From Cytophagales bacterium (GTDB taxonomy: Bacteria; Bacteroidota; Bacteroidia; Cytophagales; Cyclobacteriaceae), in assembly GCA_025359125.1 (NCBI GenBank), contig JANYHI010000068.1:124001-188000 (forward strand): DNA of 64,000 nt, written 5' to 3'. This document shows positions 1 through 64,000 of the stretch, one piece after another. Position 1 is the first letter of the stretch. Each line of letters starts with the position of its first letter. The translations under genes were made by a program, and so were the position numbers. The notes below the pieces were generated by a model that was not told the origin of the DNA, did not search any database, and saw nothing but the letters and a program-made list of their open reading frames with translations.

Positions 1-3000
1 GGAAAAGAAATTATTATTCAAGGGTTTAATATCTCGCAAGGTTCTGTAAAAGTGTATGCAGGTGGAACTCCACTACGAGAAGGTGTCGACTACTCAGTGG
101 ATTATACTTTTGGAAAAGTAACAATTCTTAATGAAGGAATTCTTAGCTCGGGAAAAGACATAGATATTCAGTACGAGCAACAAGATCCATTTGCTTTTCA
201 AACCCGATCGCTCTTGGGTACTCGTCTTGATTACAAATTAAATGATGATATTAATTTAGGTGCAACGTTTTTGTATTACAACGAGCGTCCGTTGATTTCG
301 AGAAACCTGATTGGTAGTGAGCCCGCACAAAATATTCAATATGGGCTAGATTTTAACATGAAAAAAGATTCGCGCATCCTTACCAAATTGGTAGATGCAC
401 TTCCCTTTCTTCAAACCAAAGAAAAATCAACGATATCCGTTAACGCAGAGTTTGCCCAACTCTTGCCGGGTACTTCGAATGTAATAGATGGCGATGGAAC
501 TTCTTTTATTGATGATTTCGAAAATACGATTACGCCTTACAGTTTAATGGCACCACAAGGTTGGAAGTTAGCGGCTGTGCCAAAAAATGATCCGAGTTTT
601 GATCCGGCCGCAGGGTTGCCTGATGATATAAAGGCAGGCTACCAACGAGCTAAATTATCGTGGTACCAAATCGATAATCTTTTTTATCGCGATGGCGGTA
701 GTTTTAAACCTTCAAATATTGGTGCGGCAGAATTAAAAAATCATTATGTGCGCCCCGTGTTGCCACAAGAAATTTTTCCCTATCGCGATGCATACACCGG
801 AAATTTTTATGAGCCTATTTTAGATATCGCCTATTTTCCCGGAGAGCGTGGGTCCTATAATTACAACCCGAATTTTGCAGCAGAACCTTTCAATAAAAGA
901 TGGGCGGGTATCACTACAGCCGTGCGCAATGAGGTTGACTTTGACAAAGCCAACGTAGAGTACATAGAGTTTTGGATGATGGATCCTTTTATTAATACAG
1001 CGAACGGACATGTATTAGATGGAATTAACAACAAATCAAATACCACTGGTGGTAAAATGATTTTACAACTCGGGAGTATTTCCGAAGACGTTACGCGCGA
1101 TGGCAAACACGGTTTTGAAAATGGTCTTTCAAGAGACGGCTCGACTACTGGCGTAACCGAAACAAACTGGGGAAGAGTAACTACGCTTCAATATTTGAAT
1201 AATGCTTTTGATGCCAGCGCAACGTCAAGAGCAAATCAAGATGTGGGTATGGATGGATTGACTGATATTGCTGAACAAGGAAAATTCAAAAATTTTATTG
1301 CGGCTGCTCGCGCGGCCGAACCTGCATTGGATATAGATGGCTCTTCGGATAATTTTAAATATTTCCTTAATCAAGAATATGATGGGAAAGGCGCAAAAAT
1401 TTTGGAACGGTACAAAAGCATCAACGGCCAAGATGGCAACTCGCCCATTGTAACAGGCTCTCAATCTTTTGCGCAATCAGGAAGCCCGTTGCCTGATAAT
1501 GAAGATTTGAATCAAGATAACACCCTTAGCGATTTAGAAGAATACTATTCGTACAATCTTGATTTGCGCCCCGGCCAGTTAGAAGTAGGTAAGAAATTTA
1601 TTGTAGATAAGATAACCCCGAAAAGTATTGGGCAAGACCTCAACACTGATAATATTACCTGGTATTTGTTCCGCGTTCCAGTTCGCAATTTCGATGATAA
1701 GAAAGGGGAGATCAACGGATTTAAATCCATCAAGTATGCGAGAATGATACTGACCGATTTTGCTGAGCCGGTTGTTTTGCGGATGGCTAACTTTAGAATG
1801 ATTGGTAACAGATGGAGACGCTATACACAAACCTTGGAAGAACCAGGATTATCGCTAGCTACCGATCCTAACTTAGATAATTTTACTGTCTCTGCTGTAA
1901 ACGTGGAAGACAACGGTCAGGAAGATCCTAAGAAGCCAGCCTACGTAGAGCCACTTAAGCGAGATAGAGATGTTACGTCTGTACAAAATAGAAGACTCAA
2001 CGAGCAATCGGTGCAAATGTGCATTACCGATTTGGCCCATGGCGATGGCCGTGCTATCTACAAAAATGTATCACTCGATTTTTTTAATTATGGTCGCATC
2101 AAAATGTTTTTGAGCGCCAACGATCAAACGGGTATTACACAAGACAATCAACTCAAAGCCTTTGTTCGTTTAGGTTCAGATTACGATCAGAACTATTATG
2201 AAATCGAATTGCCATTAAAGATTACCAAGGGAAACACCCGTAGTTATGATGACATTTGGCCAGACCAAAATCAAATTGATTTAGATTTGAATGAACTCTA
2301 CGCGCTAAAGGTGCAGCGTGATCGTGAGAATTTTTCTCTCGGCACTATTTACCCCATCGGAGCTGGAAGACAAGTGGGCAAACATTCTATCAGATTATTG
2401 GGGCGCCCTGACTTAGCGCAGGTAAAGGTGATGATGATAGGCGTGCGCAACCCAAGAGGACCCGATGCAAAGCCATTGAGTATTTGCCTATGGGCAGATG
2501 AATTGCGCTTAACCGAATTTGATCGAACGGCTGGTATCGCAGCAAATTTGGTTGTCAATGCAAAGCTTGCAGATTTAGGAAATATTACTGGCTCATTCCG
2601 GCACATTGGTTTTGGTTTTGGAGGCGTACAATCAAAAATTGCAGAGCGCGCCCGTGGAGAAACAAATACGTTCGACATCTCAGGAAGTATTAGTGTTGAC
2701 AAACTCCTGCCCTCGCAGCTCGGGTTAAAAATCCCCATGTTCTTTAGTTACGAGAGCAATATAATTAGCCCCAATTTTGATCCTGCCAACCCAGACGTGC
2801 GGCTGGCGGCCGCTCTCAAATCTTTTAATTCAGATGCAGAGAAAACCGCTTATCTTAAATTGATAGAAGATCGAACTATTCGCAGAAGTATAAACTTCAC
2901 CAACGTGCGAAAAATAAAATTGAATAAAGATGCGAAACCACACCTGTATGATATAGAGAATTTTGCCTTTACCTATGCGTACAGCGATCAAACACACACC

Positions 3001-5157
3001 AACTTTAGCTTGATAACAGATTTAAAACGGAGCATAAAGGGTGTGGTAGCTTGGCAATACGCCTCTAAGTTTAAAGGATTTGAGCCGTTTAAAGAGACGA
3101 AGATATTTTCTTCTAAACAGCTTCAGTTTATGAAGGATTTTAATTTTAACCCAATGCCCACTTCCATTTCAGTACGAGGTGAATTGGATAGATCGTATAG
3201 TGAACTGACGTATAGAAGCTCCATTAAAGATGGAGATGCGTTGGCAAATAAACCTAACTACCAAAAATATTTTGTATTCAACCGTTATTATAATGCCAGA
3301 TGGAGTTTGACAAAATCTCTTACGCTAGATTACAATGCAACCGTAAATGCCATTATAGATGAACCTAATGGCGATTTAAGTCAGCCAGATTCATTGAAGA
3401 AGGTATTAAATAACCTTAAAAATTTCGGCCGTGTTAAATACCTTGATCAAAGTATCACATCTAACTATACGTTGCCTTTCGATAAATTTCCTCTTACCAA
3501 CTGGATATCGGCAGACTATCGCTATAGCGCAGGCTACAATTGGAAAGCTGGCCCGCTTGAAAGAAATCCAGTACTAAAAATTGGTAACACCATTCAAAAC
3601 TCCCGAACTCAAGCCCTCACCGGAAGGATTGATATGGTTAAATTTTATAATAAGATTGGTTTTTTAAAAGACATCAACACACCTGCAAAACCACCGCCTA
3701 TTACGAATTCAAAAAAACCAGCAGTGCCCGATACGGTTAGGCGTCCGCCAGATTTACGAGCTGCTAAATTATTGTTGAGACTAATTATGTCGCTTCGCAG
3801 CATCAACGGAACGTATACATTAACAGAAGGAACGATACTGCCCGGCTTTAATAAATCGCCTCATTTGTTTGGGTTAGATCAAGATTGGCAATCTCCAGGC
3901 CTTGGATTTATTTTGGGTGAGCAAGATCCCAACTTCCCTGTCGAGGCTGGTAAGAAGGGATGGCTCACCAAAAACAAAAGTTTATCAGCGCCTTTTACTC
4001 AAAACCAAGGCACTGAACTTACTTTGCGGGCAAACCTTGAACCGTCTACTGATTTTAAAATTCAATTGGATGCGCGCAAGAATACGAATGCATCCTTTCA
4101 AGAAATTTACAGAGACACCACTGGCAATGGAGATTACAGCGGGTTGAGTCCGAGCAGGAGTGGATCTTACCGAATTTCATTCCTTGCCATCAATACAACT
4201 TTTGAAAATAATTCGAGTATCAATTCAGATGTGTTCAAACAGTTTGAAAAAAATCTGGATATTGTTAAGGCACGTTTTGATAGACTTACGGGTAATACCT
4301 ATGAAAAGAAATCGCAAGATGTTTTAATACCTGCATTTATTGCAGCGTATTCAGGAAGCTCTGCCGATGGTGTTAGTCTATCGCCATTCCCGAAAATTCC
4401 CATTCCCAACTGGCGGTTTGATTATAATGGGTTAAGTAAAATTTCTTTCTTGAAAGATGTTTTTCAATCTATAACAGTTAACCATGCTTACACATCCAAT
4501 TATTCTGTGGTTAATTATTCTAATTCCTTAGAGTACACAAAAAAAGGACGTGAACAGTTCTCTGATCTGCTAAAACTTGATAAGCCTGTAGAAACATATA
4601 ATTCAGGAGCCAATTATTTTGCTCAAGCTACCAGTGGTACTACTAATCAGTTGATACCTTTGTACATTATCAATCAGGTAATGATTTCGGAATCTTTTCA
4701 GCCTTTGATCGGTATCAATGCGCGCACCAAAAGTAAAATGAGTTTTAAGTTTGAATACAAAACCAAGCGCGATGTTTCGTTGAATGTATCCAATGCGCAG
4801 GTAACAGAACTAACCGGAAAAGATTGGTCTTTTGAAATGGGCTTCACCAAAAACAACATGAAGCTGCCTTTCAAAGATCAGGGCAGAACCATCACACTTA
4901 AAAACGATGTTACTTTTTTAATGAACATCAGCGTAAGCAATACCGAAACTATTCAGCGAAAGATTGCAGAGGAAAGCGTGATCACCAATGGAAATATTAA
5001 TTTTCAATTTCGCCCGAATATCAGCTATGTGGCCAATAAAAAATTGACTATCCAAGCCTATGCAGAACATAGCACCAATGAGCCCCTCGTCACTAATTCT
5101 TACCCACGAACCAACACACGGGTAGGTTTTAAAATTCGATTCAATCTGGCGCCTTAG
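1..5157 (+). CDS. sprA: SprA, T9SS outer-membrane translocon (3' part, N-terminus outside window)
   Basis: The reading frame is open from base 1, so the GTG at 52 in the ORF track is not a real start. The visible 1718 residues are the C-terminal part of a protein that is usually about 2400 residues. SprA forms the giant outer-membrane beta-barrel through which type IX secretion cargo leaves the periplasm, and in gliding relatives it exports adhesins. Support comes from family-like segments such as SICLWADELRLTEFD, the KLADLGNITGSFRH stretch, long alternating beta-strand sequence throughout, and an ending typical of barrel proteins (VGFKIRFNLAP). No frameshift or in-frame stop is present. Three sorting-domain proteins later in the window are plausible cargo. 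Identification is from remembered family features, with high confidence. Confidence 0.93.
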   Translation, partial: GKEIIIQGFNISQGSVKVYAGGTPLREGVDYSVDYTFGKVTILNEGILSSGKDIDIQYEQQDPFAFQTRSLLGTRLDYKLNDDINLGATFLYYNERPLISRNLIGSEPAQNIQYGLDFNMKKDSRILTKLVDALPFLQTKEKSTISVNAEFAQLLPGTSNVIDGDGTSFIDDFENTITPYSLMAPQGWKLAAVPKNDPSFDPAAGLPDDIKAGYQRAKLSWYQIDNLFYRDGGSFKPSNIGAAELKNHYVRPVLPQEIFPYRDAYTGNFYEPILDIAYFPGERGSYNYNPNFAAEPFNKRWAGITTAVRNEVDFDKANVEYIEFWMMDPFINTANGHVLDGINNKSNTTGGKMILQLGSISEDVTRDGKHGFENGLSRDGSTTGVTETNWGRVTTLQYLNNAFDASATSRANQDVGMDGLTDIAEQGKFKNFIAAARAAEPALDIDGSSDNFKYFLNQEYDGKGAKILERYKSINGQDGNSPIVTGSQSFAQSGSPLPDNEDLNQDNTLSDLEEYYSYNLDLRPGQLEVGKKFIVDKITPKSIGQDLNTDNITWYLFRVPVRNFDDKKGEINGFKSIKYARMILTDFAEPVVLRMANFRMIGNRWRRYTQTLEEPGLSLATDPNLDNFTVSAVNVEDNGQEDPKKPAYVEPLKRDRDVTSVQNRRLNEQSVQMCITDLAHGDGRAIYKNVSLDFFNYGRIKMFLSANDQTGITQDNQLKAFVRLGSDYDQNYYEIELPLKITKGNTRSYDDIWPDQNQIDLDLNELYALKVQRDRENFSLGTIYPIGAGRQVGKHSIRLLGRPDLAQVKVMMIGVRNPRGPDAKPLSICLWADELRLTEFDRTAGIAANLVVNAKLADLGNITGSFRHIGFGFGGVQSKIAERARGETNTFDISGSISVDKLLPSQLGLKIPMFFSYESNIISPNFDPANPDVRLAAALKSFNSDAEKTAYLKLIEDRTIRRSINFTNVRKIKLNKDAKPHLYDIENFAFTYAYSDQTHTNFSLITDLKRSIKGVVAWQYASKFKGFEPFKETKIFSSKQLQFMKDFNFNPMPTSISVRGELDRSYSELTYRSSIKDGDALANKPNYQKYFVFNRYYNARWSLTKSLTLDYNATVNAIIDEPNGDLSQPDSLKKVLNNLKNFGRVKYLDQSITSNYTLPFDKFPLTNWISADYRYSAGYNWKAGPLERNPVLKIGNTIQNSRTQALTGRIDMVKFYNKIGFLKDINTPAKPPPITNSKKPAVPDTVRRPPDLRAAKLLLRLIMSLRSINGTYTLTEGTILPGFNKSPHLFGLDQDWQSPGLGFILGEQDPNFPVEAGKKGWLTKNKSLSAPFTQNQGTELTLRANLEPSTDFKIQLDARKNTNASFQEIYRDTTGNGDYSGLSPSRSGSYRISFLAINTTFENNSSINSDVFKQFEKNLDIVKARFDRLTGNTYEKKSQDVLIPAFIAAYSGSSADGVSLSPFPKIPIPNWRFDYNGLSKISFLKDVFQSITVNHAYTSNYSVVNYSNSLEYTKKGREQFSDLLKLDKPVETYNSGANYFAQATSGTTNQLIPLYIINQVMISESFQPLIGINARTKSKMSFKFEYKTKRDVSLNVSNAQVTELTGKDWSFEMGFTKNNMKLPFKDQGRTITLKNDVTFLMNISVSNTETIQRKIAEESVITNGNINFQFRPNISYVANKKLTIQAYAEHSTNEPLVTNSYPRTNTRVGFKIRFNLAP

Positions 5158-5216
5158 GGGATTCAATTTCGACTTACAGCTTTCAAAAAAGTGTAAGTAA
5201 TACCAGCTACATTCCT

Positions 5217-5224
5217 TATTTTTG
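5217..5224 (+). promoter_or_regulatory. -7-like element ahead of gcvH
   Basis: TATTTTTG fits the Bacteroidetes -7 consensus TAnnTTTG and lies 20 bases before the gcvH ATG, in the 87-base gap after sprA. No convincing -33 TTG is seen at the usual distance, so this is a candidate only. Confidence 0.35.
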
Positions 5225-5244
5225 AGCCTTAAAAATTTACAGCC

Positions 5245-5625
5245 ATGAACATACCCGAAACACTAAAGTACACGAAAGACCACGAATGGATTAAAATTGA
5301 AGGCAACACCGCAACTGTGGGTATTACCGAATTTGCACAAGGCGAACTGGGCGACATTGTGTATGTAGATATTTCATCGGTAGGGCAAGAGATTAATCAA
5401 CATGATGTATTCGGAACGGTGGAAGCCGTAAAAACAGTGTCAGATTTATTTATGCCTATTTCGGGCAAAGTGTTAGAGTTTAATAAAGCCTTAGATGCTG
5501 CGCCCGAAAAAGTAAATTCAGATGCGTACGGAGATGGCTGGATGGTAAAAATTGAAATTAAAAATTCAGCCGAGATAGCAGGTCTTTTATCTGCAGCACA
5601 ATACAAGGAACTTATTGGTAAATAA
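5245..5625 (+). CDS. gcvH: Glycine cleavage system H protein
   Basis: This 126-residue protein is the lipoyl carrier of the glycine cleavage system. It shuttles the aminomethyl group from the P protein to the T protein and presents dihydrolipoamide to the L protein in the cytoplasm. The N-terminal KYTKDHEWI motif, the [17 protein letters not shown] block and the lipoylation site [13 protein letters not shown] (acceptor Lys63) are all present, as is the [11 protein letters not shown]-terminal motif. Length is normal. lipA follows 46 bases downstream on the same strand, so the lipoyl protein and the enzyme that makes its cofactor are probably co-transcribed. P and T proteins are not in the window. 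Confidence 0.97.
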
Positions 5626-5640
5626 AAGTATTGAGTAAAC

Positions 5641-5664
5641 GAGATTTGAGGAGAGAGAAATCTC
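5641..5664 (+). other. Inverted repeat with purine-rich loop between gcvH and lipA
   Basis: GAGATTT (5641-5647) and AAATCTC (5658-5664) form a perfect 7-bp stem around the loop GAGGAGAGAG. There is no T-tract, so it is not a normal terminator. It ends 7 bases before the ORF-track ATG of lipA and could affect lipA translation or mRNA processing. The structure is seen directly; the role is inference. Confidence 0.4.
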
Positions 5665-5671
5665 ATTACTT

Positions 5672-6583
5672 ATGTCTAATGTCTTACTACTAAACGAAAT
5701 GATTGAACTCCCAACCATATCAGCAGAGCAAACCAAAAAACGAAAACCAGATTGGCTTCGCGTAAAGCTTCCTATTGGTCCCGAATATGCCAAAGTACGC
5801 AAGCTGGTAGATGATCATAAACTTCATACTATTTGCGAAAGCGGCAATTGCCCAAACATGGGCGAATGTTGGGGAGCAGGCACGGCTACATTCATGATCT
5901 TAGGAAATGTGTGTACGCGCAGCTGCACATTTTGTGCGGTAGCTACCGGCAAGCCACCTGTGTATGATGTAGAAGAGCCACAACGGGTGGCAGAGGCTAT
6001 TAAGTTGATGGGTGTTAAGCATGCAGTTATTACTTCCGTTAACCGCGATGAACTGAAAGACAGAGGCGCAGAAGTGTGGTATCAAACCGTGGTTAGAACA
6101 AAAGCACTTAGTCCAGCGACTACTATTGAAACATTAATTCCGGATACAAAAGGAAATTGGGAAGCACTATACCGAATGATTGACGGAGGTCAGGAAGTTG
6201 TTTCTCACAATATGGAAACAGTCGGCAGACTTTATAGAATAGTTAGGCCACAAGCCAAATACGAGCGAAGCCTAGAGCAAATTAAACGAATACGCGAAGC
6301 GGGTAAACGCACTAAGTCAGGCATTATGCTAGGTGTGGGCGAAACGAAAGAAGAAGTTTTCAAAGCCATGGATGATTTAGCCGCGAATGGTTTAATGATT
6401 TTAACTCTTGGCCAATACTTGCAACCCACTAAAATGCATTTAGAAGTAGCAGAGTTTATCCACCCTGATACTTTTGCACTTTACAAGGAAGAAGGATTGA
6501 AACGCGGACTAAAGTATGTAGAGTCGGGTCCGTTAGTTCGTTCGTCTTATCATGCAGAAAGGCATGTGAATGTGGCGATGTAG
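5672..6583 (+). CDS. lipA: Lipoyl synthase (radical SAM)
   Basis: LipA inserts two sulfur atoms into protein-bound octanoyl groups to make lipoyl cofactors, for example on GcvH encoded just upstream. Both iron-sulfur sites are intact: the auxiliary cluster cysteines C55, C60 and C66 in [12 protein letters not shown], and the radical-SAM cysteines C81, C85 and C88 in CTRSCTFC. The C-terminal RSSYHAE motif that supplies the auxiliary-cluster serine is also present. The protein is 303 residues from the ATG at 5672. An in-frame ATG at 5699 gives an N-terminus (MIELPTIS...) closer to what I recall for Bacteroidetes LipA, so the true start is uncertain. No octanoyltransferase gene (lipB) is seen nearby. 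Confidence 0.96.
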
Positions 6584-6606
6584 TATCGGAAATTCTAAGT
6601 CCTCTC

Positions 6607-7596
6607 TTACACATCCGTAATCACATCAAACCCTTTAAAGCTTCCCACTACCGCAAGCCCAGTTACTTTCACTGCCACTTTTTTGTTTTTTACCTTCTCT
6701 GCTATTTGATTTAGTGTAGAGCCAGAGCCTACTGCATCGTCAATCAAGATCAAGTGATTGAACTGCCGCTGATCGGATATCGCAAAAGTGTTCTCGGCAT
6801 TTCGTATTCGTTCTTCCAATTTTGGAAGCGATTTCTGTGGAACCGGAATAATACCACTTAATTTTTTTATGGTTACAGAAGGCAGCGAGATGTGTAAGTG
6901 AGTTTGAATAAATTTCATGATTTGTACTTCTCTTTTAATGGTGGGGGGCACAAACCCAATAGCATCTGCTTTCTGCTCTTTTACAAATCGAGCGATGCGC
7001 TCACTTATCTCACTCATCATAACAGACATCAGGTATTTATTTTGACCTTGTTTAGCATAGTGCAGCAAAGTACCCAAGCGTGTTTTGCCAAATCGTTCGA
7101 TCGCATAGAAATCAAGATAGAATAGTTGATCAAGCCAAATCATTTTGTAACCCTTCGTATTTCTTAATTTCTCTATTCCGTTGATCAATCTATTTTTTTG
7201 ATAGTAGGATTCGTATTTTTTTTTGGTCTCTATAAATTCCAAAACTGTTTTTTCGGTGGGTAGTTTTCGTTGTTTGCACCAATAGTCGAAAGCGTCTATT
7301 CCTTCCAGTAATTTGCCAACTTCGGTTACCACCAAAAATTTTTTGCTTAGAAATTCAAGTTGATCATGTGGCAGATCAATTGCGGAAGTGACTGCTTTTT
7401 TGTTACTAGGTTCACTTTCAATTCGATATACAGTTTTAGGCGATCGCCCTAACTTTTCAACAACATTTTCTGCTACGAGTTGATTTATAACGCGATGAAT
7501 AATTTGCTTTGAAACTTGCAGGCTATCAACTACTTCTTTAATCGAAAGCTCATTTCTTTTCTCAAAAAGATCTAAAATTCTTGATTTTACGCCCAT
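6607..7596 (-). CDS. Winged-helix / ComF-like phosphoribosyltransferase fusion
   Basis: This 329-residue protein has two recognisable ends. Residues 1-60 look like a winged-helix DNA-binding domain (SIKEVVDSLQVSKQIIHRVINQL, then a short wing). Residues about 200-329 resemble a ComF-type phosphoribosyltransferase: VPPTIKRE, then KSLPKLEERIRNAENTF, then the PRPP loop LILIDDAVGSGSTL at residues 282-295. The middle (60-190) is helical and unrecognised. The likely role is a transcription factor that senses a nucleotide or PRPP, or a competence-type protein, but neither is proven. It is transcribed alone. Its promoter carries a GTTTACT-type repeat that could be its own operator. It is bounded upstream by a strong terminator belonging to the M28 gene. 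Confidence 0.72.
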   Translation of the reverse strand: MGVKSRILDLFEKRNELSIKEVVDSLQVSKQIIHRVINQLVAENVVEKLGRSPKTVYRIESEPSNKKAVTSAIDLPHDQLEFLSKKFLVVTEVGKLLEGIDAFDYWCKQRKLPTEKTVLEFIETKKKYESYYQKNRLINGIEKLRNTKGYKMIWLDQLFYLDFYAIERFGKTRLGTLLHYAKQGQNKYLMSVMMSEISERIARFVKEQKADAIGFVPPTIKREVQIMKFIQTHLHISLPSVTIKKLSGIIPVPQKSLPKLEERIRNAENTFAISDQRQFNHLILIDDAVGSGSTLNQIAEKVKNKKVAVKVTGLAVVGSFKGFDVITDV

Positions 7597-7600
7597 TATT

Positions 7601-7641
7601 GTTTACTGTTTACTGTAAATAGTTAATAGTAAACAAAAATA
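7601..7641 (-). promoter_or_regulatory. -7-like element and operator-like repeats upstream of the winged-helix gene
   Basis: On the minus strand TATTTTTG (7634-7641) matches the TAnnTTTG -7 consensus. Between it and the start codon lie two direct GTTTACT copies (7601-7607, 7608-7614), an inverted copy AGTAAAC (7628-7634), and the odd palindrome TTTAC-T-GTAAA (7609-7619). The repeats cover the expected transcription start, the usual place for a repressor site. Autoregulation by the encoded winged-helix protein is inference. Confidence 0.5.
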
Positions 7642-7656
7642 TACATTACGCAACGT

Positions 7657-7693
7657 AAAAAAAAGTCGCCTGTGGCTAACCACAGGCGACTTT
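7657..7693 (-). terminator. Rho-independent terminator of the M28 peptidase gene
   Basis: A perfect 14-bp stem, AAAGTCGCCTGTGG (7662-7675) with CCACAGGCGACTTT (7680-7693), has a 4-base loop. On the minus strand it is followed by a run of eight T. It lies 21 bases past the stop of the 7715-9229 gene. Confidence 0.92.
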
Positions 7694-7714
7694 CTAAACA
7701 GTTTCTAAAAAAAA

Positions 7715-9229
7715 TTATTTCTTGTCCACCACCAACCGTGCATCGCGATTGGCAACTTCCCAAGCAGTATAGAATGCAGTCTTCGCCCGCTTCGCCAATA
7801 AGTCAAATTCAATCTTACCTATTTCATCGCTTACTTGGTGATAGTCTTCGTGGATGCCATCAAAGAAAAATACAATTGGAATTCCTTTCTTCGCAAAATT
7901 CCAATGGTCAGAGCGCTTGTATAAATTCGTGGGGTGATTTTCATCGTTATACAAGTAATCGAAATCTAACTTCTCGTGCTCTTTATTATTGCGCTCGTTG
8001 ATTTCGTGTAGCTCAGAGGAGAGTTTATCGGCACCAATTACATACACATAGTCGGGTTTGCCTTTGTGCTCAGGGTCGCGCCTTCCAATCATATCAATAT
8101 TAATGTCTACTACAGTATTGGCTAACGGAAAGGTTGGATGTTCGGAATAATATTCAGAACCAAATAGGCCTTGCTCTTCACCGGTTACGGTCATAAACAA
8201 AATACTTCTGCGTGGGCCTTTGCCTTCTTTTTTTGCATGTGTAAAAGCTTTCGCCATTTGTAAAACACTCACCGTGCCCGAGCCATCATCGTCTGCACCG
8301 TTGTTAATTACATCGGCACCGCCTGTAGCATTTTTTCCAATATGATCGAAGTGTGCTGTAATAACTACCAGCTCATCTTTTTTATCGGTACCTTCCATGT
8401 AGCCCAGAATATTTTCTGATTTTACATTTTTTATATTCATGGCTACTTGATAGCTAATTGTAGCGGGCTTAATTTTCGCAAGAGCTTTTTTTGTAGGCTC
8501 GGCCGCAGAGGCAGCATTCAATTTTGGTGTAGTTGTCTTGAATAATTTTTCGGCTATTGCTTGCGTAATAAAGAATGCTCCTTTGTTTGGGCTTGTAGCA
8601 TCGGGCTTGTTAAGCGATAAGTTGCCGCTTGAAAGATAGCCTTGCATTTGAGCAGCAAAGGTTTTGAATTCATCTGCCGTACTAGCGGGAATGTAAAAAA
8701 TCATCTTCGCACCTTTATCGCGTGCGAGTGCAGACACCTTACGTAAGCCAGCCATAATTCCGAATGAAAGTGAACCTATTTGAACGGCAACAGCTTTATC
8801 TTTTACATCAAGGTTTGCATAGTCTGCTTCTGTACCCTTTCCAGCAAATACAACTTCTGTAGATATTTCTCCACCGCTATCAGCCGAGCCTAAGTAAATG
8901 ATTTCGCTAAAGTTAGAATAGCGTTGCGTGGCCGCTTTCAAATAAATATCAGCAGGCGTGACAGAATATAAATCTATGGGCATATAGTGAGAGCCATTTA
9001 CCGGGGCGGTCAAACCCAACTCTGAAAAGTAATTGCTGATAAATGCGGCTGCCATCTTTTGGCCACGCGTGCCAGTTTTACGTCCTTCCAATGCATCAGA
9101 TGCAAGGATGGATAGATTTTCTTTTAAGTCTGATGTAGTAATTAGTTCAGCGTATTTTACAGCTGAATTTTCTTGCGCCCAGCCCAATTGGCTCAGGCAT
9201 AATAGTGATACGAAGTAAATTTTTTTCAT
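7715..9229 (-). CDS. Secreted M28-family zinc aminopeptidase with PA-type insert
   Basis: A 504-residue exported metallopeptidase. A signal peptide is visible (MKKIYFVSLLCLSQLGWA). A PA-like region spans about residues 90-260. The M28 catalytic domain follows, with AHFDH at 292-296, NNGADDDGSG at 309-318 (bridging Asp), the GEE pair at 350-352 (catalytic base), DMIGR, and a final zinc-ligand His in EDYHQ (H464). All expected metal and catalytic positions are present, so the enzyme should be active. Members remove N-terminal amino acids from peptides outside the cytoplasm; the substrate here is unknown. A strong terminator follows, and a TACATTTG element lies upstream. A second M28 peptidase occurs at 59446-60930 and is clearly divergent. 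Confidence 0.92.
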   Translation of the reverse strand: MKKIYFVSLLCLSQLGWAQENSAVKYAELITTSDLKENLSILASDALEGRKTGTRGQKMAAAFISNYFSELGLTAPVNGSHYMPIDLYSVTPADIYLKAATQRYSNFSEIIYLGSADSGGEISTEVVFAGKGTEADYANLDVKDKAVAVQIGSLSFGIMAGLRKVSALARDKGAKMIFYIPASTADEFKTFAAQMQGYLSSGNLSLNKPDATSPNKGAFFITQAIAEKLFKTTTPKLNAASAAEPTKKALAKIKPATISYQVAMNIKNVKSENILGYMEGTDKKDELVVITAHFDHIGKNATGGADVINNGADDDGSGTVSVLQMAKAFTHAKKEGKGPRRSILFMTVTGEEQGLFGSEYYSEHPTFPLANTVVDINIDMIGRRDPEHKGKPDYVYVIGADKLSSELHEINERNNKEHEKLDFDYLYNDENHPTNLYKRSDHWNFAKKGIPIVFFFDGIHEDYHQVSDEIGKIEFDLLAKRAKTAFYTAWEVANRDARLVVDKK

Positions 9230-9273
9230 GAGGGGATTTAAAAAATTGAAAATTGATTTTTCGATTGAATTCT

Positions 9274-9281
9274 CAAATGTA
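9274..9281 (-). promoter_or_regulatory. -7-like element for the M28 peptidase gene
   Basis: On the minus strand TACATTTG is an exact match to TAnnTTTG, 45 bases before the start codon at 9229. No clear -33 TTG was found. Confidence 0.4.
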
Positions 9282-9321
9282 TAGTAAAATTCTGCCTACG
9301 AAAAGCGATTTTATATGGACG

Positions 9322-10485
9322 TTAGAATCTGCTTTTTCGCCAGAGATCTATCGTGCTGAACCACGCTTCGGTAAAGCGCTTGTCGCGAAGGAGCACAAAG
9401 TTTTCCGGATCGTATACGCTGCCACTTTTTACGAATGTAAAGCGCGCACCAGAGGTTTTATAAGTCCACACTTCATTACCTGCATTTTTTCCAAGCTCAT
9501 CGGGCACACCAAAAATGGTATAAATCATTCCTCTGTCTGTCTTCCAACCTTCTTTGAACGAACCGAAATATTTATTTGCTAATTCTACTCGTTGAAAATA
9601 ACTGCGCATTAAATTCTTGGCTCTGTCTTTATCTCTGGTAATGTCTAAAATGATCTTATCAAAAGTTGGCTTATCTCCTTTTACGGTTAAGATTTGTTTG
9701 TACTCTTCTGGCGTGGTAATAAAAATAAGAGGCCCAGTTAAATCGTCTATAGAATTAAACTTCGGATACGTTTCGTTAACCACTGTAACGGTAAAACCAT
9801 CGGCAGCAGTGGTGTCTTGCTGAAAGAGATAAAGTCCTTTTTGTTGGGGAATAAATGAGTTGCCCGAAGCAATTTGAAAAACGGAATCGTGAAATAGGAA
9901 TTTCTCTACCTGGCCTCCCTTATCGGTGAAGGGCGGATAGGGCTGAGGGAAAACGGTTTCATAATACGAGATAAAGAGGGGTTTACTATCAATGTTTTTA
10001 ACGGTGTAAGATTTCCCTCTGGTTAGATAATGTTCCATCACCACGCCAGAAGAATTTTCGATCCAACCTGTTACTGGATAAATGGATTCTATTAATTTGA
10101 AATAATACCAACTTCTTTGCGATTCGGTATGTGTTACTTTCGCCAATAAAATCCAGGGTTTTGCGGGAAGATCAAATTTGATCGATCCGGTTTTTCTGTT
10201 GGCTTCGGTAAGTAAAATTGAATCTTGATCGGTTACGTTAGCGCCCTCTCTGGTGTTATAAGAATCTCTTTTCTCCCATGAGATTGTATATCCTGATGAA
10301 GCCGTTAGGGTAGTTTTTAATTCATAATGGATGGCTACATTGTTTTGTCCTCTCACTAAATAAAGTCTAAGGTCTACTTCATTTTTTGGGTTGTACCAAT
10401 GACTAAAATTCAAGCTGGTAATGGCTTGAGAATGAGCGATTGAGATAATCAATAACAGGACAATGGAAAGAAAGAAGTGCTTCAT
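9322..10485 (-). CDS. GWxTD domain-containing exported protein
   Basis: The ORF track starts at 10509, but the ATG at 10485 gives a clean signal peptide (MKHFFLSIVLLLIISIAHSQ) and is preferred, leaving 387 residues. The N-terminal half is beta-rich with FDLPAKPW-type strands. The C-terminal part has the family signature around SFKEGWKTDRGMIYTIFGVPDE followed by EVWTYK. GWxTD proteins are common in Bacteroidetes and Acidobacteria, are exported, and have no established biochemical function. The gene is divergent from the methyltransferase at 10564 and transcribed towards the M28 gene, with a 92-base gap. No lipobox Cys is seen at the cleavage site. Confidence 0.85.
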   Translation of the reverse strand: MKHFFLSIVLLLIISIAHSQAITSLNFSHWYNPKNEVDLRLYLVRGQNNVAIHYELKTTLTASSGYTISWEKRDSYNTREGANVTDQDSILLTEANRKTGSIKFDLPAKPWILLAKVTHTESQRSWYYFKLIESIYPVTGWIENSSGVVMEHYLTRGKSYTVKNIDSKPLFISYYETVFPQPYPPFTDKGGQVEKFLFHDSVFQIASGNSFIPQQKGLYLFQQDTTAADGFTVTVVNETYPKFNSIDDLTGPLIFITTPEEYKQILTVKGDKPTFDKIILDITRDKDRAKNLMRSYFQRVELANKYFGSFKEGWKTDRGMIYTIFGVPDELGKNAGNEVWTYKTSGARFTFVKSGSVYDPENFVLLRDKRFTEAWFSTIDLWRKSRF

Positions 10486-10563
10486 AGTGAGCCTAGTCAA
10501 GTAAACCATCTTTAAAACGATAAATTTAGTGATAAGAGTTATTTTAGCACCCTAATTTTTTTT

Positions 10564-11340
10564 ATGGCTTCTGTTTATACCACCGAAATTGCTTCTGACT
10601 CTGAATTATCTGATAATCCGATACATCAAAGATTGCTAAAAGCTTATGTTTTGGCTCAAGATAAGGTTAATGGAGATCTGTTGGAGGTGGGTTGTGGCGA
10701 GGGTAGAGGTATTGATTGGCTATTACCTAAAGTGAAAAGTTACTCTGCCATTGATAAGATTGAACCCATTATTGCTCAACTCAAAGAGAAATATCCGCAG
10801 ACAAAACTGATGAGTGGTAATATTCCTCCGCTATCAGCTTATGCAGATAATTCTTTCGATTGTGTAGTAAGCTTTCAGGTCATTGAACACATCGAAGACG
10901 ATACCTTATTCTTACAAGAAATTAGCAGAGTGCTAAAGCCGACTGGATTGGCATTGATCACTACGCCTAACAGACCTATGTCGCTTTCGCGGAATCCGTG
11001 GCACATTAGAGAATATACGGCAGTAGAATTAATAAATCTGGCAAAAGAAATTTTTAAGCAAGTTGAAATGAAAGGCATAACCGGAAACGAAAAGGTGATG
11101 CAATACTATCAGCGTAACAAAGAATCTGTTGATAGGATGATGCGTTGGGATATTTTTAATCTGCAATACAAATTGCCAGCTTCCATTTTAAAAATTCCTT
11201 ATGAAATCTTGAATCGAATGAATCGTAATAAATTAAAAGATGGTGCCGATGATTTAGTAAAGAGCATTCACCATACTGATTATTTATTGGTGGATGACGC
11301 GAGCCCGGCTTTAGATTTATTTTTAATGGTGAGGAAGTGA
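10564..11340 (+). CDS. Class I SAM-dependent methyltransferase
   Basis: A 258-residue cytoplasmic methyltransferase of the Methyltransf_11/UbiE type. The SAM-binding glycine loop LLEVGCGEGRG lies at about residues 39-49, the acidic AIDKIEP strand follows, and the SFDCVVSFQVIEHIEDD motif precedes RVLKPTGLALITTPNRP. The C-terminal 100 residues are helical and probably give substrate specificity; the substrate cannot be told. A TATTTTAG -7-like element lies about 30 bases upstream (one mismatch to consensus). It converges on the ATPase gene with a 1-base gap between stop codons. Confidence 0.88.
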   Translation: MASVYTTEIASDSELSDNPIHQRLLKAYVLAQDKVNGDLLEVGCGEGRGIDWLLPKVKSYSAIDKIEPIIAQLKEKYPQTKLMSGNIPPLSAYADNSFDCVVSFQVIEHIEDDTLFLQEISRVLKPTGLALITTPNRPMSLSRNPWHIREYTAVELINLAKEIFKQVEMKGITGNEKVMQYYQRNKESVDRMMRWDIFNLQYKLPASILKIPYEILNRMNRNKLKDGADDLVKSIHHTDYLLVDDASPALDLFLMVRK

Positions 11341-11341
11341 T

Positions 11342-12550
11342 CTACTTCAACAAGAATTGATTGAGCGGCACCACTTTTATTTTTTTAGCCTCTTTGCTGA
11401 ACTTATCCCTTTGCTTGTAGGTAACGATAGTGCCAACGGTCATTTTAAAAAAATCCATAGCAGCATACAGCCCGCTTGTTTCCCGTTCCAAATTGTCGGG
11501 TGTTAGTTCATAGCAAACTTGAATTAATTCTGTGGCTGCACCTTTTTCAAAAACCACAAAATCACATTCCTTCTTTTCTTGAAAATAATACAACTCCTTT
11601 GACTTAGTTCGCAAGTGAAGGTAAACCGCATTCTCTAATCGTCTTCCATTTTCATCAGAAAATACGATGGAGTTTTCTGTAAACAATCCTAAATCGATCG
11701 AATAGACTTTTTTGGGGTTTCGGATTTGTTTCTTTATTGAGTGGCTAAAAAGCGGAAGAAATTGGACGATGTAGGCGTTTTCAAGAAAGGCAAAATAAGC
11801 TAACATGGCGCTTGCAGACTTTACCTGAAATAGCTTCGTGAGGTTAGTGGCCGAAACTGGTTTTGCAATGTTTGATAGTAAGTAGACAACTAATTGTTTT
11901 AATGACTTCACATTTCTTACAGCATAGCGAACGGCTATATCTCTGTATAGAATGTCTTCTAACAATTGATTTAAAATTGCCCCGTTGTTTGTTTTTAGGT
12001 ATTCTGGAAAGCCTCCTTTTCGAAAATATTCTGCCAGTGATTTTTCATTGTCTTTAAATTTTCTAAGACTTAGAAATTCTGCGTAAGAGAACGGAAATAA
12101 TTCTACCGAAAGATGTCTACCTGTTAGTTTAGTGCCCAATTCTTTGCTCAACAGACTTGCATTAGAGCCTGTGATCACCACTTTATATCCTTCATCTAAC
12201 TTTTGACGTATGAATAACTCCCAGTTTTCAAGTATCTGTATTTCGTCAAAGAACAATACCGCTGGCTTTCGTAGTGCTATTTCGTTGCTCAGCCTTGTGA
12301 AATCATCATTCTCAAACCCTGCTAACCGAGGATCTTCAAAATGAAGATAGAAAGCATTGTTGAATTTTTGTTTTAGTAACTGAAACAGCAGCGTGCTTTT
12401 TCCGCACCTCCTTATTCCGGTTATGATTAGGGCAAAGTTGGCAGGCAGTTTTAGTTGGGGTAATATCTCTCTTTCGCAGCCTGCGTCTTTATTCAAGAAA
12501 TTTTTGGCTTGGCCATCTACTACTTCTGCCAATTGAGATTGTAGTATCAT
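11342..12550 (-). CDS. AAA ATPase of the DUF4143 family
   Basis: A 402-residue protein with Walker A GIRRCGKST at 45-53 and Walker B AVLFFDEIQ at 97-105, followed by a family-type middle (LTGRHLSVELFPFSYAEFL) and a DUF4143 C-terminal region containing DFVVFEKG, which resembles a restriction-endonuclease-like fold strand. These solitary ATPases are frequent in anaerobes and Bacteroidetes and are often patchily distributed. Their function is not established. The gene stands alone, with a good -7 element close upstream. Nothing suggests truncation. Confidence 0.88.
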   Translation of the reverse strand: MILQSQLAEVVDGQAKNFLNKDAGCEREILPQLKLPANFALIITGIRRCGKSTLLFQLLKQKFNNAFYLHFEDPRLAGFENDDFTRLSNEIALRKPAVLFFDEIQILENWELFIRQKLDEGYKVVITGSNASLLSKELGTKLTGRHLSVELFPFSYAEFLSLRKFKDNEKSLAEYFRKGGFPEYLKTNNGAILNQLLEDILYRDIAVRYAVRNVKSLKQLVVYLLSNIAKPVSATNLTKLFQVKSASAMLAYFAFLENAYIVQFLPLFSHSIKKQIRNPKKVYSIDLGLFTENSIVFSDENGRRLENAVYLHLRTKSKELYYFQEKKECDFVVFEKGAATELIQVCYELTPDNLERETSGLYAAMDFFKMTVGTIVTYKQRDKFSKEAKKIKVVPLNQFLLK

Positions 12551-12566
12551 TGATTTTTGTTTGATA

Positions 12567-12574
12567 CAAAGATA
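12567..12574 (-). promoter_or_regulatory. -7-like element for the DUF4143 ATPase gene
   Basis: On the minus strand TATCTTTG matches TAnnTTTG exactly, 17 bases before the start codon. It would give a leader of only about ten bases without a Shine-Dalgarno, which is common in this phylum. It overlaps the small palindrome TTTGATACAAA. Confidence 0.42.
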
Positions 12575-12664
12575 TGATATTGTATTTTACTATCGAATGG
12601 TAATCATAAATGATTGACAACCAAGCAGCAATGAGCTATTTTGTCGTGATAAAGTGTTAATAAA

Positions 12665-12703
12665 GACGAAAAGGGCTGAGAAAGTAGATTTACTTTCCCG
12701 CCC
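12665..12703 (-). terminator. Probable terminator of the DUF2723 gene
   Basis: GAAAGTA (12680-12686) pairs with TACTTTC (12691-12697) around GATT, and the stem is extended by GGGC (12673-12676) with GCCC (12700-12703). On the minus strand the stem is followed by TTTTCGTC, a short T-tract, just after the stop at 12710. Confidence 0.6.
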
Positions 12704-12709
12704 CTATTT

Positions 12710-15670
12710 TTAGCGATCGCTGTTCGGAATATCTCCGCGAATCTGCAATTGATTTACCAGCAGCGTGTAGGCATCTTCATATTTTTTAGCAGCTTCTTCT
12801 TCACCATTTTCATAAAGTGAGCGCTGCAAAGCATTTAGAATAAAAATATTCCTTCTCAAGTCTGCCGTTAACCCATATCCTTCATTGATTAAATAGGAGG
12901 CCATAGAAATAGCGCGGTCTCCTAACACTTTTGAAATCTCAACAGCTTTTTCTTTTTCACCAACTTGAAAAAGTAAGTCTATTGTTTCTGGGGTGGTGTG
13001 GTCGTAGCGAATTACCTTATCTGGCATTTTTGCCAGCGAGAAAAGCAATAACGAATCTGCCTTTGCCATTTTATTTTCATCGATCAATGCTTGCGCCAAC
13101 GAATTAATAGAGCTTCTGTGGTTTACCACAAAACCGCGATAGTCATCGGTGTAGTAAATGGTTTCGTCATCTAATCCACGGTAACGGAATTTATTAACCA
13201 TGATATCGTAGCTCCTATCTGTATCAACTAAATACTCACGATCCTTACGAGGATTTTTTACAGGCAAGATTCTGTAGGCATTTCCCTCTTGCACAGCATA
13301 CGGACTTAAATCTAAATTGATTTGCGACATAGAAGTATGGTTTAGATAAATCGGACGTTCCCAATTATTCGATACTAATAAATCTAAAATGGCAAGATCC
13401 TTTTTCTCCAGGCCACCTCGCAACAAACGGATTTGCATTTTGTCTACTACCAAACTATCCATTCCTTTCGGGATGATTCCTTTTGCCAGAATAGCTTGCT
13501 TGTCTACAGCAATTGTAAACACACGACTCGGCACTACGTTGCGATCTCCATCGCGAAGTTGTTTATAATCTTTAGATAACAACTCGATGTATTGCATTGC
13601 ATCAATAGCAGGAATTTTCATATCTACATATGGGAGATAATCATTCGGGCCGCCCTGTTGATAATTTTTTAATGACAACGTATATGGGAATGGATCTGAT
13701 TCGTATGCCTTGCGGGTAGTTTGGTCGATGTACCAATCAGTGTTGTAATAACTTAATACCACCACTCGTAAGTCTGTGCGTACGCCTTCTGTCTCTTGTG
13801 CATACCACAGAGGGAAAGTATCATTATCACCACCCGTAAAAATAATTCCGTTGGGTGCACACGAATCTAAATAGTTAGTGGCAGAATCTACTGAGAAGAA
13901 ACGATTGGAGCGATTGTGATCATCCCATCCATCTTTTGCCATTAAAGCCGGGGCGGCTAATCCAATAAGTGTGGCAGCGATGGCAGCTAGTTTAGCTTTC
14001 TTTACAACCGACTGAATCATTTCAGCAATACCAATCACCGAAAGGCCGATCCAAAAAGCAAAAGCATAGTATGACCCTGCGTAAATGTAATCGCGTTCGC
14101 GCGGCTGGGTGGGTACTGAGTTTAAGTAAATGACAAGCGCAAAGCCCAGCATGACAAATAGCAGCGCAATGACGGCAAAGTTTTTTGTGTCTTTCGTAAA
14201 TTGATAGAACATTCCAATCAAGCCTAAAATAAAAGGGATCATGAAGTAGTTATTTCTTGAGCCATTGTTGGCTAATTCTTCGGGTACATTTTTAAACCAT
14301 TGATTAGGCTTCAGCCAATCGGCACCTTGCTCATCACTTTCGCGCCCCGCAAAATTCCACATGAAGTAGCGCATGTACATGGTGCCAACTTGGTGCTGAA
14401 ACATGAAATATAAATTCTGCCCAAAGGTTGGCTTTTGTCCTTCTTGCAAACCCATCACACTTTGATATGATTCTTTGCTTTCAGAACTCCACATGCGTGG
14501 TAAAATTGTTTGTTGATCGGGTTCGTAAACATATTTGAACTTGCGGTCGGTGATTTCGTATTTATCTTTTCCTTTAGAATAAATAGGATCGCCATATTCG
14601 ATATCAACCACGCGAGCCGTAAAGTAGGGTCCATATAAAAGAGGCCATGTGCCGTATTGCTCACGCTTCAGATAGCGCACAAAGCTCATGGCATCCTTGG
14701 GTGCATTTTCGTTGATCAGCGTATCGTAATCCGATCGAATAATAATGGTGGCGTAAGAGCCATAGCCAATCAAGATAAAAGCAGTGCCTACTAAGAAAGT
14801 ATTCCAAACAGGCTTGTTGTTTTTTTGAGTGTAGTAAATTCCAAATACTAGTGCGGCAACTACCAGCAGGGTAAAGACCAATGCGCCAGAGCCAAAAAAC
14901 ATTCCTAAAGTATTAACAAAGAAAATTTCAAAATTGCCTGCGATGGATGGCAACCCAATGACCACCAGAAAGTCTATGAAAAATATAATTCCAACACTAA
15001 CGGCCATAGCCGCTACAATACCCCAAAAACTCGGCTTGAATTTTTTAAAGTAGTAGAGTAATCCAAGAGCCGGAACAGTAACTAAATTTAGTAAGTGTAC
15101 ACCAATTGATAAACCCATCATATAGGTGATGAGCAAAAGCCAACGATTTGCTTTGCTTTCGTCTTCAATAACATCCCATTTCAAAACGCCCCACACAACA
15201 AATGCAGTAAAGAAAGAAGACATCGCATAAACCTCGGCCTCTACAGCCGAAAACCAAAATGAATCTGAAAAGGTGTAAGCCAATGAACCGACAATGCCAG
15301 CACCCATAAGCAACCATGTTTTTTCGTCTGTTATGTCAGAATCTTTGTTGGCACCAATCATTTTGCGGCCAAAAAGTGTAATCGACCAGAATAAGAACAG
15401 AATGGTAAAGGCACTTGCCAACACGCTCATAAAGTTGATCCAGTAGGCCACCTTGGTTACATCTCCAAAGGCTAAGAAAGAAAAGATCCTTCCCATCAAT
15501 AAAAACAAGGGTGCGCCCGGTGGGTGTGGTACCTGAAGTTTGTACGAGACGGCAATAAACTCTCCGCAATCCCAATAGCTGGCAGTTTCTTCCATGGTTA
15601 AAAAATAAACCAGCAGGGCTATTCCGAAAACGATCCAACCAGTGAGGTTATTGGCTTTTTTGAAGTTCAT
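12710..15670 (-). CDS. DUF2723 multi-pass membrane glycosyltransferase-like protein
   Basis: The ORF track begins at 15793, but the family N-terminus (MNFKKANNLTGWIVF) starts at the ATG at 15670, giving 986 residues. The N-terminal half has about ten transmembrane helices and the conserved start ASYWDCGEFIAVSYKLQVPHPPG, with WDCGEF being the hallmark Asp/Glu motif of DUF2723. A soluble C-terminal region (about residues 580-986) contains the IIFTGGDNDTFPLWYAQE motif. The family is related to the eukaryotic O-mannosyltransferase TMEM260 and is thought to transfer sugars from lipid donors to exported proteins or lipids. The gene is divergent from a sugar aminotransferase. The acceptor is unknown. 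Confidence 0.9.
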   Translation of the reverse strand: MNFKKANNLTGWIVFGIALLVYFLTMEETASYWDCGEFIAVSYKLQVPHPPGAPLFLLMGRIFSFLAFGDVTKVAYWINFMSVLASAFTILFLFWSITLFGRKMIGANKDSDITDEKTWLLMGAGIVGSLAYTFSDSFWFSAVEAEVYAMSSFFTAFVVWGVLKWDVIEDESKANRWLLLITYMMGLSIGVHLLNLVTVPALGLLYYFKKFKPSFWGIVAAMAVSVGIIFFIDFLVVIGLPSIAGNFEIFFVNTLGMFFGSGALVFTLLVVAALVFGIYYTQKNNKPVWNTFLVGTAFILIGYGSYATIIIRSDYDTLINENAPKDAMSFVRYLKREQYGTWPLLYGPYFTARVVDIEYGDPIYSKGKDKYEITDRKFKYVYEPDQQTILPRMWSSESKESYQSVMGLQEGQKPTFGQNLYFMFQHQVGTMYMRYFMWNFAGRESDEQGADWLKPNQWFKNVPEELANNGSRNNYFMIPFILGLIGMFYQFTKDTKNFAVIALLFVMLGFALVIYLNSVPTQPRERDYIYAGSYYAFAFWIGLSVIGIAEMIQSVVKKAKLAAIAATLIGLAAPALMAKDGWDDHNRSNRFFSVDSATNYLDSCAPNGIIFTGGDNDTFPLWYAQETEGVRTDLRVVVLSYYNTDWYIDQTTRKAYESDPFPYTLSLKNYQQGGPNDYLPYVDMKIPAIDAMQYIELLSKDYKQLRDGDRNVVPSRVFTIAVDKQAILAKGIIPKGMDSLVVDKMQIRLLRGGLEKKDLAILDLLVSNNWERPIYLNHTSMSQINLDLSPYAVQEGNAYRILPVKNPRKDREYLVDTDRSYDIMVNKFRYRGLDDETIYYTDDYRGFVVNHRSSINSLAQALIDENKMAKADSLLLFSLAKMPDKVIRYDHTTPETIDLLFQVGEKEKAVEISKVLGDRAISMASYLINEGYGLTADLRRNIFILNALQRSLYENGEEEAAKKYEDAYTLLVNQLQIRGDIPNSDR

Positions 15671-15815
15671 GTTATGTGCTTGATTAGGTAGTTTGATCTG
15701 CGATGGTTTGAAGGCAAATAAAGTTGCGAAAATAGGGAAAATTAACGCATAGTTTGAAAGGATTCTGCCCACTGGTGACTTAATTTGAACCATATTGTCT
15801 GATCAAAAGAATGAG

Positions 15816-16934
15816 ATGAAAGAAGAGATTCCTTATTTAAGTTTAGAGCCACAACACCACGAGGTAACTTCAGAAACGATGGAAGCAATTTCTTCTGTTG
15901 TTAACTCTAATTCTTTTATTCTCGGTAAATCACTCGCTGCATTTGAAAAAAGCTATGCTGCGTATCATCAGGTGTCTTATTGTGCTGGCATTGCCAATGG
16001 ATTAGATGCGCTTTATCTTTCGTTGAAGGCATTGGGAATAGGTGAGGGCGATGAAGTAGTAGTGCCGTCCAACACCAATATCGCTACTTGGCTTGCTATT
16101 GAAAGATGTGGTGCTATCATTGTTCCGGTAGAGCCAAATGAGAAAACGTATAATTTGGATGTAACCAGAATTGAAGCAACTGTTAATTCAAGAACGAAGT
16201 GTATTCTTCCTGTGCACCTATTTGGGCAAGCCTGCCAGATGGATGAGATTATGGCCATGGCAAAAAAGCATTCTCTGTTGGTAGTTGAAGACAATGCCCA
16301 AGCACATGGAGCAGAATATAAATCAAAAAAAGCAGGAAGCTTTGGCCACTCAAATGCTACCAGCTTTTATCCAACTAAAAATTTGGGAGCACTAGGTGAT
16401 GGCGGTGCCGTAACTACTAACGATAAAAAGATATACGATGCCATTTGTAGACTGAGAAATTATGGCTCCGCTGTTAAATATAAAAATGATGTAATCGGCA
16501 TCAACTCGAGATTAGACGAAATGCAAGCTGCAATTTTGAGTGTTAAGTTAAAACATCTTGATTACTGGACTACCCAACGAAGAGCTATAGCTACTGACTT
16601 CTTTAGTTTACTGAAAGGTGTTGGAGATGTTATTCTGCCGCAGATAGCTGAAGGATCTACTCACGTCTTTCATATTTATACTATTCGTACTAATTATCGA
16701 GATGATCTTCAGAAGTTTTTGAAAGAAAAAGGTGTAGAAACCCTTATACATTACCCCATCCCTCCGCATTTACAAAATGCTTTTTCTTATTTGAAATTTA
16801 AAAAAGGAGATTTTCCAATTGCCGAAAAATTAGCAGACACATCGCTAAGTCTACCAATTTGGCCAGGACTAAAACACGAACAAGAGGAAAGAATTACTAA
16901 TGCGATAAAAGACTTTTTCAACTCTCATTTATAA
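15816..16934 (+). CDS. DegT/DnrJ/EryC1-type nucleotide-sugar aminotransferase
   Basis: This PLP enzyme aminates a keto-sugar bound to a nucleotide. The ORF track uses TTG at 15795; the ATG at 15816 gives the usual family start ([15 protein letters not shown]) and 372 residues. [31 protein letters not shown] and the PLP lysine in [15 protein letters not shown] (Lys189) are all present. The sequence resembles FdtB/QdtB, which make dTDP-3-amino-3,6-dideoxyhexoses, but the partner isomerase and acyltransferase are not adjacent, so the sugar is unproven. The last 10 bases overlap the convergent membrane-protein gene. It probably supplies an amino sugar for a surface glycan. Confidence 0.88.
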
Positions 16935-17578
16935 ACAATCATATAAAAGATAAGCCATAGAAAAAATACAATAATATATGAGCTTGATACGATCCACCAA
17001 GTAGCTTTATTTTGTTTATGGACTTTAAACGCAAAGTGATTTACCCCTCGCACTAAAATCAGCACGTAAAAAATCTCAAAAATACTTAACGCTCTTAGCG
17101 GATAGGCATACTGGTTGCCAATACTCTCGTGATCAAAAAAATTCATGAGTGAGAAGGGATAAAAAGCTCTTATCTCTGGAATGGTAGGATCTGTGTTGAT
17201 GAATAGAAACCAACTTATCTTTAAGAGTTCGGGAATGATAAAAATAAACTCGGCTACCATTACCACACTCCAACATTGGGTAAACGTAATTCGGTACCCA
17301 AATAAAAAACATCCCACCCATAGCACAAAACCAATTACAGTAAATTTCCACAGGTAAATGAAAGGAATGGACAAGAACTGTAACGTGCTGATCAGTTGAA
17401 GAATTGCTCCTTCGGGTCGATCTTGCAGAAATTCAAAAGCGGCCGTTTCATTTTCTATAAAAGACTTTTTAACATATAATAGCAGAACGGAAATGAGACA
17501 AAGAACAATAAATATTAATCTCTTATCTGAATCAAAAACAGAACTGGACTCAATATCGTTTTGCATAGTTACCGACAA
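16925..17578 (-). CDS. Polytopic membrane protein, unrecognised (YIP1-like layout)
   Basis: A 217-residue protein with about five hydrophobic segments: residues 21-37, 60-80, 82-105, 107-130, then 160-180 and 195-215. A soluble N-terminus of about 18 residues precedes the first. The layout is similar to YIP1-type membrane proteins of Bacteroidetes, but no decisive motif is visible. Its 3' end overlaps the aminotransferase gene by 10 bases, tail to tail. It starts 54 bases from the divergent TPR gene. No function is proposed. Confidence 0.7.
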
Positions 17579-17631
17579 AAATAGTTGTTTAGTTGATGGT
17601 ATGTTTTATTAATCCCAACTTTGACGCCTTA

Positions 17632-18828
17632 ATGAAGAAGATAGTATTTTTTGTATTGCTCGTTATCTGCGCATTAGCGTTTTCTACTTCTAGCAATGGC
17701 CAAGTTAAAAAAGATACTACTATCATTTTAATTAGCGATATCACCGTACAACTAGAGGCATCACAGGCATTGAACGACCTTTATGATTTTAAGTTTGAAA
17801 AGGCCGAGCAGCAAATGCGTTGGTTTAAACAAAAGTATGAGTGGCATCCGCTTCCTTATTTTATGATGGGGCTTAGCGAATGGTGGAAGATTATGCCCAA
17901 TACAAAGGAGACGAAACATGACGATCGCTTTTTAGCCTACATGGATAGTGCCATTTTTGTGGCTGAGAATCTATACAAAAAGCACCCTGAATATAAAATT
18001 GAAGCAGCCTTTTTCTTGGCAGCGGCACATGGTTTTAAGGGAAGACTTTATGCAGATGAAGAGAGAAAAAATTGGAGAAAGGCGGCTGTGGAGGGGAAGA
18101 CTGCACTCAATTATTTAGAGGTCAGTAGACAAAAAGAAAATCTCAGCCCTGAATTATTATTTGGTGATGCACTCTACAATTACTTTTCGGTGTGGGTGCC
18201 AGAAAATTATCCGGCATTAAAACCATTGCTGTGGTTTTTTAGAAAAGGCGATAAGCAGCTCGGGTTAAAGCAACTAAAAGAGGTTTCTTACAATGCTTTT
18301 TACACGCGCACCGAAGCCATGGTTTGGTATATGCGCATTATGAATAGTTATGAGAACGATCAGCCTAAAGCATTTCAGATTGCAGAATATTTGCATCAAA
18401 CGTATCCAAATAACTCTTACTTCCACCGCTACTATGCGCGAATGCTGTATTCAAGAGGAATGTATCCTGAGTTGGAAGTGGAATCAAAACGCATTCTTAA
18501 TTTAATTGACAGTGCAAAGTTAGGTTACGAAGCTACCAGCGGAAGATATGCTGCTTTCTTTCTGGGGCAGCTTTATGATTTTAAGCGACAAGATGAACTA
18601 GCAAAAAAGTATTATCAATTGTCAGAAAAATTTGCGGAAGAAATTGGTGCGACTGAATCAGGTTATTATTTGTACTCTTTAATTGCGCTGGGCGAGATAA
18701 GCGAGCGGCAGGGCAATAAAACCGAAGCCAGAAAATATTTTAATCTGGTGAAGAAGAAAGCTGGGCGAAAAGACGAAGCTTTTAAAGATGCCAAGCGAAG
18801 GCTTAAGAAAATGGAGAAGGGAGATTGA
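17632..18828 (+). CDS. Exported TPR-repeat protein
   Basis: The ORF track starts at 17593; the ATG at 17632 begins a normal signal peptide (MKKIVFFVLLVICALAFSTSSNGQ) and leaves 398 residues. The mature protein is almost entirely helical, with degenerate TPR-like units, for example LNDLYDFKFEKAEQQMRWFKQKY at the N-terminus and ALGEISERQGNKTEARKYFNLVKK at the C-terminus. It probably acts as a periplasmic scaffold. A short GAGATT/AATCTC hairpin sits at the stop codon. No partner can be named from the context. Confidence 0.8.
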   Translation: MKKIVFFVLLVICALAFSTSSNGQVKKDTTIILISDITVQLEASQALNDLYDFKFEKAEQQMRWFKQKYEWHPLPYFMMGLSEWWKIMPNTKETKHDDRFLAYMDSAIFVAENLYKKHPEYKIEAAFFLAAAHGFKGRLYADEERKNWRKAAVEGKTALNYLEVSRQKENLSPELLFGDALYNYFSVWVPENYPALKPLLWFFRKGDKQLGLKQLKEVSYNAFYTRTEAMVWYMRIMNSYENDQPKAFQIAEYLHQTYPNNSYFHRYYARMLYSRGMYPELEVESKRILNLIDSAKLGYEATSGRYAAFFLGQLYDFKRQDELAKKYYQLSEKFAEEIGATESGYYLYSLIALGEISERQGNKTEARKYFNLVKKKAGRKDEAFKDAKRRLKKMEKGD

Positions 18829-18940
18829 TAATCTCATTCAAAAAAAATGATATAGTCTTAGTGCAATTCACGTTTTTTGTTTAGGTTATCTTGACATTTC
18901 AATCTAGAGAAGAAAATACTGAAATCAGGTGGATGAACTA

Positions 18941-19852
18941 ATGGGTTTACAAAAAAAATACACATTCAACTACATAGAAAACTGTAATATGTGTGGTTCA
19001 GATTCATCTACGCATAAAATATTAGGCAAGCGCTTAAATCGTTCACAGGGTAAAAATCCAAGGAATAAAATCGGGATAACAACAACCGTTGTGAAGTGTA
19101 ACGACTGTCGTCTTATCTACTCAAACCCACAACCAATTCCGAATAGCATTCAAGATCATTATGGAGTACCACCAGAAGATTATTGGAATGAGGATTACTT
19201 CACAGTTAACCCAGAATATTTTAAAACTGAAATAGAGACTTTAAAAAAACTTTACAATTTTAAAGAAGGAGATAAAGCTCTAGACATTGGGGCGGGTATA
19301 GGGAAATGTATGATTGCCTTAACAAACGCAGGTTTTGATACGTACGGGTTTGAACCCTCAGAATCATTCCAGTCAAGAGCAATACAAAAAATGAATATCA
19401 ATCCTGAAAGACTTACTCTTAACTCAATTGAAAACGCAGAGTTACCCAATAACTATTTTGACTTCATAACTTTTGGTGCTGTACTGGAACATTTGTATGA
19501 TCCATCTGCATCAATTAATAAGGCAATGAATTGGTTAAAACCGGGAGGCGTAATGCAAATTGAAGTTCCGTCTTCGGATTGGCTTATTAATAAAATATTG
19601 AATGCGTTCTATAAGGTGAAGGGACTAGATTACGTTGCTAACATTAGTCCAATGCATGAGCCATTTCATCTATATGAATTTTCATTAAAGTCGTTTCAGA
19701 AAAATGCAAAGATGAACAATTACTCAATTTTGCATTCTGAATACTATGTAGCTCAAACCTATATGCCCAGGATTCTAGATACTTTACTTGTGCCTTATAT
19801 GAGATTTACAAATACGGGGATGCAGTTATGCGTGTGGTTAAGGAAACAATAG
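18941..19852 (+). CDS. Zinc-ribbon class I SAM methyltransferase
   Basis: The ORF track starts with GTG at 18929; the ATG at 18941 gives 303 residues. The N-terminus has a four-cysteine zinc-ribbon-like pair, CNMC and CNDC, the second in the typical VKCNDCRLIYSNPQP context. The methyltransferase domain follows, with ALDIGAGIGKCMIAL, YGFEPSE, FDFITFGAVLEHLYDP and WLKPGGVMQIEVPS. Such enzymes are common in polysaccharide and sugar-modification loci, where some act on deoxysugar intermediates. It precedes the surface-glycan region by 114 bases and may belong to it. Substrate unknown. Confidence 0.85.
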   Translation: MGLQKKYTFNYIENCNMCGSDSSTHKILGKRLNRSQGKNPRNKIGITTTVVKCNDCRLIYSNPQPIPNSIQDHYGVPPEDYWNEDYFTVNPEYFKTEIETLKKLYNFKEGDKALDIGAGIGKCMIALTNAGFDTYGFEPSESFQSRAIQKMNINPERLTLNSIENAELPNNYFDFITFGAVLEHLYDPSASINKAMNWLKPGGVMQIEVPSSDWLINKILNAFYKVKGLDYVANISPMHEPFHLYEFSLKSFQKNAKMNNYSILHSEYYVAQTYMPRILDTLLVPYMRFTNTGMQLCVWLRKQ

Positions 19853-19966
19853 CTTTAGAGTTACTGGTAGTATCACAAATTGAATAGGAATAATTCATCT
19901 TTATAATTAACTTATTGTCCATCAAAGTTTCAGGTTATTTTATTAACAAACACAAATACCCACTAT

Positions 19967-22807
19967 ATGGCTCTAAAAAGAATTGTAACATTTGACAACA
20001 TGACAGAATTGCGAGCAAGCAATATTTTTTCAACAACAACTCAAAGTGAATTAGTGGCTGAAATACTTGGCTATTATTCAATTAATGATGGAGGTTCAGG
20101 TCAGCTCTATTATGACAGTGTAAGTACATTAGCGGATAATGGAGGAAGTGTAATAAAGCCTAACAGTATTGGAGTTGGGTCGCCAGGAAGGTGGATTGGT
20201 ATTTTTGAAAATGATATTTATAATTTAAAGCGTTTTGGTGCTAAAGCTGATTATGGAAGTGGTAACACTAATAACTCACCAATTATTCAAACAGTCATCG
20301 ATAGTTTAACTCAAGGATCAGTAATAACATTATTCATTCCGGCTGGTAAATATTATTGTCTTAATACCATTAATGTTGTTGATAAGCCTATACACCTTGA
20401 GGGTGAGGGCACTGAAGCATATAGTGTTGGGGTGTCAAAACTAATGTTTCCTGTAAGTAAAGTGGGTATCAGTTGGACGAGAACAATAACTTATGGATAT
20501 CAGAAAGGCGCTATTAAAAACTTGGTGATTGAAGCAGAAGCCAAAAATCCATTAGATGTTTTTCCTTTCCTCTATAATGGTATTGAGATTTCATCGGTTA
20601 CCACTGTTAGTCATGTACGAGTAATTGGTTTTAGCGGAAATGGCATACAGATTACGAGTGCAGTTGGCCTGGGTACTGATGCTTCGTTAAGCTATTTTGA
20701 GAAAGTTGTTTCATCAAATAATAATGGGAGTGGGTTTTATATTGGAGGTCCAGATGTAAATCAAATCTCTTTTATTGGATGTGATGTTAGAGACAATAGC
20801 AGATACGGATTTGAGGATGCAAGTTTTTTGGGGAACCAGTATTTTGGTTGCTCTGGTCATGCCAACACCCTTGGTCATTTCTATTGTGTTGGGCTAAATG
20901 CTTACTCAACTTATGTGGGTTGTTATGGTGAAGGAGATGGGTCTGCAGCCTCCACTATTACATCACCGTATTCAACGGTAGTTGGAGGCATACATGCAAA
21001 TGGATTATCCAATGCACCTTATTGGGCTGGGTTTAAAATGTATAACAAAGGATTAAACTTCATAAAGAATGACCCTGGATCTGGTCAAGATATAGGAATA
21101 GGTCTTCATGAAGGACAGATGGATTTTTACGGACCCGGAGGAGAAGCATTTTATTTAAAAAATAAAAGTGCCTACCCAGGAACCTACTTCTCCATGGAGG
21201 CTGGAATTAATGCACCTGGAGAAAGTCAGCTATGGGAAATGTTAGGTATTGGCCAAATACTAAGAATACCTTACGAAGCTCAGATTCCTTTTCCTTCAAA
21301 TCTGCCTCCACGGTATCTAAGACATGCAACTCATGCATTCAGGCAAATATATCTGAATGGTAAATTCGTAGGATTTACATTCGATAATCTACAAACTCAA
21401 CTAAATAATGGCTACTACTCTACTGTAAATTATCATCAGGGTGATTTATTCTTCAACGCTAGATATGACGGATCTAATCCAATCGGGTGGATGTGCTATT
21501 CAAATGGAAGTGTGGGAGTTTATAGTGAAGGATTAACGGCAACCAATCCAAGTGGTGGCACTATCCTAACATTGAATGCCATAACATCAGCTTTGCACGA
21601 AGGTCAATCCATTTTAGTGAATGGAATTGCCTCCATGATTATGGATTTTAGCAATGGTGATAAGACAAAACCTATAATGGATAAAGACATGGGCATTTTT
21701 TCCACCCCAAAGTCCATTTCATATGTTGCTCCATTATTTAAACCATTCAGTGACTCTTCAGCAACAATTGATTTAACTTACTTTGGTGACGGATCAGATG
21801 GCGATGCGATTATAACTTCAGCTACTCAAACCGCTGGCACTTGGTTAGCATCTGGATTATTAAGTCGCGATGCTTATCTAAATAATCTTTCAATCAATTC
21901 TTTGGGTTCCCTTGATCTTAATGGGTATCGGCTTTTCGTTTTGAACACCCTTGATATTGCAGCTGCTAATAGTAATTCTATTCATAGCAATGCTAACAAC
22001 GGTGCGAATGCAAGCTCAGCCACTGGAGCAAGCGCTGTCTCAGCATCAACATCTAAAACTATTGGCGTTGGTACACAAGGAGGTGCGGGAGGCTCAGGTG
22101 GAACTGCTGCTGGTGCTCAAGCCGTTTCAATATCAGCACCATCTCCATCTAATGGTGGGAGATCAGGTTCAGGAGGCGCTGCAGGAAGTGGATCAAGTGG
22201 TGCAGGTGGAGTTGCGAGAGTTTCTTTAGCTCCTACAAATTCTCTTAAGTTAAAGAGGCTTACTTTAGATTTGATTCGCGGAGCAACATTATTAGTCGGT
22301 GGTGGTGGCGCTCCAGGAGGAGCTGGTGGTGGTGGGGATGGAACAGCAGGAGGAGGAGGAGGATCTGGTGGAAATGGAGGCAATGTTGGATTGGTTTCCG
22401 CTAGAACTATAAATCGTAGCGCTTCGACTGCCGTTGGAGCTATAAGCATGCTAGGCGGCAATGGTGGGTCCGGCTTTTCTTCATCTGCTGGTAACCGAGG
22501 TGGTGGAGCAGGAGCTGGTGGTGGTTGGTTAGTGATAATTTATAAATTTCTTACAGGAGTGAATGGCAATAATGTAATAAGATGTAATGGTGGCAAAGGA
22601 GGTAATGGGGGTAACGGATTTGGTACTGGTGTAGGAGGGGCAGGCGGAAATGGAGGATATGGCGGTCGAATCACTTTGATAAATACCGGTGCCAATACCA
22701 TTGTGGAATTAGATAATACTCTAACTGCAGGTACAAATGGAAGTAGTGCTGCTGGTAATACTGGTGGTGGTGGTGGAAATGGTACGCTAACTCAATCAAA
22801 TTTATAA
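19967..22807 (+). CDS. Phage tail-spike-like beta-helix protein with glycine-rich C-terminus
   Basis: A 946-residue protein with no signal peptide. Residues 1-85 resemble the N-terminal domain of phage tail fibres and spikes (GGSGQLYYDS, then a GRWIGIF strand). Residues about 86-340 look like a pectate-lyase-3/beta-helix domain (NLKRFGAKADYGSGN, then repeated short strands such as NSRYGFEDASFLGNQYFGCS). A middle beta-rich region follows. Residues 684-946 are extremely rich in glycine (GGGGAPGGAGGGGDG type), similar in composition to polyglycine tail-tip adhesins. In phages such proteins bind or cut surface glycans. Here it sits directly ahead of polysaccharide genes on the same strand. Phage origin, secretion route and activity are inference. 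Alternatives are a glycan epimerase or lyase. Confidence 0.75.
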   Translation: MALKRIVTFDNMTELRASNIFSTTTQSELVAEILGYYSINDGGSGQLYYDSVSTLADNGGSVIKPNSIGVGSPGRWIGIFENDIYNLKRFGAKADYGSGNTNNSPIIQTVIDSLTQGSVITLFIPAGKYYCLNTINVVDKPIHLEGEGTEAYSVGVSKLMFPVSKVGISWTRTITYGYQKGAIKNLVIEAEAKNPLDVFPFLYNGIEISSVTTVSHVRVIGFSGNGIQITSAVGLGTDASLSYFEKVVSSNNNGSGFYIGGPDVNQISFIGCDVRDNSRYGFEDASFLGNQYFGCSGHANTLGHFYCVGLNAYSTYVGCYGEGDGSAASTITSPYSTVVGGIHANGLSNAPYWAGFKMYNKGLNFIKNDPGSGQDIGIGLHEGQMDFYGPGGEAFYLKNKSAYPGTYFSMEAGINAPGESQLWEMLGIGQILRIPYEAQIPFPSNLPPRYLRHATHAFRQIYLNGKFVGFTFDNLQTQLNNGYYSTVNYHQGDLFFNARYDGSNPIGWMCYSNGSVGVYSEGLTATNPSGGTILTLNAITSALHEGQSILVNGIASMIMDFSNGDKTKPIMDKDMGIFSTPKSISYVAPLFKPFSDSSATIDLTYFGDGSDGDAIITSATQTAGTWLASGLLSRDAYLNNLSINSLGSLDLNGYRLFVLNTLDIAAANSNSIHSNANNGANASSATGASAVSASTSKTIGVGTQGGAGGSGGTAAGAQAVSISAPSPSNGGRSGSGGAAGSGSSGAGGVARVSLAPTNSLKLKRLTLDLIRGATLLVGGGGAPGGAGGGGDGTAGGGGGSGGNGGNVGLVSARTINRSASTAVGAISMLGGNGGSGFSSSAGNRGGGAGAGGGWLVIIYKFLTGVNGNNVIRCNGGKGGNGGNGFGTGVGGAGGNGGYGGRITLINTGANTIVELDNTLTAGTNGSSAAGNTGGGGGNGTLTQSNL

Positions 22808-22849
22808 GTAGTTGAATTTTTCAGCACATTAGCTTTCGTTTACTCTTTT

Positions 22850-24181
22850 ATGGAACTTAGGGATTTCATAGTTACCCCCATTTTACTAATGGTGATTTGT
22901 GTAGCATCCTACATAATAAGACCTTTAGTAACAGATGCCGTTAATCGTGCCTATTTTTTCCCTGCGCTATGGCTAAAGATAATTGGTGCTATTAGTATAG
23001 GCATTATTTATCAATTTTATTATGATGGCGGTGATACATTTATGTATCATACTTATGGAAGTCGCTTTGTTTGGGAAGCCTTTTGCGATTCCCCTTCAAA
23101 AGGTCTGAAATTACTTTTTTCAGATGGAATAGATCAGGCAGGCGTTTACAAATACACTTCTCAAATTTATTTTTTTCGTGACCCTGCATCATATACTATC
23201 GTTCGCATTGCCTCTATTTTTGATTTGATAACTTTTTCTACCTACTCAGCTACTGCTGTGTTATTTGCTGTGTTTAGTTTTATAGGTATGTGGATGTTCT
23301 TCCTTACCTTCTACAAGCAATATCCACATTTACATAAAGGTTTTGCGCTGGCGGCATTTTTCATGCCTTCCGTTTTCTTCTGGGGTTCAGGTGTTTTGAA
23401 AGATTCAATTACACTGGCGTGTTTAGGAATTGCAACGTACCAGTTTTATAAAATTTTCTTTGAACGCAAAATCACCTTCATCAATTTTCTAATTCTCCTC
23501 ATTGCGTTATACGGAATTTTCAGTGTAAAAAAATTTGTACTTCAAGCATACCTACCTGCAGCAATCGTATGGATCTTTGCCCGAAATCTCGGACATATTC
23601 GCTCCTTTGTATTGAAATTAATGTTAGTGCCTTTTGTTGCCATAATCGTGATCGCGTCAGCTTACTATGCTATTGTAAAAGTGGGCGAAGATGATGCGCG
23701 CTATTCCATTTCTAAAATTGCAGAGACCGCTCAGGTTACCGCGTACGATATCCGGTATTGGTCGGGTCGTGATGCTGGTTCTGGTTATTCGCTCGGAGAA
23801 CTGGATGGCACGTTTGGCTCGATGGTTCGATTGGCGCCACAGGCTATTAATGTTTCGTTGTTTCGTCCTTATATATGGGAAGTACGAAATCCACTAATGC
23901 TTTTATCGGCAATGGAAAGTTCTTGTTTGTTAGGCTTTGCTCTTTATGTAATATTCAAGAAGCGATCCTTATTCCTTGCTGCATTTTCCAATTCAAATGT
24001 AATTTTTGCAATGGTGTTTTCCATTTCCTTTTCCTTTGCAGTGGGTATATCTACTTTTAACTTTGGAACGCTTGTGCGCTACAAAATTCCCTTACTTCCT
24101 TTTTTCCTTACCGCACTTATTCTGATGATGGATTATGAAAAAAGCTATAGGAAATTAGATGAATTTGAAAGCACTGAATAG
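22850..24181 (+). CDS. Polytopic membrane protein, Wzy-like (candidate glycan polymerase or flippase partner)
   Basis: A 443-residue integral membrane protein with about ten hydrophobic segments spread from residue 8 to 430 and a larger loop around residues 275-330 (EDDARYSISK through DGTFGSMVRL). The early IYQFYYDGGDTFMYH motif and the FFMPSVFFWGSGVLKDSI segment recall membrane proteins of Bacteroidetes polysaccharide loci, some of them O-antigen polymerase-like. I cannot assign a reaction. It lies 42 bases after the beta-helix gene. Its first residues (MELRDFIV) recur in a broken copy 176 bases past its stop. Confidence 0.65.
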   Translation: MELRDFIVTPILLMVICVASYIIRPLVTDAVNRAYFFPALWLKIIGAISIGIIYQFYYDGGDTFMYHTYGSRFVWEAFCDSPSKGLKLLFSDGIDQAGVYKYTSQIYFFRDPASYTIVRIASIFDLITFSTYSATAVLFAVFSFIGMWMFFLTFYKQYPHLHKGFALAAFFMPSVFFWGSGVLKDSITLACLGIATYQFYKIFFERKITFINFLILLIALYGIFSVKKFVLQAYLPAAIVWIFARNLGHIRSFVLKLMLVPFVAIIVIASAYYAIVKVGEDDARYSISKIAETAQVTAYDIRYWSGRDAGSGYSLGELDGTFGSMVRLAPQAINVSLFRPYIWEVRNPLMLLSAMESSCLLGFALYVIFKKRSLFLAAFSNSNVIFAMVFSISFSFAVGISTFNFGTLVRYKIPLLPFFLTALILMMDYEKSYRKLDEFESTE

Positions 24182-24265
24182 CAGTTCATAATTTTCTTTT
24201 TGCCTTCTGCGTCAATTCATTTTTGTAGTTCAAATGAGTACTCAAAAAAACAGGAGAGTAAACTG

Positions 24266-24331
24266 ATGTTTATTCTTTTAAAACGCATAATTAATTTCTT
24301 GTTCGTCAAGTTCAAAGAAGAGACACCCTGA
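24266..24331 (+). pseudogene. Vestigial or truncated gene start (21 codons) with Shine-Dalgarno
   Basis: A short ORF, MFILLKRIINFLFVKFKEETP, is preceded by AGGAGAG seven bases before the ATG, a good ribosome site for this phylum. The hydrophobic/basic start resembles the N-terminus of a longer transferase-like protein. It is either a remnant of a lost gene or a small leader peptide. It lies in the 231-base gap between the Wzy-like and acyltransferase genes. Confidence 0.3.
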
Positions 24332-24357
24332 AGGTTACTTTATTACCGATTATCGCC

Positions 24358-24405
24358 ATGGAGCTAAGAAACTTCATTGTTGAAGCACATTTAATGCTAT
24401 GCTGA
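24358..24405 (+). pseudogene. Remnant 5' end of a paralogue of the 22850-24181 gene
   Basis: Translation from the ATG gives MELRNFIVEAHLMLC and then TGA. The intact gene at 22850 begins MELRDFIVTPILLMVIC. Seven of the first eight residues match (only D/N differs), and LM near position 13 also aligns. This is best explained as the start of a lost paralogue, left after deletion or replacement. The match is short, so chance cannot be fully excluded. Confidence 0.5.
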
Positions 24406-24412
24406 TTATAAT

Positions 24413-25519
24413 CTAATTAGCTGATGCAGTGCTAGCAATAATTACAAATTTCTTTTTCAAGTTCAAAAAGTATTTTTCAAAATAAGTATATGAAAAATAA
24501 GAAATTAATATCGTTGTGCTGAGTATAACAAAATAAACAATAAAATATTTGTATGGCGGGGAAACGTTCGCTCTACCAAAGATTTTAGAAAAGAAGAAAA
24601 TTAAAAGTGGATGAATGACATAAATTCCGTATGATATTTTTCCTAAAAAATCGAACACATTGATCTCTAAATTAATTATTCTGTTATTAATTCTTATCTG
24701 TCCAATTATCAATCCAAGGGCAACCACACAAATAATTTCATTGTCAATTATTGAGGCCAAATGAAATTTGTTAATTGCCACTAATAAAACTATAAACCAG
24801 CAAGAACCCTGATATATTTTATTATCGGTTGTTAGTAAAAACAACTTATTTTTTTGGTTATACAGTATAGCGCCCAATGCCCCAATCATCATACAATGAA
24901 ATCGTGTAACCGTTATTATGTCTTCAAGAAGAGTATTTGGATAAAAAGAATGGAGAAAAACTTTTGTCCCTAATAGAATGGCAATAATAAAGACAATAAT
25001 GGGGACAATATTTTTTTCGATTTTTTTATTGAACCAAGGCCAGAATAAGTAAAACTGTTCTTCCACTCCTAAAGACCAATAATGTTCTAAAAAGGGTAAC
25101 GCAGTCCCTGCAATGAATGGAATGTTAGCAGCATAAAATAGATACAGGAACAACGATTTTAAATCCAGACCAAGGTCAAGTATAGCTATAGTAGTTACAG
25201 CAATAACCAAGTACAAATAATACAAAGGCCAAATGCGTAGGATTCTCCGTAGATAGAATTTTTTAACATTAATTGGCTGAACTTCTTTTTCGGCCTGAAG
25301 TAAATAGGTAATTAAAAAACCACTTAGGACAAAAAAAATACTTACTCCGTATCCTGCTAGAGTCAGTCCCTTAGGTGTACCATCCTGAAAAGTACCAAAT
25401 ATGTGAGGGTTAAGATTGAATTCTTTAAGAGCTAAAGTAATATGAGATAGCACTACAGCAATTGCAGCAATTGCTCTTAGTCCATTTAGTCCAGGAAAGT
25501 ATATTGGGTCATTTCTCAT
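24413..25519 (-). CDS. Acyltransferase 3 family membrane protein (OafA-like)
   Basis: A 368-residue membrane acyltransferase with about ten transmembrane helices. The family start YFPGLNGLRAIAAIAVVLSHI contains the conserved Arg and catalytic His. GVSIFFVLSGFLITYLL, RRILRIWPLYYLYL and HYWSLGVEEQFYLFWP follow, all standard motifs. These enzymes typically O-acetylate surface sugars, which fits the surrounding polysaccharide genes. By eye the gene is more A+T-rich than its neighbours, suggesting recent acquisition. It is on the minus strand with the next glycosyltransferase gene, 134 bases apart. The exact acceptor is unknown. Confidence 0.93.
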   Translation of the reverse strand: MRNDPIYFPGLNGLRAIAAIAVVLSHITLALKEFNLNPHIFGTFQDGTPKGLTLAGYGVSIFFVLSGFLITYLLQAEKEVQPINVKKFYLRRILRIWPLYYLYLVIAVTTIAILDLGLDLKSLFLYLFYAANIPFIAGTALPFLEHYWSLGVEEQFYLFWPWFNKKIEKNIVPIIVFIIAILLGTKVFLHSFYPNTLLEDIITVTRFHCMMIGALGAILYNQKNKLFLLTTDNKIYQGSCWFIVLLVAINKFHLASIIDNEIICVVALGLIIGQIRINNRIINLEINVFDFLGKISYGIYVIHPLLIFFFSKIFGRANVSPPYKYFIVYFVILSTTILISYFSYTYFEKYFLNLKKKFVIIASTASAN

Positions 25520-25653
25520 CTATTAATCTGTTGTGAATATATTTTTTTGATATTTAGCTACAGTCTTCAATATTAATAAAAGGATCAAAAAATGTTTTTT
25601 AAATCTTTAAAAACCAATTAGCGATATTCAGCTTTGAGATCAGTGATGTTAGT

Positions 25654-26748
25654 TTATTCAAACAACGATAAAAAGTTGGATGAATTGGATTCAACAGAAT
25701 AGTGATTCACTATTTTCTCACGGCCTTTCGTGCCCATAAGCTTCCGGAGTTCTGTATCTTCAATTAATTTCTGGATACTTTCTTCCCATTGTATTACTGA
25801 ATTGCACAAGAACCCATTTATTCCATCATCAATAATAATAGAGTTAACTCCAACGGGTGACGCTAGCGCGGGAATGCCGAGGGCTATATACTGAAGTGCC
25901 TTAAAACCACACTTACCTTTCGCCCAGATATCATCCGCAAGTGGCATAAGACCGATATCAAATTGTAATAAATCCTGAATCTCATTTTCCTTCGACCACT
26001 GCACAAAATGAAGGGATGATAATTCGAAGGTTGGTTTTTTATCAGCAATGACTGTAAACTTTAATCGACTGGAAAACTTTTTCTCCAGAAATTGAATGGC
26101 CGGAACAATAAAGTCAATGTATTGCAAAGTTGAATGTGTACCCGTCCAACCAATAGTGAATGTATCGGATTTTATTTTTTGCGAATACAATGCTGGATTA
26201 TGAAGTTTCTCAGCATCGATGGTAGTGGGATTCAAAAAAACGCGGCTATTAAATCGCTTTGCATAATCACGCAGGTATTCATTTCCGCAGCTAATCGCAT
26301 AACTCCATTTGCAAATTGAACTCACTTTCGAATGCCATTTTAATTTTGAAGCCAGGTTATTTTCCTCGCTGGTATTTGGCAGCCAGATGGCATCATCAAA
26401 ATCATAAATAATCTTTTTCCTAAATACTTTTGCTACCATCCACTCAAACCAAGGTGGACCAATGGGAGTTGCTTCACGGTGAATAAAGATGAAATCGTAA
26501 TGCCGAACCGAAGGCAAAAGCATTATGCGATCCAGAAACCCTTTAAGAACACCGAATATTTTGCGCGCAGAATTTCCTCGCTGATATAAAACCTTCCAAA
26601 CAGAAAGCGAGAGAAAAGAACGTACCTCAATTGAAAATCCATTTGATCGAAGTATGTCAAAATACTGCTCAAATCGAAACCGCTGCGAAGGCGCTTCACC
26701 AAGCGGGTACGGACAAATAAAAAGAATGCGTAATCTATTTTTTAGCAT
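25654..26748 (-). CDS. Glycosyltransferase, GT4-like
   Basis: A 364-residue GT-B type glycosyltransferase. The N-terminal Rossmann half begins ILFICPYPLGEAPSQRFRFEQY, a typical start for this group. The C-terminal nucleotide-sugar half has TIGWTGTHSTLQYI and FDIGLMPLADDIWAKGKCGFKALQYIALGIPALASPVG, where the second motif replaces the usual EX7E region. KIIYDFDDAIWLPN is also characteristic. It presumably transfers a sugar in assembly of the locus glycan at the cytoplasmic face. Only 18 bases separate its start from the divergent ABC permease gene. Donor and acceptor are not readable. Confidence 0.88.
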   Translation of the reverse strand: MLKNRLRILFICPYPLGEAPSQRFRFEQYFDILRSNGFSIEVRSFLSLSVWKVLYQRGNSARKIFGVLKGFLDRIMLLPSVRHYDFIFIHREATPIGPPWFEWMVAKVFRKKIIYDFDDAIWLPNTSEENNLASKLKWHSKVSSICKWSYAISCGNEYLRDYAKRFNSRVFLNPTTIDAEKLHNPALYSQKIKSDTFTIGWTGTHSTLQYIDFIVPAIQFLEKKFSSRLKFTVIADKKPTFELSSLHFVQWSKENEIQDLLQFDIGLMPLADDIWAKGKCGFKALQYIALGIPALASPVGVNSIIIDDGINGFLCNSVIQWEESIQKLIEDTELRKLMGTKGREKIVNHYSVESNSSNFLSLFE

Positions 26749-26766
26749 TTTTGTACAACAATTGAA

Positions 26767-27618
26767 ATGTCTTTCATGGATGTGAAGAAAGTTGATGATT
26801 TTTATTTTGAAATAAAGCCAAAATTAGCGTTCAGCTTGAATTTGAAGGAGTTAGTTGAGTATAAAGAACTCTTTTATTTTTTTACGTGGCGCGATGTAAA
26901 GGTCAAATATAAACAGACTGCGCTTGGTTTTCTCTGGGCTGTCCTTCAGCCTTTAATAATGATGGTCATCTTTACCTTCTTTATTGGAAAGGCAATGAAA
27001 GTTCCCTCTGATGATATGGACTACCCTATCTTCGCATTTTCAGGATTAATCTTGTGGACGGTCTTCTCATCAGGCATTACCAATGCTGGCAATAGTATGG
27101 TAAGCAACGCACAAATTATTAAGAAGATTTATTTCCCCAGATTGGTAATTCCTATTTCATCTATATTGGTTTCAGTTTTTGATTTCCTAATCGCCTTTTT
27201 GGTGTTCATCGTTTTGCTTTTAGTCTATCAACAACCCATTCATTTTGTTCAAGCCTTTATTCTTTGGCCAACTGGATTAGTTGTTGCGGTAATCGCTACT
27301 TTTGGCCCCGGCTGCTTGCTTGCAGCGTTGAATGTAAAGTACCGCGACTTTCGATATGTAATTCCTTTTTTAGTACAGGCGTTTTTATTTCTTACACCCG
27401 TAATCTATCCGATTTCAATTGTCTCGAACCCTTGGTTAAAATATTTGCTCGCGCTCAATCCAATGTATGCTGCAATAACAATTTTCAGAATGCCAATGAT
27501 GAATAGTGCTCCAGACATGACATTGCTTTGGGTAAGTCTGTCTTCAGGTGTAATTCTCTTTTTTATTGGGTTAACCTATTTTCGGAAGACGGAAATGTAC
27601 TTTGCAGATCTGGCGTAA
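26767..27618 (+). CDS. ABC-2 type polysaccharide export permease (Wzm-like)
   Basis: This 283-residue permease has six predicted transmembrane helices and the motifs of O-antigen/teichoic acid exporters: FFTWRDVKVKYKQTALGFLWAVLQPLIMMVIFTFF near the N-terminus, and LNVKYRDFRYVIPFLVQAFLFLTPVIYP in the C-terminal half. With the ATPase encoded 1 base downstream it should export a completed lipid-linked glycan across the inner membrane. The start codons of this gene and the minus-strand glycosyltransferase are only 18 bases apart. It begins a tightly packed run of genes reaching to 34543. Confidence 0.93.
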   Translation: MSFMDVKKVDDFYFEIKPKLAFSLNLKELVEYKELFYFFTWRDVKVKYKQTALGFLWAVLQPLIMMVIFTFFIGKAMKVPSDDMDYPIFAFSGLILWTVFSSGITNAGNSMVSNAQIIKKIYFPRLVIPISSILVSVFDFLIAFLVFIVLLLVYQQPIHFVQAFILWPTGLVVAVIATFGPGCLLAALNVKYRDFRYVIPFLVQAFLFLTPVIYPISIVSNPWLKYLLALNPMYAAITIFRMPMMNSAPDMTLLWVSLSSGVILFFIGLTYFRKTEMYFADLA

Positions 27619-27619
27619 C

Positions 27620-28849
27620 ATGACACCTATTTTAGAAATTCAGGCTGTCTCCAAGAAGTTTAATATTCATCACGAAGGTGGACCTTACTTGAGCCTACGC
27701 GACAAAATAACGGGGTTCGCTAAATTTAAATCGTCACAAAAAAGTGATGAAGAATTTTGGGCGTTGAAAGATGTGAGCTTTAATGTAATGCCGGGCGAAT
27801 CCATCGGTATTATAGGAAAGAACGGTGCAGGCAAATCTACATTGCTGAAAATACTTTCAAAGATTACACCACCAAGTTCTGGCAAGATTATTAGTCGGGG
27901 AAGAATTGCGAGTTTGCTCGAAGTAGGAACAGGATTTCATCCGGAGCTAACTGGTAGAGAAAATGTATACCTCAACGGATCAATCCTGGGCATGCGCAAA
28001 AAAGAAATTGACGCGCGGTTTGAGGAGATTGTTGATTTCGCAGGCACTGAAAAATTTCTCGATACACCTTTGAAACATTATTCCAGTGGAATGCAACTGA
28101 GATTAGCTTTTGCTGTAGCTGCTTTTCTTGAACCAGAGATTCTTGTAATCGATGAAGTATTGGCTGTTGGTGATGCCGAGTTTCAGAAGAAGTGTTTAGG
28201 CAAGATGGAAGATGTGAGTAAAAGTGGAAGAACAATTTTATTTGTCAGCCACAACATGTCAGCTGTTGAAAGTTTGTGCAGTAAGTCCATTCTCCTTAAA
28301 AATGGTCAATTGCATTTTAGTGGATCTTCTACTGATGTTATCCAGCAATACATGAATTCATTGGACAGCCAGGCACTAGATAAAACTGGCGTTATTTTAT
28401 TGGATGATTCCAATAAACCAGTTCGCAAAGTCGAAATTCTTTGCGATGGAAAAAATTCCGGCACAGCGTATATGGGCTGTAAACTGGAGATACGAATTTA
28501 TTTTAAATCCGATGAAAAACTTGATGCACCCGTATTGGGCATTATTTTAAAAGACAGTCAGGGTATTCCGATGATTGGTGTGAACAACAAAAACTATGTT
28601 GGTAACTTAGCGTCACAACCCGTATCCGATGGATACATCTCAATGACCATTCCCTATTTAACATTATTCGAAGGAACCTACCACGCAGATATTCACTTCG
28701 GAAATGGATTTAAAGATATAGAGGTGTTGCGCGATTGTTTTCAAATCGTTGTAGAGTCTATTAGCTTTACAACGTCAGGAGAATTACCGGACAAAAAGCT
28801 CAACAGACTTTTTATAAAAGATATTGCGTGGAGTCTTAATGCCAAATAA
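27620..28849 (+). CDS. ABC exporter ATPase with C-terminal glycan-binding domain (Wzt-like)
   Basis: The ORF track starts with TTG at 27602, inside the permease gene; the ATG at 27620 follows the permease stop by 1 base and gives 409 residues. Walker A GKNGAGKST, signature YSSGMQLRLAFAVAA and Walker B ILVIDEVLAVGD are intact. Residues about 250-409 form an added beta-rich domain (KTGVILLDDSNKPVRKVEIL onwards, ending with GNGFKDIEVLRDCFQIVVE) as in Wzt proteins, where it binds the modified end of the O-polysaccharide. This suggests chain-end recognition before export. The methyltransferase gene downstream overlaps its last 11 bases. Confidence 0.93.
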   Translation: MTPILEIQAVSKKFNIHHEGGPYLSLRDKITGFAKFKSSQKSDEEFWALKDVSFNVMPGESIGIIGKNGAGKSTLLKILSKITPPSSGKIISRGRIASLLEVGTGFHPELTGRENVYLNGSILGMRKKEIDARFEEIVDFAGTEKFLDTPLKHYSSGMQLRLAFAVAAFLEPEILVIDEVLAVGDAEFQKKCLGKMEDVSKSGRTILFVSHNMSAVESLCSKSILLKNGQLHFSGSSTDVIQQYMNSLDSQALDKTGVILLDDSNKPVRKVEILCDGKNSGTAYMGCKLEIRIYFKSDEKLDAPVLGIILKDSQGIPMIGVNNKNYVGNLASQPVSDGYISMTIPYLTLFEGTYHADIHFGNGFKDIEVLRDCFQIVVESISFTTSGELPDKKLNRLFIKDIAWSLNAK

Positions 28850-29531
28850 AAATCACATGATCGGTAGAATTGCACGAAAGATTAGATTCATTTCACTTCA
28901 ATCTTCAGTTAGAGGTTTTGGTGAATTACAAAAAGTAAAACCGTTTGATCAACTTACTTTAAAAGTGATTGAAAAAAATAAAGAAATGCTTCGTCCGTAT
29001 TACGATCAATATGTACGTGATATTTCTAGCGCTGACATGGCTGCTTCTCTGGAGTTGGCTTCATCCATGTTTACGATTTGTAAAGTTAATCAATACAAAA
29101 AGTTATTGGACATGGGTTCTGGATTGAGCTCGTTCGTTTTTCGATTGTATGCAAAAGAAACTCCAGGGGTAACGGTTTATTCTGTTGACGATGATGCAGC
29201 GTGGCTTGAAAAGACAAAAGATTTTTTAACCCAACATAAAGTGGGGATTGAAAAAATGTATACTCTGGAGCAATTTTTAAAATCGGGCGAGTCGGGTTTT
29301 GATTGTATACTTCATGATCTCAATTTTGTGGAGGTACGAATAAATTATGTAGAGAAATTGATGAACATAGTGAAACCGGATGGGCTCATTATTTTCGATG
29401 ATGTTCATAAGCCAGATTATCTTTTTGCGTTGCTATCTAAGTTGAAAAGTATACCTTCAAAAATATTTACGGTAAAACCTGTTACAAACGATAGGTACGG
29501 TCGGTTTGCATTGGCGGTGGTGAAAGAATAG
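28839..29531 (+). CDS. SAM methyltransferase-like protein overlapping the Wzt gene
   Basis: The ORF track's TTG at 28824 is replaced by the ATG at 28839 (230 residues); another ATG at 28857 is possible. The Rossmann motifs are KKLLDMGSGLSSFVFRLYA, VYSVDDDAAWLEKT, FDCILHDLNF and NIVKPDGLIIFDDVHKPDYL. The overlap with the Wzt-like ATPase gene implies translational coupling. Because Wzt C-domains recognise chain-terminal modifications such as methyl groups, this enzyme is a candidate chain terminator. That is inference; it could equally modify an internal sugar. Confidence 0.8.
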   Translation: MPNKNHMIGRIARKIRFISLQSSVRGFGELQKVKPFDQLTLKVIEKNKEMLRPYYDQYVRDISSADMAASLELASSMFTICKVNQYKKLLDMGSGLSSFVFRLYAKETPGVTVYSVDDDAAWLEKTKDFLTQHKVGIEKMYTLEQFLKSGESGFDCILHDLNFVEVRINYVEKLMNIVKPDGLIIFDDVHKPDYLFALLSKLKSIPSKIFTVKPVTNDRYGRFALAVVKE

Positions 29532-29534
29532 TAG

Positions 29535-30449
29535 ATGAAGTTGAGCATTATTATTCCCACGAAGGACAGAGGCAAGGTTTTTGATCAAACCTTGCTTTGT
29601 GCTTCTGAGGCCATTCAGCATTTAGATGCTGAGATAATTGTAGTTAACGATTCAAAAGTTTCAAAGCCCCTTATTCCAAACGGATATAAAAATGCTAGAC
29701 TTATTAATAATCCAAAATCCGGAGTAGCTTCTGCTCGTAATGCGGGAGTGCGGGAATCAAAAGGTGACCTGCTACTTTTTTTAGACGATGATATTATTAT
29801 CTCAAAAAGTTCCGTTGATCACGTATTGAGTTTGCATGAACAAATGAAAAATGCATGCTTCAATTTAAATTGGGAATATCCTCCTTCAATGCAAACAGAT
29901 ATGGGGCTAACTCAATTTGGAAGATTTATGAAAGCACATCGATTGACCTCGTTCAAAGGATGGTATGCAGATGCTTCGTGGAAAGACAACACATTATTTC
30001 CTTCCAAGTCTGTTGCTAGTTTTCATCTCTCCATTGAGCGCAATCACTTTGCGAAAACCGAAGGATATAACGAGCAATTCCCCTACGCTGGTTTTGAGGA
30101 TTATGATTTCCCTTTGCAGTTGGAAAAAATAGGAGTATCTTTTTTTATTGATAGCCGCATTCGTGTTTTTCACAACGAGGCAGATCGGTTGAAATTAGAT
30201 AATTGGCTAAACAGTCAAGAGCGAAGATCTGCGACACGCAGTGTTGCAGTAAATTTGGGGTATAAAGAATTGGAGCTAAAGTATGGATTCGTCAAGAGAA
30301 TACTGCTCATGGGCATTAATTATTTCTCAGGATTGCTGATGTTTCTGTTAAGGATTATACCGAACAATAAAAGAGCAGACCTCTTATACTTTAAATTGGT
30401 AGCTGTTATACAAGCCGGAAAAATATTTAAAGGCTACACTTCTCATTAA
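29535..30449 (+). CDS. Glycosyltransferase family 2
   Basis: A 304-residue GT-A type transferase. It begins MKLSIIIPTKDRGKVFD, has the nucleotide-binding EIIVVNDSK strand, SGVASARNAGVRESKGDLLLFLDDD with the metal-binding DDD, and GFEDYDFPLQLEK holding the probable catalytic ED pair. The C-terminus has two hydrophobic stretches that may attach it to the membrane. It starts 3 bases after the preceding stop, so it is part of the same operon. Sugar specificity is unknown. Confidence 0.9.
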   Translation: MKLSIIIPTKDRGKVFDQTLLCASEAIQHLDAEIIVVNDSKVSKPLIPNGYKNARLINNPKSGVASARNAGVRESKGDLLLFLDDDIIISKSSVDHVLSLHEQMKNACFNLNWEYPPSMQTDMGLTQFGRFMKAHRLTSFKGWYADASWKDNTLFPSKSVASFHLSIERNHFAKTEGYNEQFPYAGFEDYDFPLQLEKIGVSFFIDSRIRVFHNEADRLKLDNWLNSQERRSATRSVAVNLGYKELELKYGFVKRILLMGINYFSGLLMFLLRIIPNNKRADLLYFKLVAVIQAGKIFKGYTSH

Positions 30450-30455
30450 GCGCAT

Positions 30456-31322
30456 ATGAACCTATCCCTAAAAGTAAGGATTCTGAATTTTTTCCGCAGC
30501 ATTTTCAAGGTTCCGATTCTTGAATCTCTTCTTGCGGCACAAACACAGGATAAACCTGCAACTAGTTTACTATGTAAATTTGTTCCCAATCCATATCAAT
30601 ATTCTCCAGGAACCTATCGAAATGTTAATCGCAATGGTCTGACACTTCAGGTAGATATTAGTGACTACATCGGGCATTATCTATACTTTGGCTTTTATGA
30701 TGATGGTATCTCCAGTCTTTTCTCATTGTGTCAGAAAAATTTTAACGTCATTGACATTGGAACAAACATCGGATGGGTTGCGCTCAATTTCGCAAGACTC
30801 AGTGGAGCTGGAAATGTTATTGGGTTTGAACCTGATCCGTTCAACTATTCGGTATGCAAGGCAAATATTGAGCGGAACAGATTTCCTAATTTAAGAGTAC
30901 TCCCGTATGGCCTTGGCGAAACTTCTGCCGAAGTGAATATGGAAGTAAGAACACCAGAGAACAGAGGGGGAAATCGAATTGCGCCAAAGGGTGGATCAGG
31001 TTCTGTTAAAGTTTATATTAAGCGATTAGACGAAATCAGTGAAGTAACTTCGCTTCCCGTTATTCATCTTATAAAACTGGATGTTGAAGGTTATGAATTA
31101 AAAGTATTGCATGGGGCTAAAAGCATTCTCGACAAACACCGACCAACTTTATTTATCGAAGTTGACAATGATAATTTGATGGATCAAGGTGATTCCGCAA
31201 AAGATCTGGTTTTGTTTCTGGAATCCTGCGGATACCAATCTATTCGCCATGCCGAAACGAATTCAATTATTACAGGAAATTTTGATTTTTCTCATTGTCA
31301 TTTCGATATTATTGCTCAATAG
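30456..31322 (+). CDS. FkbM-family methyltransferase
   Basis: A 288-residue methyltransferase with clear FkbM motifs: FNVIDIGTNIGWVALNFARL, VIGFEPDPFNYSVCKANIERN, LPYGLGETSAEVNM, then HLIKLDVEGYELKVLHGAKSIL and PTLFIEVDNDNL. FkbM enzymes O-methylate sugars or polyketides; in polysaccharide loci they usually methylate a glycan residue. The gene starts 6 bases after the GT2 gene and ends 3 bases before the next glycosyltransferase. The N-terminal 90 residues are less conserved. Confidence 0.92.
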   Translation: MNLSLKVRILNFFRSIFKVPILESLLAAQTQDKPATSLLCKFVPNPYQYSPGTYRNVNRNGLTLQVDISDYIGHYLYFGFYDDGISSLFSLCQKNFNVIDIGTNIGWVALNFARLSGAGNVIGFEPDPFNYSVCKANIERNRFPNLRVLPYGLGETSAEVNMEVRTPENRGGNRIAPKGGSGSVKVYIKRLDEISEVTSLPVIHLIKLDVEGYELKVLHGAKSILDKHRPTLFIEVDNDNLMDQGDSAKDLVLFLESCGYQSIRHAETNSIITGNFDFSHCHFDIIAQ

Positions 31323-31325
31323 GGC

Positions 31326-32441
31326 ATGGTGCAAAAGCATGTTGTTTATATTATTTCGCACGTGCACAAGTCGCTCGCATTTGAATGGATTGCTGAGGGA
31401 TTAAAAAGTAATTATAAACTTACCTTCATCCTGCTCAATGCCTCCCCCTCGGCTCTTGAAGATTTTCTGATTCATCATCAGGTTGAGGTTAAGCGCATTT
31501 CTTATCGTAGCAAACAGGATTTTCCAATGGCTTTTGTTAAGACATTCTTCTATCTCCTCTTCAAAAGACCGCAGATTGTTCATGCTCATTTGTTTGATGC
31601 CCAGCTAATCGGATTAACTGCGGCTTGGCTTACCAGAATTCGTAAAAGAATTTACACGCGACATAACAGCAATTATCATCATGTATATCATCCGCGCGGG
31701 GTACAGTTTGATAGGTGGAGCAATCGAATGGCAACAGATATTATCTCAATCAGTCAGGCAACTGATAAAACGCTTTTAGAATGGGAGCATGTTCCCTTCT
31801 CTAAAGTGAAAAAAATTTCACACGGTTTTGATTTGAATGTTTTTGCCGAAGTACCTCTTGAACGCACTGAACACATCCGAAAAAAATGGCACATTCAGAA
31901 TCAGCATCCTACTGTTGGTGTTATTGCCAGGCACATTGAATGGAAAGGTATCCAATTTATAATTCCGGCATTTCAAAAGTTTATGAATGAAAATCCAAGT
32001 GCGTACTTAGTTATTGGAAATGCTTCGGGGCCTTACCATAATACGATTAAAGAATTATTAAAGTTAATTCCAACAGATCGAACAATTGTTATTCCCTTTG
32101 AAGAGGATGTTGCTGCGCTTTATTCTGTCTTTGATATATATGTCCACACACCAGTGGATACTATTTGCGAGGCATTTGGACAAACTTATGTTGAAGCATT
32201 AGCCGCTGGGATTCCTTCTATATTTACATTGTCCGGAATTGCGGCCGAATTTATTCAGCATGATCGAAATGCACTGGTTGTTGATTTTAAAGATTCAGAA
32301 GGCATTTATCATGCACTGACGCGTTTATGGATGGACAGGGAATTAAGAAATCACCTTATTGAAAATGGTAGACAAGATGTACTTTCACAGTTTGGAGTGG
32401 GGGAAATGCTCACTTCGCTGAAAAGACTCTATGACAAATAA
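31326..32441 (+). CDS. Glycosyltransferase family 4
   Basis: A 371-residue GT-B glycosyltransferase. The N-terminal half has IVHAHLFDAQLIGLTAAWL and RKRIYTRHNSNYHH; the C-terminal half has TVGVIARHIEWKGIQFII and the donor motif EAFGQTYVEALAAGIPSIFT (EX7E type). All catalytic landmarks are intact. Its stop overlaps the next GT2 gene by 11 bases. It presumably adds one residue of the repeat unit at the inner face of the membrane. Confidence 0.92.
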   Translation: MVQKHVVYIISHVHKSLAFEWIAEGLKSNYKLTFILLNASPSALEDFLIHHQVEVKRISYRSKQDFPMAFVKTFFYLLFKRPQIVHAHLFDAQLIGLTAAWLTRIRKRIYTRHNSNYHHVYHPRGVQFDRWSNRMATDIISISQATDKTLLEWEHVPFSKVKKISHGFDLNVFAEVPLERTEHIRKKWHIQNQHPTVGVIARHIEWKGIQFIIPAFQKFMNENPSAYLVIGNASGPYHNTIKELLKLIPTDRTIVIPFEEDVAALYSVFDIYVHTPVDTICEAFGQTYVEALAAGIPSIFTLSGIAAEFIQHDRNALVVDFKDSEGIYHALTRLWMDRELRNHLIENGRQDVLSQFGVGEMLTSLKRLYDK

Positions 32442-33321
32442 TCCTTTCTTCAGTGTTGTAATACCTACCTACAACCGCGCTGGCTTTATTCGAAAGACTA
32501 TAGAATCAGTGTTGGCTCAATCCTTCCAGGATTTCGAAATTATCGTGGTAGACGATGGCAGTACTGACAACACGGAGGAGATCGTGAAAAGTATTGTAAG
32601 TGATAAAATCCAATATCATAAAAAGGAGAATGCTGAGCGCTCAGCAGCCCGCAATTTTGGTGCAAAAATTTCGAATGGGCAGTACGTAAATTTTCTGGAT
32701 TCCGATGATGTCGTTTATCCTCATCATTTACAAGTAGCTAATGAATTTATAGAGCATCATGAAAGAGTAGCCATTTTTCATTTAGGATACGACATCAAAG
32801 ATGAACACAATACGCTGCTGCGGTCCGTAACAAATATTCAATCCGTCAATCTGCAAATTCTTTCAGGAAACATCCTTAGCTGCAATGGTGTTTTCATTAA
32901 GAAGGAAATCATCCTGGTAAATCAGTTTAACGAAGAACGATCGCTCTCTTCACTGGAAGATTGGGAACTGTGGATTCGAATGAGTGCCCGATATCCATTT
33001 TTAAACAGCAATGTAATCACCTCTACCGTGATTCAGCATGATGAAAGAAGTGTGATGACACCCAACACGTCAAAGATTAAACAGAAAGTTGATCAATTTG
33101 TGCAAGCTGTTTTGCAGGATGAGATAAATAAAAAACATTTTGGTTCAAAACTGAATAAAACCGAAGCAAGTGCCTGTACGTATGCTGCCCTGCATCTTAT
33201 TATGGCGAACGAAAATAAAAAAGAGGTACTTCATTATTTAGTGAAGGGCATCACCCGTTATCCTGGTGAAATTTTAAAAAAACGTTTTCTGGTTATTATC
33301 AAAAAACTAATAGGGCTTTAA
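32431..33321 (+). CDS. Glycosyltransferase family 2
   Basis: A 296-residue GT-A enzyme. FSVVIPTYNRAGFIRKTIESVLAQSF opens the fold, followed by EIIVVDDGSTDNTEEI, ERSAARNFGAK, the metal-binding VNFLDSDDVV and the acceptor-side LEDWELWIRMS. This is a textbook GT2 layout. It overlaps the upstream GT4 gene by 11 bases and precedes another glycosyltransferase by 10 bases. The sugar is not predictable. Confidence 0.92.
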   Translation: MTNNPFFSVVIPTYNRAGFIRKTIESVLAQSFQDFEIIVVDDGSTDNTEEIVKSIVSDKIQYHKKENAERSAARNFGAKISNGQYVNFLDSDDVVYPHHLQVANEFIEHHERVAIFHLGYDIKDEHNTLLRSVTNIQSVNLQILSGNILSCNGVFIKKEIILVNQFNEERSLSSLEDWELWIRMSARYPFLNSNVITSTVIQHDERSVMTPNTSKIKQKVDQFVQAVLQDEINKKHFGSKLNKTEASACTYAALHLIMANENKKEVLHYLVKGITRYPGEILKKRFLVIIKKLIGL

Positions 33322-33331
33322 TGCTGAGGCA

Positions 33332-34543
33332 ATGACGAACATTTTAATATTAACCTATTGGAGTTACCCCGATGCGCTGATCCAAACGTATACGTTGCCC
33401 TATGTACGCATTATTAAAAAGAACTTACCTCCCGGCAGCTCAATTTATTTGCTTACGCTTGAAAAAGATCAGAACGTACTCGAAAAACCAAAACGCGAAG
33501 AGATTGCAGAAAAGCTGGAGCAGGAAGGCATACATTGGTTGCCCTTCGCTTACAAACCTTTTGGTATTTCTGCATTCGTAATGTGGATTGGAATTTCTTT
33601 AAAACTGTGCTCGCTAATCATCCAAAGAAAAATTTCTGTGATTCATTGTTGGTGTACGCCACCAGGGGCCATTGGATACTTTTTGTCTGTGCTGCTAAAT
33701 AAAAAATTAGTATTGGATAGTTACGAGCCTCATGCAGAGGCGATGGTTGAGAACGGAACATGGAAAAGATCGAGCCTTGCTTTTAAACTACTATTTTGGC
33801 TGGAGAAAAAACAAACTGAAAGAGCCTCCTACATCATTTCAGCAACACAAGGCATGAAAGAATATGCAGCACATAAGTATCATGTTGATATACCGCATTT
33901 TTTGGTTAAGCCCGCTTGTGTCGATTTAAGTTTATTTAATGAAGAAGTAGTGAACGACCAAATGCTACGAACGGAACTTGGGCTTGAAAATAAAATAGTA
34001 TGTGTTTATGCCGGAAAGTTTGGGGGCATCTATTTAGAAGATGAAATTTTTGATTTCGTAAAAGTGTCTTCCGATTATTGGGGAGGTGTCTTCCGATTCC
34101 TCATTCTCACCAGTCATTCTCGCGAAGAGATAATGCAATATTGCCGAAAGGCAGAAGTGGATGGTAATTGTGTTGTGATGAAGTTTGTTCCACACAACCA
34201 AGTGCCTCGCTATATGGGTCTCGCTGATTTTGCGATAACCCCTGTAAAACCAATTCCAACAAAACGGTATTGCACACCCATTAAAGACGGAGAATATTGG
34301 GCGCTCGGCTTGCCTGTTGTTATTCCTGAAAATATTTCAGACGACTCGGATATTATTGAATCACATAATATTGGTGTAGTCCTTAAGTCTCTCCACTCAG
34401 ATAATTACTTGGAGGCAGTGAAGCGGATTGATGCTCTTCTCAAACAACCTAATTTAAGAGACAAAATAAGAATAGTGGCAAAAAAATTTAGAAGTTTTGA
34501 CATTGCTGAAAGTGTTTATGAGCTCGTTTATGGCATTAAATAA
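33332..34543 (+). CDS. Glycosyltransferase, GT4-like
   Basis: A 403-residue GT-B protein. The acceptor half contains HCWCTPPGAIGYFLSVLLNKKLVLDSYEPHAEAM and the donor half begins VCVYAGKFGGIYLEDEIF. The region RYMGLADFAITPVKP followed by KDGEYWALGLPVVIPE replaces the classical EX7E motif. It is less canonical than the 31326 gene but the fold is clear. It is the last gene of the packed run starting at 26767. An 82-base gap with a -7-like element follows. Confidence 0.85.
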   Translation: MTNILILTYWSYPDALIQTYTLPYVRIIKKNLPPGSSIYLLTLEKDQNVLEKPKREEIAEKLEQEGIHWLPFAYKPFGISAFVMWIGISLKLCSLIIQRKISVIHCWCTPPGAIGYFLSVLLNKKLVLDSYEPHAEAMVENGTWKRSSLAFKLLFWLEKKQTERASYIISATQGMKEYAAHKYHVDIPHFLVKPACVDLSLFNEEVVNDQMLRTELGLENKIVCVYAGKFGGIYLEDEIFDFVKVSSDYWGGVFRFLILTSHSREEIMQYCRKAEVDGNCVVMKFVPHNQVPRYMGLADFAITPVKPIPTKRYCTPIKDGEYWALGLPVVIPENISDDSDIIESHNIGVVLKSLHSDNYLEAVKRIDALLKQPNLRDKIRIVAKKFRSFDIAESVYELVYGIK

Positions 34544-34598
34544 TAAAAAAATTGCCTTTCCATGGTTACCCTGATCCGCAAAACAGCATTTGTCTTTG

Positions 34599-34606
34599 TA
34601 CATTTG
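34599..34606 (+). promoter_or_regulatory. -7-like element ahead of the SDR gene
   Basis: TACATTTG matches TAnnTTTG exactly, 19 bases before the ATG at 34626, in the first sizeable gap after the glycosyltransferase run. No -33 TTG at normal spacing. Confidence 0.38.
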
Positions 34607-34625
34607 ATGTTTAAGTAAAATTAAG

Positions 34626-35558
34626 ATGATCAAAATTCTTATTACGGGAGGAGCCGGCTTTGTAGGAAGTTCTTTAGCAGATAAATTATTGAAGCAGGGT
34701 AAGTATTTTGTGATGTTGATAGATAATCTATTGACAGGAGACATCCTAAAAGTGCCTCAACATCCGAATGCGAAATTCATCAAATGCGATGTAAATAATT
34801 ACCATGACATTGCAGCCATCATGACAAGCTTTCAGTTTGACTATGTCTTTCATTATGCAGCTGTGGTTGGTGTAAAACGCACCATCGAAAATCCAATAAT
34901 GGTGCTGGATGATTTAGAGGGTATAAAGAACGTCTTGAGTCTGAGTAAGAACACAGGCGTGAAACGAATCTTTTTCTCTAGTTCGTCAGAGGTATATGGA
35001 GAGCCTGTTGAACTTCCACAGCATGAAGAAACCACACCCCTCAATTCAAGATTGCCCTACGCAGTAGTAAAAAATGTGGGAGAATCATTTTGCAAATCAT
35101 ACCAAAAAGAGTTTGGATTAGACTATACTATTTTCAGGTTCTTCAACACCTACGGCCCCAAGCAAAGCACTGATTTCGTTATATCGAAGTTTTTAAAATC
35201 AGCCCTAAGCAATCAGCCCATTACTATTTATGGTAACGGAAGTCAGACTCGCACTTTCTGTTACATAGAGGATAATACGAATTGTATTCTTAAAATTTTA
35301 GAGGACAACCTGATGGTAAACGATGTGATTAATATTGGAAACGATAAGAATTACACTATCCTTCAATTGGCAGAAACCATCACCAGCCTTACCGGATCGA
35401 AATCAAAAGTTGAGTTTTTGCCTCCTTTAAAAGAAGGAGACATGACTCGCAGACAACCGGACGCTACCAAGATGGTTAATATTTTAAAGTATGATTTAAT
35501 TTCTCTAGAAGAGGGAATTGGCAGAATTCTAAAATCGGAAATGCTTTTTTTGAAATAA
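34626..35558 (+). CDS. NAD-dependent nucleotide-sugar epimerase/dehydratase (extended SDR)
   Basis: A 310-residue extended short-chain dehydrogenase. The NAD-binding loop ITGGAGFVGSSLADKLL is at the N-terminus, FFSSSSEVYGEP carries the catalytic Ser/Thr region, and YAVVKNVGESFC gives the YxxxK pair. FRFFNTYGPKQ and YGNGSQTRTFCYIED are typical of UDP-sugar epimerases and UDP-glucuronate decarboxylases. Exact reaction (4-epimerase, decarboxylase or dehydratase) cannot be fixed by eye. It closes the polysaccharide locus and probably supplies a sugar nucleotide. The PKD gene starts 4 bases after its stop. Confidence 0.9.
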   Translation: MIKILITGGAGFVGSSLADKLLKQGKYFVMLIDNLLTGDILKVPQHPNAKFIKCDVNNYHDIAAIMTSFQFDYVFHYAAVVGVKRTIENPIMVLDDLEGIKNVLSLSKNTGVKRIFFSSSSEVYGEPVELPQHEETTPLNSRLPYAVVKNVGESFCKSYQKEFGLDYTIFRFFNTYGPKQSTDFVISKFLKSALSNQPITIYGNGSQTRTFCYIEDNTNCILKILEDNLMVNDVINIGNDKNYTILQLAETITSLTGSKSKVEFLPPLKEGDMTRRQPDATKMVNILKYDLISLEEGIGRILKSEMLFLK

Positions 35559-35562
35559 TAAA

Positions 35563-38500
35563 ATGTTAGTGCGGCCAAACCATTTCCTTTTAGTTGGCAC
35601 CCTATTTTATTTTATTAGTCATGTTGCATTGAGTCAGTGCCCTTCGGTAGGTTTTACTATAAAACCCAACTCTTGCATTGACGAGAACATCAGCGTATCA
35701 AACCAGTCCTCTTCAGGAACCTATTACTGGGATTTTTGTACTGGAGATTTTAATAATCCCCCGACCGCCCAGTTTCTTTTCTCACTCAGCCAAGCAAATG
35801 GACGACCCGCTCTTGAATTGGTTAAGGATGGTAATAAATGGTTTGGCTTCGTAACGGGAACTTTTAGCAATGTTTTGTATCGATTAGAGTTTGGTAATGG
35901 CCCTGAGAGCTCACCAACTTTTATCGAAAATCTTGGAAGCTTATCCGGAAAATTAAGTAGCCCCGGATCTCTTCGTTTGTTATATGAGAATAATAAATGG
36001 TATGGAATAATTTATAATACCGGATCGGGTGAATTACTCAAGCTAAGTTTTGGCGATAAATTATCAAATTCAATAACAACAACGCTCCTATATACCAATA
36101 CGCCTTATATTAATTCGGGCTTAGCACTAGGAAAAGATCCGGTAAATGGTTGGGTATGCGTGTTAACGACAGGAACTAATCAATTAAGTATTCTACGTTT
36201 AGGAAATACAATTTCCCCCCCTACTTTATCAGATATATTAACATCTCCATCCGTTCCCAATCCGAACAACATTGGCGACATCGATTTGGTGAATAACTGC
36301 GGGAATTGGTTCGGATTTAATAATAATCTTGGTAATAGTAATATGTATCGATTAAGTTTTGGGTCTAATCTGTTTTCCGTACCTGTCATTACCCAAATAG
36401 CATCTATTAATGCTGCAAATCCTGGAAGGTTGAAAATGATAAAGGATGGCGAAGATTATTTTTTGTTAACCACCGCCCTCGATGGCACATTAACTAAATT
36501 TAGCTTCGGTGCCGATTTAAATTCAACCCCTTCTATTGCTGAAGAAGGCTCTCTGGGTGGAGTATTAAAGCCAAATACCTACGGTATTGCCGCAATTAGA
36601 AATGATTCGCGGTGGACTACTCTTGCCCTTCATTCAACTGGTGAGGTATATAAAATTTCGTATCCAGATAATTGCTCGGCAATACCTGCCTCATCTACAT
36701 TAGCTAACCCAAAAGTTAAGTTTAATTCGGCTGGCAATTATTCAATATCACTTGAAGCGTCCTCGGCAGAATTGACCTCCACACTAACTAAGCCTATTGT
36801 GGTTTCGTCTTTAGTTGCGCCTGATATCAACTTTACAAGTCAAAACATTTGCGCGGGTAGTAATATTAATTTTGGCGCTCTAAATCTTAGTGGATCAGTG
36901 GTAGGCTATTCATGGAATTTTGGGGATTCTGGAATATCTAGTCTAGCCAATCCAACTCATACCTATGCCTTAGCTGGCGACTACATTCCATCACTCATAG
37001 TTACAGCCACAAATGGCTGTCAAAACAAAGCGGAGAATTTTTTAACAATTTATAACCAACCTACAGCCGTTTTTATTTTGCCATCATCCGTTACTACTTG
37101 CACCAATCAAAATTACCAATTCGTCAATCAATCAACTTTTGATTTTCCTTCTAACCCCACCTGGCAATGGAATGTTAACGGTAGTAATGTCTCTACCACT
37201 AAAGATTTAACTTCTAATTTTTCTACCACATATTCTCAAACGATACAGCTCACCGCATCCATCCCCGGTTGTTCTTCTCAGTCCACTCAGCTATTTAACG
37301 TGCAACAACAAGGGCCATTGGTAGATTTCACTTTACCACCGAATGGCTGCCAAAGCACTTCTTTATCTTTAACCAACAATACTTCGGGTTCCGTTACTTC
37401 TTATGCTTGGGATTTCGGTGATGGAAACACTTCAACCAGCACCAATGGAATAAATACGTATTCCAACACGGGCACTTACAATATAAAACTCCAAACCAGT
37501 AATGCTGCGGGTTGTCAAAACTCAATAACCAAACCGATTACCATTTATTCTAAGCCACAAGCAAATTTTTCTATAGGTCTCCCACCCTTTTCATGTGCAG
37601 GAACTTCCTCACAATTTACGGATACTACACCATCACCTACAGACAGCAATTTGACCGCCTGGAATTGGAATTTTGGAAATAGCAATAATGGGACATCTAC
37701 TTTTAAGAATCCAACGTATACCTATCCTACTTCTAACAATTACAATGTTTCACTTACCGTAGGCACTAACTTTGGGTGCGGTGCAACTGTTCAAAAGTCA
37801 ATTACAATTTCTCCTTCACCGGTTGCTTCCTTTACAAACAGTGCCGCGTGTGTTAATCAGGTAACGCAATTCACCGATGCTTCTTCAGGTAGTATACAAT
37901 CACGCCAATGGCAAATTCAAGGAAATATTTTTAGTGCGCCCAACCCACAGTTTGCTTTTTCTTCTTCCAACACTTTTCCAGTGCAGCTAACCGTTACGGG
38001 AACAAATGGTTGTATCAATCAAATCAGCAAAAACATACTAGTTCCAATTGCACCTACTTTAGATTTCACCGTTCAAGTACCCTGTGCAAATAGCCCTACT
38101 GCCTTTACAGAAGTAACCAACTCTGTTGACCCTGTTGTTTCTCGAGGTTGGGTATTTGGTAGCCTTGCCAACGGAAGTGGAAGTCCTGCACAGTTCTCTT
38201 TTCCAACTCCCAACACTTACTTAGTTAAGTTAAACTCAACGAGGCAGTCTGGATGTGTGTACACTGTTTCTAAAAATGTGTCGATCATAAGCCCGCCCAT
38301 CGCAGATTTTACAACTAGTATTGACGCAGGCCCCGCGCCATTGAATGTTTCTTTTGTTAATAACTCCATTCAGGCAACTTCTTATCAATGGATGTTTGGA
38401 GATAAAAATAATTCGGTGTCTGCTCTTATAAATCCGGCATTCATCTTTTCAGATTTGGATGATTATACTGTACAACTAAAAGCCTCAAATGCATTTAATT

Positions 38501-39108
38501 GTAGCAACACATTTTCGCGCATTATCAACGTGGTGATCCCAAAAATTGATTTGATCATGAATGACTTTTATTTGACTAACGATCCTAGCGGTGCAGCGCA
38601 GCCTACCATCAGCATTCTCAGTAAAAGCAATGTAACCGTGACAGATCCGGTTGTGCTGCTCACTTCTTCTGATGGGGCGCAGGTAAAAAAGAAAATTATT
38701 GGAACATTGAAACCTAATCAGGAATTGATTCAACAATTGGATTTTTTAATTGTGCCAAGAGCCTCCAATTACTTGTGTGCCGAAGTGCTTGCACCGGGAG
38801 ATGTTGATTTATTTCAAAACAGAAAATGCCTTACCCTTACCGGAGATGAAATTCTTTTTGTCCCTTTCCCCAACCCGGCAAAGGAACAACTTAATTTAGA
38901 TTGGATTAGCGCTGATGGAAGCGATGTTTCTTTTCAAGTGATCAACAGCACCGGAAGTATTTTTTTACAGCAGTCGGTATCTGGAATTCTAAAAGGAATC
39001 AATCGGCTGGCGATCAATACAAGTAATCTTGCTGCCGGCATTTACTTCATTCGATTTAAGGATTCTAAAAAGGACAAGGCATTCAACTTTATTGTGTTGG
39101 GAAATTGA
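35563..39108 (+). CDS. PKD-repeat surface protein with T9SS C-terminal sorting domain
   Basis: An 1181-residue exported protein. A signal segment (MLVRPNHFLLVGTLFYFISHVALSQ) is followed by a region of about 370 residues with repeated beta-propeller-like units (LxFGxxLxSxPxI). A series of PKD-type domains comes next, each with a motif such as SYAWDFGDGNTSTS, YSWNFGDSGISS or YQWMFGDKNNS followed by TYNIKL-like strands. The last 80 residues (FPNPAKEQLNLDW, then NTSNLAAGIYFIRF) form a type A sorting domain for type IX secretion. It is likely displayed or released at the cell surface, possibly as an adhesin. It follows the SDR gene by only 4 bases. Confidence 0.9.
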   Translation: MLVRPNHFLLVGTLFYFISHVALSQCPSVGFTIKPNSCIDENISVSNQSSSGTYYWDFCTGDFNNPPTAQFLFSLSQANGRPALELVKDGNKWFGFVTGTFSNVLYRLEFGNGPESSPTFIENLGSLSGKLSSPGSLRLLYENNKWYGIIYNTGSGELLKLSFGDKLSNSITTTLLYTNTPYINSGLALGKDPVNGWVCVLTTGTNQLSILRLGNTISPPTLSDILTSPSVPNPNNIGDIDLVNNCGNWFGFNNNLGNSNMYRLSFGSNLFSVPVITQIASINAANPGRLKMIKDGEDYFLLTTALDGTLTKFSFGADLNSTPSIAEEGSLGGVLKPNTYGIAAIRNDSRWTTLALHSTGEVYKISYPDNCSAIPASSTLANPKVKFNSAGNYSISLEASSAELTSTLTKPIVVSSLVAPDINFTSQNICAGSNINFGALNLSGSVVGYSWNFGDSGISSLANPTHTYALAGDYIPSLIVTATNGCQNKAENFLTIYNQPTAVFILPSSVTTCTNQNYQFVNQSTFDFPSNPTWQWNVNGSNVSTTKDLTSNFSTTYSQTIQLTASIPGCSSQSTQLFNVQQQGPLVDFTLPPNGCQSTSLSLTNNTSGSVTSYAWDFGDGNTSTSTNGINTYSNTGTYNIKLQTSNAAGCQNSITKPITIYSKPQANFSIGLPPFSCAGTSSQFTDTTPSPTDSNLTAWNWNFGNSNNGTSTFKNPTYTYPTSNNYNVSLTVGTNFGCGATVQKSITISPSPVASFTNSAACVNQVTQFTDASSGSIQSRQWQIQGNIFSAPNPQFAFSSSNTFPVQLTVTGTNGCINQISKNILVPIAPTLDFTVQVPCANSPTAFTEVTNSVDPVVSRGWVFGSLANGSGSPAQFSFPTPNTYLVKLNSTRQSGCVYTVSKNVSIISPPIADFTTSIDAGPAPLNVSFVNNSIQATSYQWMFGDKNNSVSALINPAFIFSDLDDYTVQLKASNAFNCSNTFSRIINVVIPKIDLIMNDFYLTNDPSGAAQPTISILSKSNVTVTDPVVLLTSSDGAQVKKKIIGTLKPNQELIQQLDFLIVPRASNYLCAEVLAPGDVDLFQNRKCLTLTGDEILFVPFPNPAKEQLNLDWISADGSDVSFQVINSTGSIFLQQSVSGILKGINRLAINTSNLAAGIYFIRFKDSKKDKAFNFIVLGN

Positions 39109-39203
39109 TTTTGTCTCTCCGGTAAAAAGTCAACACAAATTTCTAACTTTAAGGCTTAGCGCACTATGTTCGCCTTGTAAAGTATATAAACTTAATAAAG
39201 TAA

Positions 39204-39671
39204 ATGAAAGTAAAACTGGATGTTACGGACAGAAAAATTTTAGAAATTCTACAGGCTAATTCCAACATAACCAACGCACAGCTTGCTTTAGAGATTGGGC
39301 TATCGCCTGCGCCAACGCTGGAACGAGTGAAAAAGCTCGAAAATCAGGGTGTGATAAAAAGTTATCATGCTACTGTAAGTTTAGAAAGCGTAGGCTTAGG
39401 TGTTTCAACTTTTGTTACCGTTTCGCTGAAAGGCCATAACAAAGAAAATATTCATAAATTCATTAAAGAAATTAAAGACATACCCGAGGTAGTAGAGTGC
39501 CACCACGTAACAGGTCAATCTGATTTTATTTTGAAGATGGTGTCTTCCGATATTCCGGCTTATCAAAATCTGATGCTGGAAAAATTATCGAATATTGAAG
39601 TGGTCGATAATATGCAAACCACCATTATCCTTTCTACTTTTAAAGACAGCAAATCCGTTCCATTGCCATGA
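39204..39671 (+). CDS. Lrp/AsnC-family transcriptional regulator
   Basis: A 155-residue regulator of normal family length. Residues 1-60 form the helix-turn-helix domain (VTDRKILEILQANSNITNAQLALEIGLSPAPTLERVKKLE), and residues 70-140 the RAM ligand-binding domain (VSLKGHNKENIHKFIKEI, then EVVECHHVTGQSDFILKM). Such proteins bind amino acids and control amino-acid metabolism as octamers. Its stop overlaps the start of a PyrR-like gene (ATGA), implying coupled translation. The effector is unknown. Confidence 0.93.
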   Translation: MKVKLDVTDRKILEILQANSNITNAQLALEIGLSPAPTLERVKKLENQGVIKSYHATVSLESVGLGVSTFVTVSLKGHNKENIHKFIKEIKDIPEVVECHHVTGQSDFILKMVSSDIPAYQNLMLEKLSNIEVVDNMQTTIILSTFKDSKSVPLP

Positions 39672-40180
39672 GTGAAGTGGTCACTGATAAAACATTAATC
39701 TTAGATGATTCTCAGATCAAGCAAAAGATAAGGCGCATCGCGTATGAAATCTTTGAAAATAATTTCAAAGAAAAATCAATTGTTGTTGCGGGTATCGATG
39801 GTCAGGGATACTCTTTCGCTAAGTTAATTTCAAAAGAGTTAACTTCTATTTCTCGGGTAAGTGTAACGGTTGCTAAAATAACCGTTAATAAAATGGCTAC
39901 CGAACAAAGTGAGGTGTCGGTAGATATTTCAGCGAAAGAAATAAAAAAGAGATGCATTATTTTAGTAGACGATGTACTCAATACAGGCCGCACTTTGGCA
40001 TTTGCTTTAAAACCTTTTTTAGAGATGGGAGTGAAGAAAATAGAAGTGGCTGTTTTGGTTAACAGAAGCAACACACTTTTTCCGGTTATGCCCACCTATA
40101 CTGGTTATGAGCTTACCACTACATTGAAAGATCACGTGGAAGTTAAGCTAGGAAAAGAAAGCGCGGTATATTTACTCTAA
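39668..40180 (+). CDS. PyrR-like phosphoribosyltransferase
   Basis: A 170-residue protein with the PRPP-binding loop CIILVDDVLNTGRTLAFAL and the downstream VAVLVNRSNTLFPVMPTYTGYEL region, both close to PyrR. PyrR binds pyr mRNA and/or has uracil phosphoribosyltransferase activity. Here there is no adjacent pyrimidine gene; the partner is an Lrp regulator overlapping by 4 bases. It may be a salvage enzyme or a regulator; neither is shown by sequence alone. No other domain is fused. Confidence 0.85.
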   Translation: MSEVVTDKTLILDDSQIKQKIRRIAYEIFENNFKEKSIVVAGIDGQGYSFAKLISKELTSISRVSVTVAKITVNKMATEQSEVSVDISAKEIKKRCIILVDDVLNTGRTLAFALKPFLEMGVKKIEVAVLVNRSNTLFPVMPTYTGYELTTTLKDHVEVKLGKESAVYLL

Positions 40181-40190
40181 TTGGGAAACA

Positions 40191-40214
40191 AGTTGCCGGT
40201 TAGCAGTTGCCGGT
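40191..40214. repeat. Short direct repeat in the gap before panB
   Basis: AGTTGCCGGT occurs twice with a 14-base period (40191-40200 and 40205-40214), flanked by similar GGGAAAC segments on both sides. Comparable short tandem tracts occur in intergenic regions of many Bacteroidetes. No function is proposed. Confidence 0.5.
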
Positions 40215-40251
40215 GAATGGGAAACCAAAACCAAAACTGGGAATCTTACAT

Positions 40252-41073
40252 ATGTCAGTACATAAAAAAATCGAATTGAAGCGCGTGACTACCCATCAAC
40301 TTCAGGAGATGAAGAAGAAGGGTGAAAAAATTGCCATGCTTACCGCTTACGATTATAGCATGGCAAAGCTTATTGACGGAGCAGGAGTAGACATTATTTT
40401 GGTAGGCGACTCCGCCTCAAACGTTATGGCCGGTAACGAAACTACTTTGCCTATTACACTTGATCAAATGATCTACCATGCCAGTTCGGTAATTAAAGCT
40501 GTGAAGAGAGCGCTAGTAGTGGTTGATATTCCGTTTGGATATTATCAAGGAAGCTCCGGAGAAGCATTGCGGTCGTCCATTCGCATCATGAAAGAATCGG
40601 GAGCCCATGCGGTAAAAATTGAAGGGGGCAGTGAAGTAAAAGATTCTGTTCTTAGAATTCTGAGTGCGGGCGTGCCTGTGATGGGCCATTTAGGATTGAC
40701 ACCACAATCAATTTATAAATTTGGAACTTACACGGTAAGAGCACGCGAAGAAGCGGAGGCAAATAAATTAGTAGAAGATGCCTTGCTGTTACAAGAGTGC
40801 GGCTGCTTTGGTATTGTACTGGAAAAAATTCCTGCTGAGTTAGCGAAGAAAGTAGCATCTCAATTAGAAATTCCAGTAATCGGTATTGGTGCGGGGCCAG
40901 ATGTAGACGGCCAAGTATTAGTAATGCAAGACATGCTTGGGATTACCACAGAGTTTAAACCTCGTTTTCTGCGTAGGTATGCCGATTTAAGCACTGTTAT
41001 CACCAAGGCAGTGAATAAATATGTGGAAGATGTAAAGGCAAAGGAATTTCCCAACCAAGAAGAGAAGTATTGA
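40252..41073 (+). CDS. panB: 3-methyl-2-oxobutanoate hydroxymethyltransferase
   Basis: PanB transfers a hydroxymethyl group from methylene-tetrahydrofolate to 2-oxoisovalerate, the first committed step of pantothenate (CoA) synthesis. The ORF track's start at 40207 lies in repeat sequence; the ATG at 40252 gives the family start ([17 protein letters not shown]) and 273 residues. [37 protein letters not shown] with the metal-binding Asp, [15 protein letters not shown] and PVIGIGAG are all present. The HEPN gene starts 3 bases after the stop, so readthrough transcription is likely. Other pan genes are not in the window. Confidence 0.95.
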
Positions 41074-41076
41074 CTC

Positions 41077-41454
41077 ATGGATATCGAAAAGCAAATTGAA
41101 TACTGGAAAGAAGGTGCCATTTCTGATTTAGAGTCAGTTGAAATATTGATTCAAAATAAAAAAATACTTAACGGCTTATTCTTTTGTCATCTTGTTTTAG
41201 AAAAGTCGTTGAAAGCTCATTATGTGAAAGTCTTTGAACAGATACCCCCTCGCACTCATAATTTAATTTGGCTCTGTGATCAAATTAAAATAAAAATCGA
41301 GGTTGCTGATAAAGAGTTTTTGGGCATTTTATCCAAGTATCAATTGGAAGGTAGATATCCAGGGTATGATCCTATCTTACCTAGTCACGAAAAAATTTTG
41401 CTATATTTAGAATCGACTAGAAAAATCACTACGTGGCTGATCAATCAATTGTAG
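41077..41454 (+). CDS. HEPN-domain protein of a HEPN/MNT pair
   Basis: A 125-residue all-helical protein of the HEPN type. LVLEKSLKAHYVKVFEQIPPRTHNLIWLCDQI is the conserved central helix-turn region. Classical toxic HEPN RNases carry R-x4-6-H; here I see R-T-H (one residue between) and no other R-x4-6-H, so ribonuclease activity is doubtful. It overlaps the downstream nucleotidyltransferase gene by 22 bases, the standard arrangement of HEPN/MNT toxin-antitoxin or nucleotidyl-transfer modules. It sits between two housekeeping genes, panB and icd. Confidence 0.85.
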   Translation: MDIEKQIEYWKEGAISDLESVEILIQNKKILNGLFFCHLVLEKSLKAHYVKVFEQIPPRTHNLIWLCDQIKIKIEVADKEFLGILSKYQLEGRYPGYDPILPSHEKILLYLESTRKITTWLINQL

Positions 41455-41753
41455 ACAAGGTAAAGCAATATGTTTTGCTTTTAAGAAAAAATGGTGTTGA
41501 TGTCGCCAAAACATATCTATATGGAAGTTTTGTTACTGGTAAAATGCACAAAGACAGTGACATTGATGTGCTCATTGTTTCAAAACAATTTGATGAAGAA
41601 AATGACCAATTAGCAGGAAAAGCCTGGAGACTAGTATCGCAAATTGACAGCAGGATAGAGCCATTTGTCATTGGATTAAATCGCTTTATGACAGATGATA
41701 TTTCTCCCCTTCTCCATAGCATTAGAAATGAAGGTGAAGAAATTATCGTTTAG
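41433..41753 (+). CDS. MNT-type minimal nucleotidyltransferase
   Basis: A 106-residue nucleotidyltransferase of the pol-beta superfamily. The active-site motif GSFVTGKMHKDSDIDVLIV contains the GS pair and the D-x-D metal ligands (D at the two DSDID positions). It uses a GTG start inside the HEPN gene, implying coupled translation. In characterised pairs such as MntA/HepT the enzyme AMPylates its HEPN partner and neutralises it. Whether this pair behaves so is inference, because the HEPN motif is atypical. Confidence 0.87.
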   Translation: MADQSIVDKVKQYVLLLRKNGVDVAKTYLYGSFVTGKMHKDSDIDVLIVSKQFDEENDQLAGKAWRLVSQIDSRIEPFVIGLNRFMTDDISPLLHSIRNEGEEIIV

Positions 41754-41828
41754 CTCAATTTCGACAGCTATTTTTTCTAATTTTAAGTCAGTTTACCCAT
41801 TTAAAATTCATACGTTAAATATTAAGCA

Positions 41829-43055
41829 ATGAGCGATCAGAAAATCACCATTCACAACGGAAAATTAACAGTGCCAGATAGTCCTACTATTCCTTTTATT
41901 GAAGGCGATGGAACAGGTGTAGATATTTGGCCAGCATCTAAACTTGTTTTTGATGCAGCTGTAGAAAAAGCCTATAAAGGCAAACGTAAAATTAACTGGA
42001 AAGAAGTATTGGCAGGAGAGAAGGCTTTCAACAAAACCGGAAACTGGATGCCAGAAGAAACCTTAACTGCTTTTAGAGAATATTTAGTAGGCATTAAAGG
42101 CCCCTTAACGACACCTGTTGGCGGAGGCATTCGTTCGTTAAATGTTGCGCTTCGTCAAGATTTAGATTTGTATGCGTGTGTTCGCCCGGTGCGTTGGTTT
42201 AAGGGAGTTCCTTCTCCTGTAAAAGAGCCACACAAAACAGATATGGTTATCTTCCGCGAGAATACTGAAGATATTTATGCAGGTATCGAATTTCAGGAAG
42301 GCTCAGAAGACAATAAAAAATTCTTAAACTTTTTTAAAGAAACGTTCCCTAAGCAATACAAGAAAATTCGTTTTCCGGAAACTTCTGGTATTGGTATCAA
42401 ACCAGTTTCAAAAGAAGGAACAGAGCGCTTGGTACGTGCAGCCATTAAATTTGCTATCGAGCAAAAGAAGCCTAATGTTACGCTCGTACACAAAGGCAAC
42501 ATCATGAAATTTACCGAAGGCGGTTTCCGCGATTGGGGATATGCCTTAGCTAAAAATGAATTTGGCGCGGTTGAAATTGATGGAGGGCCATGGATGGAAA
42601 TCAACCACAACGGTCATAAAATTGTGGTGAAGGATTCTATTGCTGATGCTTTTCTTCAGCAAATACTTTTGCGCCCCGATGAATATTCAGTAGTAGCCAC
42701 CTTAAACCTTAATGGAGATTATATTTCTGATGCGCTTGCAGCCATTGTAGGCGGCATTGGAATTGCCCCAGGCGGAAACATAAACTACATTACAGGCTTT
42801 GCAATCTTTGAAGCAACACACGGCACAGCGCCAAAATATGCGGGGCAGGATAAAGTAAATCCAGGATCAGTAATTCTTTCGGGTGTGATGATGCTTGAAT
42901 ATATGGGCTGGCAAGAGGCTGCTGATTTAATTATTAAAGGATTAGATGGAGCCATTTCTTCTAAGAAAGTAACCTACGATTTCCACCGCCAAATGGAAGG
43001 AGCTACACTTTTAAAGTGTTCTGAATTTGGTAAGGAGATTGTGAAGAATATGTAA
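41829..43055 (+). CDS. icd: NADP-dependent isocitrate dehydrogenase
   Basis: A 408-residue TCA-cycle enzyme of the E. coli Icd type that oxidises isocitrate to 2-oxoglutarate. [31 protein letters not shown] (with the Ser phosphorylated in enteric Icd), [40 protein letters not shown] and [13 protein letters not shown] are intact. NADP specificity is assumed from family type. A strong terminator follows 25 bases past the stop. The upstream gap of 75 bases suggests its own promoter, though I found no clear -7 element. Confidence 0.96.
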
Positions 43056-43080
43056 AACCAGCTTAATATTTTTTATGAAG

Positions 43081-43109
43081 AGCCTGAGGAAATAAACCTC
43101 AGGCTTTTT
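43081..43109 (+). terminator. Rho-independent terminator after icd
   Basis: AGCCTGAGG (43081-43089) and CCTCAGGCT (43097-43105) form a perfect 9-bp stem with loop AAATAAA, followed by TTTTC. It lies between icd and the convergent OmpA-family gene and may serve both, though the T-tract favours the plus strand. Confidence 0.9.
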
Positions 43110-43120
43110 CTTTATAATGA

Positions 43121-45169
43121 TTATTTTTTCGTGATTTTAAATTCCACTCTCCGATTCATCTTCTTGTGTTCTTCTGTATCGTTTTTTTCGCGAGGCTGCG
43201 AAGCTCCATAGCCACGCCCCACTATTCTTTTGCCAGCAATCTCTTGTTTCTCTAGATATTTCTTTACGGCTTCTACGCGGTCTTGTGAAAGTTTCATTAA
43301 AGAAGTAGCGGTTCCAACATTATCGGTATGGCCCGCCAATTCAATATGAATGTTAGGATTTTCTTTTAATATCGTGGCCAGCCGATCTAATTCAGGGAAT
43401 GATTCGGCTCTCAGAATTGGCTTGCCTTGCTCAAAGAAAATATTGTTAAGTTGTAAAGTTTCTCCAATTTCAATAGGAATCAAGTATAAATCTTTTTGTA
43501 CTTCTGTGTATTCATGAATCATTCCAAACTCCAAGTTTTCATTTACAGATAAATATCCTTTTGCCGCAGCATGAAGACCATAGTTTGCTCCCGATTGTAA
43601 CACCACACGGAACTCTCCCGTGGTGGGATTGGAGTTTGCTTCAGCTACTTCTTTACCACTTCCAAGATCATCCAACAAAACTTCTGCGGATACGGGTTTT
43701 TTAGTTTTGGCGTTAAGTGTCTTTCCTAATAGTAAAGCAACAGGCTCTGGTTTAGCTTGTGTGGGTAGGCGAAGGCGAAGGATATCTGCTTTGCCCAATG
43801 AATTTTCGCTGCTGACAATATAAGCGTAGTCACCCGAGGCCGGCAAGGTATAGTATGCATCAAATTGCGATGTGTTTATTTGTGGCCCTAAGTTTAGCGG
43901 TTCAGTCCATTTGTCCCAACCCTTGCCTAAACGCTTTGCCATAAAAATATCATGATTGCCAAAACCAGGTCTTCCATCTGTAGAAAAATACAACGTTCTA
44001 CCATCAGCACTTAAAAACGGACTTACCTCACTAGCGGCTGTATTAATGGAAGGACCCAAATTTATGGCTTCGCCCCACGTTCCATTTCTATCTTGCAACG
44101 AAATGTAAATATCCTTTTCATCAATTTTTTCATTATAGTAAAGGTTACTCTTATTCTTTATTGCAAACAATAGAGCCTTGCCATCGGATGAGAGCTGAGA
44201 CTCTTGGTGAGTGGCTTCGTTGGTATAACTCAATCCTAAATCGATCATTTCAGACCATCCTGTTTCAGTACGATTTCTGGTAACAAATTTATCTGATCGA
44301 GGAAATAGTATACTATTATTGTCGGCACTTACAGAGGCCATGTTATCTACCTTTTCTGAATTGATTGGCCTGCCGGGGTTGACAGCGGTGTTCCATTTAC
44401 CATCACTATAAGTTGAGATCCAAATATCTTCACCATCTTCCACTCCGCCTGTATTGTATTCATATTTTTGGCGCGTGAAATATAGCGTTTGTCCATCAGC
44501 AGAAATTTTTGGAGAGAGGTCGTCTGCGGTTGTATTAATCGCTGCTCCCAAATTCTCTTTCACCAATCCGTTAGGCATGTTATCAATCAACTTAATTTTA
44601 TTCTCTTGAATAAAATCAATATAGTTTACCTCCAGCACCATGTTGGTGTAGTTTAAAAATCCGGCTACAAATCCAGCATCAATAAGTTTTTTTGATTCTA
44701 TTAATTCTCCGTTAAGTAAACATTTTACGATTCCATCTTTTCGTTCCACACGTAAAATATTTGCTTCGCCAAGCGGTTTTATTTTTGCAATTTGAACCCA
44801 CTGCCCGGTTCCTTTTGTGGCAAAAATATAATACCCATTAGTGGTGATAATAAATTCATTATAGCTGTCGCCATTTTTGCCCCAATAAAACCCGAACCCA
44901 TTATTTATAGATCCACTTTGTTGAACAATCGATGCTTCCAAGATAAAATCTTTGCGTACATCGAAAAATGTTGGCATTTGAGTAAACTTACCCTTCGATT
45001 CATTGAAGGTAGTAAGAATGTATTTTGACGATTCAATCTTTCTGTCGCAATCTGCATCGGTTTCCATTGACCATCGGTTGCTATTATCGTCAAAGGTTTC
45101 ATGAAATTGAGCTAGTGTTATAAAAGGAAAGGAAATGGACCAGAAGACTAGAATGAAGAGTTTACGCAT
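43121..45169 (-). CDS. OmpA-family protein with PD40 beta-propeller repeats
   Basis: The ORF track starts at 45403, but the signal peptide (MRKLFILVFWSISFPFITLAQ) begins at the ATG at 45169, leaving 682 residues. After an N-terminal beta-sandwich region of about 160 residues come PD40-type repeats (LSPKISADGQTLYFTRQKY, VSPFLSADGRTLYFSTDGRPG), then a carboxypeptidase-regulatory-like region (LLGKTLNAKTKKPVSAEVLLDD), then the OmpA C-terminal domain (NIFFEQGKPILRAESFPELDRL, HIELAGHTDNVGT, RVVGRGYG-like, NRRVEF). It should bind peptidoglycan and anchor an outer-membrane or T9SS/gliding-associated complex. It is divergent from the CHAT gene. Confidence 0.92.
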   Translation of the reverse strand: MRKLFILVFWSISFPFITLAQFHETFDDNSNRWSMETDADCDRKIESSKYILTTFNESKGKFTQMPTFFDVRKDFILEASIVQQSGSINNGFGFYWGKNGDSYNEFIITTNGYYIFATKGTGQWVQIAKIKPLGEANILRVERKDGIVKCLLNGELIESKKLIDAGFVAGFLNYTNMVLEVNYIDFIQENKIKLIDNMPNGLVKENLGAAINTTADDLSPKISADGQTLYFTRQKYEYNTGGVEDGEDIWISTYSDGKWNTAVNPGRPINSEKVDNMASVSADNNSILFPRSDKFVTRNRTETGWSEMIDLGLSYTNEATHQESQLSSDGKALLFAIKNKSNLYYNEKIDEKDIYISLQDRNGTWGEAINLGPSINTAASEVSPFLSADGRTLYFSTDGRPGFGNHDIFMAKRLGKGWDKWTEPLNLGPQINTSQFDAYYTLPASGDYAYIVSSENSLGKADILRLRLPTQAKPEPVALLLGKTLNAKTKKPVSAEVLLDDLGSGKEVAEANSNPTTGEFRVVLQSGANYGLHAAAKGYLSVNENLEFGMIHEYTEVQKDLYLIPIEIGETLQLNNIFFEQGKPILRAESFPELDRLATILKENPNIHIELAGHTDNVGTATSLMKLSQDRVEAVKKYLEKQEIAGKRIVGRGYGASQPREKNDTEEHKKMNRRVEFKITKK

Positions 45170-45333
45170 ATTGAAAGTGTAAATTTTGTGGAAAGGTTGA
45201 CAAATGAACTGGAAAACAAAATAACTCTTTTCTATGATTTTTTTATCCGTAGCAGTACGGATATTAATTACAGTATTTATGGTATTATTTTCTATGCAGG
45301 AATACTGCATCTTGCAAATCCTTATCATCGTAC
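45170..45333. promoter_or_regulatory. Divergent regulatory region with two short inverted repeats
   Basis: The 164 bases between the OmpA-family and CHAT genes contain ATCCGT-agcagt-ACGGAT (45245-45262) and TGCAG-GAATA-CTGCA (45295-45309). Both are perfect but short. They could be regulator sites for the two divergent genes. No clear -7/-33 pair was identified for the plus-strand gene. Confidence 0.35.
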
Positions 45334-48300
45334 ATGAAAAAAATATTGCTGCTGTTTCTTTTTGGGATTTTTCTCTCTGAAACCTTTGCTCAGCAGTTTC
45401 CAATTTCGCCTAACGCCTATGATGCAAAGGGCAAACGCACTGGGCATTGGACTGTGCTGTATGATAGCTCTTGGCATGAAACCAAAAATCAAGACTCAGC
45501 TTTTCATTATCGCCTCGTAAGGTTTGAAGCTGACAAACCAGTTGGCAAAGTGCGCGACTTCTTTCGAAATGGTACCAAGCAATGGGATGGATACCTTCTT
45601 TCCGTTAACCCCGATGTACAAGATGGAGTGGTCAATTACTATTTTGAAAATGGCGCTATAAATTATAGTTACACAGCTAAAGATGGGTACAAAAACGGAT
45701 TTTACAAACAGTATTATTCCAACGGAAAATTACAAACAGCGGGAACTATTGAAAACGATAGCGCTGAGGGAAAATGGATTTCGTACTCGGAAGAAGGTGT
45801 AAAACTGACTGAACTAGAGTATAAAAAAAACCAAGTGAATGGTAAGTTGATAGTTTTTTTTCCATCAGGGAAAATTCAGAAAAGAGGATATAAAATTTTA
45901 AATAAAACGAATGGGTGGTGGGATGAATATTATGAAAGCGGCCAATTAAAAAGTCATGAGTTTTTTAAAGACGGACTGTACCATGGCTCCGCTGAAACCT
46001 ATTTTGAAAATGGGCAACAGGAAAGTAAAGGTCAGTATGCAAATGACTTTAAAACAGGAGCGTGGATTTATTACCATAGCAATGGAAAAATAGATCGATT
46101 TGGAGAGTATGACAAGGAGGGTAATCGTACCGGTATTTGGAAATCTTACTATGCTAATGGAAATCCCAACACGGTGGTAGAAAGAAAAAACGAAAAGCTC
46201 AATGGCTCTTATGAAGATTACTATCAAAGCGGAAAATTAAAAATAAAAAGCACTTGCGTTAATGATACCTGGCATGGTTTGCTGGAAGAGTATTTTGAGA
46301 ACGGTCAACTACAGAGGCGTGGCAAGTATGATATGGATAGTTTGGAAGGAGAATGGATTGCTTACTATGAAGAGGGGCATACCCAATATACAGGAACATA
46401 TTCTAACCATAAGAAGAATGGACTTTTCAAATATTATCGTGTAGATGGATCTCTGGAAACTGAAGAGAATTTGAAAATGAAAGTGCTGGAGGGTGCTGTC
46501 ATAAATTATTATGCTAATGGAAATATATCAGAACGAAAATATTTTAAGGCTAACAAGTTGGATGGATTATTGGAGACATTCTATGAGAGTGGAGCAAAAA
46601 AATGTGCAGGTAGTTATAAAGAAGGAGCCCGTGTGGGCGATTGGTATTGGTATTTTGAAAATGGAAAGATTGAATCAAGAGAGCCTTACGTAAATGGAAT
46701 TATGCAAGGATTAGTAGAGCGCTACTACGTTACAGGGGCGAAGAAAACAGAAGCACTCGCCAAAGATGATTGGGAAGAGGGATTAAGAAAACTCTACTAC
46801 GCTTCGGGTAAATTAAAAGGCATTGGCAATATGCATAAGCATGAGCGACATGGCCATTGGGTATTTTATGATTCACTCACGGGTGTGAAAGAATCTGAAG
46901 GTGAATACGTAAATGGAAAATCAGATGGTAAATGGAATTTCTATTTAGATAAACTGCCGGTGGCATATTTTATTAATGGTAAACAAGAGACCTTTTACAA
47001 TATAAAAGACAGCCTAAAAATTTTATTAGATAAAGGCTTAATAGAAGCAGCTCATAAAACCATTGAATGGATGGATAAGGTTCGTAGACGCGATTTTAAA
47101 AATGCAAAATACGAGAAGGCCATGATGCTGTATTGGAGAGGTTTTCTTGCTGATGTAGAAAAAAAATATTCTCTCGCTCTTAAATATGACAATGCGTTTT
47201 TAAAGGAAATAATTAAAATTAAAGGAGATACCTCTGTTGAATATAGAAACGGAACTAACAACAAGGCACTATTACTAAGCGACATGGGAAGGGGGGAAGA
47301 AGCTATCCAAATACTTAAAGATCAGGCAGCTCTTTACATTAAGCACCCAGTTGAAAGTTCGGGAGATGTTGTCTCTTTCGAAAATGTTGCATTCGTTTAT
47401 AATCAGAATAAAAAATATACAGAAGAGATTACTTACCTGAATGATATTTTGGCCAAGAGAAAAGAAATGCGAAGAACCAATTTACATTTTACCATGCAAT
47501 TGCTAACCACGCTTGGTCAAACATACACTGAAGACCTGAACGATTCTGAGAATGGAAAGGCCACCTTCAACTCTATTATAAAGTTAGGGGATTCCCTCTC
47601 AGTTACTGACGATGAGTATTATGGAAATGCACTTTATAGAATGGGCGTTCTTTACCAAAGTAGTTACAAGTATGATTTAGCGCGACAATATTTTAAAAAA
47701 GCAGTGAAGGTTTTAAGAAATCATCTCATCGATGTGCCCGCTTATTGCATGAGAGCATTTACCGCCTTAGGCAATAACTACATATATTTTAATCAACAAG
47801 ACAGCGCTATTTTTATTTTTGATGAAATGCAGCAGTTGATAAATAAAATTGAATGGCAGAATACAATTTGGCAGGGAAAGATTTTGCAGGCGAGAGGAGA
47901 GATTTATTTTAACCAATACGAAACAAATAAGGCAGTCGAAGCATGGTTGATGGCAAAGCAAATGCTGGAAAAGTTGAACAGCAATCAATCAATAGATTAT
48001 GCTGAAATATTACAGTCTTTAAGTGTTGCGCTTCCCGATCAGGATATTACCCGAACACCTCAGGCTATTGAATATTTAGAACAGGCAATTGCGTTGGTAA
48101 AGAAGCTGAAAGGCAACTCTACCAAGTACAGAATATACAATACTGCTTTAGCGCGGCTTTATAACAACTCAGGTAATTTTTCAAAAACAGAAGAAATTCT
48201 TAAAGCTAATATGTCAGCAATTAATGAAGCCGAAGGGAAGACTTCAAAATTTGCCGAATGCGAAATTCTATATACGAAAAATGAATATGATCTGGGGCAT

Positions 48301-51300
48301 TACACCAATGCAATTGATCATGCTTTAAATGCGTTTGCTATTATGGAGCCGATTAAGAAAGAGGATCCTGAACTTTATATCGATGCACTATCTTGGTTAA
48401 GTTCAATCTATGATAATCTTAACGATGAAGTGAAAGCCGAAAGCTATTCACGTCAGGCACTGAGTGCGGCACGTGAATTGATTGGACCAGAGTCCATCAT
48501 TGTAATTAATCGATTACAAGATCTTGCCAGGGTGCTTAGAGATAAAAGCTTTTATAGCGAGGCAGAGAAAGTTTACAAAGAAGCAGAAGCGCTAGTTAAG
48601 AAAACAGTAGGCGAAAATAATATTAAGTACGGTTACCTAATAAGCTCTCAAGCAGGCATGCATCGAGAGAAGGGAGATTATAAAAAAGCTCTTAGGGAAT
48701 ATCTGAGATACAAACCAATTGTTTTGAAAATCATGGGCGAAGAATCGCCCACCTACATCACCTTGTTAACTAATCTGGCTATTACCTACGAAGGGTTGGG
48801 GAACTTGACTGAAGCCGAAAAATTACACTTGCAGTCTTTAAATCTGGCGTATAAAATTTATGAAAATAAAAATTCTGAGTGTGCTTGGAAAATGAAAAAC
48901 CTGGCGGATTTCTATTCGCAAAAGGGAGATTATCCAAAAGCCGAAAAATATTTATCAGATGCTGTGCAAATACAGCGCGCGATTTATGGAAAAAATAATA
49001 CTGAATATGCAAACTTCTTAAGACACCTTGCGGCAGTTAAGTCAAACCTGGAAAAATTTAAAGAAGCAGAATCTCTGCTAACAACAGCTATTACTATTAA
49101 TAAGAAAAACATGAATGACCGCTTTGGAAGTTATGTTGCGTCTGTTGAAGAGCTGCAAACATTTTATTCATCTTTTGGTAGATTTCAAGATGCTGTTGAT
49201 GTCTTAAATGAAATTTTGCCATTGATAGCCACTAAATTAGGTGTAGATACACGGTATGCTAACGACCTCTCGCACAAGGCGAATGCATTTTTAGGGCTAG
49301 AAAAATATGATTCGGCAAGAATTTTTATTACTCAGGCGCTTTCTATTTTAGAAGATAAACTAGCACCCACCCATTGGAGTGTATTAGAAGCTCATACTAT
49401 TTTAGGAATTATAGAGTTGAAGCAAAAAAATGTGACGGAAGCCGAAAAACATTTTAGGTTTTGTATCGAACAAAACAAGTTAATAAGTCAGGAGAATACA
49501 TCATCTTATATAAATTCACTAAATAATCTTGGAGCAACATTAATTCAAAAAGGAGAATTGATAGAAGCGCAAGAAATATTAAATCAAAGCCTGGCAATTA
49601 ATTTGAAATTGAAAGATGCCGAAGTAGCTGACTATACTTATTTGCAACTAGCCAAGTTGAATAACATTTTAAACAAACTGGATGTGGCCCAAGGCTATTA
49701 CCGCCAAGCTATGGAAAATAGAAAGGCAGCCATTTTTCGTAATTTTTATTTTCTTAGCGATCATGAGAAGGCATTATTCTGGAAAGCCAATCGCACGTTT
49801 GTAGATTATTTTCAATCTTTTGCTTTGCAGCGAATGAAATCCAATCCTGCAATAGTAAATGATTTGTACAACTTGCAGTTGAGTACGAAAGGCATTCTGC
49901 TAAGCACCTCTAACAAAATCAAAAAAAGAATTTTAAGTAGTGGAGATTTCTCGATGATCAACCATTATTATGCATGGCTCAATCAACGCGATCAGTTGGC
50001 ACAACTTTATTCATTGCCAAAAGAAGCGTTGAAACTCAAGAAAACTAAACTGGATTCGCTGGAAGTATTAGCAAAGGCTAGTGAAAAGGAGTTGAATATT
50101 ACGTCTGAAGATTTGGAAAAAGATAAAGGCAAAGAAACTACTTGGCGAGAGGTGCAAAAGGCATTGGCAACAAATGAAGCAGCTATTGAAGTAGTCCGGA
50201 TTAAACACCACACTACTCGTCCAACAGATAGTACTCTTTATGCAATAATGATTTTAACAACGGAAATGAAAAATGGACCGCAGGCAGTTGTATTGCCTAA
50301 CGGAAAATTATTGGAGGGCCGCGCCTTAAGGTTTTATAAAAATGCCATCGCAACGCAACTAAGCGATTCGCTTTCATATAGAAATTATTGGGCTGCCATA
50401 GAGCCATTTGTAAGAAATAAAACAAGACTGTATTTAAGCTTAGATGGCGCTTATAATTCTATTAACATAAATACTTTGATGGCTCCAGATGGAAAATTTC
50501 TGGTCGATTCTAAGAATATTTCAATCGTAGCAAACTCAAAAGACATTATCTACCTAAAGCGAAACGCTCAGATTTTTACCAAGTCTAACGCGAGCCTAAT
50601 TGGTTTCCCTAAATATTTTATTGGCAAAGAGCGATTGAAGTCCAGAGGCAAACAACGCAATTTTGATTTTGATAAATTATCCGATCAAGACAATACCGGT
50701 ATTGCCGAACTGCCGGGCACCCTGGCGGAGATGGAAAAAGTAAATGACATTCTTTCGTCACATCAATGGCAGGTAACCACCTTTGCTAACGAAGAAGCAA
50801 CCGAAGAAGCAATCAAAGAAATCCGTCAGCCCGGTTTGCTACACATTGCCACTCATGGTTTTTTTACTGACGAAAAAGATAATACAAACAGTAGCGATCC
50901 AATGTTGCGAGCCGGATTACTATTTACAGGTGCGGCTAACTATTTTCAAGATAAAATAAATATTGGTGCTGATAATGGTGTGCTAACAGCCTATGAAGCC
51001 GCTAACCTTAACTTAGATAATACCGAGTTAGTGATATTAAGTGCATGCGAAACCGGTAAAGGCGAAGTGCAAAATGGCGAAGGTGTATATGGATTGCAGC
51101 GTGCCTTTCAAACAGCGGGGGCAAAATCTATTTTAATGAGTTTATGGAAAGTAGATGATACGGCTACACAAGAATTGATGACACTCTTCTACGAAAACTG
51201 GACTTCGGGAAAAACAAAGACTGATGCTTTTAAAGCGGCACAACTTTCACTAAAGAAAAAATATTTGAGCCCTTATTATTGGGGAGCCTTTGTGATGATG

Positions 51301-51309
51301 GGCAATTAA
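45334..51309 (+). CDS. Giant exported MORN/YwqK-TPR-CHAT protease-like protein
   Basis: A 1991-residue protein with a signal peptide (MKKILLLFLFGIFLSETFAQ). Residues about 30-560 are tandem MORN/YwqK-like repeats of about 23 residues (YYxNGKLxxxGxYxxDxxxGxWxxYYExG). Residues about 600-1500 are TPR repeats. Residues about 1620-1991 are a CHAT domain, a caspase-clan peptidase fold: LLHIATHGFFTDE with His1841, and VILSACETGKGEVQNGEGVYGLQRAFQTAGA with Cys1905. Both catalytic residues are intact. TPR-CHAT proteins are frequent in Bacteroidetes, and one cytosolic form is the Craspase protease. This one is exported and has an added MORN/YwqK half. The target is unknown. Confidence 0.9.
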   Translation: MKKILLLFLFGIFLSETFAQQFPISPNAYDAKGKRTGHWTVLYDSSWHETKNQDSAFHYRLVRFEADKPVGKVRDFFRNGTKQWDGYLLSVNPDVQDGVVNYYFENGAINYSYTAKDGYKNGFYKQYYSNGKLQTAGTIENDSAEGKWISYSEEGVKLTELEYKKNQVNGKLIVFFPSGKIQKRGYKILNKTNGWWDEYYESGQLKSHEFFKDGLYHGSAETYFENGQQESKGQYANDFKTGAWIYYHSNGKIDRFGEYDKEGNRTGIWKSYYANGNPNTVVERKNEKLNGSYEDYYQSGKLKIKSTCVNDTWHGLLEEYFENGQLQRRGKYDMDSLEGEWIAYYEEGHTQYTGTYSNHKKNGLFKYYRVDGSLETEENLKMKVLEGAVINYYANGNISERKYFKANKLDGLLETFYESGAKKCAGSYKEGARVGDWYWYFENGKIESREPYVNGIMQGLVERYYVTGAKKTEALAKDDWEEGLRKLYYASGKLKGIGNMHKHERHGHWVFYDSLTGVKESEGEYVNGKSDGKWNFYLDKLPVAYFINGKQETFYNIKDSLKILLDKGLIEAAHKTIEWMDKVRRRDFKNAKYEKAMMLYWRGFLADVEKKYSLALKYDNAFLKEIIKIKGDTSVEYRNGTNNKALLLSDMGRGEEAIQILKDQAALYIKHPVESSGDVVSFENVAFVYNQNKKYTEEITYLNDILAKRKEMRRTNLHFTMQLLTTLGQTYTEDLNDSENGKATFNSIIKLGDSLSVTDDEYYGNALYRMGVLYQSSYKYDLARQYFKKAVKVLRNHLIDVPAYCMRAFTALGNNYIYFNQQDSAIFIFDEMQQLINKIEWQNTIWQGKILQARGEIYFNQYETNKAVEAWLMAKQMLEKLNSNQSIDYAEILQSLSVALPDQDITRTPQAIEYLEQAIALVKKLKGNSTKYRIYNTALARLYNNSGNFSKTEEILKANMSAINEAEGKTSKFAECEILYTKNEYDLGHYTNAIDHALNAFAIMEPIKKEDPELYIDALSWLSSIYDNLNDEVKAESYSRQALSAARELIGPESIIVINRLQDLARVLRDKSFYSEAEKVYKEAEALVKKTVGENNIKYGYLISSQAGMHREKGDYKKALREYLRYKPIVLKIMGEESPTYITLLTNLAITYEGLGNLTEAEKLHLQSLNLAYKIYENKNSECAWKMKNLADFYSQKGDYPKAEKYLSDAVQIQRAIYGKNNTEYANFLRHLAAVKSNLEKFKEAESLLTTAITINKKNMNDRFGSYVASVEELQTFYSSFGRFQDAVDVLNEILPLIATKLGVDTRYANDLSHKANAFLGLEKYDSARIFITQALSILEDKLAPTHWSVLEAHTILGIIELKQKNVTEAEKHFRFCIEQNKLISQENTSSYINSLNNLGATLIQKGELIEAQEILNQSLAINLKLKDAEVADYTYLQLAKLNNILNKLDVAQGYYRQAMENRKAAIFRNFYFLSDHEKALFWKANRTFVDYFQSFALQRMKSNPAIVNDLYNLQLSTKGILLSTSNKIKKRILSSGDFSMINHYYAWLNQRDQLAQLYSLPKEALKLKKTKLDSLEVLAKASEKELNITSEDLEKDKGKETTWREVQKALATNEAAIEVVRIKHHTTRPTDSTLYAIMILTTEMKNGPQAVVLPNGKLLEGRALRFYKNAIATQLSDSLSYRNYWAAIEPFVRNKTRLYLSLDGAYNSININTLMAPDGKFLVDSKNISIVANSKDIIYLKRNAQIFTKSNASLIGFPKYFIGKERLKSRGKQRNFDFDKLSDQDNTGIAELPGTLAEMEKVNDILSSHQWQVTTFANEEATEEAIKEIRQPGLLHIATHGFFTDEKDNTNSSDPMLRAGLLFTGAANYFQDKINIGADNGVLTAYEAANLNLDNTELVILSACETGKGEVQNGEGVYGLQRAFQTAGAKSILMSLWKVDDTATQELMTLFYENWTSGKTKTDAFKAAQLSLKKKYLSPYYWGAFVMMGN

Positions 51310-51334
51310 GTTTTATTTGAAATAAATAGACAAG

Positions 51335-51811
51335 ATGAGAGAATTTACTTTTGAATTTGCCGATCAGCGTTACCTAGTACGATTGCTAATCTTGTGTTTC
51401 CTCTCATTGATTGTTTTCTTGATTTCTTCAGTAGCACTTTTAGTTGATTCAATAGGAATTTTTGGCTGCATGGCTATTGCCTTTGGTTTTCCTATCGCGC
51501 TATTTTTCTTGTTCAAGAAAAATATAAAAAAAATTGGGAGCGCTATAATTACAGAAGATAATATAGAATTTAAATCAGCGCTTTTAAATCAAAAAATTCT
51601 TTACAGCGATATTAAATTTTATGCGATTCAGCAGTACAAAAGTATAGCTCTGATCATTCAACCTAAAATTGGAAAGAAATTTAAGCTACAAGCCAATCCT
51701 AATTTTTGTAATACCGATCCATTTAGGTTCCTGTGCAGCGAATTAGATAAATCACTTCAGCGCTATAAAATTTCGCATCAGGCTGATTTGGTTAAAAAAA
51801 AATCTTGGTAA
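51335..51811 (+). CDS. Small two-TM membrane protein with PH-like tail
   Basis: A 158-residue protein following the CHAT gene by 25 bases. Residues 15-37 and 41-60 are hydrophobic helices forming a hairpin. The remaining 95 residues (IITEDNIEFKSALLNQKILYSDIKFYAIQQYKS onwards) are alternating strands like bacterial PH-type domains. The layout is the same as the gene at 57759 (two helices, then a K-rich turn and a strand-rich tail). Both follow a caspase-clan gene. No function can be given; it could be a partner of the CHAT protein or an unrelated neighbour. Confidence 0.7.
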   Translation: MREFTFEFADQRYLVRLLILCFLSLIVFLISSVALLVDSIGIFGCMAIAFGFPIALFFLFKKNIKKIGSAIITEDNIEFKSALLNQKILYSDIKFYAIQQYKSIALIIQPKIGKKFKLQANPNFCNTDPFRFLCSELDKSLQRYKISHQADLVKKKSW

Positions 51812-51819
51812 TTTGAACT

Positions 51820-52359
51820 CTAGGCTTTCAATTTGATCATGCAAAACACAGCGTAGTTAATCATGTCTTGGTAGTTGGCTTTTATGCCCTCGCTGGCCAG
51901 TGTTTTGCCTTGGTTATCTTCAATTTGCTTCACGCGAAGTAGTTTCATTAAAATAATATCAGTAATCGAACTTACTCTCATCTCGCGCCAAGCTTCACCA
52001 TAGTCGTGATTTTTATTTTGATGTAACTCAAACGTTTCGTTTACAGCATTATCATACATAGGTTCTAACTCTTTAAAAGTCATATCCATTTTTTCTGATT
52101 CAGTTAGTGTAAGCTGAATCATAGCGATGATGCAATAATTAATAATGCCTATGAATTCGTCTTTAATCGGATCCTCTACTTTTTGAACACCCTTTTCTTG
52201 AATGCTACGAATGCGCTGTGCCTTAATGTACAGCTGATCGGTAATAGAAGGCAATCTTAGTATTCGCCACGCAGTTCCATAATCATGAGTCTTCTTGGCA
52301 AACAAGGTTTTGCAGGTGGCAATTACCTCTTTATATTCGTGCAGGGTTCTTTCATTCAT
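51820..52359 (-). CDS. DUF1599 family protein with two repeated units
   Basis: A 179-residue protein made of two similar halves: KKTHDYGTAWRILRLPSITD at residues 21-42 and NKNHDYGEAWREMRVSSITD in the second half, each followed by a helix (LYIKAQRIRSIQE, LMKLLRVKQIED). The family has been proposed to act in nucleotide modification; no activity is established. The gene is divergent from folP with a 78-base gap and convergent with the 51335 gene, 8 bases apart. In Bacteroidetes I recall it often lying beside folP and cdaA, as here. Confidence 0.87.
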   Translation of the reverse strand: MNERTLHEYKEVIATCKTLFAKKTHDYGTAWRILRLPSITDQLYIKAQRIRSIQEKGVQKVEDPIKDEFIGIINYCIIAMIQLTLTESEKMDMTFKELEPMYDNAVNETFELHQNKNHDYGEAWREMRVSSITDIILMKLLRVKQIEDNQGKTLASEGIKANYQDMINYAVFCMIKLKA

Positions 52360-52421
52360 ACTAGGTGTAAAGGTAGAAGTTATAAGTCAGAATCTGAAAG
52401 ATAGAATGTAGAAGGAAAAGT

Positions 52422-52430
52422 AAAGGAGGG
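52422..52430 (+). promoter_or_regulatory. Strong Shine-Dalgarno ahead of folP
   Basis: AAAGGAGGG ends 7 bases before the folP ATG. A classical SD of this strength is unusual in a phylum where most starts lack one, including nearly all others here. Confidence 0.6.
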
Positions 52431-52437
52431 AGCGATT

Positions 52438-53289
52438 ATGAAAGAACAATTTTTTAATGTGAACAAGACTCTTAATTGCGCAGGCAAGTTGATAGATTTT
52501 TCTATACCCAAAGTGATGGGTATTTTGAACGTTACGCCCGATAGTTTTTTTGATGGTGGAAAGTATAACTCAGACACAGAGGCGCTGAAGCACGTGGAGA
52601 AAATGCTTTTTGATGGCGCCACCTTTATTGATGTTGGAGGTTATTCTTCTCGTCCTGGGGCTGAAAATATTTCAGTGCAAGAAGAAACCGAAAGGGTAAT
52701 TCCGGTTATAAGAGCTATCATTAAATTTTTCCCGGAAGCTGTTATTTCAATTGATACATTCCGATCGGAAGTTGCAAAAGCTGCCGTGGGCGAAGGAGCT
52801 GTAGTAGTCAATGATATTTCGGGCGGACAATTAGATGCTTTGATGTTTGCAACAATCGCTGCATTGAAGGTGCCATACATCTTAATGCATATGAAGGGTA
52901 CCCCTCAAACCATGACAACGCTTTCCACTTACGAAAACCTGATCAAAGAAGTGATCGATTATTTTCATCCTAAAATAGCCAGACTCCAAGAGTTGGGTTG
53001 TAAAGATATTATTGTTGATCCGGGTTTTGGTTTCGCGAAAAGCATTGACCAGAATTTTGAATTGCTGAATAACTTAGATCATTTAAGAATTTTGGGCAAA
53101 CCAGTATTGGCTGGGCTATCTCGCAAATCAATGGTTTGGAAGGCATTGAAAATCGATACTGACCAAGCGCTCAATGGTACCACCTCATTAAATACAATTG
53201 CCATATTGAAGGGAGCTTCTGTTTTAAGGGTGCATGATGTAAGGGAAGCAGCAGAGGTAATTAAATTAGTAACTAAACTTCATGCCTAA
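52438..53289 (+). CDS. folP: Dihydropteroate synthase
   Basis: FolP condenses p-aminobenzoate with 6-hydroxymethyl-dihydropterin pyrophosphate in folate synthesis and is the sulfonamide target. The 283-residue protein has VMGILNVTPDSFFDGGKYN, FIDVGGYSSRPGAENIS, VISIDTFRSEVAKAAV, VVNDISGG, LMHMKGTPQTM, DIIVDPGFGFAKSIDQN and AGLSRKSMVWKAL, the full set of family motifs. cdaA follows 76 bases downstream on the same strand, a conserved Bacteroidetes neighbour. A strong Shine-Dalgarno precedes the start. Confidence 0.96.
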   Translation: MKEQFFNVNKTLNCAGKLIDFSIPKVMGILNVTPDSFFDGGKYNSDTEALKHVEKMLFDGATFIDVGGYSSRPGAENISVQEETERVIPVIRAIIKFFPEAVISIDTFRSEVAKAAVGEGAVVVNDISGGQLDALMFATIAALKVPYILMHMKGTPQTMTTLSTYENLIKEVIDYFHPKIARLQELGCKDIIVDPGFGFAKSIDQNFELLNNLDHLRILGKPVLAGLSRKSMVWKALKIDTDQALNGTTSLNTIAILKGASVLRVHDVREAAEVIKLVTKLHA

Positions 53290-53365
53290 GATTATTACTA
53301 CTCGATATTAGAATTTCAAACAACTATTAACCATTAACTTATAACAGTTTATTACCTTTACGCTC

Positions 53366-54229
53366 ATGCTTTTTCTTTTCAAAATGGGCTTTCTCGAAAT
53401 CAGCTGGGTCGACTTTGTCGATGTATCGCTGGTGGCCATTTTGTTGTATCAGATTTATAAACTTATCAGGGGCAGTATTGCGGTAAATATTTTTTTAGGC
53501 ATTCTTGCTCTTTACTTGGTTTACCTGATTGTGCGCGCTGCACAAATGGAATTGCTGGCTACTATTTTAGGCCAGTTTATGGGCGTGGGTGTGCTGGCAA
53601 TGATCATCTTGTTTCAGCCTGAGATAAGAAAATTTTTATTGCTGATTGGTAGAAGCGCTGAAATAAACCGAGGCAGTATTTTGAAATCAATTGCCCATTG
53701 GCGAAACGATTATCACGATGACTTTGATGTGCATGAACTGATGGAGGCTGTTAAGACTTTAAAGGCTACCCGCACCGGAGCATTGATCGTTTTCTCGCGC
53801 GATATGGAATTAAAATTCTATGCCGAAACAGGAGACCCACTTGGAGCAGTAGTTAACAGGAGATTATTAATCTCAATTTTTAATAAGACAAGTCCTCTTC
53901 ACGATGGTGCTGCTATTATTTATCAAGGCAGAATTAAAGCAGCACGTTGTGTATTGCCCGTTACAGAGAATGATCATTTACCTGCTCACTTTGGGTTGCG
54001 CCATCGTTCTGCCATTGGCATGAGTGAGGCTACCGATACGTTGGTAATGGTTATTTCTGAAGAAACTGGGCGATTGATTTTGGCTCGTAATGGAAAGTAT
54101 ATTCGTGTTCTAAAGCTCAAACAAGTAGAGCAAAAAATTCTAGAGTATTTGCATAATTCAGAACCCAAAATTTGGGAAGAGGTTTCTGTTGAGCCTGAGC
54201 CAATCGAGCCACAAGAGGTAAAAGCGTAA
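53366..54229 (+). CDS. cdaA: Diadenylate cyclase (c-di-AMP synthase)
   Basis: A 287-residue membrane-bound enzyme that makes c-di-AMP from two ATP. Three N-terminal transmembrane helices (about residues 10-95) precede the DAC domain. The active-site DGA motif (LHDGAAII, D180-A182) and RHR motif (R212-R214 in LRHRSAIG) are intact, as is FSRDMELKFYAETG. c-di-AMP typically controls potassium, osmolyte balance and envelope stress. The next gene, the WD40-caspase, starts 22 bases after its stop, so they may be co-transcribed. The last 20 residues are acidic and low-complexity. Confidence 0.95.
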   Translation: MLFLFKMGFLEISWVDFVDVSLVAILLYQIYKLIRGSIAVNIFLGILALYLVYLIVRAAQMELLATILGQFMGVGVLAMIILFQPEIRKFLLLIGRSAEINRGSILKSIAHWRNDYHDDFDVHELMEAVKTLKATRTGALIVFSRDMELKFYAETGDPLGAVVNRRLLISIFNKTSPLHDGAAIIYQGRIKAARCVLPVTENDHLPAHFGLRHRSAIGMSEATDTLVMVISEETGRLILARNGKYIRVLKLKQVEQKILEYLHNSEPKIWEEVSVEPEPIEPQEVKA

Positions 54230-54251
54230 TACAATTTGAGATTTTAGACTT

Positions 54252-57200
54252 ATGATTTTTGATGTATCTCATTTAAGGTTGTCAATTTTCAATTCCTCCT
54301 TATTAATTTTTCTATCCTCAATAACGTTCAGCTATTCTCAATCGATAGAAACAGTAATTCAAAAAGGGCATGAGCTGGCAGTGTTATCTGTCGCCATCAG
54401 CCCAGATAGTAATTATGTTGCAACCACCAGTCGAGATAAATCTGCCAAGTTATGGGAACTGCGTACAGGACGTGAGGTAAGAAGTTTTTTAGGACATCAA
54501 GCTTCTGTTACGAGTTTAGATTTTAGTAGAGATGGCAAATACTTGATCACGGGTAGTAACGATGCCACCGCAAAAATCTGGGAGGTAGCCACCGGAAAAG
54601 AAATTCTTACAGTTAAACCGGATAAAGAACCACTGACAGATGTAGTTTTTGATCCGAAAGGAAAATTTTTTGTTACGGTAGGATATGGCCGATTAGCAGT
54701 TGTGTGGGAGTTTCCATCGAAAAGAAAAATAAAGGAATTCGATGCAGATGGATATGCTGGTTCATCGGGCGGAATTAATCTCGCGATTAGTCCTAATGGA
54801 GAATGGTTGGCGATAGGAGAAGATAACAGTACGGCAAATGTTTATAGTACCTCAGATTGGACGAAAACATTTACATTCAATTTCTCAGAGTATTCTTCTT
54901 GCGGAGGTTGTTTTACAGATGTCAATTTCTCTTCGGATAGTCGTTACTTATTAAAGGCTTCGCACAATGGTGAGGTGGCTAAATACAATCTCGCCAAGGG
55001 AGAATTAGTAAATCGATACACTAAAAAAGTGACGGATCTATCTTCCGTAGCGGTTAGTAAAGATGGAAAGCTGGTAGCCTCTTGTTCTGAACATTTTGTA
55101 ACGATTTACAATGCCGAAAAAGGTGATTCACTCAAAACAATAAATCCAGGTATTGAGGCAGAGATAAACCAAGCAACATTTACTGCCGATGGCAAAAGAA
55201 TTTTATTAGCCTGCGACAATAATATTATTTTGATATGGGATGTTTTAAAAAATAAAAAAGTAGGTGAGCTCACTGGTTTTTTAAATCAGCGCGATAAAGG
55301 TGGTATTACGTACGATCCTAATTCATATTGGGATTCCTACATCGCAAAATATATTCGTTTTAAAAATAATCTCATTGCAAGCAACGATAACAAAACGTTG
55401 CTTAAAGGTAAGTTTGGCGAAAAAATAAAACGGTGGAACATCGCTACAGGCAAAACAGAAATGGAATATGTAGGGCATACCAAAGCGGCTTTGTGTTATA
55501 AGTATAGTCGCGATGGAAAGAAATTGATCAGTGGCGGAGGAGATGGACGCGTAATTATTTGGAATGCAGAGAAGGGCGATACCATCAGAGTTATGAAAGC
55601 GTATCGCGAACCTGTGTTCGATGTAAATTTTAGTAGTGATGAATCGAAAGTAATCAGCACCAGCTGGGAAGGAACACTATTAATTCACGATGCAATTACA
55701 GGTAAGGAGTTAAATTATTTTAAACTGACAAATGGCTCAGCCTATCAGGCAATATTTAGTCGCAATGACCTGTACATTATCACAGCAAGTTTGCCAACGG
55801 GGTTGCAAATGCTGGAGGTTGACACGCAAAAAATTATTCGGGATTTTGTCGGCCACACCGAAACAATTTCAACCCTTCAGCTCTCGCAAGACGGAAGAAA
55901 ATTGTTGAGTGCCAGCTGGGATGGCACCTTACGCCTTTGGGATATTGCCACGGGCCTCACCGATAAAAAATTGACTGGTCACGCTGGTGCTATTTATGCT
56001 GCCCTTTTTAACAAAGCAGAAAATACCATCTTCAGTGCGGGTGCCGATCGAATCATTCGGCAGTGGGATGTAGCCACAGGAAAAGTAATTAAAACTTTTT
56101 CCGGCCATCAAGGCGAAATCACAAGTCTACAATTAGCATCTGATGAAAAAATGTTAATTAGCCACAGTGTAGATGGCTCTACAAAATTTTGGGATCTTAC
56201 TTCGGGTAAAGAATTTTTTGAACACATTCATTTTGGTGAAAAAGAATGGATGGTTAAAAACCCGGAGGGGTATTTTACGGGCACGCAGGAGGCCAGAAAG
56301 TTTATTCATTTTGTAGAAGGAGTGAAGACGTATTCAGTAGATCAGTTCTTCGATGAATTTTACAGACCAGATTTATTGCCTAAGATTTTTCAAAATCGTG
56401 GAGGTGATGACGGGTACAAAGGCATTCAAGGTAAACTACAGAAATCTCCACCGCCATCAGTAAAGGTTGCGGCTGTTGTATCATCAGAAGAAGGTAAAGC
56501 AGATGTGTTTGTTAAGATTACTGACACAGGCTCAGGAGTTGATCAGTTTAAATTATTTCATAATGGAAAATCCGTTGCAATAGATCGATCGGCATTGAAG
56601 TTGCCAGCAGGTAAAGACCAGTCATCCACTTATCGACAAACTATTTCTATGATAGCCGGCACAAATATTTTTTCTGCTGTAGCCACCAACCAAGATAAAA
56701 TTGAATCTGACCCCAACTCGATGGAATTGTTTTCTGAGAAAATAGGCAAAACAAGCACCTGCTATTTGTTGGCAGTGGGCATCAATCAATATAAAAACCC
56801 TCGAATGATTTTAAATTACGCCAAACCCGATGCGGAATCATTTGAGAAAATCATTCGTACAAAAGGCAACTCACTATATAAGAATGTAGAGATGTACACT
56901 TTGTATGATGCCGATGCATCGCGCCAAGCAATTTTAGCTAAGCTCGATGAGCTTGCAGCAAAAATTCATCAAGAAGATGTTTTTATTTTTTATTATGCTG
57001 GGCACGGCAGTATGGTGGATGATCGTTTCTTTTTTATTCCAACAGAGAGTTTACGCTTGTACGATCTTACCTCTTTACAACGCGATGCAATAGAAGGCAA
57101 TGTATTGCAAGAAAAATTTAAAAATATTCATGCACTCAAGCAATTGATTGTGATGGACGCTTGCCAATCAGGAGGATCGGTTGAATTATTGGCAACACGC

Positions 57201-57512
57201 GGAGCGGCAGAAGAAAAAGCCATTGCTCAATTATCACGCAGTGCAGGCATACATGTAATGGCTTCAGCAGGCAGCGAACAATTTGCGACAGAATTTGCAG
57301 AGCTCGGTCATGGCTTATTTACTTACTTACTTATAAAAGCTCTTGAAGGAGATGCCGATGGTGCTCCGAAAGATGGCAAGGTTACTATTTACGAATTAAA
57401 GTCATACTTAGATGATCAGGTACCAGAAATGACGCGCAAGTTGAAAGGTAAGCCACAGTATCCTTACACTTTTTCTCGCGGTCAGGATTTTCCTGTGGTG
57501 ATTGAAAATTAA
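54252..57512 (+). CDS. Exported WD40-repeat protein with caspase (peptidase C14) domain
   Basis: A 1086-residue protein with an N-terminal hydrophobic signal (SSLLIFLSSITFSYSQ). Residues about 35-670 contain WD40 repeats forming one or two propellers (for example SASWDGTLRLWDIATG, SAGADRIIRQWDVATG). A beta-sandwich linker follows (residues about 730-830). A caspase domain of clan CD occupies residues about 833-1086, with the catalytic pair His918 in YYAGHG and Cys971 in MDACQSGG, both intact. Such WD40-C14 proteins are known in Bacteroidetes and cyanobacteria, but their targets are mostly unknown. The first nine residues may be an over-long start; a TTG at 54279 gives a cleaner signal peptide. 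It follows cdaA by 22 bases. Confidence 0.9.
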   Translation: MIFDVSHLRLSIFNSSLLIFLSSITFSYSQSIETVIQKGHELAVLSVAISPDSNYVATTSRDKSAKLWELRTGREVRSFLGHQASVTSLDFSRDGKYLITGSNDATAKIWEVATGKEILTVKPDKEPLTDVVFDPKGKFFVTVGYGRLAVVWEFPSKRKIKEFDADGYAGSSGGINLAISPNGEWLAIGEDNSTANVYSTSDWTKTFTFNFSEYSSCGGCFTDVNFSSDSRYLLKASHNGEVAKYNLAKGELVNRYTKKVTDLSSVAVSKDGKLVASCSEHFVTIYNAEKGDSLKTINPGIEAEINQATFTADGKRILLACDNNIILIWDVLKNKKVGELTGFLNQRDKGGITYDPNSYWDSYIAKYIRFKNNLIASNDNKTLLKGKFGEKIKRWNIATGKTEMEYVGHTKAALCYKYSRDGKKLISGGGDGRVIIWNAEKGDTIRVMKAYREPVFDVNFSSDESKVISTSWEGTLLIHDAITGKELNYFKLTNGSAYQAIFSRNDLYIITASLPTGLQMLEVDTQKIIRDFVGHTETISTLQLSQDGRKLLSASWDGTLRLWDIATGLTDKKLTGHAGAIYAALFNKAENTIFSAGADRIIRQWDVATGKVIKTFSGHQGEITSLQLASDEKMLISHSVDGSTKFWDLTSGKEFFEHIHFGEKEWMVKNPEGYFTGTQEARKFIHFVEGVKTYSVDQFFDEFYRPDLLPKIFQNRGGDDGYKGIQGKLQKSPPPSVKVAAVVSSEEGKADVFVKITDTGSGVDQFKLFHNGKSVAIDRSALKLPAGKDQSSTYRQTISMIAGTNIFSAVATNQDKIESDPNSMELFSEKIGKTSTCYLLAVGINQYKNPRMILNYAKPDAESFEKIIRTKGNSLYKNVEMYTLYDADASRQAILAKLDELAAKIHQEDVFIFYYAGHGSMVDDRFFFIPTESLRLYDLTSLQRDAIEGNVLQEKFKNIHALKQLIVMDACQSGGSVELLATRGAAEEKAIAQLSRSAGIHVMASAGSEQFATEFAELGHGLFTYLLIKALEGDADGAPKDGKVTIYELKSYLDDQVPEMTRKLKGKPQYPYTFSRGQDFPVVIEN

Positions 57513-57515
57513 CCC

Positions 57516-57537
57516 AAAAAAGTCATGTGACTTTTTT
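57516..57537 (+). terminator. Probable terminator of the WD40-caspase gene
   Basis: AAAAAAGTC-ATGT-GACTTTTTT forms a 9-bp stem right after the stop codon and ends in T6. Low G+C makes it weak, but placement and T-tract fit. Confidence 0.6.
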
Positions 57538-57548
57538 GCACTTTGTGT

Positions 57549-57613
57549 GACGATTGAGAATGAAATATTTAGACCTTTTTAGTATTGTAAGCTTTTCTTT
57601 CATTCTCAATGTC
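57549..57613. repeat. Long inverted repeat in the gap after the WD40-caspase gene
   Basis: ATTGAGAATGAAA (57553-57565) and TTTCATTCTCAAT (57598-57610) are perfect 13-base inverted repeats 32 bases apart. GAC (57549-57551) and GTC (57611-57613) extend the stem past a one-base bulge. Further TGAC/GTCA-type short repeats follow, for example CTGAC (57663-57667) with GTCAG (57674-57678). The region could encode a structured RNA or hold operator sites. No function is proposed. Confidence 0.6.
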
Positions 57614-57758
57614 AGGCCAGACGATAAATGTCTGACTTTGACCAAAGCATCATGAGTTAATCCTGACAATGCAGTCAGCATTCGTCACGCTTCTGGCAAA
57701 ATTAATGTAACCGACAATTTTTTTGTAAATTAGACGAAAGAATTAATTCAACTGCTAG

Positions 57759-58190
57759 ATGACGGAAACCGACAGGTTTAGATTTTATCTGGTAAAATAT
57801 TTTCTGGCATCGCTCAGCGTGTTGCAGGCAGCAGTGGCCACGCTTATGCTTTTTCAGTATAAAGCATCTCCCAAAGTCAATGCTACTATTTTTATATTTT
57901 TTTCGTTGAGTTTAATTTTCTTCTCGCTTCATATTTTAATTAGCGATAGAATTAAGCGCGTGGCCATCAGCAAGAAGAAAGTGACAATACTCCATACTTA
58001 TAAACAGAAGAGCTATAATTGGTCGGAGGTGAAAGAGGTTAAGTTTCTTTCATTTCTGAATATGTATCGTCTTACACTAAAAGGAAAATCTAATCGAATT
58101 TACTTTTTATCTGGTAAAGATAGCGAAGCTCTTTTTGGACTCTTTTCTGCTAGAGCATCTTTTATACCTAAGAAAGTTTCTAAGGTTTAG
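57759..58190 (+). CDS. Small two-TM membrane protein with PH-like tail
   Basis: A 143-residue protein. Residues 13-31 and 42-61 form a membrane hairpin, then ISDRIKRVAISKKKVTILHTYKQKSYNWSEVKEVKFL begins a strand-rich tail of about 80 residues resembling a bacterial PH domain. It shares overall layout, but not obvious identity, with the gene at 51335. It stands alone after a 246-base structured gap and converges on kbl with 20 bases between. Function unknown. Confidence 0.68.
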   Translation: MTETDRFRFYLVKYFLASLSVLQAAVATLMLFQYKASPKVNATIFIFFSLSLIFFSLHILISDRIKRVAISKKKVTILHTYKQKSYNWSEVKEVKFLSFLNMYRLTLKGKSNRIYFLSGKDSEALFGLFSARASFIPKKVSKV

Positions 58191-58210
58191 CGGTGCGAGA
58201 TTTACTCCAA

Positions 58211-59407
58211 CTACTTTAACACCTCAAGCTCTCTCCCTACCTCGGTAAATGCTTTAATGGCTTTGTCTAGGTGATGCTTCTCATGACCAGCAGAAATCTG
58301 TACCCGAATTCTAGCTTTACCTTTTGCTACCACGGGAAAGAAAAATCCAATCACGTAAATACCTTTCTCCAAAAGTAGCTCTGCGAATTTTTGGGCAAGT
58401 GGTGCCTCATACAACATGATGGGCACAATAGGATGAACTCCCGGCTTAATATCAAATCCAGCCTTAGTCATTTCCGCACGAAAATAATTTGTGTTTTGCT
58501 CTAATTTGTCTCTCAAATCTGTGGTTTCTGAAAGCATATTAAACACTTCAATAGACGCTCCAACAATAGAAGGTGCAAGTGTATTTGAAAACAAATACGG
58601 CCTTGAACGCTGACGAAGCATTTCAATAATTTCTTTTCTGCCAGATGTAAATCCACCCGATGCGCCACCCAACGCTTTGCCCAATGTGCCTGTAATAATA
58701 TCAACCCTACCCATTACATTGCAATGTTCGGGTACACCGCGGCCGGTTTTGCCAATAAAACCAGAAGAGTGACACTCATCCGTCATTACCAATGCTTCGT
58801 ATTGATCTGCCAAATCACAAATCTTATCCAGTTGTGCAATGGTTCCATCCATAGAAAAAGCACCATCTGTTACAATCAAAATTTGTTTCGCACCCGCCTT
58901 GCGCGCATCTTCCAATTGCGTTTTTAAATCGGCCATATCGTTGTGCTTGTAGCGATAGCGCATGGCCTTGCAAAGTCTTACACCGTCAATAATAGAGGCG
59001 TGATTTAATTCGTCTGAGATGATTGCATCTTGCTCACCTAATAGAGGTTCAAACACACCACCGTTTGCATCAAAAGCAGCTGCATATAAAATAGTGTCTT
59101 CTGTGCCCAGGAATTCAGAAATCTTTTTTTCTAGTTCTTTGTGGATGTCTTGTGTGCCGCAAATAAATCTAACCGATGACATTCCAAATCCATGGGTATC
59201 AATTGCTTTTTTTGCCGCTTCAAGCACTCGGGGGTGCGAGGATAAGCCCAGGTAATTATTCGCACAAAAATTAATTACTTCTTTTCCATCTGCTGTTTTA
59301 ATATCTGCGGCTTGTGGAGTAGTAATGATGCGCTCTTTTTTAAAAAGACCGGCAGTAGAAATAGACTCTAGTTCTTTTTGAAGTATGGGTTGAAGCTTAC
59401 TATACAT
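58211..59407 (-). CDS. kbl: Glycine C-acetyltransferase (2-amino-3-ketobutyrate CoA ligase)
   Basis: Kbl splits 2-amino-3-ketobutyrate with CoA into glycine and acetyl-CoA, using PLP. The 398-residue protein has INFCANNYLGLSSHP, MSSVRFICGTQDIHKELE, ISDELNHASIIDG, DGAFSMDGTIAQLD, VMTDECHSSGFIGKTGRG and the PLP lysine Lys244 in GTLGKALGGASGG, close to E. coli Kbl. The SDR-type threonine dehydrogenase gene at 61076 provides its substrate. Between them lies an M28 peptidase gene on the same strand as kbl. Related alpha-oxoamine synthases are possible alternatives, but Kbl fits best. Confidence 0.95.
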   Translation of the reverse strand: MYSKLQPILQKELESISTAGLFKKERIITTPQAADIKTADGKEVINFCANNYLGLSSHPRVLEAAKKAIDTHGFGMSSVRFICGTQDIHKELEKKISEFLGTEDTILYAAAFDANGGVFEPLLGEQDAIISDELNHASIIDGVRLCKAMRYRYKHNDMADLKTQLEDARKAGAKQILIVTDGAFSMDGTIAQLDKICDLADQYEALVMTDECHSSGFIGKTGRGVPEHCNVMGRVDIITGTLGKALGGASGGFTSGRKEIIEMLRQRSRPYLFSNTLAPSIVGASIEVFNMLSETTDLRDKLEQNTNYFRAEMTKAGFDIKPGVHPIVPIMLYEAPLAQKFAELLLEKGIYVIGFFFPVVAKGKARIRVQISAGHEKHHLDKAIKAFTEVGRELEVLK

Positions 59408-59445
59408 AATTTGTTATTAGTTAATGGGCGCAAGTTGCAAAAAAA

Positions 59446-60930
59446 TCATCTTTCTAACTTAAAGTTTGAATCTGTGGTGGGGCGTTTTTCAGCGTCTACT
59501 ACTTTGCGCGCAGTGCGATAAATCCACTGTGTCATTTTCAATAATTTTTCGTAATCAATATTGGCAGCATTGTCTTGTGGGGTGTGGTAATCAGAGTGTA
59601 GTAAGGTGGTGTACATAAGCGAGGGAATACCCAATCGCGCATAAGGCAAATGATCACTTCTAAAATACCATCCTTCTTTGTGTGTGGGCTTATCCCATAA
59701 GGTATCGAGTTTAAACTGGGGGCCTTCTTTATTTGCATCGAGCGCAAAGGCTACCAGGTGCGAAGAATTTTTATGAGGGGGCACAGAACCCAACAATGCT
59801 GCGCTATCCGGATTATTTCGCCCAATCATATCGCCATTTAGCACGGCCGCAATTGAGGAGATAGGAACCGTAGGATGTGCAGTAAACCACCGAGAGCCGA
59901 GCAGCCCACGTTCTTCTGCGCCATGTATCACTAATAAGGCCGATCTTTTTCCGGGGGATTTTTTCAAGGCGCGCGCCACCGCCAGCATGGCTACATTTAC
60001 GCTTGCATTGTCGTCTGCTCCGTGGTAAATAGAATCGTTGCCAATTATGTTTCGAATGCCATGAGCATCGGGGTGGCCACTTAACAACACATATTCTTTT
60101 GAGAGTACAGGATCTTTACTTTCGGCCTTGCCAATAATATTTACAGAAGGATACGTGTAGCTTTCTATCTTAATGGAAATCTTGGCAACTTGTCCTTCAG
60201 TCTTTATCCACTCGGCAGCTTCTTTGCGCACCCAAAGGATGGGTGGTTTTGAAGTGACGATAGCGTTGGCACCACCCTCAATATCATAGGTGCCGCGAAT
60301 AAAATTTTCTTTTGCGTAAGGCCAGCTATGCTCGGCATATTGGTCGTTGATGTAAATGATTGCTACCGCTCCTTTCGCTAATAGATCGGTACCATACTTT
60401 ACATGGATAGATCTGCTATAGCGCCACTCGGGTAGCGATATGTTGGTGTTAATACCATCGGGCACAACTTGAATGGCCACTACTTTGCCGCTAACATCTA
60501 CTTTTGCGAAATCTATTTTATTGGCCTCTCCCAAATAAATAAGTGGGGCATTTACTTCTGCGGGGGCTGTCTGCGCAACCAATACATCCTTCCAAAGTTG
60601 AAGCACGTGATTACCGATGGTAATAGAACTTTGTTTCGAGGTTTGATTGCGCCAGAGAGAAAAGAATTGAAAATAGGTTCCGTCTTCTCCGGCTGGAGTC
60701 AGTCCCGCTTCTCGCATCTTTTCAGCAAACCAAACGGAGGCTTTAATTTCATCAAGAGTTCCGGCCGATCGACCATTAAAATGAGGATCGGCCATTTCAT
60801 ATAATTGCTTTTTTAAATCTTCTAACCGAATAGATTCTATCCCTTTAACTGCGGGCTTTATGGTTTGCCCGTAGAGTAGTGAAAAGCAAACGGATAGAAG
60901 AGAAAGTGTGAGAAGCGATTTTAGTGTCAT
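59446..60930 (-). CDS. Secreted M28-family zinc peptidase
   Basis: A 494-residue exported peptidase. MTLKSLLTLSLLSVCFSLLYGQ is the signal peptide. A PA-like insert spans about residues 110-260. The M28 domain has LLSGHPDAHG (His286 as first zinc ligand, with HPDAH replacing the usual HxDH), YHGADDNASVN (Asp306), HGAEERG (Glu339/340), NGDMIGR and a final His in HSDYHTPQDN. The unusual HPDAH spacing may affect metal binding but the other ligands are intact. It lies 38 bases upstream of kbl on the same strand. Substrate unknown. Confidence 0.9.
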   Translation of the reverse strand: MTLKSLLTLSLLSVCFSLLYGQTIKPAVKGIESIRLEDLKKQLYEMADPHFNGRSAGTLDEIKASVWFAEKMREAGLTPAGEDGTYFQFFSLWRNQTSKQSSITIGNHVLQLWKDVLVAQTAPAEVNAPLIYLGEANKIDFAKVDVSGKVVAIQVVPDGINTNISLPEWRYSRSIHVKYGTDLLAKGAVAIIYINDQYAEHSWPYAKENFIRGTYDIEGGANAIVTSKPPILWVRKEAAEWIKTEGQVAKISIKIESYTYPSVNIIGKAESKDPVLSKEYVLLSGHPDAHGIRNIIGNDSIYHGADDNASVNVAMLAVARALKKSPGKRSALLVIHGAEERGLLGSRWFTAHPTVPISSIAAVLNGDMIGRNNPDSAALLGSVPPHKNSSHLVAFALDANKEGPQFKLDTLWDKPTHKEGWYFRSDHLPYARLGIPSLMYTTLLHSDYHTPQDNAANIDYEKLLKMTQWIYRTARKVVDAEKRPTTDSNFKLER

Positions 60931-61047
60931 AGATACTTAGTAATTAATGAAAGATACCTAAAATATAAGGGCAGGAAAGATGTCATTATTTAAGCGCGTA
61001 CTTTCCCTGAAATAGGGTAAGCCATTCCTCTCTTTCTACTTTTCCAT

Positions 61048-61055
61048 TAACTTCG
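61048..61055 (+). promoter_or_regulatory. -7-like element ahead of the threonine dehydrogenase gene
   Basis: TAACTTCG followed by CGCCC fits TAnnTTTG with one change and lies 20 bases before the ATG at 61076. No matching -33 element was found. Confidence 0.35.
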
Positions 61056-61075
61056 CGCCCGCATTCGATTTAAGT

Positions 61076-62038
61076 ATGAAGAAAACAAAGGTTTTGTTAA
61101 TAGGTGCTGGCGGTCAACTAGGCTCTGAGCTAACCCAGGGATTGTGGCGCATTTATGGTCAAGAAAATGTGATCGCCTCAGATATAAAAGATGCTCAGGG
61201 CATTTTAAAGGAAGGTCCTTACGAAAAGTTTGATGTAATGCAACGCGACAAACTTTTTGAGTTGATTAAGAAAAATGAGATCACACAGGTCTACCATTTA
61301 GCTGCGCTGCTTTCGGCCACCGGAGAGAAAGATCCTCGTTGGGCCTGGAAGTTAAACATGGAGAGTTTGCTTTTTGTGTTAGAAGCAGCACATGAATTAA
61401 AACTGCATAAAGTTTATTGGCCTAGTTCTATTGCTGCTTTTGGCCCTACAACTCCCAAACAAAATACTCCGCAAGATACCATCATGGATCCTACTACTGT
61501 TTATGGCATTACCAAATTAGCCGGAGAGCTGTGGTGCGAATATTATTTCAGAAGATATGGCGTGGATGTGCGCAGCCTTCGATACCCTGGTTTGATTGGA
61601 TATAAGACTCCGCCCGGAGGAGGCACCACCGATTATGCAGTGGACATTTACTTTAAAGCGATAAAAGAAAAAAAGTACGAATGCTTTCTGGCGGCTGATA
61701 CGTACTTGCCCATGATGTACATGGACGATGCCGTGAAGGCAACGATAGATTTGATGGAGGCACCTGCAGAAAAAGTAAAAATTCGTTCTAGCTACAATAT
61801 TGGGGCGATGAGTTTTTGCCCGGCACAAGTGGCGGCCACCATAAAAAAATATATTCCTGAATTTTCAATCTCATACAAACCAGATTTCCGGCAAGCCATT
61901 GCAGACTCATGGCCCAAGTCAATAGACGATTCTCCTGCTCGTGCAGATTGGGGTTGGAAACACAAATTCGGGTTAGATGAAATGACAGCAGATATTTTGA
62001 AAAACCTTGAAGCTAATCCGCAGCTTTTGACATTGTAA
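61076..62038 (+). CDS. L-threonine 3-dehydrogenase (SDR type)
   Basis: A 320-residue extended SDR that oxidises L-threonine to 2-amino-3-ketobutyrate with NAD. VLLIGAGGQLGSEL is the dinucleotide loop, YHLAALLSATGEKDP follows, WPSSIAAFGPTTP carries the catalytic serines, and DPTTVYGITKLAGELWCEYY holds Y143 and K147. LRYPGLIGYKTPPGGGTTDYAV and YLPMMYMDDAVKATIDLM are characteristic of this group, which is distinct from the zinc-dependent E. coli Tdh. The partner kbl is 1.7 kb away on the opposite strand. Its stop abuts the convergent T9SS cargo gene. Confidence 0.92.
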   Translation: MKKTKVLLIGAGGQLGSELTQGLWRIYGQENVIASDIKDAQGILKEGPYEKFDVMQRDKLFELIKKNEITQVYHLAALLSATGEKDPRWAWKLNMESLLFVLEAAHELKLHKVYWPSSIAAFGPTTPKQNTPQDTIMDPTTVYGITKLAGELWCEYYFRRYGVDVRSLRYPGLIGYKTPPGGGTTDYAVDIYFKAIKEKKYECFLAADTYLPMMYMDDAVKATIDLMEAPAEKVKIRSSYNIGAMSFCPAQVAATIKKYIPEFSISYKPDFRQAIADSWPKSIDDSPARADWGWKHKFGLDEMTADILKNLEANPQLLTL

Positions 62039-63202
62039 CTATTTTACAACGAACCTCACGCTTTTTGAAAAATCGCCAGAGCTTATCATAGCTAAATAAA
62101 GCCCGGGTTTTAGGGGTTCAGAATTTGAAATAGCAACTTTTTTTTCTGTTAAAGAATAAGTTGAAATTAATTTTCCGTAGGAATCAAAAATACTAACCGT
62201 TGCCTTTTCTGATGGATTAAAATTTAAATCAATTTTTACTTCGTGTCCCTCTCCTGGATTAGGAAATATGGTGAAGTTTTTGGAAGCGAAATAGTTGACT
62301 ACAATCGTATTGAAGTATTCATTGTAACCATCGAAGTCAATTGATTTTAATCTATAATAATTTTTCCCTACTAATGGAGTATGATCGAATGATTGATAGT
62401 CATGACGTATAGAAGAAGTTCCATGTCCGCTAATAGAATGCAACGCGAAAAAGTTAATTCCGTCCACTGATTTTTCTATTTCGAAATGATCGAAGTTTAG
62501 CTCTGAAGCAGTTGCCCAGTTGAATACGACTTCAGATTCTCTGGTAACGCCATTGAAAAAAAGTAACTCTACGGGCAATTGCCCATCACTGCATATGGGA
62601 CCTGTGCACGTGCCACCAACATGTAAAATCCCATTTCCACTTAACGTTGATCCATTGTCTACAAATAAATTTCCACCTACCGACATTCCCCCCGGGCTAG
62701 TAAGAGAGATGGCTGTGTTATTACCTCCGGTAAATGATCCGCCAACATTTATATTCCCTCCAATGACACTAAAACTTGAATTATTGTTAACAATAATATT
62801 TCCGGTTACTATAAAGGTGCCCGTGACAGTTACATTGATGTTATTGCTCACGTTTAAGTCACCGTTAATAACAAGAGATCCAATAACGGTAAGATTTAAT
62901 CCGTTTGGTATGGTAAAAAGTTTGGGTGTTCCGGGCGCTCCTATTGTTAATGTAAAGCCGCTATTAATGGTAATAGCACAGGAATTACCCGTAGTAAAAT
63001 TTCCGACTGAGGGATTGCTATTGACCGTGATGTCGGTTGAATTATTCATGACCACATCATCGGTAATTACGGTGGCGATGTTTCCTCCCGACCAATTTCC
63101 AGAGGTTTCCCAGTTACCATTGCCGGTAATCGTGCGTGTTTGCCCGTAGGCAGAATACACGAGAGCAGAGAAAACAAGAACTAAAAGTAGTTTCCAATTC
63201 AT
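62039..63202 (-). CDS. T9SS cargo protein with beta-repeat N-terminus and sorting domain
   Basis: A 387-residue exported protein. After the signal peptide (MNWKLLLVLVFSALVYSAYGQ) come about 190 residues of repeated short beta strands rich in N, G, T and V (ITVNSNPSVGNFTTGNSCAI, NGDLNVSNNINVTVTG), probably a beta-helix. A linker module (ELLFFNGVTRESEVVFNWATASELNFDHFEIEKS) and a type A T9SS sorting domain (FTIFPNPGEGHEVKID, PLKPGLYLAMISSGD) follow. It is paralogous over the last 170 residues to the partial gene downstream in the window. A role in adhesion or matrix is likely but unproven. Confidence 0.88.
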   Translation of the reverse strand: MNWKLLLVLVFSALVYSAYGQTRTITGNGNWETSGNWSGGNIATVITDDVVMNNSTDITVNSNPSVGNFTTGNSCAITINSGFTLTIGAPGTPKLFTIPNGLNLTVIGSLVINGDLNVSNNINVTVTGTFIVTGNIIVNNNSSFSVIGGNINVGGSFTGGNNTAISLTSPGGMSVGGNLFVDNGSTLSGNGILHVGGTCTGPICSDGQLPVELLFFNGVTRESEVVFNWATASELNFDHFEIEKSVDGINFFALHSISGHGTSSIRHDYQSFDHTPLVGKNYYRLKSIDFDGYNEYFNTIVVNYFASKNFTIFPNPGEGHEVKIDLNFNPSEKATVSIFDSYGKLISTYSLTEKKVAISNSEPLKPGLYLAMISSGDFSKSVRFVVK

Positions 63203-63239
63203 AAAGTAAGACTAAGCTACAAAAAAGGAAATAAAAAAG

Positions 63240-63268
63240 AAAAGCCCCCTTGTTAAAAGAGGCTTTTT
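63240..63268 (-). terminator. Probable terminator of the T9SS cargo gene at the window end
   Basis: On the minus strand AAAAGCC and GGCTTTT pair around a partly paired interior and are followed by CTTTTTT. It lies 22 bases past the stop at 63291. Confidence 0.72.
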
Positions 63269-63290
63269 AGAAAGCGGTGAGGTTAATATT

Positions 63291-64000
63291 TTAATTTACA
63301 ACAACAAACCGGATGGTTTTACTGAAATCGCTGCTTGCTAATTTTGCATAGTAAACGCCATTCTGTAACGGATTAGCAAAGGTAAAATCTACGTTGGGTT
63401 GAGAAGAACTACTTCTACTTATTACATTACCAAAATTATCTAAGATGGTTATGGTGTATTCTTTTTCAGAACTGAAGTTAACAGCTGAAGAAAGACTTTT
63501 GCCATCAGAAGGTACTGGATAAACATAAAATTGTTTCTCGGTTGAAAAATTTACGAGAATGATATCAAAGTACTCGGTGTACCCATCAAAGTCTACAGAC
63601 TTTAATCTGTAATAATTTTTTCCGATGATTGGTTTCTCATCTGTTAACTCATAGGTATGAGCTTCTGTGGTTGTTCCATGTCCTTGCACCTTCCCAATTT
63701 CATAAAATGAAGTTCCATCCAGTGATTTTTCTATCGAGAAGAAATTAAAATCCTTTTCAGAGGCTGTTTTCCATTGCAACTTAATTTGATCTACCACTTG
63801 TTGGCCTGTAAATGAAATTAAACTGATGGGTAATGTGGTGGTCACCGAATTAGCAGAGCCCCAATAGAAACTGTTAGCAATTTGTGTAGTGGTAAGTCCG
63901 GTTCTGTTTACTTGTGGGTTACTCGTAGTTCCAGCATGTGCACCATCTGAACCAGAAGCAATACCTGTTGACAGAGTCTGCCTTAAATCAGTAACTGCTC
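63291..64000 (-). CDS. T9SS cargo protein, 3' part (N-terminus outside window)
   Basis: The frame stays open to base 64000; the GTG at 63845 in the ORF track is not the true start. At least 236 residues are visible. The upstream part (GSDGAHAGTTSNPQVNRTG) is low-complexity, then comes the same linker as in the neighbouring gene (ISLISFTGQQVVDQIKLQWKTASEKDFNFFSIEKS), NYYRLKSVDFDGYTEYF, and a type A sorting domain (FYVYPVPSDGKSLSSAVN, NPLQNGVYYAKLASSDFSKTIRF). It is a tandem paralogue of 62039-63202 with an 88-base gap. The exported N-terminal domain cannot be seen. Confidence 0.88.
   Translation of the reverse strand, partial: AVTDLRQTLSTGIASGSDGAHAGTTSNPQVNRTGLTTTQIANSFYWGSANSVTTTLPISLISFTGQQVVDQIKLQWKTASEKDFNFFSIEKSLDGTSFYEIGKVQGHGTTTEAHTYELTDEKPIIGKNYYRLKSVDFDGYTEYFDIILVNFSTEKQFYVYPVPSDGKSLSSAVNFSSEKEYTITILDNFGNVISRSSSSQPNVDFTFANPLQNGVYYAKLASSDFSKTIRFVVVN

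Follow-up and report, generated by a model that had tools for sequence, protein, structure and literature searches.

The open reading frame at positions 19967 to 22807 of the window (the whole 64,000-nucleotide stretch of DNA analysed here) very probably originated as a complete phage receptor-binding spike and reached the cargo slot of a polysaccharide locus by a recent capture of that gene alone. Judged from sequence comparisons, its product is a chimera of tailspike modules: an adaptor/neck, a right-handed beta-helix and a Gly-rich C-terminus. Caudovirus relatives exist for each of the three modules, which bears out the original prediction of a phage tail-spike-like protein in a polysaccharide locus. 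The fuller explanation, in which the recent capture is joined to a glycan-directed action of the protein, we consider moderately probable. The gene is divided as follows:

19967-22807, + strand: very probably a captured phage tailspike/receptor-binding protein gene (946 aa)
20006-20257, + strand: adaptor/neck domain, residues ~14-97 (from alignment A3 and PDB profile matches)
20222-21001, + strand: predicted right-handed beta-helix, residues ~86-345 (from relatives, model and Foldseek)
21002-21772, + strand: middle region, residues ~346-602 (no family match)
21773-22804, + strand: C-terminal FGDGSDG...NGYRxFV and Gly-rich module, residues ~603-946 (from viral contigs, alignment A6 and model)

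In the sequence of the window the frame is intact across all 946 codons, and the predicted coordinates, strand, length and uninterrupted frame were all correct. Upstream of the ATG the frame stays open for just 20 codons, none of them an alternative ATG, GTG or TTG start. The first 45 residues lack a hydrophobic core, the highest 12-residue Kyte-Doolittle mean being 0.98 as compared to 1.97-3.03 in the relatives that have signal peptides. Neither a signal peptide nor a twin arginine was found in the spike; with no upstream start and no N-terminal hydrophobic core, the claim that the protein lacks a signal peptide holds. The Sec signal and C-terminal sorting domain of type IX adhesins were also absent from the spike, with no Pfam match, and the proposal of a surface adhesin released by an unknown route gained no positive support.

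Pfam and NCBIfam scans of the whole protein and of its pieces gave no match, and PHROG scans of the same gave nothing significant. Matches of the whole protein by phmmer in the PDB were due to chance and Gly-rich sequence and were set aside. The pectate-lyase-3 family was reached through relatives of the spike, with L002 and L009 above the Pfam cut-off and L003 below it. For the spike itself the assignment to the pectate-lyase-3 type was not reached. A class-wide profile search (A1) was dropped as evidence because its common FGA.GDG motif led to ordinary signal-peptide pectate-lyase-3 proteins. By relatives, profiles and fold search, the three modules are nevertheless real.

The adaptor carries the motif GYY..DGGGG.FYWD..ST..DNGG.VI...GRW. 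Fourteen adaptor sequences were aligned (A3), with G22, D28, G30 and G32 invariant in the numbering of the first row, and the alignment was used as a profile against the PDB. It matched solved phage tailspikes and almost nothing besides: K2-2 TSP (8iq9, 2.3e-8, the best match), Fri1 gp49 (6c72, 2.1e-5) and CBA120 TSP2 (5w6p, 1.1e-4). Among named phages searched with tblastn, the adaptor is found in tail fibre or spike genes of Achromobacter phage Axy04 and of Pseudomonas Krylovirinae phages, and the Krylovirinae gene sits between internal virion protein and terminase genes. Nineteen viral contigs contain the adaptor, several of them with typical virion-binding N-termini ahead of it. The adaptor alone does not prove phage origin, because secreted beta-helix proteins and beta-helix lipoproteins of bacteria (L082-L085) carry it too. 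The non-phage carriers are Clostridia/Oscillospiraceae lipoproteins, a Proteiniphilum signal-peptide protein and a Mucilaginibacter orphan. The Clostridia/Oscillospiraceae lipoproteins L082, L083 and L084 combine a tailspike adaptor with a pectate-lyase-3 helix. In Mucilaginibacter sp. SG564 (L081:8932-10884) a lone 650-aa spike-like gene without a signal peptide is flanked by a protease gene and a sigma factor-FecR region, with no phage genes within 9 kb.

As in tailspikes, the adaptor/neck of the spike lies ahead of its beta-helix. The best match of the helix among named phages by tblastn was the spike of Vibrio phage 1.115 (AUR88569.1; 30% identity, 1e-14), and it shares 39% identity over 240 residues with spike L126 of IMG/VR contig 3300049498. 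L126 is a 322-aa spike, and the same viral contig encodes an endolysin. These two spikes belong to the same helix subfamily as ours but have no Gly-rich C-terminal module, and L126 also has no adaptor. The motif N...SFLGN...GC is common to the helix and to spike L004/L012 of an apparent prophage in another genome of the order. Residues D263, D284, N265, N277 and S286 are kept in all five helix relatives, and acids at 276 (D276) and 322 (E322) in four of the five. The conserved acids D263, D284, D276 and E322 are candidate catalytic residues, proposed from sequence alone.

The AlphaFold2 model was usable for residues 1-280 only (pLDDT mostly 55-90), and over this part it predicts the right-handed parallel beta-helix typical of tailspikes. 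A Foldseek search of this model against the PDB placed Fri1 (6c72, 1.4e-7) and CBA120 TSP2 (2e-7) at the top, followed by Pantoea WceF (6tgf, 4.1e-6) and then by the Vibrio RbmB lyase and AlgE4. K2-2 TSP (8IQ9), Acinetobacter phage Fri1 gp49 (6C72) and CBA120 TSP2 (5W6P) have an adaptor followed by a beta-helix, as the spike does; the spike differs in not being in a phage and in having the FGDGSDG Gly-rich module as its C-terminal part. Residues 283-600 were modelled with pLDDT below 50 and are unusable. Within the middle region an NPIGWMC stretch weakly resembles the distal portion of spike L004 (E 0.25, not significant).

The conserved C-terminal module begins near residue 603, not at residue 684 as had been proposed. 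The claimed polyglycine region of 260 residues is Gly-rich (32% Gly in the last 263 residues), although it is not polyglycine, since the longest run is 5. Viral contigs were collected with a degenerate gapped DNA pattern for DG[S/T]DG ... NGYR, which selects just two short blocks. All 17 pattern-matched contigs encode FGDGSDG-like, (L)TRDMYYNNLTI-like and NGYRxFV blocks and then a Gly-rich stretch. In L189 the similarity extends well past the pattern blocks (43% over 317 residues); the contig carries major head and tape-measure genes, and the fibre N-terminus matches PHROG tail fibres. Alignment A6 spans the entire C-terminal module. This module is held in common with caudovirus tail fibres (L189, L203 and A0A6J5KZ69), but in the examples read it follows a fibre N-terminus and not a beta-helix.

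The model of the C-terminal module (pLDDT 69, pTM 0.74) matched an uncultured Caudovirales protein, A0A6J5KZ69, in a Foldseek search of BFVD (1.2e-21), and had no Foldseek match in the PDB. The predicted fold also matches 'collagen-like' proteins of giant viruses (Orpheovirus and Pandoravirus). Matches in the PDB to a profile of the Gly-rich module, Obg proteins among them, were rejected as low-complexity. That the Gly-rich module might form a polyglycine-II lattice as in the phage S16 adhesin is a guess. A tblastn search of named phages with the C-terminal module found nothing, so all its phage members cited here come from BFVD or from metagenomic viral contigs. When 292 genomes of the order were searched, the C-terminal core was clear in the window only, with one further marginal match (6.7e-5); it is absent from 290 of the 292.

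The surroundings of the gene are those of a surface-polysaccharide locus:

17593-18828, + strand: TPR protein gene, which borders the cargo slot on the left and is conserved (54 of 59 genus genomes)
18929-19852, + strand: SAM methyltransferase gene, flanking the insertion on the left (PF13489, 4e-17)
22850-24181, + strand: gene for a 443-aa polytopic membrane protein, right flank of the insertion (genus core locus)
24413-25519, - strand: O-acyltransferase gene, another insertion that the sibling genome G028 lacks (PF01757, 2e-33; PHROG O-acetyltransferase, 8e-46)
26767-27618, + strand: Wzm-type ABC exporter membrane subunit (PF01061, 1.1e-16)
27602-28849, + strand: Wzt-type ABC exporter ATPase with Wzt C-terminal domain (PF00005, 2.7e-24; PF14524, 5.9e-9)
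28824-35558, + strand: glycosyltransferase, FkbM methyltransferase and NAD epimerase genes belonging to the polysaccharide locus

By Pfam, the neighbouring genes that were scanned have glycan or housekeeping roles, and a Por_Secre_tail (type IX sorting domain) was found in the neighbour at 35563-39108. The spike thus lies inside a polysaccharide synthesis cluster, as WceF-type genes do, and not in a virion gene cluster as tailspike genes do. Among the ten flanking proteins searched against PHROGs no phage structural gene was found besides the spike, just glycan-type 'moron'/other families; the statement that no other phage gene is nearby is thus upheld for structural genes. The 443-aa gene is found in 57 of 59 genus genomes; its protein matched no family in Pfam and NCBIfam scans. 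The O-acyltransferase gene at 24413-25519 has a low GC of 0.315 and, given its matches to O-antigen acetylase families of PHROG, may likewise have come with a phage.

The gap between the TPR and 443-aa genes is below 300 bp in 33 of the 45 genus genomes that have both genes on one contig. In the other 12 of the 45 the slot (18829-22849 in the window; L167-L178 region) holds extra glycan genes, which include a gmd and fcl-like pair, a methyltransferase, an acyltransferase and an MBOAT-type pair. In the window the gap is 4.0 kb and consists of the methyltransferase and the spike. The methyltransferase adjoining the 443-aa gene is 75.5% identical in G028, the closest sibling, and 70% identical in G006, where the two genes are 4 bp and 8 bp apart, respectively. 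In the window the spike alone separates them, and because of these short distances in the siblings we conclude that it arrived as one gene. From the methyltransferase through the T9SS protein G028 is collinear with the window, except that it has neither the spike nor the acyltransferase at 24413-25519. The insert is ~3.0 kb, with both flanking genes and their frames intact. The GC3 of the spike is 0.241, the lowest among the 42 ORFs of the window (z = -3.3), as compared to 0.356 +- 0.035 for the other 41; that of residues 1-600 is 0.262.

No full-length homologue of the spike was found in any other genome among 59 relatives, which include 36 of the genus besides the source genome, or among 391 of the order. 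The capture looks recent because close relatives have the locus without the spike. The nearest relatives of the helix are phage or prophage spikes, and with phage members of the modules at hand the homologues are not confined to bacterial cell-surface loci, nor is the predicted fold foreign to tail proteins. Against this reading of the origin, no high-identity relative of the spike was found, and a search for flanking direct repeats, insertion sequences, tRNAs or a recombinase that could account for the insertion found none, so that a single-gene capture has no visible mechanism.

Three other accounts of how the gene came to be here were weighed. It could be the residue of a decayed prophage once inside the locus, for which Emticicia sp. 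C21 (L010:7119-10365) offers a comparable case with a portal gene beside a related spike. That pair sits in otherwise chromosomal surroundings and is itself likely a prophage remnant. In our window, however, neither another phage structural gene nor a tRNA is near the spike, the insert is just ~3.0 kb between two intact genes, and PF03237 (Terminase_6N, the only terminase model used) had no match anywhere in the genome; a prophage remnant is therefore quite improbable. The tail-fibre modules of the spike would also suit a tailocin or extracellular contractile injection system whose other genes lie elsewhere in the genome, but Phage_sheath_1 (PF04984) had no match in the whole genome while controls were positive in 3 genomes. 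With PF04984 and PF03237 both unmatched, the tailocin-like part proposed originally is hardly credible. The gene occurs in one genome only, a draft of 87 contigs, which could point to an assembly artefact; its internal position in a 232-kb contig, the intact neighbours and frames, and a completeness of 100 with contamination of 0.01 make this very unlikely.

The protein might instead be a bacterial exopolysaccharide enzyme of the WceF type, long bacterial and merely phage-spike-like, that leaves the cell by an unrecognised route or acts on cells after lysis. WceF itself (PMC7949094) speaks for such enzymes, as do the Foldseek matches to WceF and to the RbmB lyase of Vibrio. So do 14 genomes from another family of the order, which have signal-peptide tailspike-like proteins in their exopolysaccharide loci. 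The spike has no signal, no orthologue in the genus and a phage-type C-terminal module missing from the order, and its helix is nearest to phage and prophage spikes, so we regard this alternative as unlikely. A stronger competitor is chance capture in a fast-recombining glycan locus, the product being of no use to the cell because it is unexpressed or an inert cytosolic protein. The spike is a singleton in the genus without an export signal, the cargo slot exchanges genes often, and phage proteins freed by lysis normally need no export. The intact 946-codon frame and neighbours argue the other way, although a recent event would look alike. Such a passenger is a serious possibility, nearly as likely as the folded cytosolic glycan-acting protein that we favor.

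A present glycan-directed function, proposed from sequence, is only tentative. The favored scheme starts from a spike gene that would have been captured from a phage, alone, into the cargo slot. Its product would fold in the cytosol as a beta-helix, probably a trimer, and could bind or cleave an acidic or decorated glycan via D263, D284 and E322. In ABC-exporter systems, according to PMC6379404, the lipid-linked glycan is fully assembled and then exported. The authors of the WceF study held that the depolymerase is inactive in the cytosol of Wzy systems, where only repeat units are present (PMC7949094). Because this is a Wzm/Wzt locus, the chain is probably completed in the cytosol before Wzm/Wzt exports it, and the spike could meet its substrate there without export, trimming or capping it. 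The 443-aa membrane protein could possibly be a polymerase, i.e. a Wzy-type step. The spike may also act on neighbour cells after lysis. A related and rather improbable idea is that it serves as a cytosolic, lysis-released decoy, freed spikes occupying or stripping the glycan of sister cells and so blocking phage adsorption; in an ABC-exporter locus such a decoy could perhaps shorten the nascent glycan within the cell as well. A domesticated depolymerase, one of the possibilities in the original prediction, gains little from these comparisons: there is no sign of long-term retention, because no equivalent gene was found in the other genus and order genomes tested and the insertion looks recent.

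The closest known counterpart is Pantoea stewartii WceF (PDB 6TGF; PMC7949094), which like the spike has a tailspike neck and right-handed beta-helix and is encoded inside an exopolysaccharide cluster. WceF has a Tat signal and an N-terminal head domain that the spike lacks, and is conserved across Pantoea/Erwinia whereas the spike is a singleton; thus, the spike fails two tested features of WceF, export signal and conservation. Hydrolase activity has been shown for WceF. The spike further differs in its Gly-rich C-terminal module and its place in an ABC-exporter locus. In family f11 of the order, 14 genomes encode a 728-753-aa signal-peptide protein with an adaptor remnant and a pectate-lyase-3 helix (L123:7293-9494, L204-L212, L215, L217, L219 and L221, all in exopolysaccharide loci). 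These genes are flanked by glycosyltransferases, a WbaP-like gene and often a second pectate-lyase-3 protein (446-aa). The 733-aa members (L123, L204-L212) resemble the spike in the adaptor remnant, helix and locus position, but f11 proteins are exported, occur in 14 genomes, have an extra N-terminal domain of ~150 residues and no Gly-rich module, and are distant in sequence and not orthologous. They are possibly a Bacteroidota counterpart of WceF, and their position in exopolysaccharide loci suggests that such captures have been retained at least once.

Capture of a phage glycan-handling protein of this sort has one well-studied precedent, Pantoea WceF. WceF, old and conserved, had suggested that bacteria take up tailspikes from phages and remodel their own glycans with them. 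An unexported spike in a Wzm/Wzt locus poses the question whether a tailspike would act inside the cell or only after lysis. Here the capture was seemingly caught early, with sibling loci showing the state before and after a one-gene insertion and the phage modules still recognisable.
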